From assembly GCF_016428645.1 (NCBI RefSeq), contig NZ_JAELXW010000022.1, positions 1 through 64,000 on the forward strand: a DNA stretch of 64,000 bases, read 5' to 3'. The DNA is from Glycomyces salinus (GTDB lineage Bacteria > Actinomycetota > Actinomycetes > Mycobacteriales > Micromonosporaceae). Shown piece by piece: positions 1-64,000 of this stretch (positions are counted from its first letter, which is position 1; each line of letters begins with the position of its first letter). Under the pieces are notes generated by a model. That model was not told the DNA's origin. It saw nothing but the letters and a program-made list of their open reading frames with translations, and made no database searches. A program made the position numbers and the translations under genes.

Positions 1-55
1 CATAGGCGTACCGGACCATCGATTCAGCCTCCCCCCTGCCAACCTGCTACCGAGG

Positions 56-85
56 GCTCGCCTTGGATTCCCATCCGGGGCGAGC
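56..85 (+). terminator. Possible terminator of the gene upstream of the window
   Basis: GCTCGCC at 56-62 pairs with GGCGAGC at 79-85 and is followed by CTTTCG. No coding frame is convincing between 1 and 201, so the hairpin probably ends a gene lying before the window. The rest of 86-201 is the 5' region of the protease gene. I see only weak promoter-like hexamers there (TTGCAC near 124) and make no promoter call. Confidence 0.35.
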
Positions 86-201
86 TTTCGCTTGCGGGAC
101 CGATCCCGGAACCGTGTGCCATCCTTGCACTCGTAAGCGACAATGGGATGAATGACGTCGAACCCCTGTTCTCCACGCCGTATCCACGAGGGGACATATA
201 G

Positions 202-1575
202 ATGAGCTACGGCACCGACCGGCCCCACCCCGGCCCCGCAGCGCAGCCTGACGGCGGCCCGCAGGTTCCGGCCGGCCCGGACCCTCGGCAACCGCAGGCG
301 CAATCGCAGCAGCAGCCGCAACCACAGGCCCAGCCGCAGCAGCCTCAGGCTCAGCCACAGCCGCAGCAGTCGGCCTGGTGGAATCCCGACGCGCCCAACG
401 ACCCTTGGCGGAACCCGGCGAGCCGCGCGATCATCGAGACCCACCCGGCGCCCGCCGCGCCCCCGGTCGAGCCCCTCCCCCAGCGCCCGGCCCCCGTCGC
501 CCGCCCCGGGCTCGGGCTGGTCGTGGCCGTCTCGGCCATCGTCTCGCTCATCGCCGGAACCCTCGGAGCCGCGATCGGCATCTGGGCCACCCGCACCGAC
601 GGCTCCAGCGGGACCATCTCCGGCGCCTCACCGCAGGTCGAGCGCGACGCGGACTCCATAGCCGGGGTCGTGGAGGGCATCATGCCCTCGGTGGTGACCG
701 TCCTGACCGCCGGAGGCGGGAACGGTTCGGGCTTCATCGTCAGCGAGGACGGCTACATCCTCACCAACCACCACGTCGTGGCCGCCGGGGGCTCCTCGGC
801 AGCCGACGAGCTCCAGGTGCTGTTCAACAACGGCGAGGTCGAGACGGCCGAGGTCGTCGGCTCCGACCCCGACTCCGACGTGGGCGTCCTCAAGCTCAGC
901 GGCGACGAGTACCCGGCGATGGTCCTGGCCGACTCCGACCAGATCGCCGTCGGCGACCCGGTGCTGGCCGTCGGCGCACCGCTCGGCCTCGCCTCGACGG
1001 TGACCGACGGCATCATCTCGGCCATCGACCGGCCCGTGCTCACCGAGAACGCGTCCGGAGAGGTCGAGTCGGTCATGGCCGCGATCCAGACCGACGCGGC
1101 GATCAACCCCGGCAACTCCGGCGGGCCGCTCACCGACATCGCCGGGCAGGTCATCGGCATCAACACCGCGATCGCCTCGACCGCGACCGACGCCGCCGAG
1201 GCAGGCAGCATCGGCATCGGCTTCGCCATCCCGATCAACCAGGCCAAACGCATCGCCGACGAGATCATCGAGACCGGGGAGGCGTCCCAGACCGTCCTCG
1301 GCGCCGAACTCGGCAGCACCCAGCTCGGCGTGGGCGTGACGATCGACACGGTCGTGCCCGACTCCCCCGCCGACGAGGCCGGCCTCGAGGACGGCGACGT
1401 GCTGACCAGTTTCGACGGCAAGACCGTGACCGACAACACTCAATTGGTCGCTCTGGTGCGCAAGCTGGCTCCGGGCACGACTGTGACCGTCGTCTACGAG
1501 CGGGACGGTCAGGAGAACAGCGCCCAGGTGACTCTGGCCGCCTCGGCGGACTTAACGGCGGGTACGCTTGGCTGA
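202..1575 (+). CDS. Membrane-anchored HtrA/DegP-family serine protease with PDZ domain
   Basis: This 457-residue protein is a trypsin-like S1C protease expected to act on damaged or regulatory proteins outside the membrane. The first ~100 residues are a Pro/Gln-rich cytoplasmic tail. A single membrane segment follows (about 105-128, GLGLVVAVSAIVSLIAG). The catalytic triad is visible: His in TNHHVV, Asp in SDPDSDVGVL, and Ser in NPGNSGGPL, followed by a C-terminal PDZ domain (last ~90 residues, with ADEAGLEDGDVL). The start has a good ribosome site (GAGGGG at 188-193). The tatB gene follows 30 bases downstream, a pairing also seen in mycobacteria, where sigE, rseA, htrA and tatB cluster; the sigma and anti-sigma genes would lie before the window if the order holds. 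Confidence 0.93.
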   Translation: MSYGTDRPHPGPAAQPDGGPQVPAGPDPRQPQAQSQQQPQPQAQPQQPQAQPQPQQSAWWNPDAPNDPWRNPASRAIIETHPAPAAPPVEPLPQRPAPVARPGLGLVVAVSAIVSLIAGTLGAAIGIWATRTDGSSGTISGASPQVERDADSIAGVVEGIMPSVVTVLTAGGGNGSGFIVSEDGYILTNHHVVAAGGSSAADELQVLFNNGEVETAEVVGSDPDSDVGVLKLSGDEYPAMVLADSDQIAVGDPVLAVGAPLGLASTVTDGIISAIDRPVLTENASGEVESVMAAIQTDAAINPGNSGGPLTDIAGQVIGINTAIASTATDAAEAGSIGIGFAIPINQAKRIADEIIETGEASQTVLGAELGSTQLGVGVTIDTVVPDSPADEAGLEDGDVLTSFDGKTVTDNTQLVALVRKLAPGTTVTVVYERDGQENSAQVTLAASADLTAGTLG

Positions 1576-1605
1576 GATTTCTCAGGTCAAGTGGAGGAGG
1601 TCAGC

Positions 1606-2082
1606 GTGTTCGGAGGCTTGGGCGGCACCGAGTTCCTTGTCATCATCCTCATCGCGATCTTCCTGTGGGGTCCGGACAAGCTCCCTGAGGCGCTGGCGAA
1701 CCTGCGGCGTTTCATCTCCAAGGCCCGCAACATGGCTTCGAACGCCGCCAGCGATCTCAGCCGCGAGATCGGCACCGAGATCAAGCCCGAGGACCTCAAC
1801 CCCAAGACGTTCGTCCGAAAGCACATCCTGACCGAAGAGGACCAGGAGATGCTGACGAACCCCCTCAAGTCGACGATGAAGGATCTCGAGGACTCCACCA
1901 AGCCGATCAAGGACGACCTGGAGGAGACCACCCGCGGGGTGGACGACGCGCGCCGCACCGTCAACGGTCAGCGCAGTCGGCAGTCGGCGCGGAAGGCCGT
2001 CAGCGGCTCGTCGACGCCCAAGCGCGAGCAGGCCGAGCAGGCCAGCGAGCAGCCCGCGGGCCGCTTCGACGACGTCACCTGA
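1606..2082 (+). CDS. tatB: Sec-independent (Tat) translocase subunit TatB
   Basis: The 158-residue protein begins MFGGLGGTEFLVIIL, a short hydrophobic helix, then the WGPDKLPEAL hinge and an amphipathic, charged helix, as in TatB. TatB works with TatA and TatC to export folded proteins with twin-arginine signals. The start is set at GTG 1606 because GGAGGAGG at 1593-1600 sits just ahead of it; GTG 1591 lies in that ribosome site and is unlikely. The charged tail after residue ~70 is low complexity. Several lipoproteins in this window have RR-containing signals and may be its substrates. Confidence 0.9.
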   Translation: MFGGLGGTEFLVIILIAIFLWGPDKLPEALANLRRFISKARNMASNAASDLSREIGTEIKPEDLNPKTFVRKHILTEEDQEMLTNPLKSTMKDLEDSTKPIKDDLEETTRGVDDARRTVNGQRSRQSARKAVSGSSTPKREQAEQASEQPAGRFDDVT

Positions 2083-2121
2083 GTCCCGGCGCCTGTCGGT
2101 GCCGACTGGCACACTGGCGTC

Positions 2122-2478
2122 ATGATCGGAACTTGGCACGGGCTCATCATCGACTGCCCGAATCCGAAGGAACTGTCGGCGTTCTACCGCGAGATGCTCG
2201 GCTTCGTCGAGGTGCAGGACGACGGCGACTGGGTCGTCATCGGCGACGCCCCGGACCGGCCCGGACTCGCGTTTCAGCAGGCCGAGGACTTCACCGCCCC
2301 GACATGGCCCGACCCGGCCGTCCCACAGCAGATGCACCTGGACGTCAGAGTCGCCGACCTTGACGAGGGCGAGCGGAAGGTCCTGGAGCTGGGAGCGCGG
2401 AAACTGGAGGGCGGGACCGACTCGTTCCGGGTCTTCGCAGACCCGGTGGGGCACCCGTTCTGCCTGGTGCTGTTCTGA
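2122..2478 (+). CDS. VOC/glyoxalase-like protein
   Basis: At 118 residues this is a single vicinal-oxygen-chelate unit of the Glyoxalase_6 type. The opening IIDCPNPKELSAFYREMLGF and the late HLDVRVADLDEGERKVLELGA match the two beta-alpha-beta-beta-beta modules of that family. Such proteins bind a metal and small molecules, and many act in antibiotic resistance or catabolism; the substrate cannot be read from sequence. It lies 39 bases after tatB and converges on the DUF4190 gene, from which a strong hairpin separates it. Confidence 0.8.
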   Translation: MIGTWHGLIIDCPNPKELSAFYREMLGFVEVQDDGDWVVIGDAPDRPGLAFQQAEDFTAPTWPDPAVPQQMHLDVRVADLDEGERKVLELGARKLEGGTDSFRVFADPVGHPFCLVLF

Positions 2479-2483
2479 CAGCG

Positions 2484-2514
2484 CGGCGGCGCGGGCTCTC
2501 CTCCCGCGCCGCCG
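2484..2514. terminator. Bidirectional terminator hairpin between VOC and DUF4190 genes
   Basis: A perfect 12-bp stem (CGGCGGCGCGGG at 2484-2495 with CCCGCGCCGCCG at 2503-2514, 7-base loop) lies between two convergent stop codons. No U-tract follows, which is usual for actinobacterial terminators. Confidence 0.7.
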
Positions 2515-2532
2515 TCCGAGTTCTCGGGCCGA

Positions 2533-3000
2533 TCAGACCGCCGACCACATGGCGGCGCCCAGGACCACCCTCAGCAAGATCCAGAGCGCGAACCAGGCGC
2601 AGACGATGATGCCGAGCACCAGACCGGTGATCGCCATGCCCTTGCCGCCCGCCAGCCCGGCGTTGACCTTCTTCAAGGTGACCGCGCCGAAGGTGACGGC
2701 CAGGATGCCGCAGATCAGGTTGACCCACGGAATGCAGAACAAGACCACGGAGACGATTCCGAGCACCATCGAGGCGACCGCCAAACCCTGCGGCAGTCCC
2801 GGCTGGGGAATTCCCGGCTGCGGCATGCCGTAGCCCGGAGGGGGCATCTGCGGGGGCGTGCCGTACTGCTGCTGCGGCTGCTGCGGGCTGCCGTAACCGG
2901 GCTGCTGGGGGCTCGGCGGCTGCGAGCCGCCCTGTCCACCGTACGGGTCGTACTGGTAGCCACCCTGGTTCGGCTGGTCCGACGGGGGAGGATAGGACAT
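2533..3000 (-). CDS. DUF4190 domain membrane protein
   Basis: The 155-residue protein has a Pro/Gly/Gln/Tyr-rich cytoplasmic N-terminus (residues 1-~72), including a PQPGIPQPGLPQG stretch, followed by two membrane helices separated by a short loop (VASMVLGIVSVVLFCIPW and MAITGLVLGIIVCAWFALW). That is the DUF4190 pattern. The role of the family is unknown; low-complexity tails of this type are common in actinobacterial small membrane proteins. It starts 18 bases after the amidohydrolase stop, but a possible own promoter overlaps the end of that gene. Confidence 0.8.
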   Translation of the reverse strand: MSYPPPSDQPNQGGYQYDPYGGQGGSQPPSPQQPGYGSPQQPQQQYGTPPQMPPPGYGMPQPGIPQPGLPQGLAVASMVLGIVSVVLFCIPWVNLICGILAVTFGAVTLKKVNAGLAGGKGMAITGLVLGIIVCAWFALWILLRVVLGAAMWSAV

Positions 3001-3016
3001 GGGCTTCGGCCTCTCT

Positions 3017-3045
3017 GATTAGGGCGTACTGGGCGCGAGCGTCAA
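3017..3045 (-). promoter_or_regulatory. Candidate SigA-type promoter of the DUF4190 gene
   Basis: On the minus strand TTGACG (3045-3040) and CTAATC (3022-3017) are spaced by 17 bases, just upstream of the ATG at 3000. The -35 is a near match; the -10 is weak. It overlaps the 3' end of the amidohydrolase gene. Confidence 0.35.
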
Positions 3046-4185
3046 CGATATACAGCCTCTGCGACTTCGGCCGCTCCAGCGTGCACATCTTAACGGGTTG
3101 CGTCCGGCCACGATCTTCCCACGAAGGACGATCAAGTTGGGTTCGCGGACGGCCTCCAGGCTCTCCCTGGGGTCGTGTTCGTAGACGACGACGTCGCCGA
3201 GGTCGTCCGGCAGGCCGAGCCAGTCCCGGGCGCGCCAGGAAGCGGCCGCCAGGACCTGTTCGGGGCTCATGCCCGCCTTCTGGTGCAGCAGGCGCATCTC
3301 CTCGGCGGCCAGGCCGTGGTCGATGCCGCCTCCGGCGTCGGTGCCGAGGTAGACCTCCACGCCCGCTTCACAGGCGGCGCGGACCACCTCGGGGAAGCCG
3401 GCCTTCAGCCGCCGCATGTGGTCGGCGTAGACCGGGAACTTGACATCGGCGCCGGCGGCGATGTCGTCGAAGGTCTCGATGTTGACCATCGTCGGCACCA
3501 GCGCGGTGCCCTGGGCGGCCATGCGGTCGAGCAGTCCGGTCGACAGGCCGGTGCCGTGCTCGATCGAGTCGGCCCCGGCCTCGACGACGCAGGCCACGGC
3601 CTCCTCGGAGAAGGTGTGGACGGCGACCTTCGCGCCCTCGGCGTGGGCCGCGGCGATGGCCGAGGCCAGCACCTCGGGTTCGAAGCTGGGCGCCAGGTCG
3701 CCGGCGGTGCGGTCGATCCAGTCGCCGACGAGCTTGACCCAGCCGTCGCCGAGCTTGGCCTGGCGCGCCAGCGCGCCCACGACCTCGTCGGGCTCGCATT
3801 CGAGGCCGATCCCGCGCAGGTACCGCTTGGAGGCGCACACGTGCTGCCCGGCGCGGATCAGCCGCGGGATGCCGTCCTCGCCGACCAATTCGGGGTACGG
3901 GTAGGGCGACCCGGCGTCGCGGATGGCCAGGACCCCGGTGTCGCGGTCGGTGAGGGCCAGCGAGCGGGCCTGGTCGAGCGAGTCGATGGCGACCGCCCCG
4001 CGCCGGATGCCGATGTGGCAGTGGGCGTCCACCAGGCCGGGCAGGGCGTAGCCGCTCGTGGCGACGGTCTCGGCGCCCGGAACATCGGTCGTCGTCAGCC
4101 GGTCGCCGTCGATGTAGAGGTCGCGAACGGTGTCGTCGGGCAGCCAGACCACTCGCAGATGAAGCGGCGGATGCGGGCCAGGCAT
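3019..4185 (-). CDS. Amidohydrolase-family metal-dependent hydrolase
   Basis: This 388-residue protein has the amidohydrolase superfamily layout: a small beta-sandwich at the N-terminus, the metal-binding LVDAHCHIG motif (HxH), a lysine in WVKLVGDW that may be the carboxylated bridge, metal histidines in VAVHTFS and SIEHGTG, and the catalytic Asp in YLGTDAGGG. It closes with the sandwich strand LIVLRGKIVAG. The family contains prolidase- and imidazolonepropionase-like enzymes; the substrate is not evident. The last ~20 residues after NPL are Arg/Ser-rich and look non-family, perhaps read-through of an ancestral stop. It lies 5 bases after ffh on the same strand. Confidence 0.82.
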   Translation of the reverse strand: MPGPHPPLHLRVVWLPDDTVRDLYIDGDRLTTTDVPGAETVATSGYALPGLVDAHCHIGIRRGAVAIDSLDQARSLALTDRDTGVLAIRDAGSPYPYPELVGEDGIPRLIRAGQHVCASKRYLRGIGLECEPDEVVGALARQAKLGDGWVKLVGDWIDRTAGDLAPSFEPEVLASAIAAAHAEGAKVAVHTFSEEAVACVVEAGADSIEHGTGLSTGLLDRMAAQGTALVPTMVNIETFDDIAAGADVKFPVYADHMRRLKAGFPEVVRAACEAGVEVYLGTDAGGGIDHGLAAEEMRLLHQKAGMSPEQVLAAASWRARDWLGLPDDLGDVVVYEHDPRESLEAVREPNLIVLRGKIVAGRNPLRCARWSGRSRRGCISLTLAPSTP

Positions 4186-4190
4186 GGAGA

Positions 4191-5744
4191 TTACTTCTTT
4201 TTCTTCTTCTGCTGCTGCTTCATGAACTGGTCGATGTCGATGTCGGGGACGTCGCCCTGGTTCAGCTGCGAGAGGTCGGGCATCTGGCCGGGGCCGCCCT
4301 GCGACGAACCGCTGGGCAGCTGGGGCATCCCGGCCGGGCGGCCGCCGCCGCGGCGCACCACCTTCTTCTTGCCCTTCTTGCCCTTGCGCTTGATCTTGTC
4401 GGACTTGGTGGCCTTGCGGCCGCCGCCGCCCGGCAGGCCCATCGCTCCGCCCATCTGCTTCATCATCTTCTGGGCGTCCTTGAAGCGGGTGAGCAGCTGG
4501 TTGACCTCGGAGACGGTCACGCCCGAGCCGTTGGCGATGCGCAGGCGCCGCGAGCCGTTGATGACCGAGGAGTTGCGGCGCTCCTCGGGGGTCATGGAGC
4601 GGATGATCGCGGTGGTGCGGTCGATCTGCTTGTCGTCGATCGACTCGATCTGGTCCTTCATCTGGTTCATGCCCGGCATCATCTTCAGGATGTTGCCGAT
4701 CGGCCCCATCTTCTTGATGGCCTGCATCTGGTCCAGGAAGTCCTCGAGCGTGAAGTCCTCGCCTTCGAGGAGCTTCTGGGTCATCTCCTCTTTCTGCTCG
4801 GACTCGAAGGCCGCCTCGGCCTGCTCGATGAGGGTGAGCATGTCGCCCATGCCGAGGATGCGCGAGGCCATCCGGTCGGGGTGGAAGACGTCGAAGTCCT
4901 CGAGTTTCTCGCCGGTGGAGGCGAACAGAATCGGCTGCCCGGTGACGTGCCGGACCGACAGCGCGGCGCCGCCGCGGGCGTCGCCGTCGAGCTTGGAGAG
5001 GACCACGCCGGTGATGCCGACGCCGTCGCGGAACGCCTCGGCGGTGTTGACCGCGTCCTGGCCGACCATGGCGTCGATGACGAAGACGACCTCATCGGGG
5101 CTGGTGGCGTCGCGGATATCGCGGGCCTGGGCCATCATCTCCTCGTCGATGCCCAGACGTCCGGCGGTGTCGATGATGACCACGTCGCGGCCGGTGCGCT
5201 TGGCCTCCTCGATGGAGTCGGAGGCGACCTTCACCGGGTCGCCGACGCCAGAGCCGGGCTCCGGCGCGTAGACGGCCACCCCGGCGCGCTCGGCGAGGAT
5301 GCTCACCTGCTCGACCGCGTTGGGCCGCTGGAGGTCGGCCGCGACCAGCATCGGCTGGTGGCCCTCCCCCTTGAGGTGCTTGGCGAGCTTCCCGCCCAGG
5401 GTGGTCTTGCCGGCGCCCTGGAGGCCGGCGAGCATGATGACCGTCGGCGGCTGCTTGGCGTAGTTCAGGCGCCGGGTCTCACCGCCGAGGATCGCCACGA
5501 GCTCCTCGTTGACGATCTTGATGACCTGCTGGTCGGGGTTGAGCGCCTTGGACAGCTCGGCGCCCTTGCAGCGCTCCTTGACCTGGGCGATGAAGGTCCT
5601 GACCACTGGGAGGGCGACGTCGGCCTCGAGCAGCGCCAGGCGGATCTCGCGGGCGGTGGCGTCGATGTCGGCTTCGGTCAGGCGCCCTTTGCGGCGAATG
5701 CCCTCGAAGATTCCCGACAGTCGTTCTGACAAGGCGTCGAACAC
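4191..5744 (-). CDS. ffh: Signal recognition particle GTPase Ffh
   Basis: Ffh binds signal peptides of nascent membrane proteins together with 4.5S RNA and delivers them to FtsY. The 517-residue sequence shows the N domain (1-~85), the G domain with the P-loop LQGAGKTT, DTAGR (G3), SKLDGDARGG (G4), and the Met-rich M domain (from ~300) with the RNA-binding RRLRIANGSG region. The C-terminus ends in a lysine run (QQQKKKKK). The gene stands alone between amt and the amidohydrolase; the glnB/K and glnD genes that usually separate amt and ffh in actinobacteria are absent. Confidence 0.97.
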   Translation of the reverse strand: MFDALSERLSGIFEGIRRKGRLTEADIDATAREIRLALLEADVALPVVRTFIAQVKERCKGAELSKALNPDQQVIKIVNEELVAILGGETRRLNYAKQPPTVIMLAGLQGAGKTTLGGKLAKHLKGEGHQPMLVAADLQRPNAVEQVSILAERAGVAVYAPEPGSGVGDPVKVASDSIEEAKRTGRDVVIIDTAGRLGIDEEMMAQARDIRDATSPDEVVFVIDAMVGQDAVNTAEAFRDGVGITGVVLSKLDGDARGGAALSVRHVTGQPILFASTGEKLEDFDVFHPDRMASRILGMGDMLTLIEQAEAAFESEQKEEMTQKLLEGEDFTLEDFLDQMQAIKKMGPIGNILKMMPGMNQMKDQIESIDDKQIDRTTAIIRSMTPEERRNSSVINGSRRLRIANGSGVTVSEVNQLLTRFKDAQKMMKQMGGAMGLPGGGGRKATKSDKIKRKGKKGKKKVVRRGGGRPAGMPQLPSGSSQGGPGQMPDLSQLNQGDVPDIDIDQFMKQQQKKKKK

Positions 5745-5819
5745 GGGCGAACCTCTCGATGGTGGTCAGTGAAGGTATCCATACGAGCTTAACGGCCGCG
5801 GCCGCCGGAGGCACACGAC

Positions 5820-5847
5820 GGCCGCCCAGCCGTTCGGCTGGGCGGCC
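5820..5847 (-). terminator. Terminator of amt
   Basis: A perfect 12-bp stem with a four-base GTTC loop (5820-5831 with 5836-5847) lies 35 bases after the amt stop and upstream of ffh. It argues that amt is transcribed alone. Confidence 0.7.
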
Positions 5848-5881
5848 GCTGCGTCGCGGGGCGCTGGGCGACGCCCTTGGA

Positions 5882-7195
5882 CTACTTGTTGGCCTCGACC
5901 GTATCCGCGGAGGTCTGGGCCGGGGCGGCGACCGCGTTGACGGCCTCGCCGTTGACCGGCAGGTCGTAGCCGGCCTCGCCGTGCTGGGCGGCGTCGATAC
6001 CGGCCAGCTCGTGCTCTTCGCTGATCCGCACCCCGATGGTGAACTTCAGGATCAGGGCGATGATCAGCGCCACGATGAAGGAGTAGGCGACCACGGCCAG
6101 GACCGCGATGGTCTGGTTGGCGAGGAAGCCGAACGAGCCGCCGTAGAACAGGCCGTCCTGAGCGTCGCCCCAGGTGACCTCGGTGATCTCGGCGACGGCG
6201 AACAGGCCGACCGCGATCGAGCCCCAGATGCCGGCGACCATGTGCAGGCCGACCACGTCGAGGGAGTCGTCGTAGCCGAGCTTGTGCTTGAGGCTGATGG
6301 CGAGCGGGCAGATCACACCGGCGACGACGCCGATGGCGATCGCGCCGAGCGGGGTCACCAGGCCGGCGGCCGGGGTGATGGCGACCAGACCGGCGATGAC
6401 GCCGGAGCAGGCGCCCAGGACCGAGGGCTTGATGCCGCGGATGCGGTCGATCAGGAGCCAGGCCAGGATGGCCGCTGCGGTGGCGACCTGGGTGTTGAGC
6501 AGGGCCAGGCCGGCGGCCTGGTCGGAGACGAAGGCCGAACCGGCGTTGAAGCCGAACCAGCCGAACCACAGCAGGCCCGCGCCGATCACGACCAGCGGGA
6601 GGTTGTGCGGGGCGAAGTTGCCGTCCTTCCAGCCGATGCGGCGGCCGACCACCAGCGCCAGCGCGAGGGCGGCGGCACCGGCGTTGGCGTGGACCGCGGT
6701 ACCACCGGCGTAGTCCATGACACCGAGCTCGCCGATCCAGCCCGCACCCCAGACCCAGTAGGCGACCGGGGCGTAGACCAGGACGATCCAGGCGACGGAG
6801 AAGACGACCCAGGCCGAGAACTTCATGCGGTCGGCCACGGCCCCGGCGATCAGGGCCACGGTGATGATCGCGAACATCATGCCGAAGGCCGACATGGCCC
6901 CGGCCGAAACGCCGCCGTCGACGGTGCCCAGTTCGGTCACGTAGCGCAGGCCGAAGGCGCCGGAGAAGTCGGTCGGGAAGAAGTTGCCGCTGTCGTCGAC
7001 GGCCATCGACTCGCCCACCAGCACCCAGACGATCGAGGTGGTGCCGATGGCGACCAGGCACTTGAGCATCATGTTGATGACGCTCGTGGCGCGCGACAGT
7101 CCTCCATAGAACAGGGCAAGGCCGGGCGTCATGAGCAGAACTAGGGCGGCTGAGATCAGGATCCAGGCGTTGTTGCCGGTATCGAGCTCGGGCAT
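5882..7195 (-). CDS. amt: Ammonium channel Amt
   Basis: This 437-residue integral membrane protein has the eleven-helix Amt/MEP pattern, opening with NAWILISAALVLLMTPGLALFYGGL and carrying FGMMFAIITVALIAGA, the pore histidine regions GGTAVHANAGAAALA and VVGLHMVAGIWGSIAVGLF, and a GWFGFNAGSAF helix. It conducts ammonium/ammonia. The start is placed at ATG 7195, behind GGAGAGAGGAGG; an in-frame upstream ATG at 7306 lacks family similarity. The cytoplasmic tail (ISEEHELAGIDAAQHGEAGYD) is where PII would dock, yet no PII gene is adjacent. Confidence 0.95.
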   Translation of the reverse strand: MPELDTGNNAWILISAALVLLMTPGLALFYGGLSRATSVINMMLKCLVAIGTTSIVWVLVGESMAVDDSGNFFPTDFSGAFGLRYVTELGTVDGGVSAGAMSAFGMMFAIITVALIAGAVADRMKFSAWVVFSVAWIVLVYAPVAYWVWGAGWIGELGVMDYAGGTAVHANAGAAALALALVVGRRIGWKDGNFAPHNLPLVVIGAGLLWFGWFGFNAGSAFVSDQAAGLALLNTQVATAAAILAWLLIDRIRGIKPSVLGACSGVIAGLVAITPAAGLVTPLGAIAIGVVAGVICPLAISLKHKLGYDDSLDVVGLHMVAGIWGSIAVGLFAVAEITEVTWGDAQDGLFYGGSFGFLANQTIAVLAVVAYSFIVALIIALILKFTIGVRISEEHELAGIDAAQHGEAGYDLPVNGEAVNAVAAPAQTSADTVEANK

Positions 7196-7430
7196 GGCCG
7201 CCTCCTCTCTCCACAGATAGGTAGTTCGGGCTTCAGGTCTGTTCCGGCTTGAGGGGAGCGACGCTGCTCGGGGGCAGGTGTCACGCGCCGGCCGCGGGGC
7301 CGTCATGGCCCGTGGCCCGCGTTGCCGCGGGTCGGCCGGCGCGTGATTCTCCTACCTACCGGAGTCATGTCAGCTTCACTGCGGCGTGTTACACGACCCG
7401 AGCCGCTGTGTTAAGAAGTTGTCGCGAAAG

Positions 7431-7446
7431 ATTTCCAACGTGTGAA
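7431..7446 (-). promoter_or_regulatory. Possible GlnR-type site upstream of amt
   Basis: Read on the minus strand this is TTCAC-N6-GAAAT, 8 of 10 matches to the gTnAc-N6-GaAAc GlnR half-site pair known from nitrogen genes of streptomycetes. It is about 235 bases before the amt start. The 7196-7676 intergenic stretch also contains AT-richer DNA (7540-7640) that should hold the promoter of the sugar operon, but no clear -35/-10 pair or operator is visible. Confidence 0.3.
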
Positions 7447-7676
7447 CTCTCGCTCACATGCCTCAGGAATCACGCGACACCCGGTCGCGTGCGGGACCGA
7501 TGGGCCTGAAGGGGCAGTCCCGGATGCATCGACGGCCTTTACTTCGGCATGACCTTGTCGTTACTTGATTGTGTCCTTGTGATCTTGATCCATCGTCTTG
7601 TGACCGATAACATCATGGAAGCCATCGTGATATGTCTATCCCCTCTCCGACTGCCGACGACGTCAGCGAAGGAATC

Positions 7677-8630
7677 ATGAGCACTTTGCAAGAATCCGCC
7701 CGCCCCCAGCCGGGTGTTAGCGATAACAGGCCCGGTGAACGCCGCGCCCTGCACCGCCGCCGCCGGTTGCGGACCACGCTCGAGGCATACGGGCTCCTCG
7801 CCCCCAGCGTCATCGGCTTCGCCGTCTTCCTGCTGGCCCCGATCGTGATCGTGATCGCCCTGAGCTTCTACGACTGGAACTTCCTGTCCTCGCCCGAGTT
7901 CATCGGCCTCCAGAACTACCGCGACCTGGCCGACGACGACCGCGCCGTCGACGCGATCGGCAACACCTTCTACTACGTGCTGCTGAACATCCCCGCCCAG
8001 ACCGTCCTGGCCCTCCTGCTGGCCCTGGCGCTGAACGCCAAGATCAAGGCCCGCAACGCCTTCCGCGTCATCTACGTCCTGCCGTGGATGGCGATGCCGG
8101 TGGCCCTCGGCGTCATCTGGCGGTGGCTGTTCGACCCGATCTACGGCGGGCTCAACACGATGCTCGGCCTGGTCGGGATCGACGGCCCCAACTGGCTCAC
8201 CAGCTCCACCTGGGCGATGCCGGTCATCGCCTCGGTCAACGTCTGGCAGTTCACCGGCTACACCATGCTGTTCTTCCTGGCCGGGCTCCAGTCCATCCCG
8301 CACCAGCTCTACGAGGCCGCGGACGTCGACGGCGCCTCGAAGGCCTACCAGTTCTTCAAGATCACCCTCCCGCTGCTGCGCCCGGCCATGATGTTCGTGC
8401 TCGTCACCAGCGTCATCGGCTCGTTCCAGGTCTTCGACACCATCCACGTGATGACCGCCGGGCAGCACGAGACGGCGACCTTGAACTACGAGGTCTTCCT
8501 CCAGGCGTTCACCCACCGCAACGCCGGCTACGCCTCCACCCTCGCGGTGGTCCTGTTCGCGATCATCATGCTGATCACGCTGATCCAGGTCGCCTTCTTC
8601 CGCAAGCGCACCACCTACGACTTCAGCTAG
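7677..8630 (+). CDS. Sugar ABC transporter permease (MalF/UgpA type)
   Basis: This inner-membrane subunit (317 residues from ATG 7677) has about six membrane helices and the EAA loop that docks the ATPase (YEAADVDGASKAYQFFKITLPLL). The start at 7677 has AAGGA five bases upstream; an in-frame ATG at 7632 would add 15 residues and is also possible. It is the first gene of an alpha-galactoside operon: permease, permease, binding protein, LacI regulator and GH36 alpha-galactosidase, all on the plus strand. No ATPase gene is present, so a shared MsiK-like ATPase is probably used. Confidence 0.92.
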   Translation: MSTLQESARPQPGVSDNRPGERRALHRRRRLRTTLEAYGLLAPSVIGFAVFLLAPIVIVIALSFYDWNFLSSPEFIGLQNYRDLADDDRAVDAIGNTFYYVLLNIPAQTVLALLLALALNAKIKARNAFRVIYVLPWMAMPVALGVIWRWLFDPIYGGLNTMLGLVGIDGPNWLTSSTWAMPVIASVNVWQFTGYTMLFFLAGLQSIPHQLYEAADVDGASKAYQFFKITLPLLRPAMMFVLVTSVIGSFQVFDTIHVMTAGQHETATLNYEVFLQAFTHRNAGYASTLAVVLFAIIMLITLIQVAFFRKRTTYDFS

Positions 8631-8639
8631 GAGACCGTC

Positions 8640-9458
8640 GTGATCAAGAAGCTCTCGCTCTACCTCGTCCTCGGTTTCGGCGCGCTGGTGTCGATCGGGC
8701 CGTACCTGCTGACCCTCAACGGCTCCTTCAAGTCCCAGCGGGACATCCTGTCCAGCGACGCGTGGGCGCTGCCCTCGCCGCCGATCCTGTCGAACTTCGC
8801 CGAGGTGTGGAGCCGCTACGACTTCGCCACCTTCGTCGTCAACTCGCTGATCGTCGCCGCCGCGGTCACGATCGGGCAACTGGTGTTCTCCACCATCGCG
8901 GCCTACGCCTTCGCCCGGCTCCACTTCCCCGGCCGCGACATCCTGTTCTGGCTCTACATCGCCACGATGATGGTCCCCCAGATCGTGACCCTGGTGCCCA
9001 CCTTCATCATCGTGCGCGAGCTGGGCCTGGTCGACACGCACCTCGGGCTGGTCCTGCCGTTCGTGTTCGGCTTCATGATGCCCTACAGCGTGTTCCTGGT
9101 CCGCCAGTACTTCAAGACCATCCCCGAGTCGATCGAGCAGGCCGCCCGCATCGACGGCGCCGGGACACTGACGATCCTGTGGAGGGTCGTCCTCCCGATG
9201 AGCAAGCCGATCATCGGGACGCTGGCCATCATCAGCTTCGTCAACACCTGGAACAACCTGCTGTGGCCCCTGGTCATCACCAACTCCGAGGCCACCCGCG
9301 TGGTCACCCGCGGCATCGCCCAGATGCAGGGCCAGTTCGACATCCAGTACAACCTCATCCTCGCGGCCTCGGTGATGGCACTGCTGCCGCTGGTGGCCGT
9401 CTTCCTGCTCTTCCAACGCCAGATCGTCCGCTCCATCGCCCTGAGCGGCCTGAAGTGA
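8640..9458 (+). CDS. Sugar ABC transporter permease (MalG/AraQ type)
   Basis: The second permease of the alpha-galactoside importer, 272 residues, has six membrane helices and the EAA loop (IEQAARIDGAGTLTILWRVVLP). It starts at GTG 8640 with AGGAGA ten bases upstream, overlapping the preceding stop codon. It pairs with the 7677 permease to form the translocation channel. The C-terminal VRSIALSGLK is typical of MalG-like subunits. Confidence 0.93.
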   Translation: MIKKLSLYLVLGFGALVSIGPYLLTLNGSFKSQRDILSSDAWALPSPPILSNFAEVWSRYDFATFVVNSLIVAAAVTIGQLVFSTIAAYAFARLHFPGRDILFWLYIATMMVPQIVTLVPTFIIVRELGLVDTHLGLVLPFVFGFMMPYSVFLVRQYFKTIPESIEQAARIDGAGTLTILWRVVLPMSKPIIGTLAIISFVNTWNNLLWPLVITNSEATRVVTRGIAQMQGQFDIQYNLILAASVMALLPLVAVFLLFQRQIVRSIALSGLK

Positions 9459-9498
9459 CGACCCGGCACGACCTCTCAACTACAAGAAAGGCAATCCC

Positions 9499-10818
9499 AT
9501 GAGAACCATGCGAACGGCGGCGGTGGCCGCCCTCGCCGCGGCGCCCCTCGCGCTCGCCGCCTGCTCGGGCGACGACGGAGACGGCGTCACCCTGCGCTAC
9601 GCCTTCTGGGACGACAATCAGGTTCCCGCGATGGAGGCCATCGTCGAGGCGTTCGAGGACGCCAATCCCGACATCGACATCGAACTCGAGCAGAACGACT
9701 GGGACGCCTACTGGACCTCCCTGGACACCCAGTTCGCCGGGCAAAACGCCCCCGACGTGTTCTGGAACCACGTCTCGAAGTTCCCGACCTTCGCCGAATC
9801 CGAGGTGCTCCTGCCCATCGGCGACCGCATCGAGGAAGACGGCCTCGACACCTCGATCTACCCGGCCGAACTGTACGACTCCTGGACCTTCGACGGCGAG
9901 CAGTACGGCCTGCCCAAGGACTGGGACTCGATCGCGCTGGTCTACCGCATCGACGCGCTCGAAGCGGCCGGCATCGACCCCGCAGAGGTCGACGACCTCG
10001 AGTGGAACCCCGACGACGGCGGCACCTACGTCGAGTTCCTCCAGCGGCTGACCATCGACGAGAACGGCAACAACGCCCTCTCACCGGACTTCGACGCCGA
10101 CAACGTCGCCCAGTACGGCACCGCCATGTCCTCCGGGACCGGGCAGACCGACTGGTGGAACTACGCGGTCCAGAACGGCTGCGAGATCCAGTCCGAGCCG
10201 TTCGGCCCCTACCTGATCGACGCACCCGAATGCGTCGAGGCCGTGCAGTTCACCGCCGACCTCTACAACAGGTGGGGCGTGACGGTCCCGGCCACCTCCA
10301 CCAACCAGCCCGCCGGCGGGCTCGCCAACGAGTTCGTCTCCTCCGGCCAGGCCGCCACGGCCACCGACGGGTCCTGGACCCTGAGCGCCTACCGAGAGGG
10401 CCTGGAGCAGGGCACCTGGGCGGTCGGCCCGCTCCCGTCCGGTCCGGTCGGCGACGGCACCGTGATCAACGGATTGTCCAATGCGATTTACGCTGGCAGC
10501 GAGCACCCGGACGAAGCTTGGGAGTTCGTGAAGTTCCTCGGGTCCGAGGAGGCGCAGAAGATCGCCGCCGACATGGGCTCGGTCTGGCCCGGAGTCTCCT
10601 CGCTCAACCAGAACTTCACCGACTTCTGGGCCGAGGAGGGCGTGGACGTCTCGGGCTTCCAGGCCGCCGCCGAGGGTCCCAGCACCGGATACCCCCTCTC
10701 GCTTAACGACTCGGTCTACTCGCAGGTCGCCCTGGAAGAGTTCAATCAGGTGTGGCTCGGCGAGAAGGACGCCGCCTCGGCGACCGAGGAGGTGGTGGCC
10801 GAGGCCAACGCCGAATAG
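9499..10818 (+). CDS. Sugar-binding lipoprotein of the alpha-galactoside ABC importer
   Basis: A 439-residue family 1 extracellular solute-binding protein. It has a lipoprotein signal with lipobox LAAC at Cys22, then an acidic linker and a two-lobed fold rich in aromatic residues (FWNHVSKFPTF, LYDSWTFDGEQYGLPKDWDSIALVYR). It presents sugar to the two upstream-encoded permeases. Linkage to a GH36 enzyme suggests alpha-galactosides such as melibiose or raffinose; that is inference. It lies 40 bases after the second permease. Confidence 0.93.
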   Translation: MRTMRTAAVAALAAAPLALAACSGDDGDGVTLRYAFWDDNQVPAMEAIVEAFEDANPDIDIELEQNDWDAYWTSLDTQFAGQNAPDVFWNHVSKFPTFAESEVLLPIGDRIEEDGLDTSIYPAELYDSWTFDGEQYGLPKDWDSIALVYRIDALEAAGIDPAEVDDLEWNPDDGGTYVEFLQRLTIDENGNNALSPDFDADNVAQYGTAMSSGTGQTDWWNYAVQNGCEIQSEPFGPYLIDAPECVEAVQFTADLYNRWGVTVPATSTNQPAGGLANEFVSSGQAATATDGSWTLSAYREGLEQGTWAVGPLPSGPVGDGTVINGLSNAIYAGSEHPDEAWEFVKFLGSEEAQKIAADMGSVWPGVSSLNQNFTDFWAEEGVDVSGFQAAAEGPSTGYPLSLNDSVYSQVALEEFNQVWLGEKDAASATEEVVAEANAE

Positions 10819-10853
10819 CGACCGAACCGACTACTAGAAGGTGACCGACTGCG

Positions 10854-11891
10854 ATGGGCACAACGAAGAAGGCCGTGAGCATATGGGACGTGGCCAAGCA
10901 CGCCGGCGTCTCGCACCAGACCGTCTCCCGCGTCGTCAACGGCTCCCCGCGAGTCGCCGCGACCACCCGCGAGAAGGTGCTGGCGGCCATCGAGGAGCTG
11001 GACTACCGGCCCAACCGGCTGGCCCGGACCCTCGCCGGCGGTGCGGCGCAGTCGGTCACCGTCCTCACCGCCGACACCTCCCTGTACGGCGCCGAGGCGT
11101 CGCTGCGCGGCATCGAGAAGGCCGCCCGCGCGGCGGGCTGGAGCGTGTCGATCTCCGTGCTCGACCCCGAGGAGACCCACTCCGACAAGGACATCATGGC
11201 GCGGCTGCCGCGCGCCGGCGAGCCGGTGATCATCATCGCCCACGACGAGCCGGGGATGCGCGCCGAGAAGGTCCTGACCGCCGTCCAGCCGCAGGCGATG
11301 ATCGCCATCGGCCGCTACGCGTACGGCCAGACCGAGGACCCGCCGCTGCTGCTGGGCCTCGACGACGGCGAGGCGGGGGCCGAGGCCACCAGGTACCTGC
11401 TCGGGCTCGGGCACGAGACCGTCCACCACCTGGCGATCCCGACCTCGCTGGGCAACGCCGAGGGAGGCCGCGCCCACCGCGCCGACGGCTGGGCGCGGGC
11501 GCTCCGCGAGGCCGGGCGGCCGGTGCCGGAGATGATCCCCACCGGCTGGACCATCGCCGAGGCGTTCGAGTCGGTGCAGCCGCTGGTGCGCGACCGGTCG
11601 GTGACGGCGATCCTCTGCGGCAACGACGACCTCGCCCTGGCGACGCTGCGCGCGGCCCATCTGGCCGGGCGGCGCGTGCCGGGTGACCTGTCCATCGTGG
11701 GCTTCGACAACGCGCCGTTCGCCGAGTACACCACCCCGGCGCTCACCACGGTGAACCAGGATTTCGAGAACGTTGGCATGAGCGCCTTCGAGCTGCTGCG
11801 CCACCGCCTCGACCCGTCGATCCCCAAACCCGATCCCGCCTGGGGCCTCCCCGAACTCGTCATCCGGGAGACGTCGGGCCCTCCCGACTAG
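10854..11891 (+). CDS. LacI-family transcriptional regulator of the alpha-galactoside operon
   Basis: The 345-residue protein begins with a LacI helix-turn-helix (SIWDVAKHAGVSHQTVSRVV, residues ~8-27) and hinge (YRPNRLARTLAGG), followed by a periplasmic-binding-protein-like effector domain ending with the LSIVGFDNAPFAEYTTPALTTV signature. It lies 35 bases after the binding-protein gene inside the operon, so it probably represses its own operon until an alpha-galactoside or derivative binds. I could not find a convincing operator upstream of 7677. Confidence 0.92.
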   Translation: MGTTKKAVSIWDVAKHAGVSHQTVSRVVNGSPRVAATTREKVLAAIEELDYRPNRLARTLAGGAAQSVTVLTADTSLYGAEASLRGIEKAARAAGWSVSISVLDPEETHSDKDIMARLPRAGEPVIIIAHDEPGMRAEKVLTAVQPQAMIAIGRYAYGQTEDPPLLLGLDDGEAGAEATRYLLGLGHETVHHLAIPTSLGNAEGGRAHRADGWARALREAGRPVPEMIPTGWTIAEAFESVQPLVRDRSVTAILCGNDDLALATLRAAHLAGRRVPGDLSIVGFDNAPFAEYTTPALTTVNQDFENVGMSAFELLRHRLDPSIPKPDPAWGLPELVIRETSGPPD

Positions 11892-11892
11892 C

Positions 11893-11952
11893 GTCGGCCG
11901 CCGCCGACGCGAGTCACGCCCGCTCCTCCCCTCGCGGGGCGGGCGTGACTGG
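11893..11952 (+). terminator. Two tandem hairpins between the regulator and alpha-galactosidase genes
   Basis: Stem 1 pairs GCGTCGGC (11893-11900) with GCCGACGC (11905-11912). Stem 2 is a perfect 12-bp pair, 11914-11925 with 11941-11952, loop of 15. Together they form a likely terminator or partial attenuator ahead of the enzyme gene, 40 bases before its ATG. Confidence 0.6.
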
Positions 11953-11991
11953 TGCAAGGAACCAGAAACCATCACGCTGAAAGGGGCTCGC

Positions 11992-14067
11992 ATGCCGGCT
12001 CCCGAACCCCGACTGTGGGTCGTCGACACTCCTAACACCAGCTACGTCGTCGCGCTCGACGCCGACGACAGGCTGCACGGCCTGCATTGGGGCCCCAAAC
12101 TCACCTATGAGCAGGCTTCCGAACTGGAGCTGCCGCGGACGCAGCGCCACGGGATCTTCGACGCCCAGGGCTTCCCGCTCGACTTGAACCCGGCCTCGGC
12201 GATCCGGTACGGCCAGACCGGGCTCCAGGTCCGGTTCGGTGACGGCACGCGCGAGCTCGAACTGCGCTTCACCGCGGCGAGCGAGTCCGACCGGGCCCTG
12301 GAACTGGTCTTCGTCGACTCGCACTACCCGCTGGAGGTGCGGGTCAGGTACCGGTCCCTGGACGACGGCGACGTCATCGAGCGGTCGACGGCGCTGCGCA
12401 ACACCGGGGACGAGCCGATCGAGATCGTCCGCGCCGACTCCGCCACGTGGGTCCTGCCGCGCCTGGAGGACTACCGGCTGAGCCAGCTCCACGGCGAGTG
12501 GGGCTCGGAGTTCCAACTGACGCGCGGCGCCATCCCCCACGGGGAGACCCTGATCGGTTCGCGACGCGGCTTCACCGGCCACCACTCGAACCCCTGGCTG
12601 GCGATCGACGACGGCACCGCGACCGAGACGCTCGGCGCGGTGTGGTCGACGAACCTGGCCTGGAGCGGATCGTGGCGGACGACGGTGGAGCGGTACCCGA
12701 ACGACCGCGTGACCGTCTCGGCCGGGTTCGGGCACGACCCGGTGACGTTCGACCTCGGAGCGGGCGAGACGCTGGAGACGCCGGTCGCCACGGGCGTCTA
12801 CACCGAGGGCGGCTTCTCGGCCTCGGCGAACGCCTGGCACGACTACGCCCTCGGGCACGTCCTCCCCCACCCCGAGGAGGACCGGCCGGTCCTCTACAAC
12901 TCGTGGGAGGCGACCACGTTCGACATCGATCTCCACTCCCAGATCGCGCTGGCCGAGAAGGCCGCGGACATGGGCTGCGAGCTGTTCGTCATGGACGACG
13001 CCTGGTTCGGCGCGCGGACCAGCGACCGGGCCGGGCTCGGGGACTGGTGGCCCAACCCCGACCGGTTCCCCGACGGGCTCGGCCCGCTGATCGGGCGGGT
13101 GCGCGAACTGGGGATGCGCTTCGGGATCTGGGTCGAGCCCGAGATGGTCAACCCCGACTCGGAGCTCTACCGGAAGCACCCGGACTGGGTCTACCACCGG
13201 CCGCACCGGCGCCGGACCGAGATGCGCAACCAGCTCGTGCTGAACCTGGCGCGCGAGGACGTGCGCGAGTGGATGGAGGACTGGCTCGACCGGCTGCTGA
13301 CCGAGAACGACATCGACTTCGTCAAGTGGGACATGAACCGCCCGTTCACCGAGGCCGGGTGGCCGGACGAGGACGACGCCGACCGGCTGTGGATCGACCA
13401 CACGCGCAACCTGTACCGGGTGATCGACGCGATCCGCGCCAAGCATCCGCGGGTGCGCATCGAGTCGTGCGCCTCGGGCGGCGGCCGGGTCGACCTCGGC
13501 ATCCTCCGGCGCACCGACCAGGTGTGGACCTCGGACAACACCGACGGGATCGACCGGATCGAGATCCAGGAGGGCCTGGCGCAGGCGTACCCGGCGCGCG
13601 TCATGGGCGCTTGGGTGACCGATTCGCCGAACCCGTTCACCCGACGCGAGGTCCCGCTGGACTTCCGGTTCCACGTGGCGATGGCCGGGGTCCTGGCAGT
13701 GGGCGGCGACCTGCACGAGTGGAGCGGGGACGAACTCGCCCGGGGCAAGGAACTGGTGGACGCCTATAAGGAGGTCCGCCCGACGATCCAGCACGGTCGG
13801 CGCCACCCGCTGCGTGCGGGCGGGATCGGAGGCGTGCAGTACGTCAGGGGCGAGGAGACGGTGGTGCTGGCCTGGAGAAAGGCCCGTCGCTTCGGCAACC
13901 CCGACGCACCGGTGAAACTGCACGGCCTGGATGCGGACGCGAAGTACCGCGACGAGGCGACGGGCCGGGTCCACCACGGAGCGGTCCTGATGGCCCACGG
14001 CCTGGACCTGGGCCTGGACCCGGGTGACTACGCGAGCGGTATGGTGCGCTTGACCAGACTGTCCTGA
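11992..14067 (+). CDS. GH36 alpha-galactosidase
   Basis: This 691-residue enzyme hydrolyses terminal alpha-galactose from oligosaccharides in the cytoplasm (no signal peptide). Glycoside hydrolase family 36 hallmarks are present: an N-terminal beta-supersandwich, a (beta/alpha)8 barrel with ELFVMDDAWFG and GIWVEPEMVNPDS, the nucleophile Asp447 in VKWDMNR, and the acid/base Asp515 in TSDNTDGIDR. The start ATG 11992 follows GAAAGGGG. It is the last gene of the operon and is followed by a long hairpin. The length matches bacterial GH36 enzymes (about 700). Confidence 0.95.
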   Translation: MPAPEPRLWVVDTPNTSYVVALDADDRLHGLHWGPKLTYEQASELELPRTQRHGIFDAQGFPLDLNPASAIRYGQTGLQVRFGDGTRELELRFTAASESDRALELVFVDSHYPLEVRVRYRSLDDGDVIERSTALRNTGDEPIEIVRADSATWVLPRLEDYRLSQLHGEWGSEFQLTRGAIPHGETLIGSRRGFTGHHSNPWLAIDDGTATETLGAVWSTNLAWSGSWRTTVERYPNDRVTVSAGFGHDPVTFDLGAGETLETPVATGVYTEGGFSASANAWHDYALGHVLPHPEEDRPVLYNSWEATTFDIDLHSQIALAEKAADMGCELFVMDDAWFGARTSDRAGLGDWWPNPDRFPDGLGPLIGRVRELGMRFGIWVEPEMVNPDSELYRKHPDWVYHRPHRRRTEMRNQLVLNLAREDVREWMEDWLDRLLTENDIDFVKWDMNRPFTEAGWPDEDDADRLWIDHTRNLYRVIDAIRAKHPRVRIESCASGGGRVDLGILRRTDQVWTSDNTDGIDRIEIQEGLAQAYPARVMGAWVTDSPNPFTRREVPLDFRFHVAMAGVLAVGGDLHEWSGDELARGKELVDAYKEVRPTIQHGRRHPLRAGGIGGVQYVRGEETVVLAWRKARRFGNPDAPVKLHGLDADAKYRDEATGRVHHGAVLMAHGLDLGLDPGDYASGMVRLTRLS

Positions 14068-14081
14068 ATCCAACACTTCTA

Positions 14082-14144
14082 GGAGCTCTCGTCACTTTCA
14101 AGTCCCCCGATCGTTGACCATCGCGGGACGGTGGCGAGAGCTCC
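14082..14144 (+). terminator. Long imperfect hairpin after the alpha-galactosidase gene
   Basis: GGAGCTCTCGTCAC (14082-14095) pairs with GTGGCGAGAGCTCC (14131-14144) over 14 bp with one G-U. An inner stem, GTCCC-C-CGAT with ATCG-C-GGGAC, continues it. CATCTTGT follows. It is most likely the operon terminator, although its length is unusual. Confidence 0.6.
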
Positions 14145-14224
14145 CATCTTGTCGGATACTGGTGGGAACCTGGCCGTCCCGGTCCATGCACAAACGAGAA
14201 GCCGGGAAAGGAGGCGAGCCCAGT

Positions 14225-14845
14225 ATGGTAGACCTCATCGAGAGGGGAGCCGAGATGGCGACCACCGAGCTGCCGCGACCGATAACCAGCGAGAAGCCGA
14301 CCGCAAGGGAGGTCTGGGAGCATCTGGAGCCGCCGACCGGATTTCGCGCAGAGCTTCTGCGAGGAGAGGTCATCTTGTCGCCCACGCCAGCCGACATCCA
14401 CAACCACATCTGTTCGCGCCTGGGGCTCATGCTGGCTCAGGTCGCTCTTGAGAACGACTGGGATGTCACCAATACGCAGACCATCGTCCTTCCCAAGACG
14501 GAAGAGGGCGTAGTTCCAGACCTCATCGTCATTCCGAGCGAGTCGATGCTCACCGGAGATTGGCAGAAGGAGCCGGACGACCTGCTGCTCGTCGCCGAGA
14601 TCACCTCCTCCTCCTCAAGGGACCGGGACCTCGAAGTGAAGTTGGCGAGTTACGCGGCCGCCGGCATTCCGATGTACCTGTTGGTGGACCTTTTCGACCA
14701 CGACGGTTCGGTGACCCTGCACTCGCAACCAAACGAGCAGGACGGCTACTTGGAGCGGACCACTGTTCTGTTCGGAGGCAAACTCCATCTGCCGCAGCCG
14801 TTCGACATGGATATCGACACCACCAAGTTTGGCTCCAAGAAGTAG
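14225..14845 (+). CDS. Uma2-family (DUF820) putative endonuclease
   Basis: The 206-residue protein carries the Uma2/DUF820 fold of the PD-(D/E)xK nuclease superfamily. FRAELLRGEVILSPTP opens the domain, and the catalytic elements PDLIVIPS, LLVAEITSSSS and DLEVKLASYAAAGIPMYLLVDL follow in order. The biological role of this widespread family is unsettled. ATG 14225 follows AAAGGAGG by ten bases; ATG 14255 (MATTELPRP) with GGGGAG is a close alternative. It stands alone between two terminator hairpins. Confidence 0.85.
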   Translation: MVDLIERGAEMATTELPRPITSEKPTAREVWEHLEPPTGFRAELLRGEVILSPTPADIHNHICSRLGLMLAQVALENDWDVTNTQTIVLPKTEEGVVPDLIVIPSESMLTGDWQKEPDDLLLVAEITSSSSRDRDLEVKLASYAAAGIPMYLLVDLFDHDGSVTLHSQPNEQDGYLERTTVLFGGKLHLPQPFDMDIDTTKFGSKK

Positions 14846-14875
14846 CAGAGAACCGGAGGAGCAACCACAGGCTCG

Positions 14876-14897
14876 GCCCGCGCCGTAGTGCGCGGGC
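14876..14897 (+). terminator. Terminator of the Uma2 gene
   Basis: GCCCGCGC (14876-14883) pairs with GCGCGGGC (14890-14897) across a 6-base loop and is followed by TTCGTCCTTT. Confidence 0.7.
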
Positions 14898-15033
14898 TTC
14901 GTCCTTTGAGTCGGCGGACGCTCGGGGCCGCTGATATCGGCCGTGACGGCGGTCGCGTCGATAGGGAGACACCGGGCGGGCCGCGGGGCTCGCGACGGTT
15001 GTTCTAGAGGGCTCGGGTGGGAAACTCTTCGCC

Positions 15034-15417
15034 ATGATCCAAGGTTTCAAAGATTTCCTGATGCGCGGCAACGTCGTCGAACTGGCGGTCGCCGTGGTGA
15101 TGGGTGCGGCGTTGACGGCGCTGGTGGCCTCATTCGGGGAGGCGTTCCTCAACCCGCTGATCACTCTGGTGACCGGCGGGGCCGAGATGGGCGGCAGCTT
15201 CACCGTGAACGACGTCGAGTTCCCTTACGGCGCTTTCATCAACGGCCTGCTGGTGTTCTTCCTGACGGCGCTGGCCGTGTATTTCGTGATCGTGCTGCCG
15301 TTCAACAAGCTCCGGGAGCGGATCATGACCCCCGCCGAAGAGGAGAAGGTCGAGCGGGAGGAGCAGATCGTGCTCCTGGAGGAGATCCGCGACCTCCTGC
15401 GCCAGCGCCAGCCGTGA
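15034..15417 (+). CDS. mscL: Large-conductance mechanosensitive channel MscL
   Basis: The 127-residue protein opens MIQGFKDFLMRGNVVELAVAVVMGAALT, the N-terminal helix and first pore helix of MscL, then carries a periplasmic loop and a second helix (GLLVFFLTALAVYFVIVLPF) and a charged cytoplasmic helix (EEEKVEREEQIVLLEEIRDLL). MscL forms a pentameric pore that opens under membrane tension and protects cells from hypo-osmotic shock. Length and order match the family. It is monocistronic. Confidence 0.95.
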   Translation: MIQGFKDFLMRGNVVELAVAVVMGAALTALVASFGEAFLNPLITLVTGGAEMGGSFTVNDVEFPYGAFINGLLVFFLTALAVYFVIVLPFNKLRERIMTPAEEEKVEREEQIVLLEEIRDLLRQRQP

Positions 15418-15422
15418 TCGTT

Positions 15423-15456
15423 CCGGTCCGCGGGCGGGCGCCCGCCCGCGGACCGG
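15423..15456. terminator. Perfect 34-base palindrome after mscL
   Basis: The sequence from 15423 to 15456 is its own reverse complement (17-bp arms, no spacer). As RNA it folds into a very GC-rich hairpin six bases after the mscL stop and works as a terminator in either orientation. Confidence 0.75.
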
Positions 15457-15533
15457 GCCGAAGCACTTGCGGCCGTCATACCCTCATGGGACGGTGGGCA
15501 TGAATCGCCGACCCACCATAAGGAGTTGCACCC

Positions 15534-16289
15534 ATGCAGAACCCGATTCCGCTCGGAGCGCCGATCTGGGCCGATACCACCACCCCCGATCTGGCCTCCG
15601 ACCTCGAGTTCTACAAGACCCTGTTCGGCTGGAACTCGATCGACTATGGCGAAGAGTTCGGTCACTACACCGAGTGCGCACTGGGATCCGGCGGCGACGG
15701 TTCCCGGTCGGTGGCCGGGGCCGTTCCCGGACCGGCCGAGGCCCCCGCGACCTGGACCGTCGCGTTCAACGTCGAGGACTGCGTGAACGCCGCGTCCGCC
15801 GCCGAGAAGCTCGGCGCCGCGATCGTCGACACCCCGGTCCGGGTCGGCGACGGCCTGGTGTTCGCGGGACTGAAGGACCCGGACGGCGCCTATTTCGGGC
15901 TCTATGAACCGCTGGACGAGTCCACCGGGTTCAAGGCGTACGGGGAGCCGGGCGCGGTGGCGTGGTTCGAGTACGCCTTCGACGGCGCCCCGGGCGAGGT
16001 GATGCAGTTCTACTCCGAGCTGCTGAACTGGGACCTCGATGAGCGGCCGGACCGATCCCTGTCGCTGCGGACCCGCGAGGGCGGCTGGGAGTTCGGCGGC
16101 TGCCACGCCGCCGAGGGCCCAGAGCTCGACCTCGACCCGCAATGGCTGGTGTGCTTCGGCGCCGAATCGGTGGAGCGGACCGCGGCGAGCGCCGTCGAAC
16201 TGGGCGGCACCGCGATGTCCGTGCAGGATGCGGCCCCGGCTGTCATCGCCGCGCCGAGCGGGGCCCGATTCGGGCTGGTCCGGAGCTGA
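15534..16289 (+). CDS. Two-domain VOC/glyoxalase protein (CFP30B-like)
   Basis: At 251 residues this protein holds two VOC units: residues 1-~125, beginning GAPIWADTTTPDLASDLEFYKTLFGW, and ~130-251, beginning PGAVAWFEYAFDGAPGEVMQFYSELLNW. The opening resembles the mycobacterial CFP30B antigen family. Function is unknown, possibly detoxification or small-molecule binding. The ribosome site AAGGAG precedes ATG 15534. Its 3' end overlaps the convergent fused permease gene by 47 bases. Confidence 0.8.
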   Translation: MQNPIPLGAPIWADTTTPDLASDLEFYKTLFGWNSIDYGEEFGHYTECALGSGGDGSRSVAGAVPGPAEAPATWTVAFNVEDCVNAASAAEKLGAAIVDTPVRVGDGLVFAGLKDPDGAYFGLYEPLDESTGFKAYGEPGAVAWFEYAFDGAPGEVMQFYSELLNWDLDERPDRSLSLRTREGGWEFGGCHAAEGPELDLDPQWLVCFGAESVERTAASAVELGGTAMSVQDAAPAVIAAPSGARFGLVRS

Positions 16290-18012
16290 GCGACCTTCGG
16301 CGGACGGAGCGGCCGGGCGCGATGAGGGCCATCACCGCCAGGCTCATCGCGATCATCGCGGCGGCCGGGGCGAGAGTGGCCAGCGGGGCCCTTTCCAAGT
16401 AGGGCAGGGAGTTCGCCAGGCTCGCGCCCCATTCGGGGGACTCCGGGCCCGCCCCGAGGCCGAGGAAGCCGAGTGAGGCGATGCCCAGGGCTATGCCGGG
16501 CAGCCGCATTCCCGCGTGGCTCGCCAGCGGGCCGGCCACCAGCGGCAGGATGTGGCGCCTGAGCATCCACACGGGCCCGGCCCCGAGCGCGCGTCTCGCC
16601 TCGAGGTGTCCGGCCGCCCGCGCCTGGGCCACCAGTTCGGCGGCGTGCGCGGCCAGAGGCGGCCAGGAAACGGCGGTGATCGCCACGACCGCGCCGAGCT
16701 GGCCCCGTCCGATGGCGACGACCACCAGGATTCCGGCGATGGCCTCGGGGAACGAGTTCACCGCCTCGGCCAGCGGGTGGGCCAGGCGCGGGGCGAAGCC
16801 GAGTGCGAGGGCGACCAGGTAGGCCAGGGCGCAGGCGGCCACGGCCGCGCCGACCGTCCACAGCGCTCCGTGCCCGAGCCGGGCGAGCACGTCGCGTCCG
16901 AGCGCGTCGGTGCCGAGCGGGTGCACCCAGCTCGGTCCGGCCAGCCGCGCGCCGGTGTCGACCGTGTCGGCGGTGCGGGTCAGCCCGATGGCGACGGCGA
17001 TGAGCAGCGGTCCGGCGGTGGCGGCGATCCAGGCCAGTCTGCGGCCGCGTCCGCCGGGAGCGGGCGGAGAGAAGGGGACGGCCGAGTCGGCGAGGGCCGG
17101 TCCGGACATCCGGCGCGCCGCGGCTCGGGTGGCCACGCCTCCGACGAAGCCGAGTGCGATGAGGATCGCGATGCACGCCTGGAGGAGCGGCAGGTCCTGG
17201 GCGTCGGCCGCGTCCAGGGCCGTGCGGCCGAGGCCGGGGATGGCGAAGATCGTCTCGACGGCCACGGCGGCGCCGGTGATGCTGACGGCGATGATCGCGA
17301 CCTGCGGGAGAATCGGCGGCAGGGCCCGGCGCAGGAGGCCGCGCACGATCCTCGCCCGGCCGTATCCGGCCGAGCGCCACTGCCGCACCCAGTCCTCGCC
17401 CGCGCTCTGCCCGATGGCGTCGCGTCCGAGGCGGGCGAGCACGCCGCCGCCGGGCAGGCCCATCGCGAGCGCGGGCAGGACCAGGTGGGCGGGGGTGTCG
17501 AAGCCGTAGGTGGGCAGCAGCCCGAGCCAGGTGGCGAAGACGGCGATCCCGAGGGTCGCGATCAGGAACGACGGGAGGGCGACCAGTGCGGCGATCGCGA
17601 CGCCGCTGGGGCGGCCGCTCTTGCCCTCGGCCGCGCGCAGCAGCGACGGGAAGCAGGCGGCCGCGGCGATCGCGACGGTGACGGCGAGCGCGGCGCCCAT
17701 GACGGTCACCGAGACTCCGAGGGCGGGCAGGACGGTCTCGGCCACCGGTTCCCCGGTGATCCAAGAGGTGCCGAGGTCGCCGCGGACCAGGCCGCCGAAC
17801 CAGTCGCGCAGGAGCGGGACGGGCCCGGCGTCGATGCCGATCTCGGCGCGGATCGCCTCGAGCGTCTCTGGGGTCGCCAGCCGTCCGGGGTAGCGGGCGC
17901 GCAGCACGGTCAGGGCCGGGTCGCGGTCGGCGATCCACGGCAGGAAGCCGATCGCGGCCAGGACGGCGGCCAGGATAGCCGTCCTGGCAAGGACCGCTCG
18001 CAGCGCTCGCAC
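16243..18012 (-). CDS. Fused DppB-DppC-type ABC permease
   Basis: This single 589-residue protein joins two permeases usually encoded separately. Residues ~1-320 resemble DppB/NikB (WFGGLVRGDLGTSWITGEPV, AGYGRARIVRGLLRRALP, AVAVETIFAIPGLGRTALDA). Residues ~330-589 resemble DppC/NikC (WVHPLGTDALGRDVLARLGHG, ALGAGPVWMLRRHILPL, SLGFLGLGAGPESPEWGASLAN). It would form the whole membrane channel as one chain. GTG 18012 starts one base after the binding-protein stop. No ATPase gene is adjacent. Peptide, nickel or opine substrates are possible. Confidence 0.85.
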   Translation of the reverse strand: MRALRAVLARTAILAAVLAAIGFLPWIADRDPALTVLRARYPGRLATPETLEAIRAEIGIDAGPVPLLRDWFGGLVRGDLGTSWITGEPVAETVLPALGVSVTVMGAALAVTVAIAAAACFPSLLRAAEGKSGRPSGVAIAALVALPSFLIATLGIAVFATWLGLLPTYGFDTPAHLVLPALAMGLPGGGVLARLGRDAIGQSAGEDWVRQWRSAGYGRARIVRGLLRRALPPILPQVAIIAVSITGAAVAVETIFAIPGLGRTALDAADAQDLPLLQACIAILIALGFVGGVATRAAARRMSGPALADSAVPFSPPAPGGRGRRLAWIAATAGPLLIAVAIGLTRTADTVDTGARLAGPSWVHPLGTDALGRDVLARLGHGALWTVGAAVAACALAYLVALALGFAPRLAHPLAEAVNSFPEAIAGILVVVAIGRGQLGAVVAITAVSWPPLAAHAAELVAQARAAGHLEARRALGAGPVWMLRRHILPLVAGPLASHAGMRLPGIALGIASLGFLGLGAGPESPEWGASLANSLPYLERAPLATLAPAAAMIAMSLAVMALIAPGRSVRRRSLSSGPARIGPRSARR

Positions 18013-18013
18013 G

Positions 18014-19492
18014 TCAGTCCAGTGAGGTCTCGGCGGTGATGACCCGCAGTTCGCGCGGGTCGGCGGCGACCCCGGAGACCCGTTCGGAGACGCCGGTGAT
18101 GAGGCGCTCGTGTGCGACGGGGACGACGGCGGCCGTCGCCAGGATGGCCGCTTCGGCGTCGAGGATGGCCGCGCGGCGCTCCTCGGTGTCGGTCAGGTCC
18201 GCGACGGCGCCGACGGTCTCGTCCACGGCGGAGTCGGCCAGCCGGGAGACGTTGAATCCGCCTTCGGAGGTGAAGTCGCTCTCCAGGTAGGTGTAGGCGT
18301 CGCCGGAGTCCTGCACGACCGAGCGGGACATCAGGAACGCGTCGAATTCTCCGGCGAGCATGTCCGGTTCGATGTCGGTGTAGTCGCGGACGTCGGTCTC
18401 GACTTCGAAGCCGGCGGCCTCGAGCTGCGAGGCGATGACGGTGAGCGCTTCGGGCAGTTCGGCCCGGTTGGTGTAGGAGGCCACGCGCAGCGTCTGGCCG
18501 TCCGGGGTTCCGGCCTCGGGCAGCTCGTAGTCGCGGTGGTCGGCGGCCCAGGCCATGGCGGGTCCGAACAGTCCTTCGGGGGCGTCGGCGCGGCCTTCGT
18601 AGATGTCGTCGACGATCGGGGCGGGGTCGATCGCGGCGGCCGCGGCGGCGCGCAGCCCGGTCTCGGCCAGGGGCCCGGTGTCGGTGTTGAGGTAGAGGCT
18701 GGCGGTGCGGATCGTCGGGGCGTCCTGGAGGAGCGCTTCGTCGAGCGCGGTGACCTGGGCGTAGGGGACGGCCTCGATGACGTCGGCCTCGCCGGAGCGG
18801 AGGGCGGCGACGCGGGTGGCGGCGTCGGGCACGTAGTCGGCGGCGAAGCCGTCCAGGGCGGCGGCCTCGCCCCAGTAGTCCTCGAAGCGTTCCAAGGTCG
18901 CGCCGGTGCCGGTGGACTCGGTGATCTGGAACGGGCCGGTGGCGTGGCCGACGGGGTCGATGTTGGCTCCGGAGTAGGCGTCCGGGGAGAGGATGCCGAG
19001 CTGGGGGCTGGAGAGGCGTTGTGGCAGCACGGGGTCGGGTTCGGCGGTGGCCACGGCCAGGGTGAGGTCGCCGGTGGCCTCGGCGGTTAGGCCCACGCCG
19101 TCGATGACGCGCGGGACGGCCGCGGCCGCGGCGGCGGCGTTGAGGCAGGCGGCGGCCGCCTCGGCGTCGAGGGCGGAGCCGTCGTGGAAGAGCACGCCTT
19201 CGCGGAGGGTCAGCTCCCAGGCGTTCTCTGCGCTCCGGGTCCATTCGACCGCGAGCGAGGCGACCGGCAGGGCCTGGTCGTCCAGGTCGAGGAGGGTCTC
19301 GGTGACCGACCAGCGGATCAGTTTGAAGGCGTCTTCGGAGTGGGGCGAGAGTCCGGCGTTGGGGCTGCCGGCCATGGCGATGCGGAGGCGGTCGGTCCCG
19401 TCGGACTCTGAGGAGGTGAAGCATCCGGCCAGGAGCCCGCCGAGGGCGACGGGACCGGCGGCGCTCAGGAGGGTGCGGCGATGCAGGTTCAT
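18014..19492 (-). CDS. Family 5 extracellular solute-binding lipoprotein (peptide/nickel type)
   Basis: This 492-residue binding protein has an N-terminal HRRTLLSAAG stretch and lipobox LAGC, so it may be a Tat-exported lipoprotein. The SBP_bac_5 fold is visible in GLSPHSEDAFKLIRWSVTETLLD, WELTLREGVLFHDG, and VGHATGPFQITES. It delivers substrate to the fused permease encoded one base downstream. The family includes oligopeptide, nickel and opine binders. The gene is divergent from a GNAT gene, and an ATTGCA/TGCAAT inverted repeat lies between them. Confidence 0.88.
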   Translation of the reverse strand: MNLHRRTLLSAAGPVALGGLLAGCFTSSESDGTDRLRIAMAGSPNAGLSPHSEDAFKLIRWSVTETLLDLDDQALPVASLAVEWTRSAENAWELTLREGVLFHDGSALDAEAAAACLNAAAAAAAVPRVIDGVGLTAEATGDLTLAVATAEPDPVLPQRLSSPQLGILSPDAYSGANIDPVGHATGPFQITESTGTGATLERFEDYWGEAAALDGFAADYVPDAATRVAALRSGEADVIEAVPYAQVTALDEALLQDAPTIRTASLYLNTDTGPLAETGLRAAAAAAIDPAPIVDDIYEGRADAPEGLFGPAMAWAADHRDYELPEAGTPDGQTLRVASYTNRAELPEALTVIASQLEAAGFEVETDVRDYTDIEPDMLAGEFDAFLMSRSVVQDSGDAYTYLESDFTSEGGFNVSRLADSAVDETVGAVADLTDTEERRAAILDAEAAILATAAVVPVAHERLITGVSERVSGVAADPRELRVITAETSLD

Positions 19493-19528
19493 GGAGTGGC
19501 GCTCATCTCTTATTGCGTTCTATTCCCT

Positions 19529-19547
19529 ATTGCAAATCGTGTGCAAT
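19529..19547. promoter_or_regulatory. Inverted repeat (operator candidate) in a divergent promoter region
   Basis: ATTGCA at 19529-19534 and TGCAAT at 19542-19547 are perfect inverted copies separated by seven bases, and TATTGC at 19511 is a further direct copy. The repeat overlaps the likely -10 (AATACT, 19545-19550) of the GNAT gene and faces the binding-protein start at 19492. Confidence 0.45.
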
Positions 19548-19557
19548 ACTGGCACAC

Positions 19558-20148
19558 ATGTCAACGCCCGCTCTCATCGAAGACCGCCGGGGTGCACGGG
19601 ATTACTCGGTGCGGCTCGCCGACGGCGAGGATCTGGACGGCGCCCGCTCGGTCATGCTCGACACCGTCTACCGGGAGTTCGGTCACGGATACCTGCCGCG
19701 CTTCCACTCCGACATCATCGACCCCGAGTCGTACTACCTCGCACCCGAGGACAACGCCCTGTTCGTCGCCGAGCACGGCGGCCGGATCGCGGCCACCGCC
19801 GGAGTCCGCTCGGCCACCCCGGCCTCGCCTCCCCACCCGACCGCGGTGGCCGAGCGCTTCGAGGAGGGCCGCACCGCCACCCTGTACCGCGTGTACGTGC
19901 TCCCCGAGCACCGGCGGCAGGGCCTGGCGACCGCCCTGGTGCGCACCTGCATGGACTTCATCGCCTCCCGCGATCGCTACACCGGCGTCTACCTGCACAC
20001 CGACGCCCGCACGCCCGGAGCGGTCGAGTTCTGGGAGCGGCACGGCAAAGTGATCTTCGACGAGCGCATCGCCGTCAACGAGCAGCGGCCCGAGGCACTG
20101 GACGAGCCTTTCGAGACCGTCCACTTCGCCCTGGACCTCCCCCGCTGA
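19558..20148 (+). CDS. GNAT-family N-acetyltransferase
   Basis: The 196-residue protein has the GNAT core: a YSVRLADGEDLDGARSVMLDTV opening, the acetyl-CoA loop region LYRVYVLPEHRRQGLATALVRTCMD (motif A, RxxGxA) and GAVEFWERHGKVIFDE (motif B). It should transfer an acetyl group from acetyl-CoA to an amine; the acceptor is unknown. ATG 19558 is preferred; AATACT ends seven bases before it and no ribosome site is seen, so the mRNA is probably leaderless. A longer reading from 19513 would cover the promoter repeat. Confidence 0.82.
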   Translation: MSTPALIEDRRGARDYSVRLADGEDLDGARSVMLDTVYREFGHGYLPRFHSDIIDPESYYLAPEDNALFVAEHGGRIAATAGVRSATPASPPHPTAVAERFEEGRTATLYRVYVLPEHRRQGLATALVRTCMDFIASRDRYTGVYLHTDARTPGAVEFWERHGKVIFDERIAVNEQRPEALDEPFETVHFALDLPR

Positions 20149-20163
20149 CGGAGTAGTCGAAGA

Positions 20164-20209
20164 CCCCGGCCTCTCGAAGCGGCACTCGCGGTGCCGTGAG
20201 AGGCCGGGG
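20164..20209. terminator. Bidirectional terminator between GNAT and glycerophosphodiesterase genes
   Basis: CCCCGGCCTCTC (20164-20175) pairs with GAGAGGCCGGGG (20198-20209); an inner GGCAC/GTGCC stem (20181-20185 with 20191-20195) extends it. CCTTTC follows on the plus strand. Confidence 0.75.
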
Positions 20210-20267
20210 CCTTTCGTGCCGCGGACCGCCCCGGCGGCAAGGCGGCCCTGCGGCGTTCAATCCGGAA

Positions 20268-21317
20268 TCAACGCTTGTAGCGCGCCCACAGCGCCTTGTC
20301 GGGGTAGTCGCTGAAGACCGCGTCCACGCCCAGCGAGTAGAACAGCTCGTACTCGGCCTTGTAGTCGCCCCACTTGTCCGGGCGGTCGCCCCTGCGGAAG
20401 TCGGCCGGGAGGAACTGGTTCTCGTTGCGGAAGGTCCACACGTGGACGTCGAGCCCGCGCTCGTGGGCCCGGTCGACCACGTCGGTCGGCTCGAGCAGGT
20501 AGCCCTCGGAGTCCCTGGGCACGATCCGGTCCTTGCTCAGGCTGATCGCGTCCAGGGTCTCGCCGTACAGGTCGAGGTCGGCGTCGCTGATCCGGCCCGA
20601 GCCGCCGATGTTCAGGCCGATCGGGTTGTCGATGCGCTCGCCGATCTCGATCAGGCTCTCGTACTCGAAGGACTGGACCCACACCGGCGAGTCGGCCTGG
20701 TCGAGTCCGCGTTCGGCGAGGAGGTCGGCCAGGGCGTCCTCGATGCTGAGGCCCTGGTCCTTGTAGAAGGTGGGGTGCTTCATCTCGGGGTAGGTGATCA
20801 CCTCGCGGTGGAGGGTGTCGACGTAGTCGAGGATCTCGTCGTAGGTGACCAGCTGGAGCTTGCCGTCCCAGCGGGCGCTGCGCGGGCGCAGCTCGGGCAT
20901 GCGCTCCTCGGCGCGGAGCGTCTTGAGCTCGGCGAGGGTGAAGTCCTCGGCGAACCAGTCGGTGACCGGGTTCCCGTCGACGATCTTGGTGGTCTTGCGG
21001 TCGGCGAACTCTGGGTGCTCGGCGATGTCGGTGGTGCCGCTGAGCATCGGCTCGTGGCGGGAGACCAGTTCGCCGTCGGCGGTGAGCACCAGGTCGGGCT
21101 CGATGACGTCGGCGCCGAACCTGACAGCCAGGGAGTAGGCCTCCAGGGTGTGCTCTGGCAGGTACCCGCTGGCGCCGCGGTGGGCGATGACCAGCGGTTC
21201 GTCCTCGTCCGGGTGGTGGTGGGGATGAGCGGCGGCGGGTGCGGCGGCGAAGGCCAGTGCGACTCCGGCGGTTGCGATCGCGGCGAGGCCGCGCAGTATC
21301 GAGCCCTTGCGGGACAT
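20268..21317 (-). CDS. Secreted glycerophosphodiester phosphodiesterase (GDPD)
   Basis: This enzyme hydrolyses deacylated phospholipids to glycerol-3-phosphate and an alcohol. From ATG 21317 it has 349 residues, with a signal peptide (SRKGSILRGLAAIATAG, cleavage after AAA near 34) and a His-rich stretch (HPHHHPDEDE). The GDPD barrel shows the catalytic IAHRGASGYLPEHT, PDLVLTADGELVSRHEP and VHVWTFRNE. The in-frame reading from 21479 adds non-family sequence and lacks a ribosome site. The upstream neighbour on this strand is an orphan sugar-type binding protein, which might bind glycerophosphoryl groups; that is only a suggestion. Confidence 0.92.
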   Translation of the reverse strand: MSRKGSILRGLAAIATAGVALAFAAAPAAAHPHHHPDEDEPLVIAHRGASGYLPEHTLEAYSLAVRFGADVIEPDLVLTADGELVSRHEPMLSGTTDIAEHPEFADRKTTKIVDGNPVTDWFAEDFTLAELKTLRAEERMPELRPRSARWDGKLQLVTYDEILDYVDTLHREVITYPEMKHPTFYKDQGLSIEDALADLLAERGLDQADSPVWVQSFEYESLIEIGERIDNPIGLNIGGSGRISDADLDLYGETLDAISLSKDRIVPRDSEGYLLEPTDVVDRAHERGLDVHVWTFRNENQFLPADFRRGDRPDKWGDYKAEYELFYSLGVDAVFSDYPDKALWARYKR

Positions 21318-21450
21318 GCGCTTCTTCCTCTTCTCCGTTGTCCGGGTGGGGGACCCCCAGTCAACCGTTCGTCCCCTTCTCCGGCGCTTCCCTGCAATGA
21401 ACTCAGATTGAATCCTCCAGAAAGTCACGGAGACGGCACGACACGCGAGA

Positions 21451-21482
21451 ACGGTGGAGCCGTGTCGGCCCGGCTCCACCGT
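21451..21482 (-). terminator. Terminator of the orphan binding-protein gene
   Basis: ACGGTGGAGCC (21451-21461) pairs perfectly with GGCTCCACCGT (21472-21482), loop of 10, starting 16 bases beyond the stop codon at 21498. Confidence 0.65.
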
Positions 21483-21497
21483 GGAAGATCGTCCGCG

Positions 21498-22826
21498 CTA
21501 TTCGACGACGTCGATGCCCCTGTCCTTCAGGTCGTTCACGGTCCACTCCTGCATGTGCGGCAGGATGTCGGCGAACGGGAGCTCTCCGGCCATGGCCTTG
21601 CCCCACTGGTCGGCCAGTTCCTCGTACATCGAGGTCGAGTTCGGCGGGTAGGCCCAGTCGGAGGAGAAGTGGGCCGACTCCATGATCACCGGGACGGCGT
21701 CTTCGGCGTTGTCGCCGAGCAGTTCCGCGGGGACCACGTCGTCGAGGTACGGCTCGGCGTCGGCGACCGCCGGATACCAGCCGGAGCCGCTGTCGGGCCT
21801 GGCCATGGTGGCGACCGGTTCGGACTCGGTGGACAGCCAGACCGCGGCCTCGACGGCCCGGTCGGGTCGGGGGCACAGCGAGGAGACCATGAGGCCGCCG
21901 GTGTCCCCGGCCGAGATGGTGTCTCCGTTCATGATGCCGAGGTTGGGGGCGAACCTCCACTGGCCGAGCGTGGCGTCCATGTTGGCCTGGTGGCCGGCGA
22001 GCTGCCAGGTGGAGGTCTGGCGCAGGGCGATGTTCCCGGCGTCGTACTCCTGCATCATGGCCGCGTAGTCGGCGTAGGAGATCTTCTCGACCAGTTCGTC
22101 GTCGAACAGCTGCTGGACCAGGTCGGCGACGTAGCGGGCGGTGTCGGAGTCGATATCGACCCGCCAGGCGTCGCCGTCGATCCGGAACCAGCGGGCCCCG
22201 GCCTGCCAGGTCATGTTCATGAACGTCGAGGGGTCCTCGCCGGCGAAGTTGAAGACGTATCGGCCGTCCTCTTTGAGCGTCTTCCCGGCCTCGACGACCT
22301 CCTCCCAGCTGGAGGGGATCTCGATGCCGGCCTCGGTGAAGGCGGGCTCCCAAACCATGACGAAGTGGGCGTTCATCATGTTGGGCACGCCGTAGGCGAT
22401 GCCGCCGATGGACAGCGACTCCAGCGCGGCCGGGTTGAACCGGTCGGCGTGGGGTTCGAGCAGCTCGCCGATGTCGACGATCTGCTCCTGGGCCAGCAGC
22501 TCGGCACCGTTGCGGTTGTCGCTCTGGAACAGCCAGGGCGCGTTGTCGGCGTCCCCGGCCTCGACGGCCTGGTTGACCTGGTTGACCATCTCGGGGGCGG
22601 GGACCTCGACATACTCGACCTGGATGTCGTCGGCGTCGTGCGCCTCGTTGAAGGCGGCGACGGACTCCTCCATGCCGGCCTTGTCGCTCCAGAGGGTGAC
22701 GGTGACCGGGCCGGAGTCCCCGCCGCCGTCGTCGCCGCAGGCGGCCAGGAGCGGCGCGGCCGCGGCCCCGGTCAGACCGGCCCTGGCGAGCGTGCGCCGC
22801 CGCAGGCCACTGGTGTTCCGGTTCAT
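21498..22826 (-). CDS. Orphan sugar-type solute-binding lipoprotein
   Basis: The 442-residue family 1 binding protein carries a twin-arginine-like signal (GLRRRTLARAGLTGA) and lipobox LAAC near Cys30. The lobes show VTLWSDKAGMEESVAAFNEAHD and a run of aromatic residues (TWQAGARWFRIDGDAWRVD). It resembles UgpB and MalE-type receptors for sugars or glycerol-3-phosphate. No permease or ATPase gene is adjacent, which is unusual. Four GAAA/TTTC palindromes lie upstream and suggest LacI-family control. A terminator separates it from the GDPD gene. Confidence 0.88.
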   Translation of the reverse strand: MNRNTSGLRRRTLARAGLTGAAAAPLLAACGDDGGGDSGPVTVTLWSDKAGMEESVAAFNEAHDADDIQVEYVEVPAPEMVNQVNQAVEAGDADNAPWLFQSDNRNGAELLAQEQIVDIGELLEPHADRFNPAALESLSIGGIAYGVPNMMNAHFVMVWEPAFTEAGIEIPSSWEEVVEAGKTLKEDGRYVFNFAGEDPSTFMNMTWQAGARWFRIDGDAWRVDIDSDTARYVADLVQQLFDDELVEKISYADYAAMMQEYDAGNIALRQTSTWQLAGHQANMDATLGQWRFAPNLGIMNGDTISAGDTGGLMVSSLCPRPDRAVEAAVWLSTESEPVATMARPDSGSGWYPAVADAEPYLDDVVPAELLGDNAEDAVPVIMESAHFSSDWAYPPNSTSMYEELADQWGKAMAGELPFADILPHMQEWTVNDLKDRGIDVVE

Positions 22827-23001
22827 CGCATTCCTCTTCTCTCAAGGGGTTTCGGGGACTCGGGGAGATCGCGCGGGTTCGCGGCACGGGAGGCCGCGGC
22901 CGCGGCGGTGGCAGCCACCCCGGCTCGCACCACCGCGACCATCGGTCCGGTCACCGCGGCCGCGGCCTCCCAGCTCATCCCGTAAGGTCGCACCGCAGCA
23001 T

Positions 23002-23145
23002 GATACCGGTTTCTACGGCCTGCTTCGATTTCGGCTGAAACCACCGGACGACACCTCCATGCACGACCGCACAATGCAACGGGAAACGCTTGCTTACGAC
23101 ATGTTCGCGCAAGATCGTCCGGTGGTCAAGCCTCGAAAGTTTCGA
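23002..23145. promoter_or_regulatory. Four LacI-like palindromes upstream of the orphan binding-protein gene
   Basis: Within 144 bases lie GATACCGGTTTC (23002-23013), TTTCGGCTGAAA (23029-23040), GGAAACGCTTGC (23082-23093) and TCGAAAGTTTCGA (23133-23145, perfect with central G). The AT-rich halves stand out in this GC-rich DNA and resemble LacI-family operators. The 22827-23160 gap holds no gene that I can support. Confidence 0.45.
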
Positions 23146-23160
23146 ATCCGAAACCGTTAT

Positions 23161-24948
23161 CTACTCGGCGGTCAGCAACTGCGACGCGGCCAGGTCCCGG
23201 TACAGCTCGTCGGTCTCGATCAGCTCGGCGTGGGACCCGACGGCGCGGACCCTGCCGACATCGAACACGACGATCTGGTCGGCGCTGGTCACCGTCGAGA
23301 GCCGGTGCGCCACGACCAGGACGTTGGTCTCCTCGGCGGCGTCGAGCATGACCTGCTTGAGCGCCGCCTCGTTGGCCGCGTCGAGCTGGCTGGTGGCCTC
23401 GTCGAGCAGCAGCAGCCGCGGCCTGCGCAGCAGCGCCCGCGCGATCGCCACCCGCTGCCGCTCGCCCCCCGACAGGGTCGTCCCCCGGTAGCCGATGGTC
23501 GAGGCCAGCCCGTCGGGGAGCTTCTCGACCAGGTCGAGGAGCCTGGCGCGCTTGAGGACGTCCTCGATCTCGGACTCGGTGGCGTCCGGGGCGGCCATGA
23601 TCAGGTTCTCCCTGAGCGTCCCGTCCAGGACCGGAGCGTCCTGCTCGACATAGCCGATCATGGCGCGCAGGTCGGCCAGGGGCCACTCGTCGACGTCGCG
23701 GCCGTCGATCCGGATCGTGCCGGAGGTGGCCGGGTAGAACCGCTCGATCAGCGAGAACACCGTGGTCTTGCCGGCTCCCGACGGGCCGACGAAGGCCGTC
23801 AGGCCCCGACCCGAGGAGTCGAAGGAGACCCCGTGGTGGACGTACGGCAGGTCGTCGGCGTAGCGGAAGGTCACGTCCTCGAACTCGACGCGCGCCGGGC
23901 CCTCTCCGGTCGCGGTCGTCTCGGCCGCCGGGTCCTCGGCCTCCAGGCCCGCCACGTCCTCGACCCGCTTGACCGCGGCCAGGCCGACCTGGAGCTGGGA
24001 CAGCGAGGCGACCAGCCCGTTGACCGGGCCCATCATGTAGAACAGCAGCAGCAGGAAGCCAATCAGGGTGCCCACGGGCATGTCGCCGGACGCGACCCGC
24101 GCCCCACCGACGCCCAAGACCATCAGGAACGCGATATTGACCGGCAGCCAAGCCACGACCCCGGCCAGGGCCTCCCAGAGCGAGGCGGTGACACCCTTGT
24201 CGCGGGCGACTGTGGCGGCCTCGTCGAGCTTGGCGATCTCCCGTTCCTCGGCGCTGGACGCCTTGACGGTCCGGAAGGCCGAGAAGATCCGCTCCAGGAG
24301 CGAGCCCATGTCCCCCAGCGCCTTCTGGGAGTCGCGGGTGGCGTTCTCGATGCGCGGCAGGATGAACATCATCGTGACCACGACCAGGACGACCATGGCC
24401 ATCGTGGTGCCGAACAGGATCAGGTCGAGCCAGGCCATGAGCGCGATGCCGCCAAGGATCATGAACGAGTCGGTGACCCCGCCGATGACGGTGGTGCTGG
24501 CGACGGTGCGCAGGAGATTGGTGTCGGAAGTCAGGCGCGAGACCAGGTCGCCGGGCCGCAGCCGGTCGACCTCGGCGACCTCGAGGCGCACGAGGGTGCC
24601 GACGACGCGCCTGCGCACGCCCAGCACGACGTCCTGCCCGGCGATCTGCATCAGGTAGGGCCCCAGGGCGCTGAGGATGCCGCCGACCACGACGACCCCG
24701 CCGAGCAGCAGGAGCGTGTCGCGCAGGGACTCGCTCGCCGAGAGGGAGTCGATGACCTCCATCGCGAGCAGGGGCTGGATCAGGCCGACGAGACCGCCGG
24801 CGAAGGACAGGGCGCCGCCGATGATCAGCAGGCGCAGGTGTTCTCTGGCGTAGGCCCACAAGCGGGTGATGGGGGCCTTGTCGGGTTTCTCGGTGGTGTC
24901 GGCGCCCGGCGGCGCGAGGGCGCCGTCGGCTGCGATGGATTCGGACAT
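23161..24948 (-). CDS. ABC exporter half-transporter (MsbA/LmrA-like)
   Basis: The 595-residue protein fuses an exporter-type membrane domain (residues ~30-320, six helices, starting LWAYAREHLRLLIIGGALSF) to an ATPase domain (~350-595). The ATPase shows Walker A GPSGAGKTT, the Q-loop YVEQDAPVLDGTL, signature LSGGERQR, Walker B LLLLDEATSQLD and the H-loop VAHRLSTV. It should dimerise and expel lipids or drugs; the substrate is not evident. It diverges from the LacI gene at 25184. Confidence 0.93.
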   Translation of the reverse strand: MSESIAADGALAPPGADTTEKPDKAPITRLWAYAREHLRLLIIGGALSFAGGLVGLIQPLLAMEVIDSLSASESLRDTLLLLGGVVVVGGILSALGPYLMQIAGQDVVLGVRRRVVGTLVRLEVAEVDRLRPGDLVSRLTSDTNLLRTVASTTVIGGVTDSFMILGGIALMAWLDLILFGTTMAMVVLVVVTMMFILPRIENATRDSQKALGDMGSLLERIFSAFRTVKASSAEEREIAKLDEAATVARDKGVTASLWEALAGVVAWLPVNIAFLMVLGVGGARVASGDMPVGTLIGFLLLLFYMMGPVNGLVASLSQLQVGLAAVKRVEDVAGLEAEDPAAETTATGEGPARVEFEDVTFRYADDLPYVHHGVSFDSSGRGLTAFVGPSGAGKTTVFSLIERFYPATSGTIRIDGRDVDEWPLADLRAMIGYVEQDAPVLDGTLRENLIMAAPDATESEIEDVLKRARLLDLVEKLPDGLASTIGYRGTTLSGGERQRVAIARALLRRPRLLLLDEATSQLDAANEAALKQVMLDAAEETNVLVVAHRLSTVTSADQIVVFDVGRVRAVGSHAELIETDELYRDLAASQLLTAE

Positions 24949-25046
24949 GGGTGGTTTCCTCCGCTGGGTGTTGGCGGTTGATCCTCACGCTACCCGGCGG
25001 CCCCGACTTTCGCTTCCGCCCAAGGTCGTAGGCCGCAGGTCCCGGC

Positions 25047-25083
25047 AGGACGCCCCCGGTCCGGCCGAGCGAAGGGGCGTCCT
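25047..25083 (+). terminator. Terminator-like hairpin between divergent genes
   Basis: AGGACGCCCC (25047-25056) pairs with GGGGCGTCCT (25074-25083), then TTCCGTC. It lies between the divergent exporter and LacI genes, where no plus-strand gene ends. It may terminate a small transcript or act as an attenuator in the LacI leader. Confidence 0.45.
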
Positions 25084-25183
25084 TTCCGTCAGTGAGGGAG
25101 CGGCACCGCCTAGTCTTGGGGCGCGGTACCGATCGACCCGAGCCGATTCACGGCTCGCGCGCTTCACCAAGAGGAGGCAGAGA

Positions 25184-26209
25184 GTGACCGGAAAGGTGCG
25201 CTCTGCGGTGAAGCTCGCCGTCATCGCCCGGGAGGCGGGCGTATCGGTCTCCACGGTGTCGAAGGTCGTCAACGGCCGGGCCGACGTGTCCGCCGGCACC
25301 CGCGCACGCGTCCGGGGCGTCCTGGACCGCTACGGGTACCCGCTCGACTCCTCCCCCGTCGCGTCGGCGAAGCTCGGCTCGGCGCTGCTCGACGTCATCA
25401 TCCGCGAACTCGAGTCGGCCTGGTCCTCGGCGCTGCTCAGCGAGGTCGAGCGCGCCGCCGCCGACCGCGGCCTGAACATCGTCGTCTCCACCGTCCAGGC
25501 CGATCCGGTCCACCCGATCCCGCCGCGGCGCTGGCTCGACCAGGTCTCGGCGCGCGGGACCTGCGGGGTGCTCGGCATCCTGGTCGACTTCAGCGAAGCG
25601 CAGTCGGACTACCTGCGCGACGCGGCCATCCCGCGGGTGGTGGTCGACCCGTCCGCCGAGCAGGAACGGTCGGTGACCACCGTCCGGATCGACAACCGCC
25701 GCTCCCAGTACCGCCTGACGCGGCACCTGATCGAACTGGGGCACACGCGGATCGCCATGGTCGACGGCAATCGGCACACGCTGCCGGCCAGGGAGCGCCG
25801 AGAAGGGTTCGAGGCGGCGATGCGCGAGGCGCGGCTGCCGATCCGCGAAGCCTGGCGCAAGGACGGCGGCTTCGACCGCGACGACGCCCAGCGGGCGATG
25901 ACCGAGCTGATGACCGGCCCCGAGCGCCCCACCGCCGTCGCCTTCGCCTCCGACAAGGGCGCACTCGGCGGCCTGGCGGCCGCACGCCTGCTCGGCCTCG
26001 ACGTCCCCGGGGAGGTGTCGGTGACCGGATTCGACGATATTCCCGACGCCCGGGCCGCCATCCCCGCCCTGACCACGGTGCGCCAGCCGGTCGAGGCGAT
26101 GGTGGCCGCCGCCCTGGACCGGATCGTCGACCCGCCGCCGGTCGGCCGCAGGATCATGTGCGCGGCCGAGCCGGTCTTCCGCGACAGCACCGCGCCCCCG
26201 CGCCGGTAG
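25184..26209 (+). CDS. LacI-family transcriptional regulator
   Basis: From GTG 25184 (GAGGAGG at 25171-25177) this 341-residue regulator has a LacI DNA-binding domain (LAVIAREAGVSVSTVSKVVNG, early residues) and an effector domain ending EVSVTGFDDIPDARAAIPALTTV. The effector is unknown. It is well placed to control the divergent exporter or the orphan binding protein, whose upstream region has LacI-like palindromes. It nearly abuts the convergent methyltransferase gene (3 bases between stops). An upstream in-frame reading from 24866 is rejected because it crosses the ribosome site. Confidence 0.9.
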   Translation: MTGKVRSAVKLAVIAREAGVSVSTVSKVVNGRADVSAGTRARVRGVLDRYGYPLDSSPVASAKLGSALLDVIIRELESAWSSALLSEVERAAADRGLNIVVSTVQADPVHPIPPRRWLDQVSARGTCGVLGILVDFSEAQSDYLRDAAIPRVVVDPSAEQERSVTTVRIDNRRSQYRLTRHLIELGHTRIAMVDGNRHTLPARERREGFEAAMREARLPIREAWRKDGGFDRDDAQRAMTELMTGPERPTAVAFASDKGALGGLAAARLLGLDVPGEVSVTGFDDIPDARAAIPALTTVRQPVEAMVAAALDRIVDPPPVGRRIMCAAEPVFRDSTAPPRR

Positions 26210-26212
26210 CCG

Positions 26213-27448
26213 CTACTCGACCAGGATGGCCAGGCGGCTGTGCCGCTTGGGGACGACGAACCTGCCGGCCGCGATCGGCCCCGAGTCCGGGCGGTGGGCC
26301 TCCAGCTTGAGCCGCACGTGGTCGCGGCATTCGCGGTCCCAGACCTGGATCTGCTCGGCGACCTTGTGGGCCAGCCCGTCTCCGGCCGGCCCGTGGCCGC
26401 GCACCCCGAGTTCGACCTCGCCCTTGATGTCGGCGCGGCGGCAGGCCACGTAGGCGAAGTCGCCGCCGTCGACCACGGCCGGATTGGCCCAGCGCAGCAG
26501 GAGCCGTAGCGAGCCGTGGTCGCCGAAGGGCGCGTTCATGCGCCCGTATCCGGTGAAGGCGCAGGCCAGCCACAGCGACAGCTGCGCGACGTCCGCTCCG
26601 GGGAGGACGCGCACGCCGGTCCAGACGGTGGTGCCGCGCTCGTCGAGCAGGCCGCGAGCGCCTTCGGCGGCGACCTCCCGGTCGGCGTGGAAGGTGATGA
26701 TGCGGCCCTCGGCCAGCTCCACCGTCTGGGACTGGTGGGCGCCGAGCCCCCGCATGGGCATGAATCCGCAGCACACGATCGAGCTGCTGCGCATGACCCC
26801 GTCCGAGTAGTCGAAGGCGATCGAGTGCTCGGAGCTGCGGATCTGGAGCGGGGCGACCAGCCGCCCGCCGTCGGCGAGCTGCTCCCACCAGGCCGGGGGC
26901 AGGTCCCAGGTGCCGACGGTGACGATGACGCGGTCGTACGGGGCGCCGTCGGCGAAGCCGATCTCGCCGTCGCCGTGGACGACGCGGACCCGGCCGTAGC
27001 CGGTGGCCTCCAGTGCCTCGCGGGCGCGCCGGATGGAGTCGGCGTCGAGGTCGACGGTAGTGACCGCGCCGTCCTCGCCGACCAGTTCGGCCAGGAGCGC
27101 GGCGTTGTAGCCGGTGCCGGCGCCGATCTCGAGCACCCGCTGGCCGGGGCGGACGTCGAGCTGCTCGAGCATCTGGGTGACGATGGACGGCTGGGAGGCC
27201 GAGCTGATCGGATCGCCCTCGCTGTTGCGTTTGGTGACGACCACTTCGTCCTGGTAGGCGGCCTTGACCGAGACTTCGGGCACGAACCGGTGCCTGGGCA
27301 CGGCGAGCACTGCCCGCTCGACTCGGCGCGACTGCAGGGCGCCGCGCTCGCGCAGTTTGGAGACCAGGGCCGTGCGGCGCCTCCACGCCTCTCCGCGCTC
27401 CGGGGCGGCGTCGGCGGGGCCACCGCTGGTGCGCGCGTGCTCACTCAC
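26213..27448 (-). CDS. FxLD-type PCMT-like SAM methyltransferase
   Basis: This protein of about 411 residues begins with a protein-isoaspartate-methyltransferase-like domain: PRHRFVPEV, then DPISSASQPSIVTQMLEQL and the SAM loop VLEIGAGTGYNAALLAEL, followed by VTTVDLD and a WDLPPAWWEQL segment. A second ~190-residue domain follows. This arrangement matches the family called methyltransferase, FxLD system, associated with FxLD lanthipeptides. No lanthipeptide precursor or LanB/LanC gene is visible here, so its substrate is open. GTG 27448 is my preferred start; an ATG at 27487 is possible. Confidence 0.75.
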   Translation of the reverse strand: MSEHARTSGGPADAAPERGEAWRRRTALVSKLRERGALQSRRVERAVLAVPRHRFVPEVSVKAAYQDEVVVTKRNSEGDPISSASQPSIVTQMLEQLDVRPGQRVLEIGAGTGYNAALLAELVGEDGAVTTVDLDADSIRRAREALEATGYGRVRVVHGDGEIGFADGAPYDRVIVTVGTWDLPPAWWEQLADGGRLVAPLQIRSSEHSIAFDYSDGVMRSSSIVCCGFMPMRGLGAHQSQTVELAEGRIITFHADREVAAEGARGLLDERGTTVWTGVRVLPGADVAQLSLWLACAFTGYGRMNAPFGDHGSLRLLLRWANPAVVDGGDFAYVACRRADIKGEVELGVRGHGPAGDGLAHKVAEQIQVWDRECRDHVRLKLEAHRPDSGPIAAGRFVVPKRHSRLAILVE

Positions 27449-27583
27449 ATGGACAAGCCTACGTCCGGTTCGTGGCGACGTCCTCATCCAATTGAGTCAC
27501 CGGTGTGTCCGCGGCGCCGCCTCGGCGGCTCGGTCGCGGCTCACCAGCCGAAGGCCCGCCAGGTCCACGAAGGCCCGAACCGG

Positions 27584-27589
27584 TATAAA
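27584..27589 (+). promoter_or_regulatory. TATAAA -10 giving a leaderless start
   Basis: TATAAA ends seven bases before ATG 27596, where transcription should begin, so the mRNA would be leaderless. No good -35 is seen. Confidence 0.45.
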
Positions 27590-27595
27590 CGGCGG

Positions 27596-27916
27596 ATGGA
27601 GCCCGAGGGTCGAGCAGAAGGCGTTGCGAAGCAACGCGAATCACCGTTCGAGGCGCTCCGGCGCCATTTCACGATGCTGGTCTTCCGCGTCCAGTCCGCC
27701 TCGGCTCTCGCCTACATGGGCGCCGCGTCGCTGGTCGGCATCGAGGCGGCGGCCCTGATCATCGGTTTCACGACCGTCCTGCCCGTGGCCGTCCCGTTCT
27801 TGGTCCTCGTCCTGGGCGGGGTCTACTTCTTCCGTGAACGGCTGCGCGCGGTCTGGACGCGCCTGCGGGGCGGCCGCAGTGAACCCGGGGCGTCCTCGGA
27901 GAACTCCGAGGACTGA
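27596..27916 (+). CDS. Small membrane protein of unknown function
   Basis: I do not recognise this 106-residue protein. It has a charged N-terminus (MEPEGRAEGVAKQRESPFEALRR), two closely spaced hydrophobic helices (SALAYMGAASLVGIEAAALIIG and VLPVAVPFLVLVLGGVYFF) and a basic then acidic C-tail ending SENSED. ATG 27596 is supported by a -10 box ending seven bases upstream; no ribosome site is seen. GC-rich third positions and hydrophobic segments favour a real gene. Confidence 0.55.
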   Translation: MEPEGRAEGVAKQRESPFEALRRHFTMLVFRVQSASALAYMGAASLVGIEAAALIIGFTTVLPVAVPFLVLVLGGVYFFRERLRAVWTRLRGGRSEPGASSENSED

Positions 27917-27976
27917 TTCCACCTCGCCGTGCTCCACGACCGGATCGGTCGGGCGGTTCGGTCCTGACGATCGGTC

Positions 27977-28756
27977 CTAGGACGCGGGCTTGAGGACCGC
28001 CAGGTACTCGTGGTGCTGCCGCAGGAGGGCGACCAGTCCCGCGTTGTCCTCGCCGAGGCCGACCTCCTTGCCTCCCGCGAGGATCCCGTCGAGGGCAAGG
28101 CCGGTGCCCTCCAGCAGCAGGCCGAGGTCCGCGGGGCTGTAGCAGCGCAGCCGCTGCGTGATCCGCCGCCGCGGTTCGGCCGTGTCCCACCAGGTGTCGA
28201 CCGCTGTGGACGAGACCGGGTCGAACTGGATGCGCTGCATCAGCTCGTGGCGGTAGCCGCGCTCGGGATGGGCGCTGAGCAGCTCGGACTGTCCGTCCCA
28301 GCCGGCCCACACCAGGGGGTTGAAGACGTCGACCAGCGCGGTGCCGCCCGGAGCGAGCCACTCGGAGGCGATGCGGTTCAGGAGCCGGCGCTGATCGGCG
28401 TCGGAGCCGATGCCGAACCCGTTCCAGTAGGCCACGGCGTCGAAGCGTCCCTCGAGTTCGATCTCGTAGAAGTCGCCGCGGACGATCCGCAGGCGGTCGG
28501 TGCCGAGACGCTCGGCATGGACGGTGGCCCGCTCGGCCCGGTCGGTCAGTTCGACGCCCGTGACGGGGTGTCCGGCCTCGGCCAGTGCCGCGGAGGTATT
28601 GCCGTAGCCGCAACCGAGTTCGAGGACGCGCAGCGGCTCGGGTCCGCACAATCGCTGAAGGATTTCGACGCGTCCCCGGTCGCGCTCGCCGACGCCGGAC
28701 TCGGCCTCGGCCCACCAGTGTCCTGTGCGCGAATAGAAGTCCTGGACCCACTCCAT
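27977..28756 (-). CDS. Class I SAM-dependent methyltransferase
   Basis: The 259-residue enzyme has the Rossmann-fold SAM site LRVLELGCGYGNTSAALAEAG with the acidic loop VTGVELT and motif III-like FDAVAYWNGFGIG. Tryptophan-rich NFYSRTG/WWAEAE-type N-terminus (MEWVQDFYSRTGHWW) and WDTAEPRRRITQRLRCYS are typical of small-molecule methyltransferases. The acceptor is not known. It stands divergent from the peptide gene at 28978 and convergent with the small membrane protein gene. Confidence 0.83.
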   Translation of the reverse strand: MEWVQDFYSRTGHWWAEAESGVGERDRGRVEILQRLCGPEPLRVLELGCGYGNTSAALAEAGHPVTGVELTDRAERATVHAERLGTDRLRIVRGDFYEIELEGRFDAVAYWNGFGIGSDADQRRLLNRIASEWLAPGGTALVDVFNPLVWAGWDGQSELLSAHPERGYRHELMQRIQFDPVSSTAVDTWWDTAEPRRRITQRLRCYSPADLGLLLEGTGLALDGILAGGKEVGLGEDNAGLVALLRQHHEYLAVLKPAS

Positions 28757-28868
28757 CTGGGGAGCCTATGAGAACGCCACCGGCGCAGGCAACGGCTTTT
28801 CCCCTGGATCGAGTCGCCGCGAGAGCGGCGCGCACCAATCGGTTCGGCCCTTCGATCATGAGCTTCTT

Positions 28869-28898
28869 TTGTTGCGACTCTTGGCTTTTCGCTGATAC
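28869..28898 (+). promoter_or_regulatory. Possible promoter of the repeat peptide gene
   Basis: TTGTTG (28869-28874) and TGATAC (28893-28898) are separated by 18 bases in the most AT-rich stretch of this region. The ATG at 28978 is 80 bases further on, leaving a long leader. Confidence 0.3.
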
Positions 28899-28977
28899 CA
28901 TCGCTGGCGGGAGGAGGTTTCGCACAAGCGGTCTACTTATCTTCGGAGCGGTGGCCGCGAGAGACCCTGGAGGTTTC

Positions 28978-29253
28978 ATGACCGCCAAAACATTCCTCGT
29001 TCGCGCCGGAGCCGCTGCCGCGGCCGGAGCCCTGGCGACCGTCGGCCTCGCGTCGGCGGCCTCGGCCTCCGAATCGGACGGCTGGTCCTGGCAGAGCGTC
29101 GGAACGAGCGCGAAGGACGTCTCCTCGACGAGCGTCCCGACCGCCGACAAGGACGGCTGGTCCTGGCAGAGCGTCGGTGAAGGCACCGACGGCATCCACT
29201 GGATCAGCCTCTCGACCGCCGACGACGAAACCGACGGCTGGTCCTGGCAGTAG
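28978..29253 (+). CDS. Secreted 91-residue peptide with three DGWSWQ repeats
   Basis: I recognise no family. The protein has a short signal peptide (TAKTFLVRAGAAAAAGALATVGLASAASA shown in parts: positive start, hydrophobic core 10-25, cleavage after ASA near residue 30). The mature part carries DGWSWQ at 34-39, 59-64 and exactly at the C-terminus, 86-91, with linkers rich in Ser, Thr, Asp. The first two copies extend to DGWSWQSVG and are identical in DNA over 26 bases (29077-29102 and 29152-29177); the third is identical over 18 bases (29233-29250). CTGGAGG lies before ATG 28978. A strong terminator follows. Confidence 0.7.
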   Translation: MTAKTFLVRAGAAAAAGALATVGLASAASASESDGWSWQSVGTSAKDVSSTSVPTADKDGWSWQSVGEGTDGIHWISLSTADDETDGWSWQ

Positions 29254-29275
29254 CCGAGACAGGTAGAGGACTGCG

Positions 29276-29305
29276 ACCCGTGGCGGGCTCCGGCCCGCCA
29301 CGGGT
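29276..29305 (+). terminator. Strong terminator after the repeat peptide gene
   Basis: A perfect 13-bp stem (29276-29288 with 29293-29305) with a four-base loop is followed by CTT. It begins 23 bases after the stop. Confidence 0.75.
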
Positions 29306-29321
29306 CTTCGATCTCCCGGCC

Positions 29322-30206
29322 TTAGGCGGCCAAGACCCGTTCCAGGGCCGCCTCGCCGGCCCGCTTCCAGGTCGGCTTGCCGCCGAGCAGGCCCGCCTCG
29401 CCGGCCCGTCCGATGTGCAGCAGCCCGAAACTCCGCCGCAGCGCCCAGCCGCGCGCCCTCCTGACGGTGTCCTCGTCGGCCGCGTACGCGTCGAAGAACC
29501 GCTCCGCCCCGCCTTCGGGCAGCAGCAGCCAAGCCGCCGAGAGGTCGGTCGCCGGGTCGCCGGCGCACAGCTCGCCGAAATCGATCACGCCCGCCAGGGC
29601 CCCGTCCGCGCTGACCACGTTCGCCGGATGGAGGTCGCCGTGGATCCAGACCGGTGCCCGGTCCCACTCGCGAGCCGCGAGAGCGTCGTCCCAGGCCTCG
29701 CGCATTCGAGCGGCCCGTGGGTCGTTCGCCATCCCTTCGAGGTTCCGTTCCGTCTCCTCGGCGAACCGTTCGAGCGGGACGCCGCGATCCGGGTTGGCGG
29801 GAGCCTCGCTCGGCGCCTCCCGGTGCAGTGCGGCTAGGAATGCGGCGAGGATCTCCGCCGATCGGACGCCGTGGCGGACCTCCGCCCGGTCGGCGGGCTG
29901 CCCCTCGACCCAACTCGTGACGAGCCAGGCGTGGGGAAAGCGGTCCGACGGCGCCCCGAAGCGCACGGGAGCCGAGATCGGCAGGGGCAGGCGCCGAGCC
30001 AGCTCGGGGGCCCAACGCCACTCCGTTTCGAGCAGTGCCGGGCCGCGCTCGGTGCGCGGCAACCGCACCGCCAGCTCATCGCCCAGGCGCCACATCTGGT
30101 TGTCCCAACCGCCGTCCACCCGCAGCAGTGCCAACCCGGCCAGGTCGGGGTGCTGCTCCCGGAGCAGCGCCCGCACATGTTCCTCTTCCATCACGAACTC
30201 ACCCAA
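29322..30206 (-). CDS. Aminoglycoside-phosphotransferase-like kinase
   Basis: This 294-residue protein has the APH fold: GWDNQMWRLGDELAVRLPR in the N-lobe, the catalytic Brenner loop WIHGDLHPANV, and the DFG-equivalent VIDFGELCAGDPATDLS. It would phosphorylate a hydroxyl group of a small molecule using ATP; not every member confers antibiotic resistance. Start could be ATG 30206 or 30191 (MEEEHVRALL). It runs toward the terminator of the peptide gene and is 64 bases after the alpha/beta hydrolase gene on the same strand. Confidence 0.85.
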   Translation of the reverse strand: MGEFVMEEEHVRALLREQHPDLAGLALLRVDGGWDNQMWRLGDELAVRLPRTERGPALLETEWRWAPELARRLPLPISAPVRFGAPSDRFPHAWLVTSWVEGQPADRAEVRHGVRSAEILAAFLAALHREAPSEAPANPDRGVPLERFAEETERNLEGMANDPRAARMREAWDDALAAREWDRAPVWIHGDLHPANVVSADGALAGVIDFGELCAGDPATDLSAAWLLLPEGGAERFFDAYAADEDTVRRARGWALRRSFGLLHIGRAGEAGLLGGKPTWKRAGEAALERVLAA

Positions 30207-30270
30207 CCAGATCCGGCGGCACCAGCCGATCCGGGCACCGGCCAGGGACTGGCCGCCGCCGAAGAGACGG

Positions 30271-31164
30271 CTACCGGACTCGAACGGCGTCGGCGACGGC
30301 GCGGATCTCGTCGGCGTAGCGCCCCCAGATTCCCCGCGGCAGGTCGTGGCCGACGCCTGGGGTGATCACGAGCTTGGCACCGGGTATGGCCCTGGCCAGG
30401 TCGCGGGCCGCCGAGGTGCGCAGCAGCTGGTCGGAGTCGCCTTGCAGGACCACCGCCGGCACGCGGAGATCCGCGAGCCGCCCGCCGCTCCAGTGCGCGC
30501 CGAGCTGGCGTCCCATGGTCGAGTCGTCCCGCACTGGGCAGACGTCGTCCTTCTCGATGCGGGAGAGGGCCTCGGCCTCGTCGAACGGGAATCCCGGCGA
30601 GGCCAGGGCCCGGGAGATGGCCAGCGACATGGCTATGTCGCCTTCGCGCGTCTCGGGGAAGCGCAGTCGCGCCATCCGCGCGACGGACCCGAAGCGGATG
30701 TACCACAGCAGCTTCGCCCTTCCCGCGTCGCTGGAGACGGCCGCGGAGGTGGCGAGGCTGCGCACTCGTTTCGGGTGCCGAATGGCGATGCGCTGGGCGT
30801 TCAGGCCGCCGTTGGAGTGTCCGAACAGGTGCGCCGAGTCCCAGCCCATCGCGTCCATGACGGCGGTGGCGTCGTCGGTCACGTCCTCGCCGGTGTAGGC
30901 GGGCGGCCGGCGGCGGAACAGCGCGGTCACCGGGCGGGCCGCGGCGGCCGGGAAGTGCGTGGACTGGCCGGCGTCGCGGTTGTCGTAGGAGGCCACGTGG
31001 AATCCCCGGGCGATGAGCTCATCGACCAGGCCCGGGGGCCACCAGAACCTGGTCACCGAGGCGCCCTGGACCAGCAGCAGCGGCTCGCCGCCGGTGCCGC
31101 CGAGGTCGTCGAAGGCGATGCGGACGCCGCCGTTGTCGGCGTATCCGGTGGGTGAAGGGCTCAT
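30271..31164 (-). CDS. Alpha/beta hydrolase
   Basis: The 297-residue protein has the alpha/beta-hydrolase order: a LLLVQGASVTRFWWPPGL oxyanion strand, the DNRDAGQS loop, the nucleophile elbow GHSNGGLN (Ser), an Asp in LQGDSDQLL and a late His in GVGHDLP. It cleaves an ester or similar bond; the substrate is unknown. The start ATG 31164 follows GGGAGG. It is divergent from a TetR regulator, with a shared operator between, so it is probably the regulated target. Confidence 0.85.
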   Translation of the reverse strand: MSPSPTGYADNGGVRIAFDDLGGTGGEPLLLVQGASVTRFWWPPGLVDELIARGFHVASYDNRDAGQSTHFPAAAARPVTALFRRRPPAYTGEDVTDDATAVMDAMGWDSAHLFGHSNGGLNAQRIAIRHPKRVRSLATSAAVSSDAGRAKLLWYIRFGSVARMARLRFPETREGDIAMSLAISRALASPGFPFDEAEALSRIEKDDVCPVRDDSTMGRQLGAHWSGGRLADLRVPAVVLQGDSDQLLRTSAARDLARAIPGAKLVITPGVGHDLPRGIWGRYADEIRAVADAVRVR

Positions 31165-31177
31165 GGTTCCTCCCGAG

Positions 31178-31228
31178 TTCGCGAACAGTGTTCTCAAACT
31201 CTAGCGTTCGAGTACAGTGTTCGCAAAC
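31178..31228. promoter_or_regulatory. Putative TetR operator in the hydrolase/TetR intergenic region
   Basis: A 15-base unit ACAGTGTTCKCAAAC occurs twice as a direct repeat (31185-31199 and 31214-31228). GAACAGTGTTC (31183-31193) is also a near-palindrome and GTTCGCGAAC (31178-31187) is a perfect one. The region separates divergent starts at 31164 and 31243. Confidence 0.6.
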
Positions 31229-31242
31229 ATTTGGAGGGCGAG

Positions 31243-31911
31243 ATGACCGACGACACCACGCCGATCTGGCTGCGGCCCGAACGCGCCGCGGTCGGGCGAC
31301 CGGCCGAACGCACCCGCGCCGAGATCACCGCCGCCGCCATAGCCGTCGCCGACCGGGGCGGCCCCGACGCGGTGTCGATGCGCAACATCGCCGACGAACT
31401 GGGCACCGGACCGGCGTCGCTGTACCGCTACGTCGGCGGCCGGGACGACCTGCTCGACCTGATGGTCGACGCGACCGCCGCCGAGTACCGCCTCGACCCG
31501 CCCACCGGCGACCACGTTCGCGACCTGGTGGCCGTCGCCGAACAGGCCCGGTCCATCATGCTGCGCCACCCGTGGCTGCCCGAGCTGGTCCTGACCCGAC
31601 CGGTCCTCGGACCGTGCACACTCGACGTGCTCGACCACGTCCTGGAGGCCCTGGCCGATCACCCGGGCGACGGTCGCACGAAGCTGGAGATCTTCGCGCT
31701 GCTCAACGCCATTGCCGCGACATTCGCCCTCAACGAGCTCGCCGCCGGGAACCGGGCTGAACGAGCCGCCGCCTACCTGGGCCACATCGCGGCCGCAGGA
31801 GAACGCCCCCGCATCACCGCGCTCTGGGACGAGCTGACCGCCCCGAACGACGACTCGGACGACCGTCGCGCCGAACGGCTGGCCGCGCTCGTCTCCAGCC
31901 TGCTCCAATAA
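31243..31911 (+). CDS. TetR-family transcriptional regulator
   Basis: The 222-residue regulator has an N-terminal helix-turn-helix (RAEITAAAIAVADRGGPDAVSMRNIADELGTGPASLYRYVGGRDDLLDLMV, in parts) with the family LYRYV recognition helix, and an alpha-helical ligand domain. ATG 31243 has GGAGGG at 31233-31238; the TTG at 31231 is rejected. It probably represses itself and the divergent alpha/beta hydrolase through the direct repeats between them. The inducer is unknown. Confidence 0.9.
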   Translation: MTDDTTPIWLRPERAAVGRPAERTRAEITAAAIAVADRGGPDAVSMRNIADELGTGPASLYRYVGGRDDLLDLMVDATAAEYRLDPPTGDHVRDLVAVAEQARSIMLRHPWLPELVLTRPVLGPCTLDVLDHVLEALADHPGDGRTKLEIFALLNAIAATFALNELAAGNRAERAAAYLGHIAAAGERPRITALWDELTAPNDDSDDRRAERLAALVSSLLQ

Positions 31912-31977
31912 GCACCGGACTCCGAGGGTAGGGCCGAACCGAACCACCCGCGCCGCCACGGCACCACGCTGCCTCCA

Positions 31978-32061
31978 TTACGAGTGCCCCGAAGCGGCCC
32001 CCTCGGACTCGACGGCGGCGGCCTCTTGTCCGTACTTTTGGGCGAAATCAACTTTGATCAT
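31978..32061 (-). CDS. Candidate 27-residue small ORF after the Trypco2 gene
   Basis: An ATG at 32061 opens a 27-residue reading frame (MIKVDFAQKYGQEAAAVESE then GAASGHS), 19 bases after the Trypco2 stop, with GAGG four bases before the start. Its first ten codons are AT-richer than the neighbourhood. No homologue comes to mind; it may be spurious. Confidence 0.25.
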   Translation of the reverse strand: MIKVDFAQKYGQEAAAVESEGAASGHS

Positions 32062-32080
32062 TGAGCCTCACCAGCAGCGG

Positions 32081-32389
32081 TCAGTCCATGGGGTCGGAGG
32101 CGGACATGTTCACCGGGCGGGTGGTTCCGTTCTCCCCTTTTACCTTGGGGTGGAGGGAGAGTTTGATGCGGTGGTGGTTGGACCGGTCGTGGCCGAGTTT
32201 GCCGTCGGCGTTGAACATGTTGAGCACCGACAGACCGATGCCGCCGCCCTGGTGCTTGGTGACCTCCAGGGTCAGTTCCAGCTCGATGTCCTGGACTTCG
32301 AGGCTGATCTGGTCGTCGGCTTCGGCGATGGCCTCCTTGAGTTCTCGGCGGATCTCGGCCACGGCTTCGCTCAAGGGAATGGGGTCCAT
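32081..32389 (-). CDS. Trypco2 (trypsin-co-occurring domain 2) protein, orphan
   Basis: At 102 residues this protein matches the Trypco2 family: the opening PLSEAVAEIRRELKEAIAEA, the strand IELELTLEVTKHQGGGIGLSV, and a HRIKLSLHPKV ending. The family is known from predicted conflict systems in which it neighbours trypsin-like peptidases or NTPases. No such partner is adjacent here, only a TetR gene and a methyltransferase. TAGTGT ends six bases before ATG 32389, so the transcript may be leaderless. Function unproven. Confidence 0.75.
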   Translation of the reverse strand: MDPIPLSEAVAEIRRELKEAIAEADDQISLEVQDIELELTLEVTKHQGGGIGLSVLNMFNADGKLGHDRSNHHRIKLSLHPKVKGENGTTRPVNMSASDPMD

Positions 32390-32440
32390 CCGCCGACACT
32401 AGCGATTCGGCGCCACCGGCGAGTCCCCTGGCGGTGTCGG

Positions 32441-33250
32441 TTACCCGACAATGTCGGCGACGGTGAGGAGGTGGCCGCTGGCGCCCAGGAGCGACGGCTC
32501 GCACTCGATTTCGCGCATGGCCGCGAGGTAGTGGGGGCCGAGTTCGTCGTGGTCGAGGATGTCGTCCAGTTCGGAGATGAGTCCGGCGGGGCCCTGGACC
32601 GCGTACTGGCGGACCTCGGGCATGCCGGCCCCGGCGAACTCCGCGGCGATCTCCCCCGGATGATGGAGGTAGGCGGTGGTGAACAGGCCTTGGTCGAAGT
32701 ACCCGATGTCGCCCTCTTTGAGCGCGCGCAGGCTCTCGTCGGATTCGATCGGGGTGATCCCGTTGAACCTCATGTGGAGCCAGTCGGCCCATCCCGCGGC
32801 CCGGTCGATGGTCACGGCGGCGAGGACGCCTCCCTCGCGGGCGGCTCGTCGGGCCTCTCGCAGGGCCCGGACGCGGTCGTCGGGTTCGGTCAGGTGGTAC
32901 AGCGGTCCCATCAGGAGCACCGCGTCGAAGGAGTCGTCGTCGCAGGGCAGGTCCCTGACGTCGCCCACGCGCGCGGTCACGCCCGGGAGTTCGGCCGCGA
33001 CGGCGACCTGGCTCTCGACCGGGTCGATCAGCGTCACGCGGTGGCCGTCGGAGGCGAGCCATTCGGAGTGGATGCCGGTCGCCCCGCCGACGTCGAGGAC
33101 GTCGAGGCCGTCTCCGGGGAGCGTGCGGCGCAGGAGGTCCTGCATTCTGGCGAATTCGAGCCTGCCGCGTCCGGACTTGGTCAGCCGGTCGCGCTCGCCG
33201 CCCTGTTCGTAGTACTCCTGGATCTCGAGCTCCAGCCTCCACGCGTTCAT
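32441..33250 (-). CDS. Class I SAM-dependent methyltransferase
   Basis: This 269-residue enzyme carries the SAM-binding loop GLDVLDVGGATGIHSEWLASDGH, VTLIDPV and the motif GPLYHL with LTEPDDRVRALREARRAAREGG, as in UbiE/Erm-like small-molecule methyltransferases. ATG 33250 is chosen; the upstream in-frame sequence is not family-like. The acceptor is unknown. It lies 51 bases upstream of the Trypco2 gene on the same strand and could be cotranscribed. Confidence 0.83.
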   Translation of the reverse strand: MNAWRLELEIQEYYEQGGERDRLTKSGRGRLEFARMQDLLRRTLPGDGLDVLDVGGATGIHSEWLASDGHRVTLIDPVESQVAVAAELPGVTARVGDVRDLPCDDDSFDAVLLMGPLYHLTEPDDRVRALREARRAAREGGVLAAVTIDRAAGWADWLHMRFNGITPIESDESLRALKEGDIGYFDQGLFTTAYLHHPGEIAAEFAGAGMPEVRQYAVQGPAGLISELDDILDHDELGPHYLAAMREIECEPSLLGASGHLLTVADIVG

Positions 33251-33408
33251 GGCGTCGATCTTCGTCGATCGGGGTGGGGCGGGGCGAGTCCTTTTCTGCG
33301 GCGGCCGGTCGGGCCTTCGCGCTCCCGCAAGCGTGTCGGGCCGCGCGGCCGGCCGCCGCTCGGACCATCTCACAGCATCGGGACCGGGGCTCGTCGCGCG
33401 GGTGGGAC

Positions 33409-34026
33409 CTAACTGGAGGCGACCCGGAACCCGAGCGCGACCAGGACCGCGCCGGTGACGCCGTTGATCCAGGCGCGCACGCTCGGGTTGTCGAACACCT
33501 TTCGCAGCAGGCCGACGAGATTGGCCAGGGCCAGGAACCACACGCCGTTGACGGCCGCGGCGACCGCGGCCAGTCCGCCGATCTGGACGAGACCGGAGCC
33601 GCCGTCGATGAACTGCGGGACGAGGGCGGTGAAGAACACCAGGGCCTTCGGGTTGAGGACGTTGGTCAGCAGGCCGGTTCGGAACGCCTGCCAGTGGGTG
33701 ATCTCGCGCGAGAGGTTGAGGCCGCCGACCGGCTTCTTGCGGTCTTTGAGCGCGCTGATGATCGATCGGACTCCAAGGTACACGAGGTAGGCGGCGCCGG
33801 CGATCTTGACGACGGTGAAGGCGAGGACGGAGGCGGCCAGGAGCGCGGCCAGCCCGAAGGAGGTGGCCACGACCCAGACGCTGATGCCGAGGGCGACGCC
33901 GAGCGCGGTCCACATCCCGGCGACCCGGCCGCCTAGCATAGTGTTCCTGGTCACCATGGCGAAGTCGGGTCCGGGGACGATGGAGGCGATCAGGATCGCC
34001 GTCGCGAACACCATCAGCGCGGTCAT
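33409..34026 (-). CDS. LysE/RhtB-family amino-acid exporter
   Basis: The 205-residue protein has the six-helix LysE fold, with the signature IVPGPDFAMVTRNTMLGGRVAGMWTALGVALGIS (in parts) near the N-terminus and LNPKALVFFTALVPQF, the family proline-containing helix. It exports amino acids or derivatives such as homoserine or threonine. The start ATG 34026 has GAGGAGA upstream. It diverges from an EamA exporter gene. Confidence 0.9.
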   Translation of the reverse strand: MTALMVFATAILIASIVPGPDFAMVTRNTMLGGRVAGMWTALGVALGISVWVVATSFGLAALLAASVLAFTVVKIAGAAYLVYLGVRSIISALKDRKKPVGGLNLSREITHWQAFRTGLLTNVLNPKALVFFTALVPQFIDGGSGLVQIGGLAAVAAAVNGVWFLALANLVGLLRKVFDNPSVRAWINGVTGAVLVALGFRVASS

Positions 34027-34062
34027 CGGCGTCTCCTCTCCGCGGGCGCGGGCCGCGGTCAA

Positions 34063-34090
34063 TTCTGACACCGGCGGCCGGGCTTAGAGT
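34063..34090 (+). promoter_or_regulatory. Promoter of the EamA leader
   Basis: TTCTGA (34063-34068) and TAGAGT (34085-34090), spacer 16. Transcription should start near 34097, which is the A of an ATG. Confidence 0.45.
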
Positions 34091-34096
34091 GGGCGC

Positions 34097-34132
34097 ATGC
34101 GTTCTGGACAGCTCTCCCCGCCCGCCGCTTAG
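34097..34132 (+). CDS. Candidate leader peptide MRSGQLSPPAA
   Basis: An 11-codon reading frame opens at 34097, seven bases after the -10, so it would be translated from a leaderless end. It encodes MRSGQLSPPAA and its stop codon lies in a hairpin (34120-34140). A second, terminator-like hairpin and a third near the ribosome site of the EamA gene follow. The layout resembles a ribosome-mediated attenuator; no run of one regulatory codon is present, and a Pro-Pro pair precedes the stop. Confidence 0.4.
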   Translation: MRSGQLSPPAA

Positions 34133-34223
34133 CAGCGGGCCTCTCCCATCCGCGCGTGTCGGGCCGCGGCCCGGCGCGCGTCTCGGTCGTGCCCGCAGAT
34201 GAGATCCACCTTTCCGAATCTCA
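34120..34223 (+). promoter_or_regulatory. Three hairpins in the EamA leader (attenuator candidate)
   Basis: Stem 1: GCCCGC (34120-34125) with GCGGGC (34135-34140). Stem 2: 34153-34165 with 34168-34180, 13 bp with two G-U pairs, followed by TCTCGGTCGT. Stem 3: TGAGAT (34200-34205) with ATCTCA (34218-34223), directly before the ribosome site. Confidence 0.45.
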
Positions 34224-34241
34224 CGTGCAGGGGAACGCACC

Positions 34242-35201
34242 TTGTCCACCTCGATCGAAGTCATCGCGCCGGTCGGCGCCTCACGGGCCGCTCGGCGCGG
34301 CCTGGTCTTCCTCACCTACACCGGCCTGTCCTGGGGCACTACGGGCGCTGTGGCCGAACTCGTCTACCGGGCCTCGGACTTCGGTCCGATGGCCCTCTCG
34401 TTCTGGCGGCAGCTCGGCGGGCTGGTGCTGCTGCTGGCCTTCTTGGCGGTGCGGCCGCGCGCGTCGCGTCCGGTCCGGCCGCTGCGGCGACTGCGGTCGC
34501 GGCTGCCGCTGCTGCTCGGCGCCGGGGTCGGAATGGCGGTGTTCCAGGCCGCCTACTTCGTCGCCGTCGAGGCCACCGGCGTGGCGGTCGCGACGATCGT
34601 CACGCTCGGGTGCGGGCCGATCCTGACCGCCGCCGGGGCCCGGGTGCTGCTGGGCGAGCGGATCGGCCACGGCGGTCTGGCGGCCGTGGCGGGGGCGCTG
34701 TGCGGGCTGGGAATCCTGGTCGGCTGGAATGCCGAGGGCGTGGCGACCACCGCGGGGATAACGTTGTCCGTGATTTCGGCGGCAGGATACGCGACCGTCA
34801 CGCTCCTGGGCCGCCTGGCCGGGCGGGGCCCGGTCGGCGAGGACCCGTTCGCGCTGACGGTCTGGTCGTTCGGGGTCGGCACGGCCGTGCTGCTGCCGCT
34901 CGCCCTGGCCGAGGGGATCGCCCCGGCCGGCGAGGGGACGGCGGCCGCGTTCGGCCTCGTGGGCTACCTGGCCGTGTTCACCACCGCGCTGGCCTATCCG
35001 CTGTACTTCGCCGGGACGGCGAGGGTACGCGCGGCCACGGCGTCGGTGATGATGCTGCTGGAGCCGGCCAGCGCGGCCGCGATCGCCGTGGGCTTCCTCG
35101 ATGAGCCGCTGACGGCGGCCACCGCGCTCGGGACGCTGGTGCTGCTGGGGTCGATCGCGCTGCTGGCGGTGGCCGAGTCGCGGCGGCCGGCCCTCGGTTA
35201 G
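34242..35201 (+). CDS. EamA/DMT-family transporter
   Basis: This 319-residue membrane protein has two EamA repeats of five helices each (the first opens LVFLTYTGLSWGTTGAVAELVY; the second opens GITLSVISAAGYATVTLLG), and the closing ASVMMLLEPASAAAIAVGFLDEPL is the family signature. EamA proteins export amino acids, purines or other metabolites. It starts at TTG 34242 with CAGGGGA upstream. A LysE gene diverges from it and an MFS gene converges with it (four-base overlap of stops), forming an exporter group. Confidence 0.9.
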   Translation: MSTSIEVIAPVGASRAARRGLVFLTYTGLSWGTTGAVAELVYRASDFGPMALSFWRQLGGLVLLLAFLAVRPRASRPVRPLRRLRSRLPLLLGAGVGMAVFQAAYFVAVEATGVAVATIVTLGCGPILTAAGARVLLGERIGHGGLAAVAGALCGLGILVGWNAEGVATTAGITLSVISAAGYATVTLLGRLAGRGPVGEDPFALTVWSFGVGTAVLLPLALAEGIAPAGEGTAAAFGLVGYLAVFTTALAYPLYFAGTARVRAATASVMMLLEPASAAAIAVGFLDEPLTAATALGTLVLLGSIALLAVAESRRPALG

Positions 35202-36382
35202 CGGCGGGCGACCAGGAGTGCGACCGGGGCCAGCAGTGCCGCCCCGATCCACAGCACGCTCGTGGTCGACACCGTGTCGACGGCCACGCCCCCGGCCCAG
35301 GACCCGATCGCGATCGAGAGGTTGAACATCATGGTGTTCAGGCTGGTCGCGATCTCGGTCCGGTCGGGGGCGGCGCGCATGTACCAGGTCTGGACGGCCG
35401 GGGAGACCAGGCCGTAGCCCAGGCCCCACAGGATCAGGACGGCCGCGGCCGAGACGGTGTCGCCGACTGTCAGCGCCATCAGGACCATCGCGGCGGCGAT
35501 GGCCGCCGACAGGCCGACGAGGGTGCCGCGCAGCCGCTTCCCGATCAGGGCCCCGGCGGCGAAGGTGGCCGCCAGCGCGGCGATGCCGTAGACCATCAGC
35601 AGGCCCGAGACGCCCCCGGCGCCGATGCCGTTGCCGATCAGGATCGGCCGCAGGTAGGTGAAGGCGATGAACTGCCCGGCGACGATCAGGAAGGTCAGCA
35701 GCAGTCCGGTGCGGACCCCGGAGGATTCGCGAAGCAGCCGCGGCAGGTCGGAGAACCGCGCGCTCCCGGCGGAGGGCAGGGGTGGCACCAGGACCCAGAC
35801 GGCCGCCAGGACGACCAGGGCCAGTACGCCGAGGCCGACCATGGCGGCCCGCCAGCCGAGCAGGTCGCCGACGAGGGTTCCGGCCGGGACGCCGACGACG
35901 CTGGCCGCGCCGATGCCGCCGAAGATCACCGCGGTCGCGCGCGGGACGTACCGCTCGGGCACCAGCCGCACGGCGATGCCTCCGGCGATGGACCAGAAGG
36001 CACCGATGGTCACGCCGACCAGGACGCGGGCGGCGAGCATGAGCGCGAAGTCCTCGGCGAGCGCGGCGGCGAGGTTGGCGCCCGCCACCAGGACGGCCAG
36101 GCCGAGCAGGATGCGGCGGCGGTCGGCGCGTCCGGCCAGGACGATGCTGACCGGGGCGGTGGCGGCGGCCACCAGGCCGGGGACGGTGACCATGAGCCCG
36201 GCCCGTCCGGCGCTGACGCCGAGGTCGGCGCCGATGTCGGTGAGCAGGCCCACCGGCAGCAGTTCGGCGGTGATGACGGCGAAGACGCCGAGGGCGACGG
36301 CGGCCACGGCCAGCCATTGCCGGAGGGTGGCGCGTTCGACGCCGGGGGTGGTCTCAGTGGTGCGCTGGTCAAGGGCGGTCAC
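35198..36382 (-). CDS. MFS drug/sugar-efflux transporter (DHA1 type)
   Basis: The 394-residue protein has twelve predicted helices. It opens LRQWLAVAAVALGVFAVITAELLPVGLL, has the motif A loop GRADRRRILLG between helices 2 and 3 and motif C-like GVPAGTLVGDLLGWRA, matching DHA1 arabinose/chloramphenicol efflux proteins. GTG 36382 is preferred (AAAGG 11 bases upstream); longer readings from 36493 add non-family residues. Substrate unknown. It is divergent from the CDF gene. Confidence 0.88.
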   Translation of the reverse strand: MTALDQRTTETTPGVERATLRQWLAVAAVALGVFAVITAELLPVGLLTDIGADLGVSAGRAGLMVTVPGLVAAATAPVSIVLAGRADRRRILLGLAVLVAGANLAAALAEDFALMLAARVLVGVTIGAFWSIAGGIAVRLVPERYVPRATAVIFGGIGAASVVGVPAGTLVGDLLGWRAAMVGLGVLALVVLAAVWVLVPPLPSAGSARFSDLPRLLRESSGVRTGLLLTFLIVAGQFIAFTYLRPILIGNGIGAGGVSGLLMVYGIAALAATFAAGALIGKRLRGTLVGLSAAIAAAMVLMALTVGDTVSAAAVLILWGLGYGLVSPAVQTWYMRAAPDRTEIATSLNTMMFNLSIAIGSWAGGVAVDTVSTTSVLWIGAALLAPVALLVARR

Positions 36383-36557
36383 GACGCTAGGCCTTTCGCA
36401 GAATCGGTTCTCGGCACGACCCTCGCGGGTCTTCATATGCCGGAACCGGTCCGCCACTCGGTCCTGCGTCGGTGCCGCGGGCCAGATCCGCACAGGGGCC
36501 GCGTTCGCGGCCGGGACTTATAGTCGATCCCTTGACGGTGTGCGGGCCTCGCCGTGG

Positions 36558-36578
36558 CCGAGTGCGCGTAGCACTCGG
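36558..36578 (+). other. Hairpin in the leader of the cation diffusion facilitator gene
   Basis: CCGAGTGC (36558-36565) pairs with GCACTCGG (36571-36578) across a five-base loop, 65 bases before the ATG. GGATAAC near 36596 could be a -10. No known riboswitch core is recognisable in 36383-36642. Confidence 0.3.
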
Positions 36579-36642
36579 GGCGCCACCGATGTGCAAGGAT
36601 AACACCGCGCGCGACACCCCTACCCGAAAGGAACACGAGCCT

Positions 36643-37566
36643 ATGTCAGCTGAGGGCGGCACCAAGGCGATCCTGGCCGCGCTGGCGGCCAACACCGGAA
36701 TCGCGGTGAGCAAGTTCATAGCCGCCGGGATCACCGGCTCGGCGTCGATGCTGGCCGAAGGCGTCCACTCGGTGGCCGACGCGTCCAACCAGGCGCTGCT
36801 CCTGCTCGGCAAGAAGCGCTCTGAGCGCGAAGCGAGCCCGGCGCACCCGTTCGGATACGGCCGCGAGCGCTACATCTACGCGTTCATCGTCGCGATCGTG
36901 CTGTTCACCGTCGGCGGGCTGTACGCGATCTACGAGGGGTACCACAAGCTCTCCGACCCGCACGAGCTGTCGTCGCCGATGGTGGCGGTCGTGGTGCTGG
37001 TGATCGCGATCGTGCTCGAATCGTTCTCGCTGCGCACGGCGGTCAAGGAGTCGAACGCGGTGCGCGGCGAGCGGACGTGGGTGCAGTTCGTGCGCGGCGC
37101 GAAGTCGCCGGAGCTGCCGACGATCCTGCTGGAGGACATCGGCGCGCTGGTCGGCCTGATCGCCGCGCTGCTGGGCGTCGGGCTGTCGATCCTGACCGGG
37201 GACCCGATCTTCGACGCGATCGGCACGCTCGTGATCGGCGTGCTGCTGGTCGCCATCGCGGTCGTCCTGGCCGTGGAGATGAAGAGCCTGCTCATCGGCG
37301 AGTCGGCCTCGCTGGACAACATCGCCGCGATCGAGGCGGCGATCACCGCCGACGGCTCGATCAACCGGATCATCCACCTCAAGACCCTCCACATCGGGCC
37401 CGAGGAGATGCTGGTGGCCGCGAAGATCGCGATCGAGCGCGGCGAGACCGGGGCCGAGATCGCCGCCGAGATCGACGGGGCCGAGAGCCGCATCCGCGAG
37501 GCGGTCCCGCTGGCGATGCAGATCTACCTCGAACCGGACCTGGATCGGGTCCGTGCGGAGCGGTAG
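36643..37566 (+). CDS. Cation diffusion facilitator (CDF) metal efflux protein
   Basis: At 307 residues this CDF-family antiporter exports Zn, Fe, Mn or Co in exchange for protons. The helix-2 metal site EGVHSVADASNQ and helix-5 region LLEDIGALVGL are visible, followed by the C-terminal cytoplasmic ferredoxin-like domain (IIHLKTLHIGPEEMLVAAKIAIERG). The cytosolic GKKRSEREASPAHPFGYGRERYIYAF segment resembles the family loop. ATG 36643 has AAAGGA ten bases upstream. The metal cannot be assigned from sequence. Confidence 0.9.
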   Translation: MSAEGGTKAILAALAANTGIAVSKFIAAGITGSASMLAEGVHSVADASNQALLLLGKKRSEREASPAHPFGYGRERYIYAFIVAIVLFTVGGLYAIYEGYHKLSDPHELSSPMVAVVVLVIAIVLESFSLRTAVKESNAVRGERTWVQFVRGAKSPELPTILLEDIGALVGLIAALLGVGLSILTGDPIFDAIGTLVIGVLLVAIAVVLAVEMKSLLIGESASLDNIAAIEAAITADGSINRIIHLKTLHIGPEEMLVAAKIAIERGETGAEIAAEIDGAESRIREAVPLAMQIYLEPDLDRVRAER

Positions 37567-37570
37567 CGAT

Positions 37571-37595
37571 GGTGCCGCCGCTGCGCGGCGGCACC
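37571..37595. terminator. Bidirectional terminator between CDF and excisionase-like genes
   Basis: GGTGCCGCCGC (37571-37581) pairs with GCGGCGGCACC (37585-37595), three-base loop, between convergent stops. Confidence 0.75.
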
Positions 37596-37602
37596 TCCTC
37601 CC

Positions 37603-37845
37603 CTATTCGGCGCCGAGCAGTTCGAGCAGCCGCGGCACCGGCACCCGGTAGCTGTGGCCGATCCGGAGCACCTGGACGGGGAACTCCCCGTCCTTGGCCA
37701 GCCGGTAGGCCACGGTCCGTCCGATCCCGAGGATCTGCGCGGCCGTCTCGACGTTGGTCATGACTCCGAGCGCCTTGACCCGTTCGACGGTCCACACCTC
37801 GTCCTCGGCGACGTTCGAAAGCCCCGCCTTCGCATCCGGTGTCAT
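37603..37845 (-). CDS. Helix-turn-helix (MerR/excisionase-type) DNA-binding protein
   Basis: This 80-residue protein holds an HTH_17 excisionase-type domain: NVETAAQILGIGRTVAYRLAKDGEFPVQVLRIGHSYRVPVPRLLELLG (in parts). Such proteins bind DNA next to attachment sites or act as small regulators; no integrase or phage gene is near. ATG 37845 has AAAGGA upstream; the longer frame to 37890 is less likely. It is monocistronic. Confidence 0.8.
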   Translation of the reverse strand: MTPDAKAGLSNVAEDEVWTVERVKALGVMTNVETAAQILGIGRTVAYRLAKDGEFPVQVLRIGHSYRVPVPRLLELLGAE

Positions 37846-38041
37846 GCGATTCCTTTCCTCATGATCCGAGCAGGCACGGGCGGCCCGCACCCGGACGTCA
37901 TGGACCAGTCGACCCCATGCGGCACCCTCGTGTCCAGACCGGATCGGCCGTATTCACCCGTACGCGTGGCGGATCGGCGCCAGGCTGGGCGGGATCGGAC
38001 GGCATCGGGCCCGAGCGCGGGACCCGGGCCGGCCGATGATG

Positions 38042-38854
38042 TCAGTCGTCGGGGAAGATCCACCGCAGGTCCGGCGGCACCAGGGTGGCCGACTCGAGCA
38101 GCTCGACGACCAGGTGGTGGTTGAGGGCGTTGCCGACCGGCTCGCCCACCTCCTCGCGGGTCAGGCCGCGCACGCCCTTGCGCGAGAGGCGGGACCGCAC
38201 CCGCGTGGCGATCCGCTCCACGCGCCGGTCGCTCCAATTCCCGTCGGGTTCGACGCGGTCGAGCGCTTCGGCGGCCTCGCGCCGGGAGACCGGCTGCGGG
38301 AACTCCTCGTGCAGGAGGTAGCGCTGCGCCAGGGCCACCATCACCAGCCGCTCCTCCCCGCTGAGCGCCCAGGCCTTCTGGTTGGTGTCGGCGGTGTGCA
38401 CGTCCGGGGGCCGGTAGCCGCTCTCGGGCACCACGTACAGCTCCATGAGGTGCTCGCGCCGCTGGGAGCCGCGCACGAACAGCGGCGTGTAGCCCTCGGG
38501 AAGCGCCACCGGATCGTCCTGCGGGGACACCAGCCGCGAGCCCGGCAGCCGCACCGGAGTCCTCCCGAGCGCGTCGACCCACCAGCGGCCGGTCCGGTGC
38601 GTGAGTCTGCCGTGTTCGCGGCTGACGGCGCGGTCCTTGCCGCCCAGGCAGACGTGCACCTCGTCCCGGTTCCGTCCGAACAGGATCGACCGGCCTTCCC
38701 TGGGCCCGAACGCGATGCCGCCTTCGAGGGAAAGGGCGTAGATCATCCCCGGCGGGGGCCGGTCGGGAAGGCCGGACTCGAGCCGATCGGGAACGCCGAG
38801 CGCGAGCGTCGCCAGGTCGGCAGGGAGGCTCGCTCCCTGATCAATATCGGTCAC
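38042..38854 (-). CDS. FHA-domain protein with C-terminal winged-helix-like domain
   Basis: The 270-residue protein has an FHA domain at ~45-125 (RSILFGRNRDEVHVCLGG, SREHGRLTHRTGRWWVDALGRTPVRLPGS), which binds phosphothreonine, and a C-terminal helical region (~150-260, AEALDRVEPDGNWSDRRVERIATRVRSRLSRKGVRGLT) that looks like a DNA-binding domain. GTG 38854 (GGAGG five bases upstream) is the start. A transmembrane Ser/Thr kinase gene lies 500 bases away on the same strand, with a small lipoprotein gene between, so it may read that kinase's signal. Function is inferred. Confidence 0.8.
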   Translation of the reverse strand: MTDIDQGASLPADLATLALGVPDRLESGLPDRPPPGMIYALSLEGGIAFGPREGRSILFGRNRDEVHVCLGGKDRAVSREHGRLTHRTGRWWVDALGRTPVRLPGSRLVSPQDDPVALPEGYTPLFVRGSQRREHLMELYVVPESGYRPPDVHTADTNQKAWALSGEERLVMVALAQRYLLHEEFPQPVSRREAAEALDRVEPDGNWSDRRVERIATRVRSRLSRKGVRGLTREEVGEPVGNALNHHLVVELLESATLVPPDLRWIFPDD

Positions 38855-38963
38855 ATCGACCTCCAACTGCCGCGTCCCCCCTACGTTGGCACGCCGCGGT
38901 CGGGACCCCTCCCGCCCGGGACGGACTACAACTGTATGACCTAATCAGCACAGGAGGATTCCG

Positions 38964-39323
38964 ATGCGCCGCAGCCCGATCGCGATCGCTCTCACCGCAG
39001 CGGCCATGCTCGCTCCGGCCGCCTGCGGGCAGGGCGATGGGCTGCCGGAAGCGGACGACGGCACCGATTACGACACCTGCTTCGAGGGGACCTGCACCGT
39101 GCTGGTCACCGAAGGGGTGGAGGTCGAGATCGACGAGTCGTTCCAGGTCGGCACCGTCTCGGTCGAATCGATCAATGACGACACGGTCGACTTGGAGGCC
39201 GCCGGCGGCGGCCTGTCGTTCACGCTCGCGGTCGATACCACCGGCAACTTCCAGGGCCTCCTCATCGTCGAGGTCCTCGGCATCGAGGGAGACGAGGCCG
39301 TCCTGCGGTTCTATCCGGCCTAG
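38964..39323 (+). CDS. Small lipoprotein of unknown function
   Basis: The 119-residue protein has a lipoprotein signal with lipobox PAAC (Cys21) and a mature part with CFEGTCTVLVTEGVEVEIDESF, then a beta-rich domain ending VLRFYPA. Two cysteines around FEGT may form a disulphide. No family is recognised. The start ATG 38964 follows GGAGGA. It lies between the FHA gene and the kinase gene but on the opposite strand to both. Confidence 0.6.
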   Translation: MRRSPIAIALTAAAMLAPAACGQGDGLPEADDGTDYDTCFEGTCTVLVTEGVEVEIDESFQVGTVSVESINDDTVDLEAAGGGLSFTLAVDTTGNFQGLLIVEVLGIEGDEAVLRFYPA

Positions 39324-39336
39324 CGGGTCGGCCGAC

Positions 39337-41127
39337 TCAGCCCTCCGCGAGCGCGGCGGCGGCCGGTTCGGCAAGGTCCAGGGCCATCTCGCACAATTCC
39401 TCGTTCGGGGCGTCGCCGTAGACCAGCAGGCGGACCAGTTCGGCGGTGGTGGTGCCGTCGCCATCGGCGCTAGGGCCCTGACGGTGCACGATGCTGACCA
39501 GGCACGAGTCGTCGGTCCAGCGGTCGCGCTGGAGGTAGGCCTCGCGCCCGCCGAGCGTGATCGGCTCGCCTTCCTCGGCGGTGAGAGGGTCGCTGCGCTG
39601 GAACAGGATCCGCAGCCGGTAGTCCCTGGTGGTGCTGCCCCAGTTGCACTCCCATTCGCCGTAGTTGACGACCGGGTGGGTGGCGTCGATGCCGGGGAAC
39701 AGTTCGAGCTCGTCGTTGCCGAGGAGGTCGCAGGCGCTGAGGCTGATGAGCGAAGACGGGTCGAGATCGTCTTCGCGCCTGGGGATCTGTCCCTGCTCGA
39801 GCACGTCGAGGGCGGTGCCGACGGCCAGGTCGGCCATCGCGCACAGGTCGACGTCCCGGCCTCGGTCCTGGGCGGCGTCGATCGAGATCAGGTGCCTCCC
39901 GTCGGGCAGGACCAGCTGCCGTTCGCATATCTCGGGCGCCTCCGGGTCGAGGCGGACGACGCCGACCTGCCCGATCATCTCGACCTGGCCCGAGGGCGGG
40001 TGCTGGGAGGTGCGCCAGATGTCCACCTCGACGTCCACCTCGTCCTGCCCGAGGTCGACGACCACGTCGCAGGAGTTGAATATGCCCTGGTCGGTGTCGA
40101 ACCGGGCCTCGCCGTAGTCGGTGTAGTCGTCGGGGTCGAGCAGGGCGCAGGGATCGGCGGTGACCGCCTCGCCGATGAGGTCGACCTGCTGTCCGACGGT
40201 GCCGCCGTCCGCGGTGCCTTCTCCGGGGGCGCCGCCGGTGTTCCAGTAGACCAGTGCCACGGCCGCGGCCACGGCGATCGCGGCGGATCCGCCGCTCCAG
40301 GCGAGGTTGCGGCGGGTCAGCAGTGCCGCTCGCGGTTCGGAAACCGGCGTTTTGCCGAGGGTCTCGGCCGCCTCCCCGGCTCCGGGACGCCGCTTGGGGT
40401 CGAAGTCCAGCATGGACGACAGGAGCTGTTCGAGCCCCCCGGCGCGGCGGGGCGCGTCGATCTCGCGCTTGATGGTGCGGCGCAGGCGCGCGAGCTGGTT
40501 GCCCCGGCCGAACGGGGAGGCGCCCTCGATCGCCTCGAACAGGGTCGCACCCAGCGAGAACACGTCGGAGGCCTTGGTGAAGCGGCCGCCGTCGGCGACC
40601 TCAGGGGCCAGGTAGCCGGGGGTGCCGGCCAGGCGGCCGGAGACGGTGATGGTCTCGGCGTCGTAGACCAGGCGGGAGATCCCGAAGTCGGCCAGTTTGG
40701 CGCGGTCGTCGGCGGCGACGAGGATGTTGCCGGGCTTGAGGTCGCGGTGGAGGATGCCCTCGCGGTGCACCGCGGCCAGGGCGTCGGCCAGCTGCGCTGC
40801 GATCTCGGCGGCCCGGTCGGGGGCGAGGCGGCCGAGTTCGGCCAGGGTGCGTCCGCCGGGGATGTACTCCATGACCAGCCACCAGTCGTCGCCGTCGCGG
40901 ATCACGTCGTGGACGGCGACGACGTTCGGGTGGTTGACCTTCGCGGCTGTGCGCGCCTCCGACCGCAGCCGCTCGGAGTCGGCGTCGTCGGCGTCGGACA
41001 GCGCGCGTTTGAGCGCGACGGTCCGGTCCAGTTCGGTGTCGGTCGCCCGCCACACCTCTCCGTGGCCGCCGGAACCGAGCCGTTCGTCCAGCCGGTAACG
41101 TCCGCCGACCTTCCTGCCTTGGCGCAC
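39337..41127 (-). CDS. Transmembrane Ser/Thr protein kinase (PknB-like)
   Basis: The 596-residue protein has a Hanks-type kinase domain (1-~265): glycine loop LGSGGHGEV, Lys40 in VALK, catalytic HRDLKPGN at 127-134, DFG at 147-149 and APE at 174-176. A single membrane helix at ~280-295 is followed by ~295 extracellular residues with several cysteines and no PASTA repeats. It would phosphorylate cytoplasmic targets in response to an outside signal. Its FHA-domain neighbour is a natural partner. The stop lies 13 bases from the lipoprotein stop. Confidence 0.93.
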   Translation of the reverse strand: MRQGRKVGGRYRLDERLGSGGHGEVWRATDTELDRTVALKRALSDADDADSERLRSEARTAAKVNHPNVVAVHDVIRDGDDWWLVMEYIPGGRTLAELGRLAPDRAAEIAAQLADALAAVHREGILHRDLKPGNILVAADDRAKLADFGISRLVYDAETITVSGRLAGTPGYLAPEVADGGRFTKASDVFSLGATLFEAIEGASPFGRGNQLARLRRTIKREIDAPRRAGGLEQLLSSMLDFDPKRRPGAGEAAETLGKTPVSEPRAALLTRRNLAWSGGSAAIAVAAAVALVYWNTGGAPGEGTADGGTVGQQVDLIGEAVTADPCALLDPDDYTDYGEARFDTDQGIFNSCDVVVDLGQDEVDVEVDIWRTSQHPPSGQVEMIGQVGVVRLDPEAPEICERQLVLPDGRHLISIDAAQDRGRDVDLCAMADLAVGTALDVLEQGQIPRREDDLDPSSLISLSACDLLGNDELELFPGIDATHPVVNYGEWECNWGSTTRDYRLRILFQRSDPLTAEEGEPITLGGREAYLQRDRWTDDSCLVSIVHRQGPSADGDGTTTAELVRLLVYGDAPNEELCEMALDLAEPAAAALAEG

Positions 41128-41206
41128 CGTTGCTCCTGTCGCCGTTCTAGATCGCTCCAGTCATGGATAGCAGCCCCGAAGTTGGTCTCCGGGACCGGTC
41201 GGACGT

Positions 41207-43303
41207 CTACGCCGAGGCGCGGCGGGTGCGCCACAGCAGCCACACGAAGTACGGCGTGCCGATCAGCGAGCACACCAGGCCGGCCGGGATCTGGGCCGGG
41301 GCGATGACGGTGCGGCCGAGGGTGTCGGCGACGCTGACCAGCAGCGCCCCCAGCAGCATCGCCGCGGGCAGGGCCCGGGAGGCGCGGGAGCCGACCAGGG
41401 CGCGCGCCAGGTGCGGGGCGACCAGGCCGACGAACGAGACCACGCCGACCACGGCGACGGCCGCGGCGGTCAGCAGCACCCCGGCGGTCAGCAGCGACAG
41501 GCGGCTGGGCTCCAGGCGGACCCCGAGGGTGCGCGGGGTGTCGTCGTCGAGGGTGAGCAGGTCGATCTCGCGGCGGTGGGAGGCGATGAACGGCACCAGC
41601 ACGACCAGCGCGACCGCCACCGGCAGCAGCCGCTCGGCGGTGCGCCCGTAGGTGGACCCGGACAGCCAGGTCATGGCCTTCGGCGTGTTCCAGGGGTCGG
41701 AGTAGATGATCAGCAGGGTGACCGCGGCCAGCGCGATGGCCGAGACGCCGATGCCGATGAGCACGATCCGGGCGGTGTCGAGCCCGCCGCGCCAGGCCAG
41801 GCCGTAGACGACGGCGAAGGCGGCCACGGCCCCGGCGGCGGCGCAGGCGGTGATCGTCCACGGCCCGGCCCCCGGCGCCCAGGTGATGAGGGCGACCGCG
41901 CCGACACCGGCCCCGCCGGTGACGCCGAGGATGCCCGGCTCGGCCAGGGGATTGCGGCACACGCCCTGGATGACCGTCCCGGCCGCGGCGAGCGCGGCCC
42001 CGGCCAGGATCGCGGCGGCCACGCGCGGATAGCGCTGGTCGATGATCCAGGTGTAGGCCCGGCCCGTGTTGCCGCCCAGCCAGTTCCAGAGGTCGCCGCC
42101 CAGCAGCATCGTGTCGCCCGAGAGCATGCCCGCGAGCAGGGCCGCGGCCAGCAGGGCGGAGAGGACGACGGTGATGAGCGCGAAGCCGGCGCGGGTGCGT
42201 CCGGCCGCGCCGTGGAGCATGGCCGGGCGTCCGGCCGTGCCCGCGTCGGTGGCGCGGCGGGCCAGCCACACCATCACCCCGGCGCCGAGGACGGTGGTGG
42301 TGACGCCGACGGGGATGATGTACCCGGCGCTGCCGCCGAGCACGGCCCGGACGGCGATGTCGGCGCCCATGAGTACGATCGCACCGCAGATGGCGCTGAA
42401 GGGCACCAGCAGCCGGTGCGGCAGCAGGTCGGGGACGCGGTTCGCGATGAGGCGGGCGATGACCGGCGCGGCCAGGCCGACGAATCCGATGGGTCCGGCC
42501 ACGGACACCGCCGAGGCGGCCAGCAGCAGCGAGCAGACCACGGCGGCCAGGCGGGTGCGCCGCACGCCGATGCCGAGGCTGGCGGCGGCGTCGTCGCCCA
42601 GGCGCAGCACGTCGAGGCGGGGCCCGACGGCGACGGCGGCGACCAGGGCGGCCAGGACGATCGGCCCGGTCTGGGTCAGCGGCCCGAGGCCGGTCAGGCT
42701 CAGGCTGCCCGAGCCCCACGCGAAGAGGCTGATGGTGTTCTCCTGGAACAGCAGCAGCAGGAGCGTCACGAGGGCGTTGGCGGCCAAGGTGACCGCCGAT
42801 CCGGCGAGGATGAGCCGGGTGGTCGAGGCGCCGCCCCCGGCCGAGACGGCCAGGACGAGGGCCGCGGTGGCGGCCGCGCCGACGAAGGCGACGCCGACTC
42901 CCGACAGGACCGGCAGGCTGATGCCGAAGGCGGCGACGACGGCGACGGCCAGGTAGGCGCCGCCGGTGACCGCGAGCGTGTCCGGGCTGGCCAGGGGGTT
43001 GCGGGCGATCGACTGGAGCAGTGCCCCCGAGGCGCCCAGAGCGATGCCGACCAGCGCGGCCGCGCCCAGCCGCGGCAGCCGCGAGTCGGTCAGGACGTGC
43101 AGGGTCGTCTCGTCGGCGCGGCCGGTCAGCAGCCCCAGGAGGTCGCCGGCGCCGATGGACGACGACCCCTGGGTGACGTGGAAGGCCGCCAGCGCGACCA
43201 GGAGCGCGACTGCGAGCGCGAACGCGGACGCCGCAGGCAGGAAGCGGGTCCGCGGCCGCGCCGCGGCTCCAGGCCGCGCCGGCGGGGCCTGGAGGGTGCT
43301 CAA
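41207..43303 (-). CDS. Fused FecCD-type iron-siderophore permease
   Basis: This 698-residue protein joins two FecCD/BtuC-type permeases in one chain, as in FhuB. The first half has the pore helices with LGIGVRRTRLAAVV and GFVGLAAPVIARL; the second has AAGTVIQGVCRNPLAEPGILGVTGG and GVVSFVGLVAPHLARAL. It forms the channel for a siderophore importer. TTG 43303 starts within the binding-protein stop (TTGA). It is the last gene of the operon ATPase, binding protein, permease. Confidence 0.92.
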   Translation of the reverse strand: MSTLQAPPARPGAAARPRTRFLPAASAFALAVALLVALAAFHVTQGSSSIGAGDLLGLLTGRADETTLHVLTDSRLPRLGAAALVGIALGASGALLQSIARNPLASPDTLAVTGGAYLAVAVVAAFGISLPVLSGVGVAFVGAAATAALVLAVSAGGGASTTRLILAGSAVTLAANALVTLLLLLFQENTISLFAWGSGSLSLTGLGPLTQTGPIVLAALVAAVAVGPRLDVLRLGDDAAASLGIGVRRTRLAAVVCSLLLAASAVSVAGPIGFVGLAAPVIARLIANRVPDLLPHRLLVPFSAICGAIVLMGADIAVRAVLGGSAGYIIPVGVTTTVLGAGVMVWLARRATDAGTAGRPAMLHGAAGRTRAGFALITVVLSALLAAALLAGMLSGDTMLLGGDLWNWLGGNTGRAYTWIIDQRYPRVAAAILAGAALAAAGTVIQGVCRNPLAEPGILGVTGGAGVGAVALITWAPGAGPWTITACAAAGAVAAFAVVYGLAWRGGLDTARIVLIGIGVSAIALAAVTLLIIYSDPWNTPKAMTWLSGSTYGRTAERLLPVAVALVVLVPFIASHRREIDLLTLDDDTPRTLGVRLEPSRLSLLTAGVLLTAAAVAVVGVVSFVGLVAPHLARALVGSRASRALPAAMLLGALLVSVADTLGRTVIAPAQIPAGLVCSLIGTPYFVWLLWRTRRASA

Positions 43304-44292
43304 GAGGTGTAGACCTCGGCGAGGAAGTCGAGCAGGACCTCGCTGGAGGCCGGGCCGCCGAAGGTCCAGGCGCCATCGGTCAGCTGGTAGGTGTGGCCGT
43401 CCTCGACGAACTGGAGGTTGGCCCAGATGTCGTTGGCGGGCAGGGTCTCGGTGAACGGGCCGGTGCCGTCGGCGTCGTTGTAGATCAGGCGCAGGTCGGT
43501 CTCGGCGTACTCGGACATGCCTTCGATGTCGTTCTGCCCCAGGCCCCATTGGCCGTCGGTCTCGCCGTCCCAGGCGTTGGTCAGGCCCACCGCGGTGGCG
43601 AGGTTGCCGACCAGGGAGGTGGGGCCGAACATGCGGATGGCGACCGTGCCGCCCTCTTCCCAGCCGTCGACCCACAGGTAGGGGATGTCGGCGGTGCCGG
43701 CCTCGCCGATGGCGGCGGCGACCTCGCCGATCTTGGCGTTGAACGCCTCCATGAGCTCGTCGGCCTCGTCGGTCTTGCCGAGCAGCTCGGCGATCATGTA
43801 GAGGTCCGAGCCCATGCGGGTGAGGTTGTCCTCTTCGGAGGAGCCTTCGGCGACCAGGACGGGCGCGAACTCGCTGATCGAGTCGATGAGGGCCTCGTCG
43901 TCGGACTCCATGATGACCAGGTCGGGGCTGAGCGAGGCGATCGAGTCGACCGAGGGCTCCTGGCGGGTGCCGACGTCGGTGACCGAGTCGTCGAGCGGGA
44001 CGGAGGCGCCGACCCAGGTCTGGTAGCCCTCGACGTCGGCGACGCCGGCGGGCATCACCCCGAGGCTGGCGGCCATCTCGGCCTCGGCCCATTCGAGGGC
44101 GACGATGTTCGTCGCCGGAGCGTCGAGTTCGACCGTCTCGCCGGTAGCGTCGGTGACCGAGACCGGGCCGGACTCCTCGGATGGCTCGTCGCCGCCGGAG
44201 TCGGAGCCGGACTCGGTGGTGCCGCAGGCGGCCGCGGCGAGGAGGGCGGCCACCGCGGGCAGCGCGATGAGGGCACGTGGGTGGATTCGCAT
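43300..44292 (-). CDS. Iron-siderophore binding lipoprotein (FepB/FhuD type)
   Basis: The 330-residue protein has a lipoprotein signal (lipobox AAAC near Cys23), an acidic Ser/Glu linker and the PF01497-like TroA-fold receptor (IVALEWAEAEMAASLGVMPAGVADVEGYQTW, VGTRQEPSVDSIASLSPDLVIM, in parts). It should bind a ferric siderophore and pass it to the fused permease. ATG 44292 has AAGGAAC upstream. The stop overlaps the permease start. Confidence 0.92.
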   Translation of the reverse strand: MRIHPRALIALPAVAALLAAAACGTTESGSDSGGDEPSEESGPVSVTDATGETVELDAPATNIVALEWAEAEMAASLGVMPAGVADVEGYQTWVGASVPLDDSVTDVGTRQEPSVDSIASLSPDLVIMESDDEALIDSISEFAPVLVAEGSSEEDNLTRMGSDLYMIAELLGKTDEADELMEAFNAKIGEVAAAIGEAGTADIPYLWVDGWEEGGTVAIRMFGPTSLVGNLATAVGLTNAWDGETDGQWGLGQNDIEGMSEYAETDLRLIYNDADGTGPFTETLPANDIWANLQFVEDGHTYQLTDGAWTFGGPASSEVLLDFLAEVYTS

Positions 44293-44300
44293 CGGGTTCC

Positions 44301-45131
44301 TTACTTGTTGGCGGCCGGCTCGGCCAGTCGCCGCCGGTTGTGGCGGCCGAGGGGCCGACAGGAGAGCAGGCCGGTTACGGGGTCGGCGTCGACTTCGATG
44401 TCGATGCCGTAAGCGGTAGTGAGGTGCTCGCCGGTGAGCACCTCGGCCGGGGTTCCGGACGCGAGGACGCGTCCTTCGCACATCAGGACCGCGCGGTCGG
44501 CGACCGCGGCGGCCTGGTCGAGGTCGTGGAGGACGACGCCGACGGCGGTGCCGTGGTCGTCGGCCAGGTCGCGAACCAGGTCGAGGATCTCGACCTGGTA
44601 GCGCAGGTCGAGGTGGTTGGTGGGCTCGTCGAGCAGGAGCACGCCGGTGTCCTGGGCCAGGCAGGAGGCCAGCCAGACGCGCTGGCGCTCGCCGCCGGAG
44701 AGGGAGTCGACGCCGCGGGAGGCCATGCCGGTGATCCCGCAGATGTCCATGGCGCGTTCGACGGCGGCCGGTCCGTCCTCGTCGCCGGCCCTCCAGCGGC
44801 CGCGGTAGGGGTGGCGGCCGTAGCCGACGACGTCGACCACGCGGACGCCGCCGGGCACGGGCCTGGACTGCGAGAGCAGGGCGACCCGGCGGGCGAAGGA
44901 CTTGGGGCTGAGCGCGGCGGCGGGCACGCCGTCGTCGAGGGCGATCTCCCCGGACTCGGGGCGGTGGAGGCGGGCGAGGGCGCGCAGGACGGTGGACTTG
45001 CCGCTGCCGTTGGGGCCCAGCAGCGCGGTGACCTCGCCGGGCTCGACGGCGATGTCGGCGCCGTGCACGACGGTCTGGCCGAAGTAGGCGAGTTCGAGCG
45101 AGCGTCCGCGCAGGCCGGCATCCTGAGACAT
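44301..45131 (-). CDS. Iron-siderophore ABC ATPase (FepC/FecE type)
   Basis: This 276-residue ATPase has Walker A LGPNGSGKST, signature SLSGGERQRVWLA, Walker B LLLDEPTNHLDL and the H-loop VLHDLDQAAAV. It powers the importer encoded downstream. ATG 45131 touches an iron box and no ribosome site is visible upstream, so translation is probably from a leaderless mRNA. An IdeR/DmdR-type repressor would silence the operon when iron is plentiful. Confidence 0.94.
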   Translation of the reverse strand: MSQDAGLRGRSLELAYFGQTVVHGADIAVEPGEVTALLGPNGSGKSTVLRALARLHRPESGEIALDDGVPAAALSPKSFARRVALLSQSRPVPGGVRVVDVVGYGRHPYRGRWRAGDEDGPAAVERAMDICGITGMASRGVDSLSGGERQRVWLASCLAQDTGVLLLDEPTNHLDLRYQVEILDLVRDLADDHGTAVGVVLHDLDQAAAVADRAVLMCEGRVLASGTPAEVLTGEHLTTAYGIDIEVDADPVTGLLSCRPLGRHNRRRLAEPAANK

Positions 45132-45149
45132 GAGGCAAGGCTAACCTAC
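45131..45149 (-). promoter_or_regulatory. IdeR/DtxR-type iron box
   Basis: Read on the minus strand, GTAGGTTAGCCTTGCCTCA matches about 14 of 19 positions of TTAGGTTAGGCTAACCTAA. It abuts the start codon of the siderophore ATPase gene, where it would also cover the -10 region. Confidence 0.65.
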
Positions 45150-45361
45150 GAATCCGGAAGGCTGGAGCCCCCTGCCCGGCGGAGTCGCAGGCCACTGCGC
45201 GTTCGACTCGTAGCGCCTATTGAAGAATTCTGTTCATATAACCGGCTAAGGGGTCGAAACGGGGTTACTGTGAGGCCGTCAGTATCGCGAAGCACGTGGC
45301 GGACCTCGTGCGACCCAAGCCGAGGCCACGGCGCACGTGAGAGCCGAGGGAGGGTACCGCG

Positions 45362-45919
45362 ATGGCCCGCAGTACGAGCCGAAACTGGGCGGTCGGGGGC
45401 ACGATCTTCGCCGCCAGCATGATGATCATGGTCGGCGTGTGGCAGGTGCTCATAGGCATCGCCGCCATCGCCGAGGACACGATATTCGTAACTACGCCCG
45501 ACTACATCTACCAGCTCGATCTGACCGGCTGGGGCTGGATACACCTGATCATCGGCGGCCTGGCGGTGATCACCGGCCTGTTCATCTTCGGCGCCCAGGA
45601 GTGGGCTCGATGGGTCGGCATCGCGCTGGCGATCGTGTCGGCGATCGGCCAGTTCTTCTGGATGCCCTACCAGCCGCTGTGGTCGATGGCCGTGATCGCC
45701 GTCGACGTCTTCGCGATCTGGGCACTGGCGACCGTGGGCGAAGGCATGGGCGGCGGCTTCGACGAGCGCCGCACCGAGACCGGCGAATGGTCGAGCATGG
45801 ACACCCAGGACCAGCCGATGACCACCAACCCGAGCCGCACCATGGACGACGCGCAGCAGTCCGCGAGCGACGCTGCCAAGGCCGAGCACCGGATGCCGCC
45901 GGGCGCGGCACCGCAGTAG
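45362..45919 (+). CDS. DUF7144-family membrane protein
   Basis: The 185-residue protein has four membrane helices: GGTIFAASMMIMVGVWQVLIGIAAI, GWIHLIIGGLAVITGLFIFG, WVGIALAIVSAIGQFFW and WSMAVIAVDVFAIWALA, with the family motif YIYQLDLTGWGWIHL. The C-tail is hydrophilic. The function of DUF7144 is unknown. It starts at ATG 45362 after GGGAGGG. The 45150-45361 stretch upstream has an AT-rich patch (45215-45245, TATAAC) but no convincing promoter. Confidence 0.8.
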   Translation: MARSTSRNWAVGGTIFAASMMIMVGVWQVLIGIAAIAEDTIFVTTPDYIYQLDLTGWGWIHLIIGGLAVITGLFIFGAQEWARWVGIALAIVSAIGQFFWMPYQPLWSMAVIAVDVFAIWALATVGEGMGGGFDERRTETGEWSSMDTQDQPMTTNPSRTMDDAQQSASDAAKAEHRMPPGAAPQ

Positions 45920-45933
45920 CACCGGAGCGCAAC

Positions 45934-45963
45934 TCGGCCCCGGCTCAAACGAACCGGGGCCGA
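45934..45963. terminator. Bidirectional terminator between DUF7144 and rhamnosidase genes
   Basis: TCGGCCCCGG (45934-45943) pairs with CCGGGGCCGA (45954-45963), ten-base loop, between convergent stops. Confidence 0.75.
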
Positions 45964-45997
45964 CGCGCGCGGCCGGACCAGGGCCGCTCCCCCGTCC

Positions 45998-48580
45998 TCA
46001 GTCCTCAGACTCGGCTCGACGGGGATCCTCGATGGTCCAGACGTGTTCGCCGCTTCCGGCCTCGACCGGGTCGGCCCCTGGGAGGGTGACCAGCGCGGTC
46101 GTGTTGGGAGGCACGGTCGCGCGCACGGTGACGCGGCCGTCGCGCGCCTCCCAGCGCACCGACGCTCGGCCGTACGGCGTCTCGTGCTCCGTTGCGGCCC
46201 AGTCGAACCCGGCCAGCGGGACCGGCGCGACCGCGATCCGCCGGTAGCCCGGCTCCAACGGGGCGAGCCCGGCCACCGTGCGGTGGAGCCAGTCGGCGAT
46301 GGCGCCGAAGGCGTAGTGGTTGAACGAGGTCATCTCCCCCGGGTTGATCGTGCCGTCGGCGAGCATGGAGTCCCACCGCTCCCAGATGGTCGTGGCGCCC
46401 ATGGAGACCGGATACAGCCACGAGGGGCACTCGGTCTGGAGCAGCAACCGCCGCGCGGTCTCGGCGTGTCCGGAGCGCACCAGCGCGTCCTGGATCAGCG
46501 GCGTGCCGACGAACCCCGTGCCGATCCGGTGCTCGGCGCCGCGGACCAGCGCCGCCAGCCGCTCTCCGGTATTGGCGACCAGTTCCGGGTCGGTGACCAG
46601 CTCGAACATGATCGCCAGGGCGTAGGCGGTCGGCGCGTCCGACATCAGCCGCCCGGCCGGGGTGAGGTACTCGCGCGTCCAGGCCGATCGGATCTCCTCG
46701 GCCAGGGCCCGGTACCGGTCGGCGTCCTCGGCCAGGCCCAGTTCGCCGGCGGCGCGGGCGACCAGGTCGGCCGAGCGGTGAAGATAGGCGCTGGCGACCA
46801 GGTCGGGATCGGCCTTCGCTTTGCCTGGCTCGTCCGGCGGGGCGTCGGGGTCGAGCCAGTCGCCGAACTGGAACCCGCCCTCCCACAGCCGCCGCGGTCC
46901 GGCGATGGCCGCGATGTGGTCGGCCCAGGCACGCATGCTCGGGTACTGCCGCTCCAGCACGCCCCGGTCGGCGAACCGCTCGAACAGGACCGAGGGGACG
47001 ACGGTGGCGGCGTCTCCCCAGGCCGCGGCCGGTTCCTTGCCCCATTCGAGCACGTTGGGCACGATGAACGGGACCGCCCCGTCCTCGGCCTGCTCGAGCG
47101 CGAGGTCCTCCAGCCACGAGGCCAGGAAGCCGTCGCAGTCGAACAGGTAGGCGGCGGTGGGCGCGAAGACCTGGATGTCGCCGGTCCATCCGAGGCGCTC
47201 GTCGCGCTGCGGGCAGTCGGTGGGGACCGACAGGAAGTTGCCCCGCATGCCCCAGACGACGTTCTCGTGGAGGCGGTTGACCGCCTCGTGGGAGGAGTCG
47301 AACCAGCCGGTGCGCTCCATGTCGGAGCCGAGGACGACGGCGGTGACGTCGGCCGGGTCGAAACGGCCCGGCCAGCCCTGGATCTCGGCGTAGCGGAAAC
47401 CGTGGAAGGTGAACTCGGGCTCCCAGGTCTCGGTCCCGGCTCCGGCGAGCGTGTAGGAGTCGGCGGCCTTCGCGTGGCGCAGCGGACGGGTGCCGAGTTC
47501 GCCGTGTTCGAGGACCTCGGCGTGTCGCAGGACGACCGTGTCGCCGGCCCGGCCGGAGACGCGGATGCGGAGGCGGCCGACCAGGTTCTGTCCGAAATCG
47601 ACCACGGTCCTGCCGCTGGGCGTGGTGATGACCTCCTTGACCGGGACCTCCTCTGTGGCGCGCACCGGCGGGGCGGTGCGCGCGACCGGCGTCATCGCCC
47701 GCGCCGGGTCGGGCCGGGCGTCGAGCCAGCCGGAGTCGTCGAATCCGGCCGAGGACCATCCGGGGAGTTCGCGGCGGGCGTCGTACGACTCGCCGGCGTA
47801 GATGCCGGAGGCGGTGACCGGCCCGTCCGCGGTGGCCCGCCACGCGCCGTCGCCCGTGGCTACCACTTCGGTGGTGCCGTCGCCGTATTCGAGGACGAGC
47901 TGCGCGGCGAAGCTCGGGTACTTGCCGTAGAACGGCTTGGCCTGGCCGTGGAAGCCGAACCGCTCGGTGTACCAGCCTCCGGCCAGGGCCGCGCCGAGCG
48001 CGGCCCGGCCCTGGCGCAGCAGAGCGGTCACGTCGGTCGTCTCGTGGACGAGGCGGTGCTGGTAGGCGGTCCATCCGGGCTTGAACCGCTCGTCGTCGAC
48101 GGCGACGCCGCCGATCTCGACCCGGTAGAGCCCGCGCCCGGCCGTGTAGAGGGTCGCCGACTCCAGTCCGGAGCGCACCGCGAACTCGCGGCGCAGCAGG
48201 ACCGGCTGCCCGACGTCGGCCGGTTCGGGGACGGTGACGAAGCGGGCGCGCCATTCGTCCTCGCCGAGGAATCCGGCCCGGATCTCCAGCGGCTCGCTCC
48301 AGTCCGAGGCGGCACCGTCGGAGCCGTGGACGCGCACGCGCAGGCTGCCTTGCTCGCGGGGCCGCAGCGACTCGAACGGCCAGGCCACCAGGGCCGATTC
48401 GCGGCCCTCGACGCGGGCGCGGGCGCTGACGCCGTCGCGGGTCCATTCGATGTCGGCGGCGGTCTGGGTCCAGTCGGCGGCGGTCGTCTCGGTCTTCCAG
48501 GACAGGCGCGGGCGCGGCGTGCCGACGTACGGGGAGTCGGCGCGGTACTCGGCGCGCACGGCGTGGACGGTCGCTTGCAT
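45998..48580 (-). CDS. GH78 alpha-L-rhamnosidase
   Basis: This 860-residue enzyme removes terminal alpha-L-rhamnose from glycosides. Domains follow GH78 order: an N-terminal fibronectin-like module (PRPRLSWKTET), beta-jelly-roll modules (YTAGRGLYRVEIGG, WTAYQHRLVHETTDVT), the (alpha/alpha)6 catalytic barrel with TDCPQRDERLGWTGD, including Glu461 as likely general acid, and a C-terminal beta-sandwich. No signal peptide is visible, so it works inside the cell on imported rhamnosides. It follows an ABC importer and LacI gene on the same strand. Confidence 0.94.
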   Translation of the reverse strand: MQATVHAVRAEYRADSPYVGTPRPRLSWKTETTAADWTQTAADIEWTRDGVSARARVEGRESALVAWPFESLRPREQGSLRVRVHGSDGAASDWSEPLEIRAGFLGEDEWRARFVTVPEPADVGQPVLLRREFAVRSGLESATLYTAGRGLYRVEIGGVAVDDERFKPGWTAYQHRLVHETTDVTALLRQGRAALGAALAGGWYTERFGFHGQAKPFYGKYPSFAAQLVLEYGDGTTEVVATGDGAWRATADGPVTASGIYAGESYDARRELPGWSSAGFDDSGWLDARPDPARAMTPVARTAPPVRATEEVPVKEVITTPSGRTVVDFGQNLVGRLRIRVSGRAGDTVVLRHAEVLEHGELGTRPLRHAKAADSYTLAGAGTETWEPEFTFHGFRYAEIQGWPGRFDPADVTAVVLGSDMERTGWFDSSHEAVNRLHENVVWGMRGNFLSVPTDCPQRDERLGWTGDIQVFAPTAAYLFDCDGFLASWLEDLALEQAEDGAVPFIVPNVLEWGKEPAAAWGDAATVVPSVLFERFADRGVLERQYPSMRAWADHIAAIAGPRRLWEGGFQFGDWLDPDAPPDEPGKAKADPDLVASAYLHRSADLVARAAGELGLAEDADRYRALAEEIRSAWTREYLTPAGRLMSDAPTAYALAIMFELVTDPELVANTGERLAALVRGAEHRIGTGFVGTPLIQDALVRSGHAETARRLLLQTECPSWLYPVSMGATTIWERWDSMLADGTINPGEMTSFNHYAFGAIADWLHRTVAGLAPLEPGYRRIAVAPVPLAGFDWAATEHETPYGRASVRWEARDGRVTVRATVPPNTTALVTLPGADPVEAGSGEHVWTIEDPRRAESED

Positions 48581-48598
48581 TGGGTGCTCCTGGTTCGC

Positions 48599-49426
48599 TC
48601 AGCCCTTGACCGCGCCGGAGGTCAGTCCGGCGACGATCTGGCGGTTGAAGAAGGCGTACATGATCAGCGGCGGGACGGTGATGAGGAGGATGTCCATGAA
48701 CAGCAGGTTCCACTGGGTGGTGAACTGGCTGCGGAAGTTGTAGAGGGTCAGCTGCACGGTCGCGTTCTCGTCGCCGGGCAGGAAGTACAGCGGATTCTGG
48801 AAGTCGTTGAAGACCGCCACGGCCTGCACGATGACGACGGTGACGATGACCGACCGCAGCAGCGGGAGGACCACTTGGAAGAACAGGCGGACCGGCCCGG
48901 CGCCGTCGATGATCGCCGCCTCGTCGACCTCTCTGGGAATCGTGGCGACGAAAGCCCGGAACAGCAGGACGCAGAACGACAGTCCGAAGGCGACCTCGAT
49001 GAGGATCAGTCCGCCGAGCGTCGCGTACAGGCCCAGCCGCTGGAGGACCCAGATGGTCGGCACCACCGCGGGCGGGATGATCAGCCCGGCCAGCACCAGC
49101 GCGTTCAGCAGCGGCGTCCACCGGTTGGGCCGGCGCTGCATCACGTAGCCGACCATGGCGGCGAACACGACCATGATCGCGATGCTCGCTACGGTCAGGA
49201 TCGTGCTGTTGACGAACGCGGTCAGCAGCATGTAGTCGCGGGCCTCGACGACCGCGACGAGGTTCTCCCAGATCGCCCACTCGGTCGGCAGCGAGAACTC
49301 CAGCAGCGCCGACTCGGCGCGGGTCTTGGAGGCGGTCAGGAAGATGAACGCGAACGGGACCAGGAAGACCACGGCCGAGACGGCGATGGCGACGATCCCT
49401 GAGAGGATTCCGCCGGGACGCTTCAT
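48599..49426 (-). CDS. Sugar ABC permease (MalG type) of the rhamnoside importer
   Basis: The 275-residue subunit has about six helices (GILSGIVAIAVSAVVFLVPFAFIFL first) and the EAA loop VDEAAIIDGAGPVRLFFQVVLPL. Its ATG at 49426 overlaps the preceding permease stop by four bases (ATGA), a sign of translational coupling. It ends 18 bases before the rhamnosidase gene. With the second permease and the binding protein it forms an importer lacking its own ATPase. Confidence 0.92.
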   Translation of the reverse strand: MKRPGGILSGIVAIAVSAVVFLVPFAFIFLTASKTRAESALLEFSLPTEWAIWENLVAVVEARDYMLLTAFVNSTILTVASIAIMVVFAAMVGYVMQRRPNRWTPLLNALVLAGLIIPPAVVPTIWVLQRLGLYATLGGLILIEVAFGLSFCVLLFRAFVATIPREVDEAAIIDGAGPVRLFFQVVLPLLRSVIVTVVIVQAVAVFNDFQNPLYFLPGDENATVQLTLYNFRSQFTTQWNLLFMDILLITVPPLIMYAFFNRQIVAGLTSGAVKG

Positions 49427-50322
49427 CGCTCCACCTCCCGGCGGCTCAGGCCCCAGTACAGGGGCACCATGAGGGCGCTGACCAGCAGGAACAGCACCAC
49501 GTTTCCGGCCGCGGACAGGCCCCAGAACCCGGCCTGGTACTGCTTGAAGATCACCGAGGCGATCACGTCGGAGGTGAAGCCGGGGCCGCCGCGCGTCATG
49601 GTCCAGATCAGGTCGAACGACCGCAGGCCGCCGATCAGCGACAGGATGATCACTGTGGACGTCGCCGGCCACAGCAGCGGGAGGATCACGTACCGCAGGT
49701 TCTGGACCCGGGTGGCTCCGTCGACGCGGGCAGCCTCGAAGTACTCCTGCGGGATCGCGACGATCCCGGCGATGTAGATGAGCGTGGCCAGTCCGACGCC
49801 CTTCCACACGTCGACCAGGGCCACCGACACCAGCGCGAGGCTCGGATCGGTCAGCCAGCCGGGCCCGGCGACGCCGAGGACCTCCAGAACCCGGTTGATC
49901 AGGCCCTCGGCGGGGTCCATGAGCACCGAGAAGGTGACGCCGACGCCGACGGTGCTGACCAGGACCGGGAAGAACACGACCGAGCGCAGGTAGCTGCGGG
50001 CGATGATCTGCGAGGTCAGGTAGACCCCGAGCAGCAGCCCGAGCACGACTTTGAGCCCGGAGGTGAGCGCGCCGTAGACGACGGTGTTGATCAGGCCCCG
50101 GAGCAGGTACGGCTCCTGGAAGAACAGCACGAAGTTCTCCAGGCCGATGAACTCCGATCCGGCGATGGACCAGCGGGTGAAGGCGAAGTAGAACGAGGCG
50201 ACGGTCGGGACTACGAATAGCGTGCCGTAGACGGCCGCCGCGGGCAGGTAGAACCACATCGGATAGTGGCTCCTGGGGTCGCGCCGCCGCGTGCGCGGCG
50301 GGCGCAGGACAGTGGTGGTCAT
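49423..50322 (-). CDS. Sugar ABC permease (MalF type) of the rhamnoside importer
   Basis: This 299-residue membrane subunit has helices beginning WFYLPAAAVYGTLFVVPTVASFYFAF and the EAA loop YFEAARVDGATRVQNLRYVILPL. ATG 50322 has GGAGGAG upstream and is preferred to 50367. It precedes the MalG-type permease with a four-base overlap. A strong hairpin lies between it and the binding-protein gene. Confidence 0.92.
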   Translation of the reverse strand: MTTTVLRPPRTRRRDPRSHYPMWFYLPAAAVYGTLFVVPTVASFYFAFTRWSIAGSEFIGLENFVLFFQEPYLLRGLINTVVYGALTSGLKVVLGLLLGVYLTSQIIARSYLRSVVFFPVLVSTVGVGVTFSVLMDPAEGLINRVLEVLGVAGPGWLTDPSLALVSVALVDVWKGVGLATLIYIAGIVAIPQEYFEAARVDGATRVQNLRYVILPLLWPATSTVIILSLIGGLRSFDLIWTMTRGGPGFTSDVIASVIFKQYQAGFWGLSAAGNVVLFLLVSALMVPLYWGLSRREVER

Positions 50323-50339
50323 GGGATCTCCTCCGGAGT

Positions 50340-50371
50340 GACCGTGTCCGGCGGCGCTGCCGGACACGGTC
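50340..50371 (-). other. Intercistronic stem-loop after the rhamnoside binding-protein gene
   Basis: GACCGTGTCCGGC (50340-50352) pairs perfectly with GCCGGACACGGTC (50359-50371). It follows the binding-protein stop and precedes the permease start, a position where such hairpins often protect the upstream message and raise binding-protein yield. Confidence 0.6.
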
Positions 50372-50381
50372 GATCGGCCTT

Positions 50382-51698
50382 CTACCAGCCTTCGAGGCCG
50401 AGCTGCTGGGCCTGCTTCTTGACGTCCTCGTCGTAGAGGGCGGCGGCGTCTTCGGCCGAGCGGATGCCGGATCCGACTTCAACGGTGATCTGCTCGAGCG
50501 CCGGGCCCTTGACCGGCGACAGGAACTCCAGCGCCGGGGCGGTCAGCCCCGCGTCGAAGTATTCCTGCAACTGGGCGACGCCGGGCGGCACGTCCTCGGG
50601 GATCGTGCAGCCGTCGATGAAGTAGGGCCCGGTCACGCCGACGGCCTCGGTCTGGGCGTCGCAGCCCTCGACGCTGGCGGCGAAGGCCAGGAAGTCCTCG
50701 GCGGCCGCCTGGTCGTCGGTGGTCTGCGGCAGGTAGAGGGCACCGGGCAGCCAGGTGGTGACGCCCACGTCGTCGGGGTCCTCGCCGGGCAGGGCGAAGA
50801 ACCCGATGTCGTCCAGGGCGTCGGGGTCGGTGGCCCGCAGTTCGGTGATGGCGTTGGTGAGCATCGGGTAGTGGACGCCCTCGCCTGAGGCGAGTGCGGC
50901 GAGGCCGTCGGCGTAGCTAGCCGAGGCGAAGTCCTCGTTGAGGAACCCGGCCTCGTTCACCTCCTGGAGGTGCTCGAAACCGGCCATGGCGGCCGGGGTG
51001 TCGGCGTAGTGGGCCTCGTTGGCGGTGTACCGCTCGGCGAAGTCGGGCTCAGCCGCGAGCACGTTGTAGTTGTCGGCCAGGACGAACAGCTGCGAGGTCC
51101 AGGTGCTGTCGGGACCGTAGGTCTGGATCACCGGGGCCGCGTCTCCGGCGTCGAGGATCGCCTGGTTGTTGGCCGTGAACTCGTCCCAGGTGCGCGGGAC
51201 CTCCAGGCCCAGGTCCTCGTAGGCGGGCAGGTTGTAGAGGACGCCGCCGCCGACGGCGTTGCCGACCGGGACGCCGAAGACGCGGTCGTCGGAGCGGACC
51301 CCTTCCTGGAAGGTCTCGGCGACCGCGTCCATGAAGGGCTCGCCGGAGAGGTCGACGAGGTTCTGCTCGGGGGCGAGGGCCTGGAGGAGCGAGCCGGAGT
51401 TGTAGAAGAACAGGTCGGGCATGTCGCCGGTCTGGAGCCGGGTCTTGACGATGTTGTCGCCCTCGCTGCCGCCGGGGCGCAGCTCCAGGTCGATCTCGGT
51501 GTCGGGGTTGGCGGCGGTGTAGGCGTCGGCCAGCGCTTGGACCGAGTCGACGGTGGCCTCGGTGTTGTCGACGAGGATGGTGAGCGTGCCGTCGTCTCCC
51601 CCGGAGGAGCCGCACGCGGTGAGGGCCAGCGTCGCGGCCGCGGCGGCGGCCGCTCCGGCGACGCGCGCCGGGCCGGGGGGTCGGTGGATCGAGAACAT
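50382..51698 (-). CDS. Sugar-binding lipoprotein of the rhamnoside importer
   Basis: The 438-residue receptor has a lipoprotein signal (FSIHRPPGPARVAGAAAA...LTAC, lipobox LTAC) and a family 1 solute-binding fold (LTILVDNTEATVDSVQALADAY, RLQTGDMPDLFFYNSG). ATG 51698 has GGAGG upstream. The adjacent rhamnosidase implies a rhamnose-containing glycoside as ligand, by inference. A palindrome just upstream is a likely LacI site. Confidence 0.92.
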   Translation of the reverse strand: MFSIHRPPGPARVAGAAAAAAATLALTACGSSGGDDGTLTILVDNTEATVDSVQALADAYTAANPDTEIDLELRPGGSEGDNIVKTRLQTGDMPDLFFYNSGSLLQALAPEQNLVDLSGEPFMDAVAETFQEGVRSDDRVFGVPVGNAVGGGVLYNLPAYEDLGLEVPRTWDEFTANNQAILDAGDAAPVIQTYGPDSTWTSQLFVLADNYNVLAAEPDFAERYTANEAHYADTPAAMAGFEHLQEVNEAGFLNEDFASASYADGLAALASGEGVHYPMLTNAITELRATDPDALDDIGFFALPGEDPDDVGVTTWLPGALYLPQTTDDQAAAEDFLAFAASVEGCDAQTEAVGVTGPYFIDGCTIPEDVPPGVAQLQEYFDAGLTAPALEFLSPVKGPALEQITVEVGSGIRSAEDAAALYDEDVKKQAQQLGLEGW

Positions 51699-51727
51699 GG
51701 TCGTGACCTCCATTGGTTACGCCCGAC

Positions 51728-51743
51728 CGTTCCGATTGGAACG
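51728..51743. promoter_or_regulatory. Palindrome upstream of the rhamnoside binding-protein gene
   Basis: CGTTCC (51728-51733) and GGAACG (51738-51743) around GATT, 30 bases before ATG 51698 and in the 95-base gap from the LacI gene. It is a candidate operator for the LacI protein. Confidence 0.45.
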
Positions 51744-51793
51744 ATTCATTCGTGAGGGATCGTGTATTCGGTTGTCTCGGTTGGCGAGTGGGT

Positions 51794-52867
51794 TCAGCGG
51801 TCGCCGAGCGCGCGGAGCCGGGCGCTGGTGGCGCTGGGGCGCGGCGGGCGGGTGCTGGAGCGCACGACCAGCTCGGGCTCGATGACCTCGTGCCGGGGCT
51901 CGGTGCGTCCCGCGATGCGCTCGAGCAGCAGTCGCGCCGCCAGTGCGCCCAGGCGCTCGCCGTCCTGGTTCACGGTGGTCAGCGAGATTCCGGGGTGGCC
52001 GGCGATCTCGATGTCGTCGTAGCCGACCACCGAGACGTCTCCGGTGGTCAGGCCCGCGTCGGCGACGGCTCTGAGCACGCCCAGGGCCGGTTCGTCGTGC
52101 GAGGCGAATACGGCCGTCGGGGGTTCGGGGTCGCCGAGCATCGCCAGGGCCGCCCGGTGGGCCGCCGCCTCCCCGACTCCGACGCCGACGACGCGCATGC
52201 GCGAGCCGAGCCCGGCCTCCTCCATGGCCGCGCGGTACGTCTCGAGCCGGATCACCTGCGGCACACCGGGGTCGATCACGGCCTTCTCCGGTATGGAGGT
52301 GAGGTGCGCGATGTCGCGGTGGCCCAGTTCGAGCAGGTGGCGCATCGCCAGGCGGGCTCCGGCGGCGTCGTCGTTGACGACCGTGTCGTAGCGGTCCGAC
52401 GCGTCGTGGCGGCCGAGCATCACGACCGGGGTCGAGGCGGCGATCTCCTCGAGCCAGGCGGACTCGACCATCGGCGAGACCGCGATGACGCCGTCGACCT
52501 GGCGGTCCACCAGCGCCTGGATGGCGCGGTAGCCCTCCTGGTGAGTTTGGTCGGCCGGGGCGATGACCAGCTGGTACGGGGAGTCGGCGACCGCCGTGGT
52601 CGCTCCGGCGATGAGCCTGGTGAAGAACGAGTTGGCGAACTCGGGGAGCTCGATCCCCAGCGTGTAGGTGGCGCCGCGCATGCCGCGGGCCGACACGCTC
52701 GGGCGGTATCCGAGCTTCTTGATCGCGGCGTTGACGCGCTCGCGCATCGCCGGGCTGACTCCGTAGGCGTTCCGGATCACCTTGGAGACGGCCGCGCGGG
52801 AGACGCCCGCCTCGCGCGCGACGTCCTGGATGGTGACCGACCCGGCCGGAGTTCGCGATGCCGCCAC
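51794..52867 (-). CDS. LacI-family transcriptional regulator of the rhamnoside cluster
   Basis: The 357-residue regulator has a LacI helix-turn-helix (VTIQDVAREAGVSRAAVSKVIRNAYG), the hinge YRPSVSARGMRGA and an effector domain (VSVVGYDDIEIAGHPGISLTTVNQ). It sits first in the cluster, so it probably represses the importer and rhamnosidase and is autoregulated: palindromes lie before its start and another before the binding-protein gene. Confidence 0.92.
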   Translation of the reverse strand: MAASRTPAGSVTIQDVAREAGVSRAAVSKVIRNAYGVSPAMRERVNAAIKKLGYRPSVSARGMRGATYTLGIELPEFANSFFTRLIAGATTAVADSPYQLVIAPADQTHQEGYRAIQALVDRQVDGVIAVSPMVESAWLEEIAASTPVVMLGRHDASDRYDTVVNDDAAGARLAMRHLLELGHRDIAHLTSIPEKAVIDPGVPQVIRLETYRAAMEEAGLGSRMRVVGVGVGEAAAHRAALAMLGDPEPPTAVFASHDEPALGVLRAVADAGLTTGDVSVVGYDDIEIAGHPGISLTTVNQDGERLGALAARLLLERIAGRTEPRHEVIEPELVVRSSTRPPRPSATSARLRALGDR

Positions 52868-52878
52868 TGGAACCTCCC

Positions 52879-52926
52879 AGTTGTGTGATGGAGATCAATC
52901 TACACAACTTGTAGACCGATCTACAA
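52879..52926. promoter_or_regulatory. Overlapping inverted repeats before the rhamnoside LacI gene
   Basis: TTGTAG-ACCGAT-CTACAA (52909-52926) is a perfect repeat. CTACA-CAACT-TGTAG (52900-52914) overlaps it, and AGTTGTGT (52879-52886) pairs with ACACAACT (52902-52909). The cluster lies just upstream of the LacI start at 52867, as expected for autoregulation. Confidence 0.5.
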
Positions 52927-52951
52927 GAGGAGACCTCGGATCGATTTCAGA

Positions 52952-52972
52952 TCGCGACCGGCTTGGTCGCGA
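52952..52972 (-). terminator. Hairpin after the GNAT gene
   Basis: TCGCGACC (52952-52959) pairs with GGTCGCGA (52965-52972), five-base loop, 30 bases beyond the GNAT stop at 53002. Confidence 0.5.
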
Positions 52973-53001
52973 ATCAGGCGTATCGGGGCCCGCCGGCTCT
53001 G

Positions 53002-53868
53002 TCAGGCGTCGCGGCGCCGGTCGCGGACCTCGGGGAGCGCCTGGAAGCCGCCCGACTCGTAGGCGGGGACGGCGCCGGGGTTGGCGCTCGGGGTGCACAC
53101 GAGGGCGCTGGACGATCCCAGTTCCCGGAGCGCGGACACCGCCGCGATGGTGATCGCCTTGCCGTACCCGCGGCCGCGGTGGTCCTGGTGCACGCCCATC
53201 GGCTCGATCAGGCCGGGCCTGCCCGGACCGGCCGACCACACCGTGGCCACCGCCACCGCCTCGCCCCGGTCGTCGTAGGCGGTCAGGCTCCGGGCGTCGG
53301 CGAACGGGGACCCGGAGGCCATCGCGAGCCAGCGCTCCTCGCCGAACGTCGAGCCCTTGAACGACGCCCGCAGCACGGCGGCCCACTCGCCCGCCCGCTC
53401 CGGACCGACCGCCTCGACGCGCAGTCCCGGGTCTTCCACCGGCTCGGCCAGGTCGCGGCGCAGCGGCGTCCACGGCTCGTCGGTGCCCCAGCCGTTCTCG
53501 CGGAGCAGCTCCTGGAGCAGGGCGTCTTGCGGCGCCTCGACGTTGGCCTCGCCCTCGGGCAGGACCCCGCGAGCCGGATCGACGATGTCGGCGGCCATCC
53601 GCCGCCCCAGTTCTTCGTCGCGCCTGGCGTCCGACGCGGTCGTCAACCGAATCAGGCCGGGACCGTCCAGGAGCCCGACGGCGAGGATCTCCCCGTCCCG
53701 ACTCCAGGTCCGGACCGCCCGGGCCGTCGCCGCCGCGCCGAACCTCCAGTACCAGCCCAGGTCCCCCGGGTGCAACTGCATCGGCGCCCCGTTGTACTGC
53801 CACCGCCGCAACGCGTCCTCGGCCGCGCCCAGCCCGCCGACGTCCGGCTCGCCCAATATGATCGACAT
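53002..53868 (-). CDS. GNAT-family acetyltransferase
   Basis: This 288-residue protein has a GNAT core in its C-terminal half: LIEPMGVHQDHRGRGYGKAITIAAVSALRELG, with the acetyl-CoA loop HRGRGYGK, and GAVPAYESGGF near the end. The N-terminal half (HPGDLGWYWRFGAAATARAV, EDPGLRVEAV) is a second, diverged acetyltransferase-like lobe. Acceptor unknown. ATG 53868 is chosen but the ribosome site is odd (GGGGG one base away); ATG 53904 is possible. It may be the last gene of the ebo-type operon; the gap to eboF is about 160 bases. Confidence 0.78.
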   Translation of the reverse strand: MSIILGEPDVGGLGAAEDALRRWQYNGAPMQLHPGDLGWYWRFGAAATARAVRTWSRDGEILAVGLLDGPGLIRLTTASDARRDEELGRRMAADIVDPARGVLPEGEANVEAPQDALLQELLRENGWGTDEPWTPLRRDLAEPVEDPGLRVEAVGPERAGEWAAVLRASFKGSTFGEERWLAMASGSPFADARSLTAYDDRGEAVAVATVWSAGPGRPGLIEPMGVHQDHRGRGYGKAITIAAVSALRELGSSSALVCTPSANPGAVPAYESGGFQALPEVRDRRRDA

Positions 53869-53875
53869 CCCCCGA

Positions 53876-53998
53876 TCACACACCACCGCGACGGCGTTCC
53901 GCATCCGGTTTTCTCGCGGCACCCCGATCCGAGTCAGGGGTGACGATGGGGAAGTTCTTGTCACCGGAGTCGAGGACACCGCCGAACTTCCTGAGCAC
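53876..53998 (-). CDS. Candidate 40-residue small ORF upstream of the GNAT gene
   Basis: GTG 53998 opens a 40-codon frame beginning VLRKFGGVLDSGDKNFPIVT. The first 23 codons are about 87 percent GC at third positions, as expected for coding sequence here; the second half is not. It ends 7 bases before the GNAT ATG. It could be a real small protein or chance. Confidence 0.25.
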   Translation of the reverse strand: MLRKFGGVLDSGDKNFPIVTPDSDRGAARKPDAERRRGGV

Positions 53999-54065
53999 GG
54001 AGGCATCTCCGGTGCCGGACCCCGCCGGAGGCGGGCGCGGACGGCCCGGATCGTCAGCGGCTCGA

Positions 54066-55445
54066 TCATGCCTCGGTTGAACCGAGACCCGCCATCTGGA
54101 GCAGCAGCGCCTTGACGTCGGTGGCGGCCAGTCGCTTCTCCTGGAGCGGCTCCGAGCACAGCAGCACCGGCGCGTTCGACGCGGCGGTCGGTATCACCCC
54201 GTGCGAGCCGCGGACCGCTTCGGCTCCGGCGTCGAGTCCGACCACGTTCATCCGGTACCGGAATCCGAGCCGCTTCTTGGCCAGGGCCTTCACGGCCCGG
54301 AGCTTGGCGGCGGTCGGCGCCGCCGGGTCGAAGAACAGCTCGGCGGGGTCGAAGCCGGGTTTGCGGTGGATCTCGACGTGGGTGGCGAAGTCCGGGGCGC
54401 GGGAGGCGTCCAGCCAGTAGTAGTAGGTGAACCAGGCGTCGGGGGCGGCCACCAGCACCAGTTCCCCCGAGCGCGGGTGGTCGAGCCCGTACCGCGCTTT
54501 GCCTTCGGCGTCCAGCACTTCGGCGACTCCCGGCAGCTTCGCGCACCGCTCCGCCGTTTCGGCCAGGTCGGCCCGGTCGCGCACGTACACGTGCGCCACC
54601 TGGTGGTCCGCGACCGCGAACGCCCGGGAAGTCCACGGGTCCAGGTACTCCATGCCGTCCTGGGTGTGGACGTGCAGCAGTCCGGCCTCGCGCAGCATCC
54701 GGTTGACGTGCACCGGCCGGTTCACCGCGCCGATGCCGTACTCGGACAGGGCCACGACGGTCGCGCCGCGGGCGTCGGCCGCGTCGAGGAGCGGTCCGAG
54801 CACCCGGTCGAGCGCTTCGGCGGCTTCGACGGCCTGCGGGGAGGCGGGACCGAAGCGTTGCAGGTCGTAGTCCAGGTGCGGGAGGTAGGCGAGGGTCAGG
54901 TCGGGGTCGCGGGTGTCCATCACGTGAACGGTCGCGGCGGCGATCCACGCCGAGGAGGCGATGCCCGCGCCCGGACCCCAGTAGTTGAACAGCGGGAACG
55001 GCGGCAGTTCGTCGTGGAGTTCGGGCGGGTAGGTGTAGCAGTCGGGTTCCTTGCGGCCGTCGGCGCGGTAGATCGGCCGCGGGGTGATGGTCCAGTCGAC
55101 GTCGGCGCCCATCGCGTACCACCAGCAGACGTTGGCGACCGTGTACCCGGGGTGGGACCGCCTCGCCCGCTCCCAGATCTTCTCCCCGCCGACCAGGGCG
55201 TTGTGCTGGCGCCACAGCAGCGGTTCCCCCAGTTCCCGGAAGTACCACCCGTTCCCGACGACGCCGTGCTCGCTCGGCAGGGTCCCGGTCAGGAGGCTGG
55301 ACTGGACGCTGCAGGTGACGGCGGGCAGCACGGTGTCGAGTCTGGCGCGGTGCCGGCAGGCGCGCCGGAGCCGCGGCATGTGCTCGAGCAGTCGCGGGGT
55401 GAGTCCGACGACGTCGAGGACGACCAGCGGTCGGGGGCGGTCCAT
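54066..55445 (-). CDS. EboF-like alkaline-phosphatase-superfamily phosphodiesterase
   Basis: The 459-residue protein belongs to the nucleotide pyrophosphatase/phosphodiesterase branch of the alkaline phosphatase superfamily. It opens LVVLDVVGLTPRLLEHMP (metal Asp), has the nucleophile region PAVTCSVQSSLLTGTLPSEHGVVGNGWY, the metal site YLPHLDYDLQRFGP and later VVALSEYGIG and DHQVAHVYV. It has no signal peptide. Gene order identifies it as EboF of an ebo-type cluster. The stop of eboE abuts its start codon (TAG ATG), a sign of one operon. Confidence 0.85.
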   Translation of the reverse strand: MDRPRPLVVLDVVGLTPRLLEHMPRLRRACRHRARLDTVLPAVTCSVQSSLLTGTLPSEHGVVGNGWYFRELGEPLLWRQHNALVGGEKIWERARRSHPGYTVANVCWWYAMGADVDWTITPRPIYRADGRKEPDCYTYPPELHDELPPFPLFNYWGPGAGIASSAWIAAATVHVMDTRDPDLTLAYLPHLDYDLQRFGPASPQAVEAAEALDRVLGPLLDAADARGATVVALSEYGIGAVNRPVHVNRMLREAGLLHVHTQDGMEYLDPWTSRAFAVADHQVAHVYVRDRADLAETAERCAKLPGVAEVLDAEGKARYGLDHPRSGELVLVAAPDAWFTYYYWLDASRAPDFATHVEIHRKPGFDPAELFFDPAAPTAAKLRAVKALAKKRLGFRYRMNVVGLDAGAEAVRGSHGVIPTAASNAPVLLCSEPLQEKRLAATDVKALLLQMAGLGSTEA

Positions 55446-56561
55446 CTATGACACTCCTAGCGTGTGCAGCTGTGCGCGGACGTAGTCCACTTCGGCGGCG
55501 ATGCCGGTGACGAGTCCGGCCTCGTCGCGGGGGCGCTGCGGCTCGGGCAGGGCGTTCCAGGTGTAGGTCTCCACTTCGAGGTGGTCGCAGGACGGTTCGC
55601 CCATCAGCACCGACAGTCCTCTGCGGAGGGTTTCGGTGGTGGACCGCAGCGGCGGCAGCGGGTCGGCGTGCAGCGGGACGTGGAAATGGACGCGCCAAGG
55701 TCCCGGTGCGCCCGAGGACAGCGCTTCGGGCAGGTCGTCGAAGTAGCGGCCGCCGGCACTGCGGGTCTGATGGAGGAATCGCGGCTCGGCGTAGTCGGCG
55801 AGGGCCGCCGCGTCGTTCACCGGGTCGGACACTTCCAGGGCCGCCGAGACCTGGGCTTTGACGATCGGGACTCCGGCCGCATCGAGGCGGTCGACCACGG
55901 CGGCCGGGTCCTCCCACGCGCAGGCGAGGTGGGCGAGGTCGAGGCAGGCGCCGATCTGCTCGGTGTCGACGGCGGCGAGCTCGTCCAGCAACTGGTCGGA
56001 GGTCTCGACCACGCACCCCGGTTCGGGTTCGAGGGCCACGCGGACGCGTCCGTCGCGCCTGAGCGCGGCGGCCAGTTCGCCGAGCAGCGTTCGCGCCCGT
56101 TCGGTGTGCCGGGTGCCCCACCCCACGCGCCAACCGAAGGGCAGGGTGGAGATCGATCCGCGCTCGGCGTCGTCGGGAAGCAGGTCGCGCAGAACGGCGG
56201 TGAGGTCGAGCGTGTACTCCAATCGGGACCGCGAGGTCCAGTCGGGCCGGTAGACGCGGCGCTTGACCACGGGCGCGTGGAAGGCCCGGTAGGGGAACCC
56301 GTTGAGCGTGACCACCTCGAGCCCGCGGGCGGTGAGCTCGCCGCGCAGGCGCGTCCGCAGGCCGCGGTCCCCGGCCAGGGCGGCGGCGACCGGTGCGGCA
56401 AGCCACAGGCCCAGGCCCAGCCGGGCGGCGCCGAGACGTTCCCGGACCGGAAGCGCGAAGCGGTCGAGTTGGGCCAGGACGCCCGGGAGGTCCTCGGCCG
56501 GGTGGACGTTGGTGCAGTAGGCGAGGTGGATGGTCCGCCCGCCGGGGTGGTGGAGCCGCAT
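55446..56561 (-). CDS. eboE: EboE-like metabolite traffic protein (TIM barrel)
   Basis: The 371-residue protein belongs to the xylose-isomerase-like TIM-barrel family and matches EboE of ebo clusters: HLAYCTNVHPAEDLPGVLAQL opens it, then ALEPEPGCVVETSDQLLDEL, IGACLDLAHLACAWEDPAAVV, and WRVHFHVPLHADPLPPL near the end. In the Nostoc punctiforme ebo cluster these genes are needed to move a scytonemin precursor to the periplasm; the chemistry is unknown. ATG 56561 follows GGAGG and overlaps the EboB stop (TGATG). Confidence 0.85.
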   Translation of the reverse strand: MRLHHPGGRTIHLAYCTNVHPAEDLPGVLAQLDRFALPVRERLGAARLGLGLWLAAPVAAALAGDRGLRTRLRGELTARGLEVVTLNGFPYRAFHAPVVKRRVYRPDWTSRSRLEYTLDLTAVLRDLLPDDAERGSISTLPFGWRVGWGTRHTERARTLLGELAAALRRDGRVRVALEPEPGCVVETSDQLLDELAAVDTEQIGACLDLAHLACAWEDPAAVVDRLDAAGVPIVKAQVSAALEVSDPVNDAAALADYAEPRFLHQTRSAGGRYFDDLPEALSSGAPGPWRVHFHVPLHADPLPPLRSTTETLRRGLSVLMGEPSCDHLEVETYTWNALPEPQRPRDEAGLVTGIAAEVDYVRAQLHTLGVS

Positions 56562-57409
56562 CACGAGCCTCCGCGCAGGATCGAGTTCCCGGCGAAGTGG
56601 TCCCCGGCGTCGGTCGGTTCCAGGTCCAGCCGCCCCGACTGGCCGTAGAACTCGACGGGGTTGCGCCACAGCACGGTGTCGACGTCGTCGTCGCTGAACC
56701 CTGAGGCGAGCATGGCCTCCCCGGTGGCGCGGGTCAGCAGCGGGTCCGAGCGGCCCCAGTCGGCGGCCGAGTTCACCAGGATCCGTTCGATTCCGTACCG
56801 CTGCAGCAGGGCGACCATCCGCTCGGGTGACATCTTCGTCTCGGGGTAGATGGAGAAGCCCATCCAGCAGCCGGTGTCCGCCGCCAGGTCGACGGTGACC
56901 TCGTTGAGGTGGTCGAGCACCACGCGGCCGGGTTCGATCCCGGATTCGCCGACCACTTCCAGGCTCCGGCGGACGCCTTCGACCTTGTCCCGGTGCGGGG
57001 TGTGGACGAGGGCCGGGAGGTCGTGTTCGACGGCCATGGCCAGTTGGGCGGCGAAGGCTTCGTCCTCGGCGGGGGTCATCGAGTCGTAGCCGATCTCGCC
57101 GACGGCCACTACGCGATCCTTGACCAGGTAGCGCGGGATCTCGTCCAGGACGCCCAGGCAGCGCGGGTCGCCCGCCTCCTTGGGGTTCAAGGCGATCGCG
57201 CAGTGGTGGCGGATGCCGTACTGGCCGGCGCGGAACGGCTCCCAGCCGATGAGCGAGTCGAAGTAGTCGATGAACGATCCGGTGCTCGTGCGCGGCTGGC
57301 CGAGCCAGAAGGCCGGTTCCACCAGGGCCCGGACTCCGGCGCCCGACATGCGCTCGTAGTCGTCGGTGGTGCGCGAGGTCATGTGGATGTGGGGGTCGAA
57401 GATGCGCAT
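56561..57409 (-). CDS. eboB: EboB-like TatD-family hydrolase
   Basis: This 282-residue metal-dependent hydrolase has the amidohydrolase-fold HxH at DPHIHMTSR near the start, a Glu in VAVGEIGYDSM, a His in LVHTPHRDK, and GIERILVNSAADWGRSDPL. EboB proteins are TatD-like. ATG 57409 is chosen; it overlaps the end of the upstream EboA-fusion gene by about 30 bases, and its own stop overlaps the EboE start by one base. The reaction is unknown. Confidence 0.85.
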   Translation of the reverse strand: MRIFDPHIHMTSRTTDDYERMSGAGVRALVEPAFWLGQPRTSTGSFIDYFDSLIGWEPFRAGQYGIRHHCAIALNPKEAGDPRCLGVLDEIPRYLVKDRVVAVGEIGYDSMTPAEDEAFAAQLAMAVEHDLPALVHTPHRDKVEGVRRSLEVVGESGIEPGRVVLDHLNEVTVDLAADTGCWMGFSIYPETKMSPERMVALLQRYGIERILVNSAADWGRSDPLLTRATGEAMLASGFSDDDVDTVLWRNPVEFYGQSGRLDLEPTDAGDHFAGNSILRGGS

Positions 57410-58737
57410 CGGCTCAGCCTTTCCAGCAGGTCGGTCACGTCGTCGGGCAGGCCGCGTCCGGTGGCTTCGCGTTCGCGGCGCAGGCTCTCGAGCATCCGGG
57501 CCAGTTCCGCGTCGGCCCGCTCCTCGATGCCGTGCATCAGGCTCGGCGACAGGCCCATGAACACGCCCTTGAGGACGGCCTGGCGCCACTCGGGGGCGGC
57601 CAGGTGCCGGGAGTAGGGCCCGAGGGCGGCCGCCACGAGGCGGGGATCGTTGCTGCGCAGGGCGTCGTGCAGCAGGTCGAGGTGGGCGCCGGTGCCGTCG
57701 AGGCGGTGCAGCGCCTGGAGTACGGCGCGCTTCTCGTCGTTGTCGCCCCGGCGGTAGAGGTCCGGAGCCATCTGGGGCGGTGTCGAGCGGAGAAGGCGGA
57801 TCCGGGCTTCGTCCGCCGCTTCCCCGCCGACGTTGCGGCGCACGGCGGGGAGGATCGCCGTGATGCGTTCGGGGTCGGCCGCGACGGTCTCGGCGGCTCG
57901 GCCCAGCCACTCGGCGGCTCGCAGTCGCTTCAGCGAGCGGGCGGCGACCTCCGGGGCGGCGTGCGAGTGGCGCGGCAGTTCGACGCCGACCAGTCCGGTG
58001 TAGCCGACCGCCCGAAGCGCGTCCATGACCGGCGGGAAGTCGATCTCGCCCTCCCCGAATTCGAGGTGCTCGTGCACGCCGCGGCGCATGTCGTCGATCT
58101 GGACGTTGACGAGGTGGGTTCCGGCGGCTCTGACGCATGCGGCGGCGTCCTGCGGTTCGACCGCCCGGCAGTGCCCGATGTCGAGCGTCAGGCCGAACCG
58201 CCGGGGCGCGCCGAGGTCGTCGCGCAGTCGGCGCCACTGGGCGATCGTGTCGACGACCATGCCCGGTTCGGGTTCGAAACCCAGGTTCATCTCGCGCCGG
58301 TCGGCGTGCGCGACCACTTCCGCGCAGCCGGAGACGAGTCGGTCCCAGGTGCCGGTGGACGGCGAGGTTCGGCCGGACCAGAACGAGACGGCCTCGGCTT
58401 CGAGGTCGACGGCGATGTCGACGGCCCGCTTGAGGAAGTCCACGCGCACGTGCCCTTCGGGGTCGACCAGGGTGGGGGCGTGCTTGCGGCGGGGGTCGAG
58501 CAGGTAGCGTGCGCCGGTCTCGACCACCACCGCCAGGCGGCGTCGCCGCAGTTCGCGGGCCACCTGCTCCACTCGGCGGTCCAGTTCCGGCGCGAACGGG
58601 TCGAGGTGCGCGTGGTCGAGCGTCAGCGCGACGCCGACGTATCCGAGTTCGGCGACGACGTCGAGCGCGTCGGTGAGGCGGTGGTTGGCGAAACCGTTGG
58701 TGCCGTAACCGAATCGCAGGCCGGTCGACTCGCTCAT
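57379..58737 (-). CDS. eboA: Fusion of a TIM-barrel isomerase-like domain and an EboA domain
   Basis: This 452-residue protein has two parts. Residues 1-~290 form a xylose-isomerase-like TIM barrel (LRFGYGTNGFANHRLTDALDVVAELGYVG, EPEPGMVVDTIAQWRRL, LTLDIGHCRAVEPQDAAACV). Residues ~295-450 form an EboA domain (LYRRGDNDEKRAVLQALHRL, NDPRLVAAALGPYSRHL, PEWRQAVLKGVFMGLSPSLMHGI). EboA is free-standing in most ebo clusters. ATG 58737 overlaps the UbiA stop by four bases. The fusion suggests the two act together on one metabolite. Confidence 0.85.
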   Translation of the reverse strand: MSESTGLRFGYGTNGFANHRLTDALDVVAELGYVGVALTLDHAHLDPFAPELDRRVEQVARELRRRRLAVVVETGARYLLDPRRKHAPTLVDPEGHVRVDFLKRAVDIAVDLEAEAVSFWSGRTSPSTGTWDRLVSGCAEVVAHADRREMNLGFEPEPGMVVDTIAQWRRLRDDLGAPRRFGLTLDIGHCRAVEPQDAAACVRAAGTHLVNVQIDDMRRGVHEHLEFGEGEIDFPPVMDALRAVGYTGLVGVELPRHSHAAPEVAARSLKRLRAAEWLGRAAETVAADPERITAILPAVRRNVGGEAADEARIRLLRSTPPQMAPDLYRRGDNDEKRAVLQALHRLDGTGAHLDLLHDALRSNDPRLVAAALGPYSRHLAAPEWRQAVLKGVFMGLSPSLMHGIEERADAELARMLESLRREREATGRGLPDDVTDLLERLSRCASSTPTST

Positions 58738-59594
58738 GTGGGTGACACCGCCTTGGCCAGCCGCCTGCCGAGCGGCGCCAGGGCCGCTACGGCGAGGCCG
58801 ACGAGCGGTCGCCCGCTGCGGGACGCCAGGGCGCCTTGGAGGGTCGGCATCGAGGTGATGCCCGCCGCGACCGCCGAGCGGATCGTTCCGGCGTCGGGCC
58901 TGGCCACTGCGGCGCGCTGGGCCCGGCCGAAGTCGAACGCGTACCGGCCCGCCAGGAGCGCCGAGGCCGCGCCGGACGTTCTCGGCGTCGCCTCGGGTCG
59001 GGCGGTCGAGGCGGCGGCGATCCCGGCGGTGGCGGTCATCGTCGCCGCGGGCAGGACCGGGTCGGCCCCGGTGGTCTCGCGGCGCGACAGTTCGGTGACG
59101 GCCCAGGTGTGCGCGGCCATCACCGCGGCCGGTCGCAGCGCGCGGCGCACGCGGCCCGGAGCGGCGCCGAGCAGGACGTCCAGGCCCCGGCACAGCGCCA
59201 TCCCGGCGGGGCCGGCGGCGGTGTTCTTGAGTTTGAGGTCGTAGGTCCAGACCGCCGCCGCCAGCGCGGCGGCGGTGGGAAGGACTCGGCGTCCGCCCGC
59301 CGCGGCGGCGATCGCCAGGCCGGTCGCGGTCAGGCCGCCTGCGGCGAGCAGCGCCTGCCCGGGGCCGACCCGGCCGGAGGGTATCGGCCGGGTCGGCCGC
59401 TCGACGGCGTCGAGTTCGCGGTCGGCCCAGTCGTTGGCGGCCATGCCCGCCCAGTAGAGGCACACCGAGGCCGCGGCGATACCGGCCGTGCGCCGGTTCA
59501 GGCATCCGGCGGCGGCCGCGCCCGCGACGGCGTCGCCCGGCACCGACAGCGCGCCCGGGGCACGCACCAGTTCGATGAGGTCACGCGGTCGCAT
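58734..59594 (-). CDS. eboC: EboC-like UbiA prenyltransferase (SCO3242 family)
   Basis: The 286-residue integral membrane protein has the UbiA fold, with the first Asp-rich motif MAANDWADRELDAVERP and the second motif YDLKLKNTAAGPAG; about eight helices are predicted. It should transfer a prenyl or similar lipid chain to an acceptor at the membrane. It resembles the SCO3242 family of actinobacteria and corresponds to EboC. Its start overlaps the preceding gene by 14 bases and its stop overlaps the EboA-fusion start by four. The acceptor and donor are unknown. Confidence 0.87.
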   Translation of the reverse strand: MRPRDLIELVRAPGALSVPGDAVAGAAAAGCLNRRTAGIAAASVCLYWAGMAANDWADRELDAVERPTRPIPSGRVGPGQALLAAGGLTATGLAIAAAAGGRRVLPTAAALAAAVWTYDLKLKNTAAGPAGMALCRGLDVLLGAAPGRVRRALRPAAVMAAHTWAVTELSRRETTGADPVLPAATMTATAGIAAASTARPEATPRTSGAASALLAGRYAFDFGRAQRAAVARPDAGTIRSAVAAGITSMPTLQGALASRSGRPLVGLAVAALAPLGRRLAKAVSPT

Positions 59595-60723
59595 CGTTCG
59601 GTCCCTCCGCCCATTCGAGCAGCGCCCGCCACTGGTCGGCCAGGGCGTGCGGGACGTCGCCGATCGGGTCCTTGAAGAAGAACGCCAGCTGCGGCAGCGG
59701 GCCGACCTCGCCGCGCTCGTGCGCGGCGGCGGTGAGGCGGGCCAGGTCGATCACCAGCGGGGCGGCCAGCGCCGAATCGCAGCCGTGCCAGGTGAACTCC
59801 ATCCGCATGGGCGTGCCGAGGAACCCGCTGAAGGTGATCAGGTCCCAGGCGGTCTTGCGGTCGCCTAGGTCGGGCACGTATTCGATGCCGGTCCGTCCTT
59901 CGGGTTCGTATCCCAGGGTCTCGCGCAGCACGCGCTGCTTGCTGGCGGTCTTGGCCGCGTTGGCCTCCGGCTCGGCCAGGTTCGCGCCGTCGCCGCCGCC
60001 CAGCAGGTTGAGTCCCGACCACGACCGCACCCGCAGGTTCCGCATCGCGAACATCGGGGCGAGGACCGATTTGAGCAGCGTCTCGCCGGTCTTGCCGTCG
60101 TGGCCCGCGAACGGCGCGCCCGATCGGACCGCGAGTTCGGCCAGGGCGGGCAGGCGCGCCCCGGTCGAGGGTGTGAAGTCCACATACGAGCATCCGGCGG
60201 TGAAGGCCGCGTAGGCGTACATCGAGCTCGGCGGCAGCGGTGCGCCCTTCCGCAGCGCCGCGTCCAGTTCGCGCAGGCCGCGGTGGGCGCTCAGCGGCGC
60301 GGCCGCCGGTTCGGTGGAGGCGACGTTGACGACCACCACCCGGCGCAGGTCGTGCCGCGACCGGAAGTCCTCCAAGTCCGCGACCACTTGCCGGACCTGG
60401 TCGTGCTGGATCGGATCGCGCGGCGCCGGACGCAGGTCCGCCTCGGTCTCGTGCAGCGCTTCGGCGGTCTTCTCGACGACGTCCGTCGGCAGGACTCCCG
60501 CCTGAGCCAGCGAGAGCGAGCGCTCCATCAGGCTCGCCGTGACGCGGTCGTGCCCGCCGAAGACCAGGTCGGACATGGCGGGCAGGTCCGCGCCGCGCAG
60601 TTCGGGCAGCTCGGTGACGAGGCCGACCGGCTCGGTCGGCGCCGTCCGGGCCGACAGGGCCCCGACGATCGCGCTCACCGCCACCGATCCGCGAGCGCCG
60701 ACCAGCCATACGCCGGTTCTCAT
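59581..60723 (-). CDS. myo-Inositol-1-phosphate-synthase-like protein (in the EboD position)
   Basis: This 380-residue NAD-dependent enzyme resembles myo-inositol-phosphate synthases: GVWLVGARGSVAVSAIVGAL (Rossmann loop), VVVNVASTEPAAA, PSSMYAYAAFTAGCSYVDFTPS, GHDGKTGETLLKS, and LNLLGGGDGANLAE. In standard ebo clusters this place is taken by EboD, a dehydroquinate-synthase-like cyclase; both families cyclise sugar phosphates. ATG 60723 follows GGGAGGAACC. A cyclitol or related polar metabolite may be the substrate; this is inference. Confidence 0.85.
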   Translation of the reverse strand: MRTGVWLVGARGSVAVSAIVGALSARTAPTEPVGLVTELPELRGADLPAMSDLVFGGHDRVTASLMERSLSLAQAGVLPTDVVEKTAEALHETEADLRPAPRDPIQHDQVRQVVADLEDFRSRHDLRRVVVVNVASTEPAAAPLSAHRGLRELDAALRKGAPLPPSSMYAYAAFTAGCSYVDFTPSTGARLPALAELAVRSGAPFAGHDGKTGETLLKSVLAPMFAMRNLRVRSWSGLNLLGGGDGANLAEPEANAAKTASKQRVLRETLGYEPEGRTGIEYVPDLGDRKTAWDLITFSGFLGTPMRMEFTWHGCDSALAAPLVIDLARLTAAAHERGEVGPLPQLAFFFKDPIGDVPHALADQWRALLEWAEGPNDATA

Positions 60724-60748
60724 GGTTCCTCCCTCTTTGGCAGGGGCA

Positions 60749-60784
60749 GGGAGCCCCGGCTCCGGTTCCAAGGCCGGGGCTCCC
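60749..60784 (-). terminator. Strong hairpin inside the ebo-type operon
   Basis: GGGAGCCCCGGC (60749-60760) pairs perfectly with GCCGGGGCTCCC (60773-60784), 12-base loop, in the 78-base gap between the isomerase stop and the inositol-phosphate-synthase-like start. It leaves only 25 bases for a promoter and ribosome site, so it is probably an attenuator or processing site rather than a full operon end. Confidence 0.6.
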
Positions 60785-60801
60785 CGCGTTCTGGTGCTCC
60801 G

Positions 60802-61806
60802 TCAGTCGGAGCTGAAGGCCGCGTCGAACGCGGCCTCCGGCGGGTCGAACGCGAGGCGGCGGACGAACTCCAGCGCCTCGGGGGCGCCGACCAGGCGGTC
60901 CATGCCCGCGTCCTCCCACTCCACCGAGATCGGGCCGTCGTAGCCGATCGCGTTGAGCGTCCGGAAGCACCGTTCCCAGGGCACGTCGCCGTGCCCGGTG
61001 GAGACGAAGTCCCAGCCCCGGCGCGGATCGGCCCACGGCAGGTGCGAGCCGAGCCGCCCGGCGCGGCCGTCGCTGGTCTGGAGCTTGGCGTCCTTGCAGT
61101 CGACGTGGTAGATCCGGTCCCGGAAGTCGTACAGGAATCCGGCCGGATCGATGCCCTGCCAGACCATGTGCGAGGGATCCCAGTTGAGGCCGAACGCCGG
61201 GCGGCGCCCGATCGCCTCCAGGGTCGCGACGGTGGTCCAGTAGTCGTAGGCGATCTCCGAGGGGTGGACTTCGTGGGCGAAGCGCACCCCTTCTTCGTCG
61301 AAGACGTCGAGGATCGGATTCCACCGGTCGGCGAAGTCCCGGTAGCCGGCCTCGATCGTCTCGGCCGGGACCGGCGGGAACATCGCCACGTACTTCCAGT
61401 TCGCCGAACCGGTGAAGCCGATGACGGTGTCGACGCCGAGCCGCTTGGCCGCCCGGGCGGTCGCCTTCATCTCTTCGGCGGCGCGTCCGCGCACCGCCTC
61501 AGGCTCGCCGTCGCCCCACACCCGGGCGGGGAGGATGGCCTGGTGGCGGGCATCGATCGGATCGTCGCAGACCGCCTGCCCGGCCAGGTGGTTCGAGATC
61601 GCCCACACCTTCAGGTGGTGCTTCTCGAGCAGGTCGAGCCGGGACCGGACGTAGGCGTCGTCATCGGCAGCCCGCACGACGTCGAGATGGTCGCCCCAGC
61701 AGGCGATCTCGAGCCCGTCGTAGCCCCAGCCCGAGGCCAGTCGGCACACCTCCTCGAACGGCAGGTCGGCCCATTGGCCGGTGAACAGCGTGATCGGTCG
61801 AGTCAT
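60802..61806 (-). CDS. Sugar-phosphate isomerase/epimerase-like TIM barrel protein
   Basis: The 334-residue protein has the AP endonuclease 2/xylose isomerase fold: [94 protein letters not shown] and YHVDCKDAK, with His, Glu and Asp residues that usually bind Mn or Zn. It lacks a signal peptide. ATG 61806 has GAAGGAGCG upstream, 25 bases after the sugar dehydrogenase stop. Its place suggests it makes or feeds a cyclitol to the downstream genes. Confidence 0.83.
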
Positions 61807-61831
61807 CGTTCGCTCCTTCGCATAGGGGAGG

Positions 61832-64000
61832 TCATCCGAAGTTCCACTGCTGGTTGGTGCCGCCGTGGCAGTTCCACACGATCGCCGCGGTGCCGTTGTC
61901 GGTCCCGGCGCCATCGACGTCCAGGCACAGCCCGGTGGCGGCGTGGGTGACGGTGCCGTCGCCGCCGAGCTCCCACTGCTGGTCCGCGCTTCCGTCGCAG
62001 TCCCAGATGGTCGCCGCGGTACCGGCTCCGGTGCCGCCGCCTTCGAGGTCCAGGCACTTGAGCGAGTCGCCGGAGTAGACCGTCAGCTCCCCCGAAGCGG
62101 TGTGCGTCCACTGTTGGTTGGAGCCGCCGTGGCAGTCCCAGATGTGGACCTCCGCGCCGTTCTGGACCGACTGGCCCGACACGTCCAGGCACCTTCCGGC
62201 GCTGGTCGACCGCAGTTCGCCGCTCTGGTCCCCGCCGGGTTCGGCGATGCCCTCGCCCTGGAACTCCATCCAGTTGACGTTCAGCAGGAAGTCGGTGCCA
62301 CCGGAGGGGCTGCGGACGACGAAGTACAGCGCCGTCCCGTCCGCCGGAACGTTCTCGAGCCCGGCGGTGACGGTCGTCCAGTTCTGCCAGCCGCCGGTGC
62401 CCTCGACCGCGGCGGAGCCGACGAGCGGACCCTCCGGGTCGTTCGCGCGGATCTCGATGACCCCGCCGGTGGTGCCGGAGGCGACCCGGAGGTCGACCGC
62501 GTCGATTCCGGAGAGGTTCATCGGTTCGAACCCGAACCAGTCGCCGTCGGTGGCCCAGCCGAGGTTCTGGCCGCCGCCGGTGTCGGTGGTCGCCTCCAGC
62601 GCCACGCCGGGGTCGTCGGAGCCGACGCCGCCGGGCACGCGCCCGGTGCCGGTGTAGTACTCGGCCTCCTTGTGCTTGGTGTGGAGGACCACGGACTCCT
62701 CGGTAGTCAGCGGCTTCGCGCCGCCCGCTCCGCCGCCGTCGGTGTAGCTGACGGTCACCACGCCGAAGATGTTCGCCCCGACGTGCCCCTCGTCGCCCGG
62801 CAGCGGGAAGGACCCCTCGCAGCCGTAGTACTGCTCGTACCCGTGGGCGTGCTCGTCGTGGCCGAGCGCGGGCTGGGTGACCACGTTCTGGCAGTCGATC
62901 TGCCCGTCCTCGGGGTCGGTGACGGTGACCCGGTACGGGATCGTGTCGCCCCAGTCGAAGAACCCGCCTTCGACCGGCAACTCGATGGTCACCGTCGGCG
63001 CGGTGTTGCCCGCGACGATCTCGACGTCGGACAGCGCCGTCCTGCCGTCCTCGGCTGTGACGGTCAGCGTGGCGAGGTGATTGCCAGCTTCGGTGTAGGT
63101 GTGCTCGGCCTCGACCCCGGTGGTGTCGGCGGTGCCGTCGCCGTCGAAGTCCCACGAGTACTCCAGTGGACCGCCTTCGGGATCGGTCGATCCGGCCCCG
63201 GAGAACTGGACGGTCAGCGGCGCCGGACCCGAGGTGGTGTCGGTCTCGATCTGCGCGATCGGATCGCGGGGGCCGCTCGAGTAGTGGTCGATCCTGTAGA
63301 TGCCCGAGTCGTCGTTGCCGCCGCCGAATCCGGTCCCCCAGTCGATGACGTACAGCGCACCGTCCGGGCCCCATTTGAGCTCGTGGATACGGGTGAAGTC
63401 CATGTCCTCCAGGATTCGGTCGACCGCGACGACGTCGCTGACCGACGCGTCGGGCTGGACGGCGAACATCCTGCCGTCGTTCCAGTCCCCGTAGATCGCC
63501 GTGCCGTCGAATTCGACGGGCCAGGCGCGGCTGGGATCGGACGCGGGGTCGTAGCGGTAGACCCCGCTGGTGGTCGGTCCGCCGCTGCCGCCGATCTCGG
63601 GCACGCCGGTCGAGGACTTGCCCATCCACATCTCCGATGCGATCGCGGGAGGGAGGTCGGTGACGCCGGTGTTGTTCGGGGAGTCGTTCACCGGGTTCGC
63701 GCAGTCGAATTCACCGCCGGACTGACCGGTGGCGAAGTCGTAGTCGACGTACGGCGTGTTGTCGCCGACGCAGTAGGGCCAGCCGTAGAAGCCGGGCTCG
63801 TCGACGATGTTCCACTCGACTCGGCCGTCCGGTCCGCGGTTCGGGTCGGCGGCTCCGGCGTCGGGACCGTAGTCGGCGACCATGACCTTCCCGGTCTCGG
63901 GGTCGGTCCCGATCGAGAACGGGTTGCGGAAGCCCATCGCGTAGATCTCGGGACGCGTGTTCGGAGTGCCGGGTTCGAACAGGTTGCCTGAGGGGATCGT
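61832..64000 (-). CDS. Secreted multidomain PQQ-type sugar dehydrogenase (5' end outside window)
   Basis: The reading frame is open to the right edge, so the N-terminus lies beyond 64000. The visible 722 residues hold the end of a glucose/sorbosone-dehydrogenase-like six-bladed propeller ([39 protein letters not shown]), a PKD domain ([22 protein letters not shown]), a CBM6-like module ([18 protein letters not shown]), and a C-terminal ricin-B lectin with three QQW repeats. It oxidises or binds polysaccharide outside the cell. A PQQ-binding half is not fully visible, so catalysis is likely but unproven. Confidence 0.88.

What the first reader, a model, noticed from the sequence alone, without database searches (positions are those of the whole stretch)
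54066..60723. Actinobacterial ebo-type gene cluster with a different cyclase
Six genes in strict overlap encode proteins matching EboF, EboE, EboB, EboA (fused), EboC and a cyclase in the place of EboD. What I see: stops and starts overlap or abut at 55445/55446, 56561, 57409, 58737 and 59594, so one operon is likely. Known: ebo clusters occur in cyanobacteria, Bacteroidota and Proteobacteria and in eustigmatophyte plastids; in Nostoc punctiforme the cluster is needed to move a scytonemin precursor to the periplasm. Inference: this operon makes and exports an unidentified prenylated or lipid-linked cyclitol-like metabolite.
Basis: partly seen in the sequence, partly recalled or inferred. Interest (0 to 1): 0.85.

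Follow-up and report, generated by a model that had tools for sequence, protein, structure and literature searches.

The report
Ebo operon with inositol-type cyclase
A widespread bacterial gene cluster, whose unknown product was thought to be a ring-shaped sugar alcohol joined to a fatty isoprenoid chain, turns out to exist in a second form that appears to make the ring with a different, well-understood kind of enzyme, so the product can now be looked for directly.

Summary
The six genes are real and correctly named. EboE (390 bits, cut-off 250) and the EboA domain (120, cut-off 50) pass NCBI's cut-offs; the prenyltransferase fits NCBI's SCO3242 family (365, cut-off 260), not classic EboC (123, cut-off 250). 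In EboD's place stands a cyclase of the myo-inositol-1-phosphate synthase (MIPS) family.

This form is common. Of 90 EboE loci with enough flank, 77 have MIPS only, 8 EboD only, 5 neither, none both. Of 22 EboE-positive actinobacterial genomes, 19 carry ebo-type MIPS and no EboD orthologue, one the reverse, two neither. Five active-site residues are invariant in 86 of 86 MIPS. A Gemmatimonadota locus looks like a natural chimera: EboB, EboE and EboF of EboD-type affinity with MIPS, its partner TIM protein and a MIPS-type EboC. A prenyl-diphosphate synthase gene lies at the cluster edge in 27 of 118 loci. EboC's best PDB fold match is an archaeal prenyl-ether lipid synthase.

Best reading: MIPS makes inositol phosphate, EboC prenylates it, the lipid serves a step outside the cytoplasm. 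Prenylation of inositol and the final role are inferred. New variant of a known kind; I found the swap stated in none of ten full-text searches.

The parts
59581..60723 (-). MIPS-family cyclase in the place of EboD (ATG 60723 behind a purine-rich, GGAGG-like stretch)
   Evidence: PF07994 145 bits and PF01658 114 bits; nearest solved structure A. fulgidus MIPS 1u1i, E 1.2e-68; active-site residues conserved; sequence
58734..59594 (-). EboC-type UbiA prenyltransferase, SCO3242 family
   Evidence: NF045897 364.9 bits, cut-off 260; AF2 pLDDT 94.4; best PDB fold match by E-value DGGGP synthase
57379..58737 (-). fusion: N-terminal xylose-isomerase-like TIM barrel + C-terminal EboA domain
   Evidence: PF01261 130.7 bits, residues 25-274; NF035938 119.9 bits, residues 309-437
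56561..57409 (-). EboB, TatD-like metal-dependent hydrolase
   Evidence: PF01026 44.5 bits; 65-82% identical over the tblastn matches in the MIPS-type actinobacterial loci
55446..56561 (-). EboE, TIM-barrel protein
   Evidence: NF035939 390.4 bits, cut-off 250
54066..55445 (-). EboF, type I phosphodiesterase/nucleotide pyrophosphatase family
   Evidence: PF01663 215 bits
60746..60787 (-). 15-bp G+C-rich hairpin between the upstream gene and MIPS (terminator or attenuator candidate, no T-run)
   Evidence: MFE -46 kcal/mol for the 91-nt stretch, z -4.2; sequence
60802..61812 (-). TIM2, sugar-isomerase-like TIM barrel; recurrent neighbour, core membership not shown
   Evidence: PF01261 147.7 bits; family in 39 of 80 ebo loci
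61832..64000 (-). ThuA-GSDH-PKD-CBM6-ricin protein, probably secreted (ORF continues past the window to about 65395); recurrent neighbour
   Evidence: PF06283 279 bits, PF07995 134 bits; family in 41 of 80 ebo loci

Best explanation
This is an ebo-type operon of a second class, in which EboD (a dehydroquinate-synthase-fold sugar-phosphate cyclase) is replaced by a MIPS-family cyclase. Step 1 (by homology, conserved active site): MIPS turns glucose 6-phosphate into myo-inositol 1-phosphate. Step 2 (inferred): EboC, a UbiA-type membrane enzyme, transfers a short prenyl chain, probably C15-C20, onto that cyclitol phosphate or a close derivative, as archaeal DGGGP synthase does with a glycerol phosphate. 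Step 3 (inferred): the TIM domain, EboE, EboB and EboF modify, de-phosphorylate or release the head group, with the helical EboA domain as scaffold. Step 4 (most speculative): the cyclitol lipid serves as a membrane carrier or cofactor for a step outside the cytoplasm, such as metabolite export or a secreted beta-propeller oxidase.
For: Mutual exclusion by locus: 77 MIPS, 8 EboD, 5 neither, 0 both of 90. By genome: of 22 EboE-positive genomes, 19 have an ebo-type MIPS (45% identity or more) and no EboD orthologue, G419 has EboD (57%) and no ebo-type MIPS, G036 and G040 have neither. Residues equivalent to A. fulgidus N255, K274, K278, K306, K367 are invariant in 86 of 86 distinct MIPS sequences; three of the five appear as alanine variants among the PDB sequences, the role of the other two is recalled. 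Gemmatirosa L103: EboF inside the EboD-type clade (99/98), EboE on the EboD side (100/100), EboB with EboD-type Deinococcus (100/100), but EboC with MIPS-type loci (92/85, long branch), and cyclase and partner TIM are MIPS-type: cyclase and prenyltransferase seem to travel together. Prenyl-diphosphate synthase gene at the cluster edge in 27 of 118 loci, in four or five arrangements. EboC's best PDB fold hits by E-value are DGGGP synthases; motif residues N54, D55, D58, D62 and Y118, D119, K123 at 90% or more of 49 sequences. 16 of the 19 genomes with ebo-type MIPS have a further MIPS-family gene elsewhere. A haloarchaeal plasmid has TatD-TIM-UbiA-TIM-MIPS-phosphodiesterase genes side by side.
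Against: No product or activity has been measured. The MIPS fold does not guarantee inositol: a five-membered-cyclitol-phosphate synthase (6k96) is among its PDB relatives. Ubi-297, an EboC from Maribacter, farnesylated quinoline acids in vitro (PMC9235831, passages read). The review PMC9655573 (passages) says the Pseudomonas EDB cluster in E. coli gave indoles. The window's own cluster has no linked prenyl synthase (three lie on other contigs). TM-scores of EboC to DGGGP synthase (0.65) and to a plain UbiA (0.66) are alike. Five loci with enough flank have EboE and neither cyclase, one of them (L039) with EboA, EboB, EboC and EboF matches present; genomes G036 and G040 have EboE and neither cyclase genome-wide. 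For EboE, well-supported branches alone do not force Gemmatirosa inside the EboD group. The archaeal EboC groups with an EboD-type EboC on long branches, against strict cyclase-EboC coupling.
Confidence: 0.55

Rival explanations
1. Export unit in the sense of the Nostoc work: the ebo product is a lipid carrier (or the proteins form a transporter) that moves a neighbouring pathway's metabolite out. Compatible with the best explanation for the first steps; differs on what the operon is for.
For: Nostoc ebo mutants keep the scytonemin monomer in the cytoplasm (PMC6282210, abstract and passages). A ScyD/ScyE-family gene lies directly upstream of MIPS in S. camelliae and Streptomyces sp. NBC_00028 plasmids and in L046. 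MIPS-type clusters also sit beside aromatic polyketide genes and an NRPS gene, and in S. coelicolor SCO3242 and SCO3243 are counted with the CDA cluster (PMC3610822 passages).
Against: No family hit among the six proteins names a transporter. Biosynthetic neighbours differ, and the genes left of the operon that I scanned are not an obvious natural-product cluster (ten chosen genes); 58 of 80 loci sit beside sugar-oxidation-type genes.
Confidence: 0.35
2. Part of an extracellular sugar-oxidation or 3-keto-sugar system: the ebo product is a membrane-bound helper of secreted ThuA-GSDH beta-propeller enzymes, whose products TIM2 and Gfo/Idh/MocA enzymes process.
For: ThuA-GSDH family in 41 of 80 loci, TIM2 39, Tat-signal-like TIM 33, ThuA with 3-keto-disaccharide hydrolase 27, Gfo/Idh/MocA 22. 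TIM2 is mostly single-copy, yet lies within 10 kb of EboE in 9 of the 17 genomes with a close TIM2 hit (59% identity or more; in two of the 17, G200 and G356, contig ends prevent a judgement) among 20 searched. A PQQ sugar-dehydrogenase gene also lies beside the haloarchaeal locus and a PQQ-dependent dehydrogenase gene beside EboD-type Salipiger.
Against: 22 of 80 loci lack all five neighbours (12 of them with more than 20 kb of sequence). In the ebo genomes outside this class TIM2 is unlinked or cannot be judged. A strong hairpin separates TIM2 from MIPS here, and 20 of 21 congeners keep a TIM2 while none of the 21 shows EboE.
Confidence: 0.15
3. The MIPS simply supplies inositol for primary metabolism (mycothiol, phosphatidylinositol) and its place in the operon is incidental.
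For: Same enzyme family as INO1.
Against: A second, distant MIPS-family gene exists at G000:C79, and 16 of the 19 genomes with ebo-type MIPS have a further one. Order MIPS-EboC-TIM/EboA-EboB-EboE-EboF in 60 of 76 scored loci, and mutual exclusion with EboD.
Confidence: 0.03
4. EboC prenylates an aromatic (quinoline- or indole-type) compound and the cyclase makes an unrelated head group or none; the isoprenoid-cyclitol idea is wrong.
For: In vitro farnesylation of 8-hydroxyquinoline-2-carboxylic acid by Ubi-297 (PMC9235831 passages); indole products from the EDB cluster (PMC9655573 passages).
Against: It does not explain why two unrelated cyclase families fill the same place, nor why the MIPS-type EboC accompanies MIPS in the Gemmatirosa locus. 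The passages read mention only aromatic acceptors, no test of cyclitols.
Confidence: 0.17

Closest known systems
ebo cluster (eboABCDEF) of cyanobacteria, Bacteroidota and Proteobacteria
   Same: EboE and EboA domain above NCBI cut-offs, EboB/EboC/EboF homologous, compact operon
   Different: MIPS-family cyclase instead of dehydroquinate-synthase-fold EboD, an extra TIM barrel, SCO3242-type EboC; in the EboE tree all actinobacterial MIPS-type rows fall on one side of a 100/100 branch and all EboD rows on the other, with Gemmatirosa (MIPS) on the EboD side
S. coelicolor SCO3242/SCO3243 at the CDA cluster
   Same: SCO3243 is annotated myo-inositol phosphate synthase and SCO3242 transferase (PMC3610822 passages); the window's EboC passes the SCO3242-family cut-off. 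The S. coelicolor sequences themselves were not compared here
   Different: in the passages seen they appear only as expression values; their neighbours are counted as CDA genes
MIPS of Archaeoglobus fulgidus (1u1i)
   Same: best PDB match, active-site residues conserved
   Different: that enzyme serves archaeal inositol compounds (recalled); here it lies in an ebo operon
DGGGP synthase and other UbiA-superfamily enzymes
   Same: fold and aspartate-rich motifs
   Different: 15% identity in the structural alignment; acceptor unknown

Membership tests
ebo cluster | EboE equivalog NF035939 above cut-off | tested here: met
   390.4 of 250 bits
ebo cluster | EboA domain NF035938 above cut-off | tested here: met
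   119.9 of 50 bits; the stand-alone EboA family NF035937 is not met (38.3 of 320)
ebo cluster | EboC equivalog NF035940 above cut-off | tested here: not met
   123.3 of 250 bits; passes the sister model NF045897 at 364.9 of 260
ebo cluster | EboD cyclase of the dehydroquinate-synthase fold | tested here: not met
   MIPS in its place; no EboD orthologue found in the genome, best hit 107.5 bits at 37% identity against 421.5 bits at 57% in G419
ebo cluster | EboB (TatD-like) and EboF (PF01663) adjacent | tested here: met
ebo cluster | needed for moving a metabolite out of the cytoplasm | not testable with these tools
   reported for Nostoc (PMC6282210, abstract and passages)
MIPS family | PF07994 and PF01658 above cut-off | tested here: met
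   145.4 of 25 and 114.1 of 27 bits
MIPS family | active-site lysines and asparagine of A. fulgidus MIPS | tested here: met
   K258, K262, K290, K351, N239; invariant in 86 of 86
MIPS family | converts glucose 6-phosphate to inositol phosphate | not testable with these tools
   no assay
UbiA prenyltransferase superfamily | PF01040 and NDxxDxxxD motif | tested here: met
   59.6 of 34.2 bits; N54, D55, D58, D62 at 90% or more of 49 sequences
mycothiol INO1 (TIGR03450) | equivalog cut-off | tested here: not met
   48 of 638 bits

The most novel reading that the evidence does not exclude
Actinobacteria, one Gemmatimonadota and at least one haloarchaeon use a shared module (archaeal-like MIPS plus a DGGGP-synthase-like UbiA, in actinobacteria often with a dedicated prenyl-diphosphate synthase) to make a prenyl-ether inositol phosphate: an archaeal-style isoprenoid lipid in bacteria. 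It works as a diffusible membrane carrier or cofactor for secreted enzymes and metabolite export. EboD-type clusters make the heptose-derived analogue.
Probability: 0.25. Interest if true: 0.82.

Novelty: new variant of a known kind. Interest (0 to 1): 0.62.

Why it matters
The product of the ebo cluster is not known from any paper I saw. A 2016 prediction (isoprenoid plus cyclitol, PMC5133447) rested on one cyclase of unknown specificity. Here a large lineage fills that place with an unrelated cyclase of a family with known chemistry, the prenyltransferase type appears to change with it in a natural chimera, and a prenyl-diphosphate synthase is repeatedly found beside it. That is independent support for the prediction. 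It also offers a concrete, assayable substrate (inositol phosphate plus a short prenyl diphosphate) in a tractable host such as S. coelicolor. In an even draw from the phylum, 19 of 396 genomes have an EboE match, and 18 of these 19 carry the ebo-type MIPS, so a possible lipid pathway is common under the label 'inositol-3-phosphate synthase'.

Tried and rejected
Rejected: MIPS as primary-metabolism gene (second gene at G000:C79); EboA as a known fold (AF2 pLDDT 95.9, all helical, no PDB match at E 0.001 or better); a clean empty site in congeners (G016 matches from 60799 rightward, G014 matches 46012-52930, but none of the fetched stretches spans both sides), so gain versus loss is not settled; sigma-70 promoters or T-run terminators as operon evidence (0 promoters; 1 terminator-like site against 2.1 by chance).

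Led nowhere: solved-structure search with EboC (no hit) and EboE (nothing significant); L016 and L019 (EboE-like genes of G040 and G036 without other ebo genes detected), whose genomes have neither cyclase orthologue.

The plasmid loci are 12 hits of the 48 records (a 13th of these records came in through), 3 of the 132 records and 1 of the 16. The set is 118 loci (L016-L019, L021-L110, L119-L142, window not counted); three have no EboE (L137, L138, L142) and 25 have under 6.5 kb upstream of EboE (19 of these show no cyclase, 6 MIPS); both groups were left out of the 90. The set is also 118, with the window and without L016. Related loci were not thinned. Genomes for searches were 20 of the 22 known EboE-positive ones; the two left out were searched afterwards, but not for TIM2. 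Trees used hand-chosen subsets: 52 of 53 EboE picked (L136 too short), 37 EboC, 39 EboB, 38 EboF, 28 MIPS. The background rate for the prenyl-synthase and TIM2 linkage was reasoned from copy number and genome size, not simulated. In one search three seeds of the home-made prenyl-synthase profile were wrong-frame ORFs; repeated with right frames the same 27 loci came out. The gene caller is home-made and was checked by eye against the annotation of L109 only. Chain length from the residues before DDxxD is a recalled rule.


Full report
OBSERVATION. The window is contig C127, bases 1-64000, of a 5.37-Mb actinobacterial genome. Six minus-strand genes from 60723 to 54066 overlap or abut. NCBIfam and Pfam confirm EboE, EboA domain, EboB-like TatD, EboF-like phosphodiesterase, a UbiA prenyltransferase and a MIPS-family cyclase. 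The prenyltransferase passes the NCBI 'SCO3242 family' cut-off and fails the EboC cut-off. MIPS starts at 60723 behind a purine-rich stretch. A 15-bp hairpin lies between it and the upstream TIM2 gene (91-nt stretch z -4.2), so the ebo genes may be their own unit or an attenuated extension of the upstream one. No sigma-70-type promoter was found.

DISTRIBUTION. One of 22 genomes of this genus has EboE. In an even draw from the phylum, 19 of 396 genomes have EboE at E 0.001 or better, 18 over the cut-off. Sixty of 76 scored loci show the order MIPS-EboC-TIM/EboA-EboB-EboE-EboF. Fourteen of the other 16 lack MIPS, and all lie in loci with under 3.5 kb upstream of EboE. TIM and EboA are split in 72, fused in 4 (gene call over 400 aa) and unassigned in 4 of 80, so the window's fusion is a minority form. 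Such hybrids were already reported, as data not shown, by Yurchenko and colleagues (PMC5133447, passages).

THE CYCLASE SWAP. Of 118 fetched loci, 115 hold an EboE hit, and 90 of these have 6.5 kb or more upstream of EboE: 77 MIPS only, 8 EboD only, 5 neither, 0 both. The five are L019, L039, L110, L120 and L136. L039 keeps EboA, EboB, EboC and EboF matches but no TIM. L110 is a lone EboE beside aromatic polyketide genes. L120 is a second cluster in a genome whose other one has MIPS, and L136 has a broken EboE. At genome level I knew 22 EboE-positive genomes. The EboD query finds a true orthologue (57% identity, 421 bits) only in G419; elsewhere the best is at most 145 bits, as expected of dehydroquinate synthases. 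The ebo MIPS finds an orthologue (45% or more, 197 bits or more) in 19; G419 and the two lone-EboE genomes G036 and G040 have only distant MIPS hits (at most 54 bits). In G032 and G317 the orthologue is on another contig than EboE (G032's ebo contig is 6 kb long). Three genomes (G136, G090, G114) also hold an intermediate MIPS at 40-41%.

IS THE CYCLASE ALIVE? Its best PDB match is A. fulgidus MIPS, then eukaryotic-type MIPS. PDB sequences with alanine at N255, K278 and K367 are visible; that K274 and K306 also matter is recalled. All five positions are invariant in 86 of 86 distinct MIPS sequences of the set, which includes the Gemmatirosa one and two haloarchaeal ones, one of the latter (L138) not in an ebo-like cluster. 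The genome's second MIPS-family protein is very distant.

A LIKELY NATURAL CHIMERA. The Gemmatirosa kalamazoonensis plasmid locus L103 has MIPS (45%), a TIM protein 49% identical to the fusion's TIM domain, and EboB, EboC, EboE and EboF, with no EboA match. Its EboF lies inside the EboD-type clade (99/98), its EboE on the EboD side of a 100/100 branch, and its EboB with EboD-type Deinococcus and G419 (100/100), but its EboC with MIPS-type actinobacteria (92/85, long branch). For EboE, none of 200 bootstrap trees kept MIPS rows in one group, yet well-supported branches alone do not force that. The simplest reading is that cyclase, TIM and prenyltransferase moved as one module. Against strict coupling: the Natronococcus EboC-like protein groups with the EboD-type Aureibacter EboC on long branches, although its locus carries MIPS, TatD, two TIM proteins and a phosphodiesterase gene. 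It scores 197 bits for EboC and 161 for SCO3242, both under the cut-offs.

PRENYL DONOR. A home-made profile of polyprenyl-diphosphate synthases finds one in 27 of 118 loci, 24 of them among the 80. Twenty of the 80, and L017, have it directly behind EboF on the same strand (start 0-141 bp from the EboF match in those 20). Others lie divergently upstream of MIPS (L051, L066), upstream on the same strand (L119), convergent next to the cluster (L135), or convergent 1.3 kb away (L035, L046). Pfam calls the representative PF00348, 158 bits. With about three such genes per genome (three in this one), this proximity is far above chance; this was reasoned, not simulated. Most of those printed carry a phenylalanine at the fourth or fifth place before DDxxD, which by a recalled rule means a short chain (C15-C20); L035, L046 and L119 do not. 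The window's own cluster lacks this gene.

EBOC AND EBOA. The EboC model (pLDDT 94.4) matches DGGGP synthases best by E-value (6m31, 7bpu, 2-3e-7), then an A. pernix UbiA (2e-4) and A. fulgidus UbiA; the membrane-bound phosphoribosyltransferase 8j8j is weaker (1.2e-2). TM-scores do not separate the first two. EboA (pLDDT 95.9) is all helical with no significant match, in keeping with the Nostoc paper's helical-repeat guess (PMC6282210 passage).

NEIGHBOURS. In 58 of 80 loci at least one of five families lies within the fetched flanks: ThuA-GSDH protein (41), TIM2 (39), a TIM with a Tat-like start (33), ThuA with 3-keto-disaccharide hydrolase (27), Gfo/Idh/MocA (22). TIM2 is mostly single-copy. 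Of the 20 genomes, 17 have a close TIM2 hit (59% or more), and in 9 of these it lies within 10 kb of EboE: G000, G024, G032, G146, G167, G210, G284, G372, G407 (positions); six are not linked and two, G200 and G356, cannot be judged. Natural-product neighbours also occur: ScyD/ScyE-family genes in five loci, directly upstream of MIPS in three, aromatic polyketide genes and an NRPS gene. A common thread, offered as an idea only, is a secreted beta-propeller oxidase: window ThuA-GSDH and ScyE both touch the same model TIGR02604, weakly.

MECHANISM. Shown: gene content, family membership, conserved cyclase site, mutual exclusion, linkage of a prenyl synthase in other loci. Inferred: inositol 1-phosphate as product, its prenylation by EboC, later trimming by EboF/EboB/EboE/TIM, and a carrier or cofactor role. 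Literature against: an EboC farnesylates quinoline acids in vitro (PMC9235831 passages), and an EDB cluster in E. coli gave indoles (review PMC9655573 passages; the original was not held).

NOVELTY. Ebo clusters, the actinobacterial EboA hybrids and Saccharomonospora ebo loci are in print (PMC5133447, PMC9235831, passages read). NCBI already names the parts. I found no statement of the MIPS replacement in ten full-text searches of the held library, of which I saw listings, and passages of five of the papers. 'Inositol' does not occur in PMC6282210, PMC9235831 or PMC5133447. Papers outside the library were not searched. Verdict: a new variant of a known kind, of real interest because it makes the open product question testable.

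Noticed in passing
L137 (Natronococcus sp. CG52 plasmid) 3945-15237: A haloarchaeal plasmid carries TatD - TIM - UbiA - TIM - MIPS - phosphodiesterase genes, then TIM - PQQ sugar dehydrogenase, without a recognised EboE or EboA: an archaeal cousin of the MIPS-type cluster.
   Followed up: partly
L103 (Gemmatirosa kalamazoonensis plasmid 2) 2102-9227: Likely chimeric ebo cluster: EboB/E/F of EboD-type affinity with MIPS, partner TIM and MIPS-type EboC.
   Followed up: yes
L110 (Streptomyces sp. NBC_01244 plasmid) 9989-11167: A lone eboE with no other ebo gene detected, next to aromatic polyketide genes.
   Followed up: no
   Followed up: partly
   Followed up: no
L109 and L141, just upstream of MIPS: ScyD/ScyE-family proteins directly precede the MIPS-type operon on two Streptomyces plasmids, echoing the scytonemin link in cyanobacteria; a multicopper oxidase gene is nearby in both.
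   Followed up: partly
window 61832-64000, on to about 65395: A 1187-aa ORF for a ThuA-GSDH-PKD-CBM6-ricin-lectin protein upstream of the operon; its family is the commonest neighbour of ebo loci (41 of 80).
   Followed up: partly
window 41207-45131 and 45998-52867: FecCD-like transporter, binding-protein and ATPase genes read by eye from the translations, then an alpha-L-rhamnosidase, sugar ABC transporter genes (by eye) and a LacI regulator left of the ebo operon.
   Followed up: no
L109 16469-16792: PLSDB lists a tetracycline-resistance prediction over a 2Fe-2S protein gene of 324 bases; probably a false call.
   Followed up: no
control genomes: Haloferax volcanii gives an EboE-model match under the cut-off, perhaps a TIM protein of the archaeal cluster type.
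   Followed up: no
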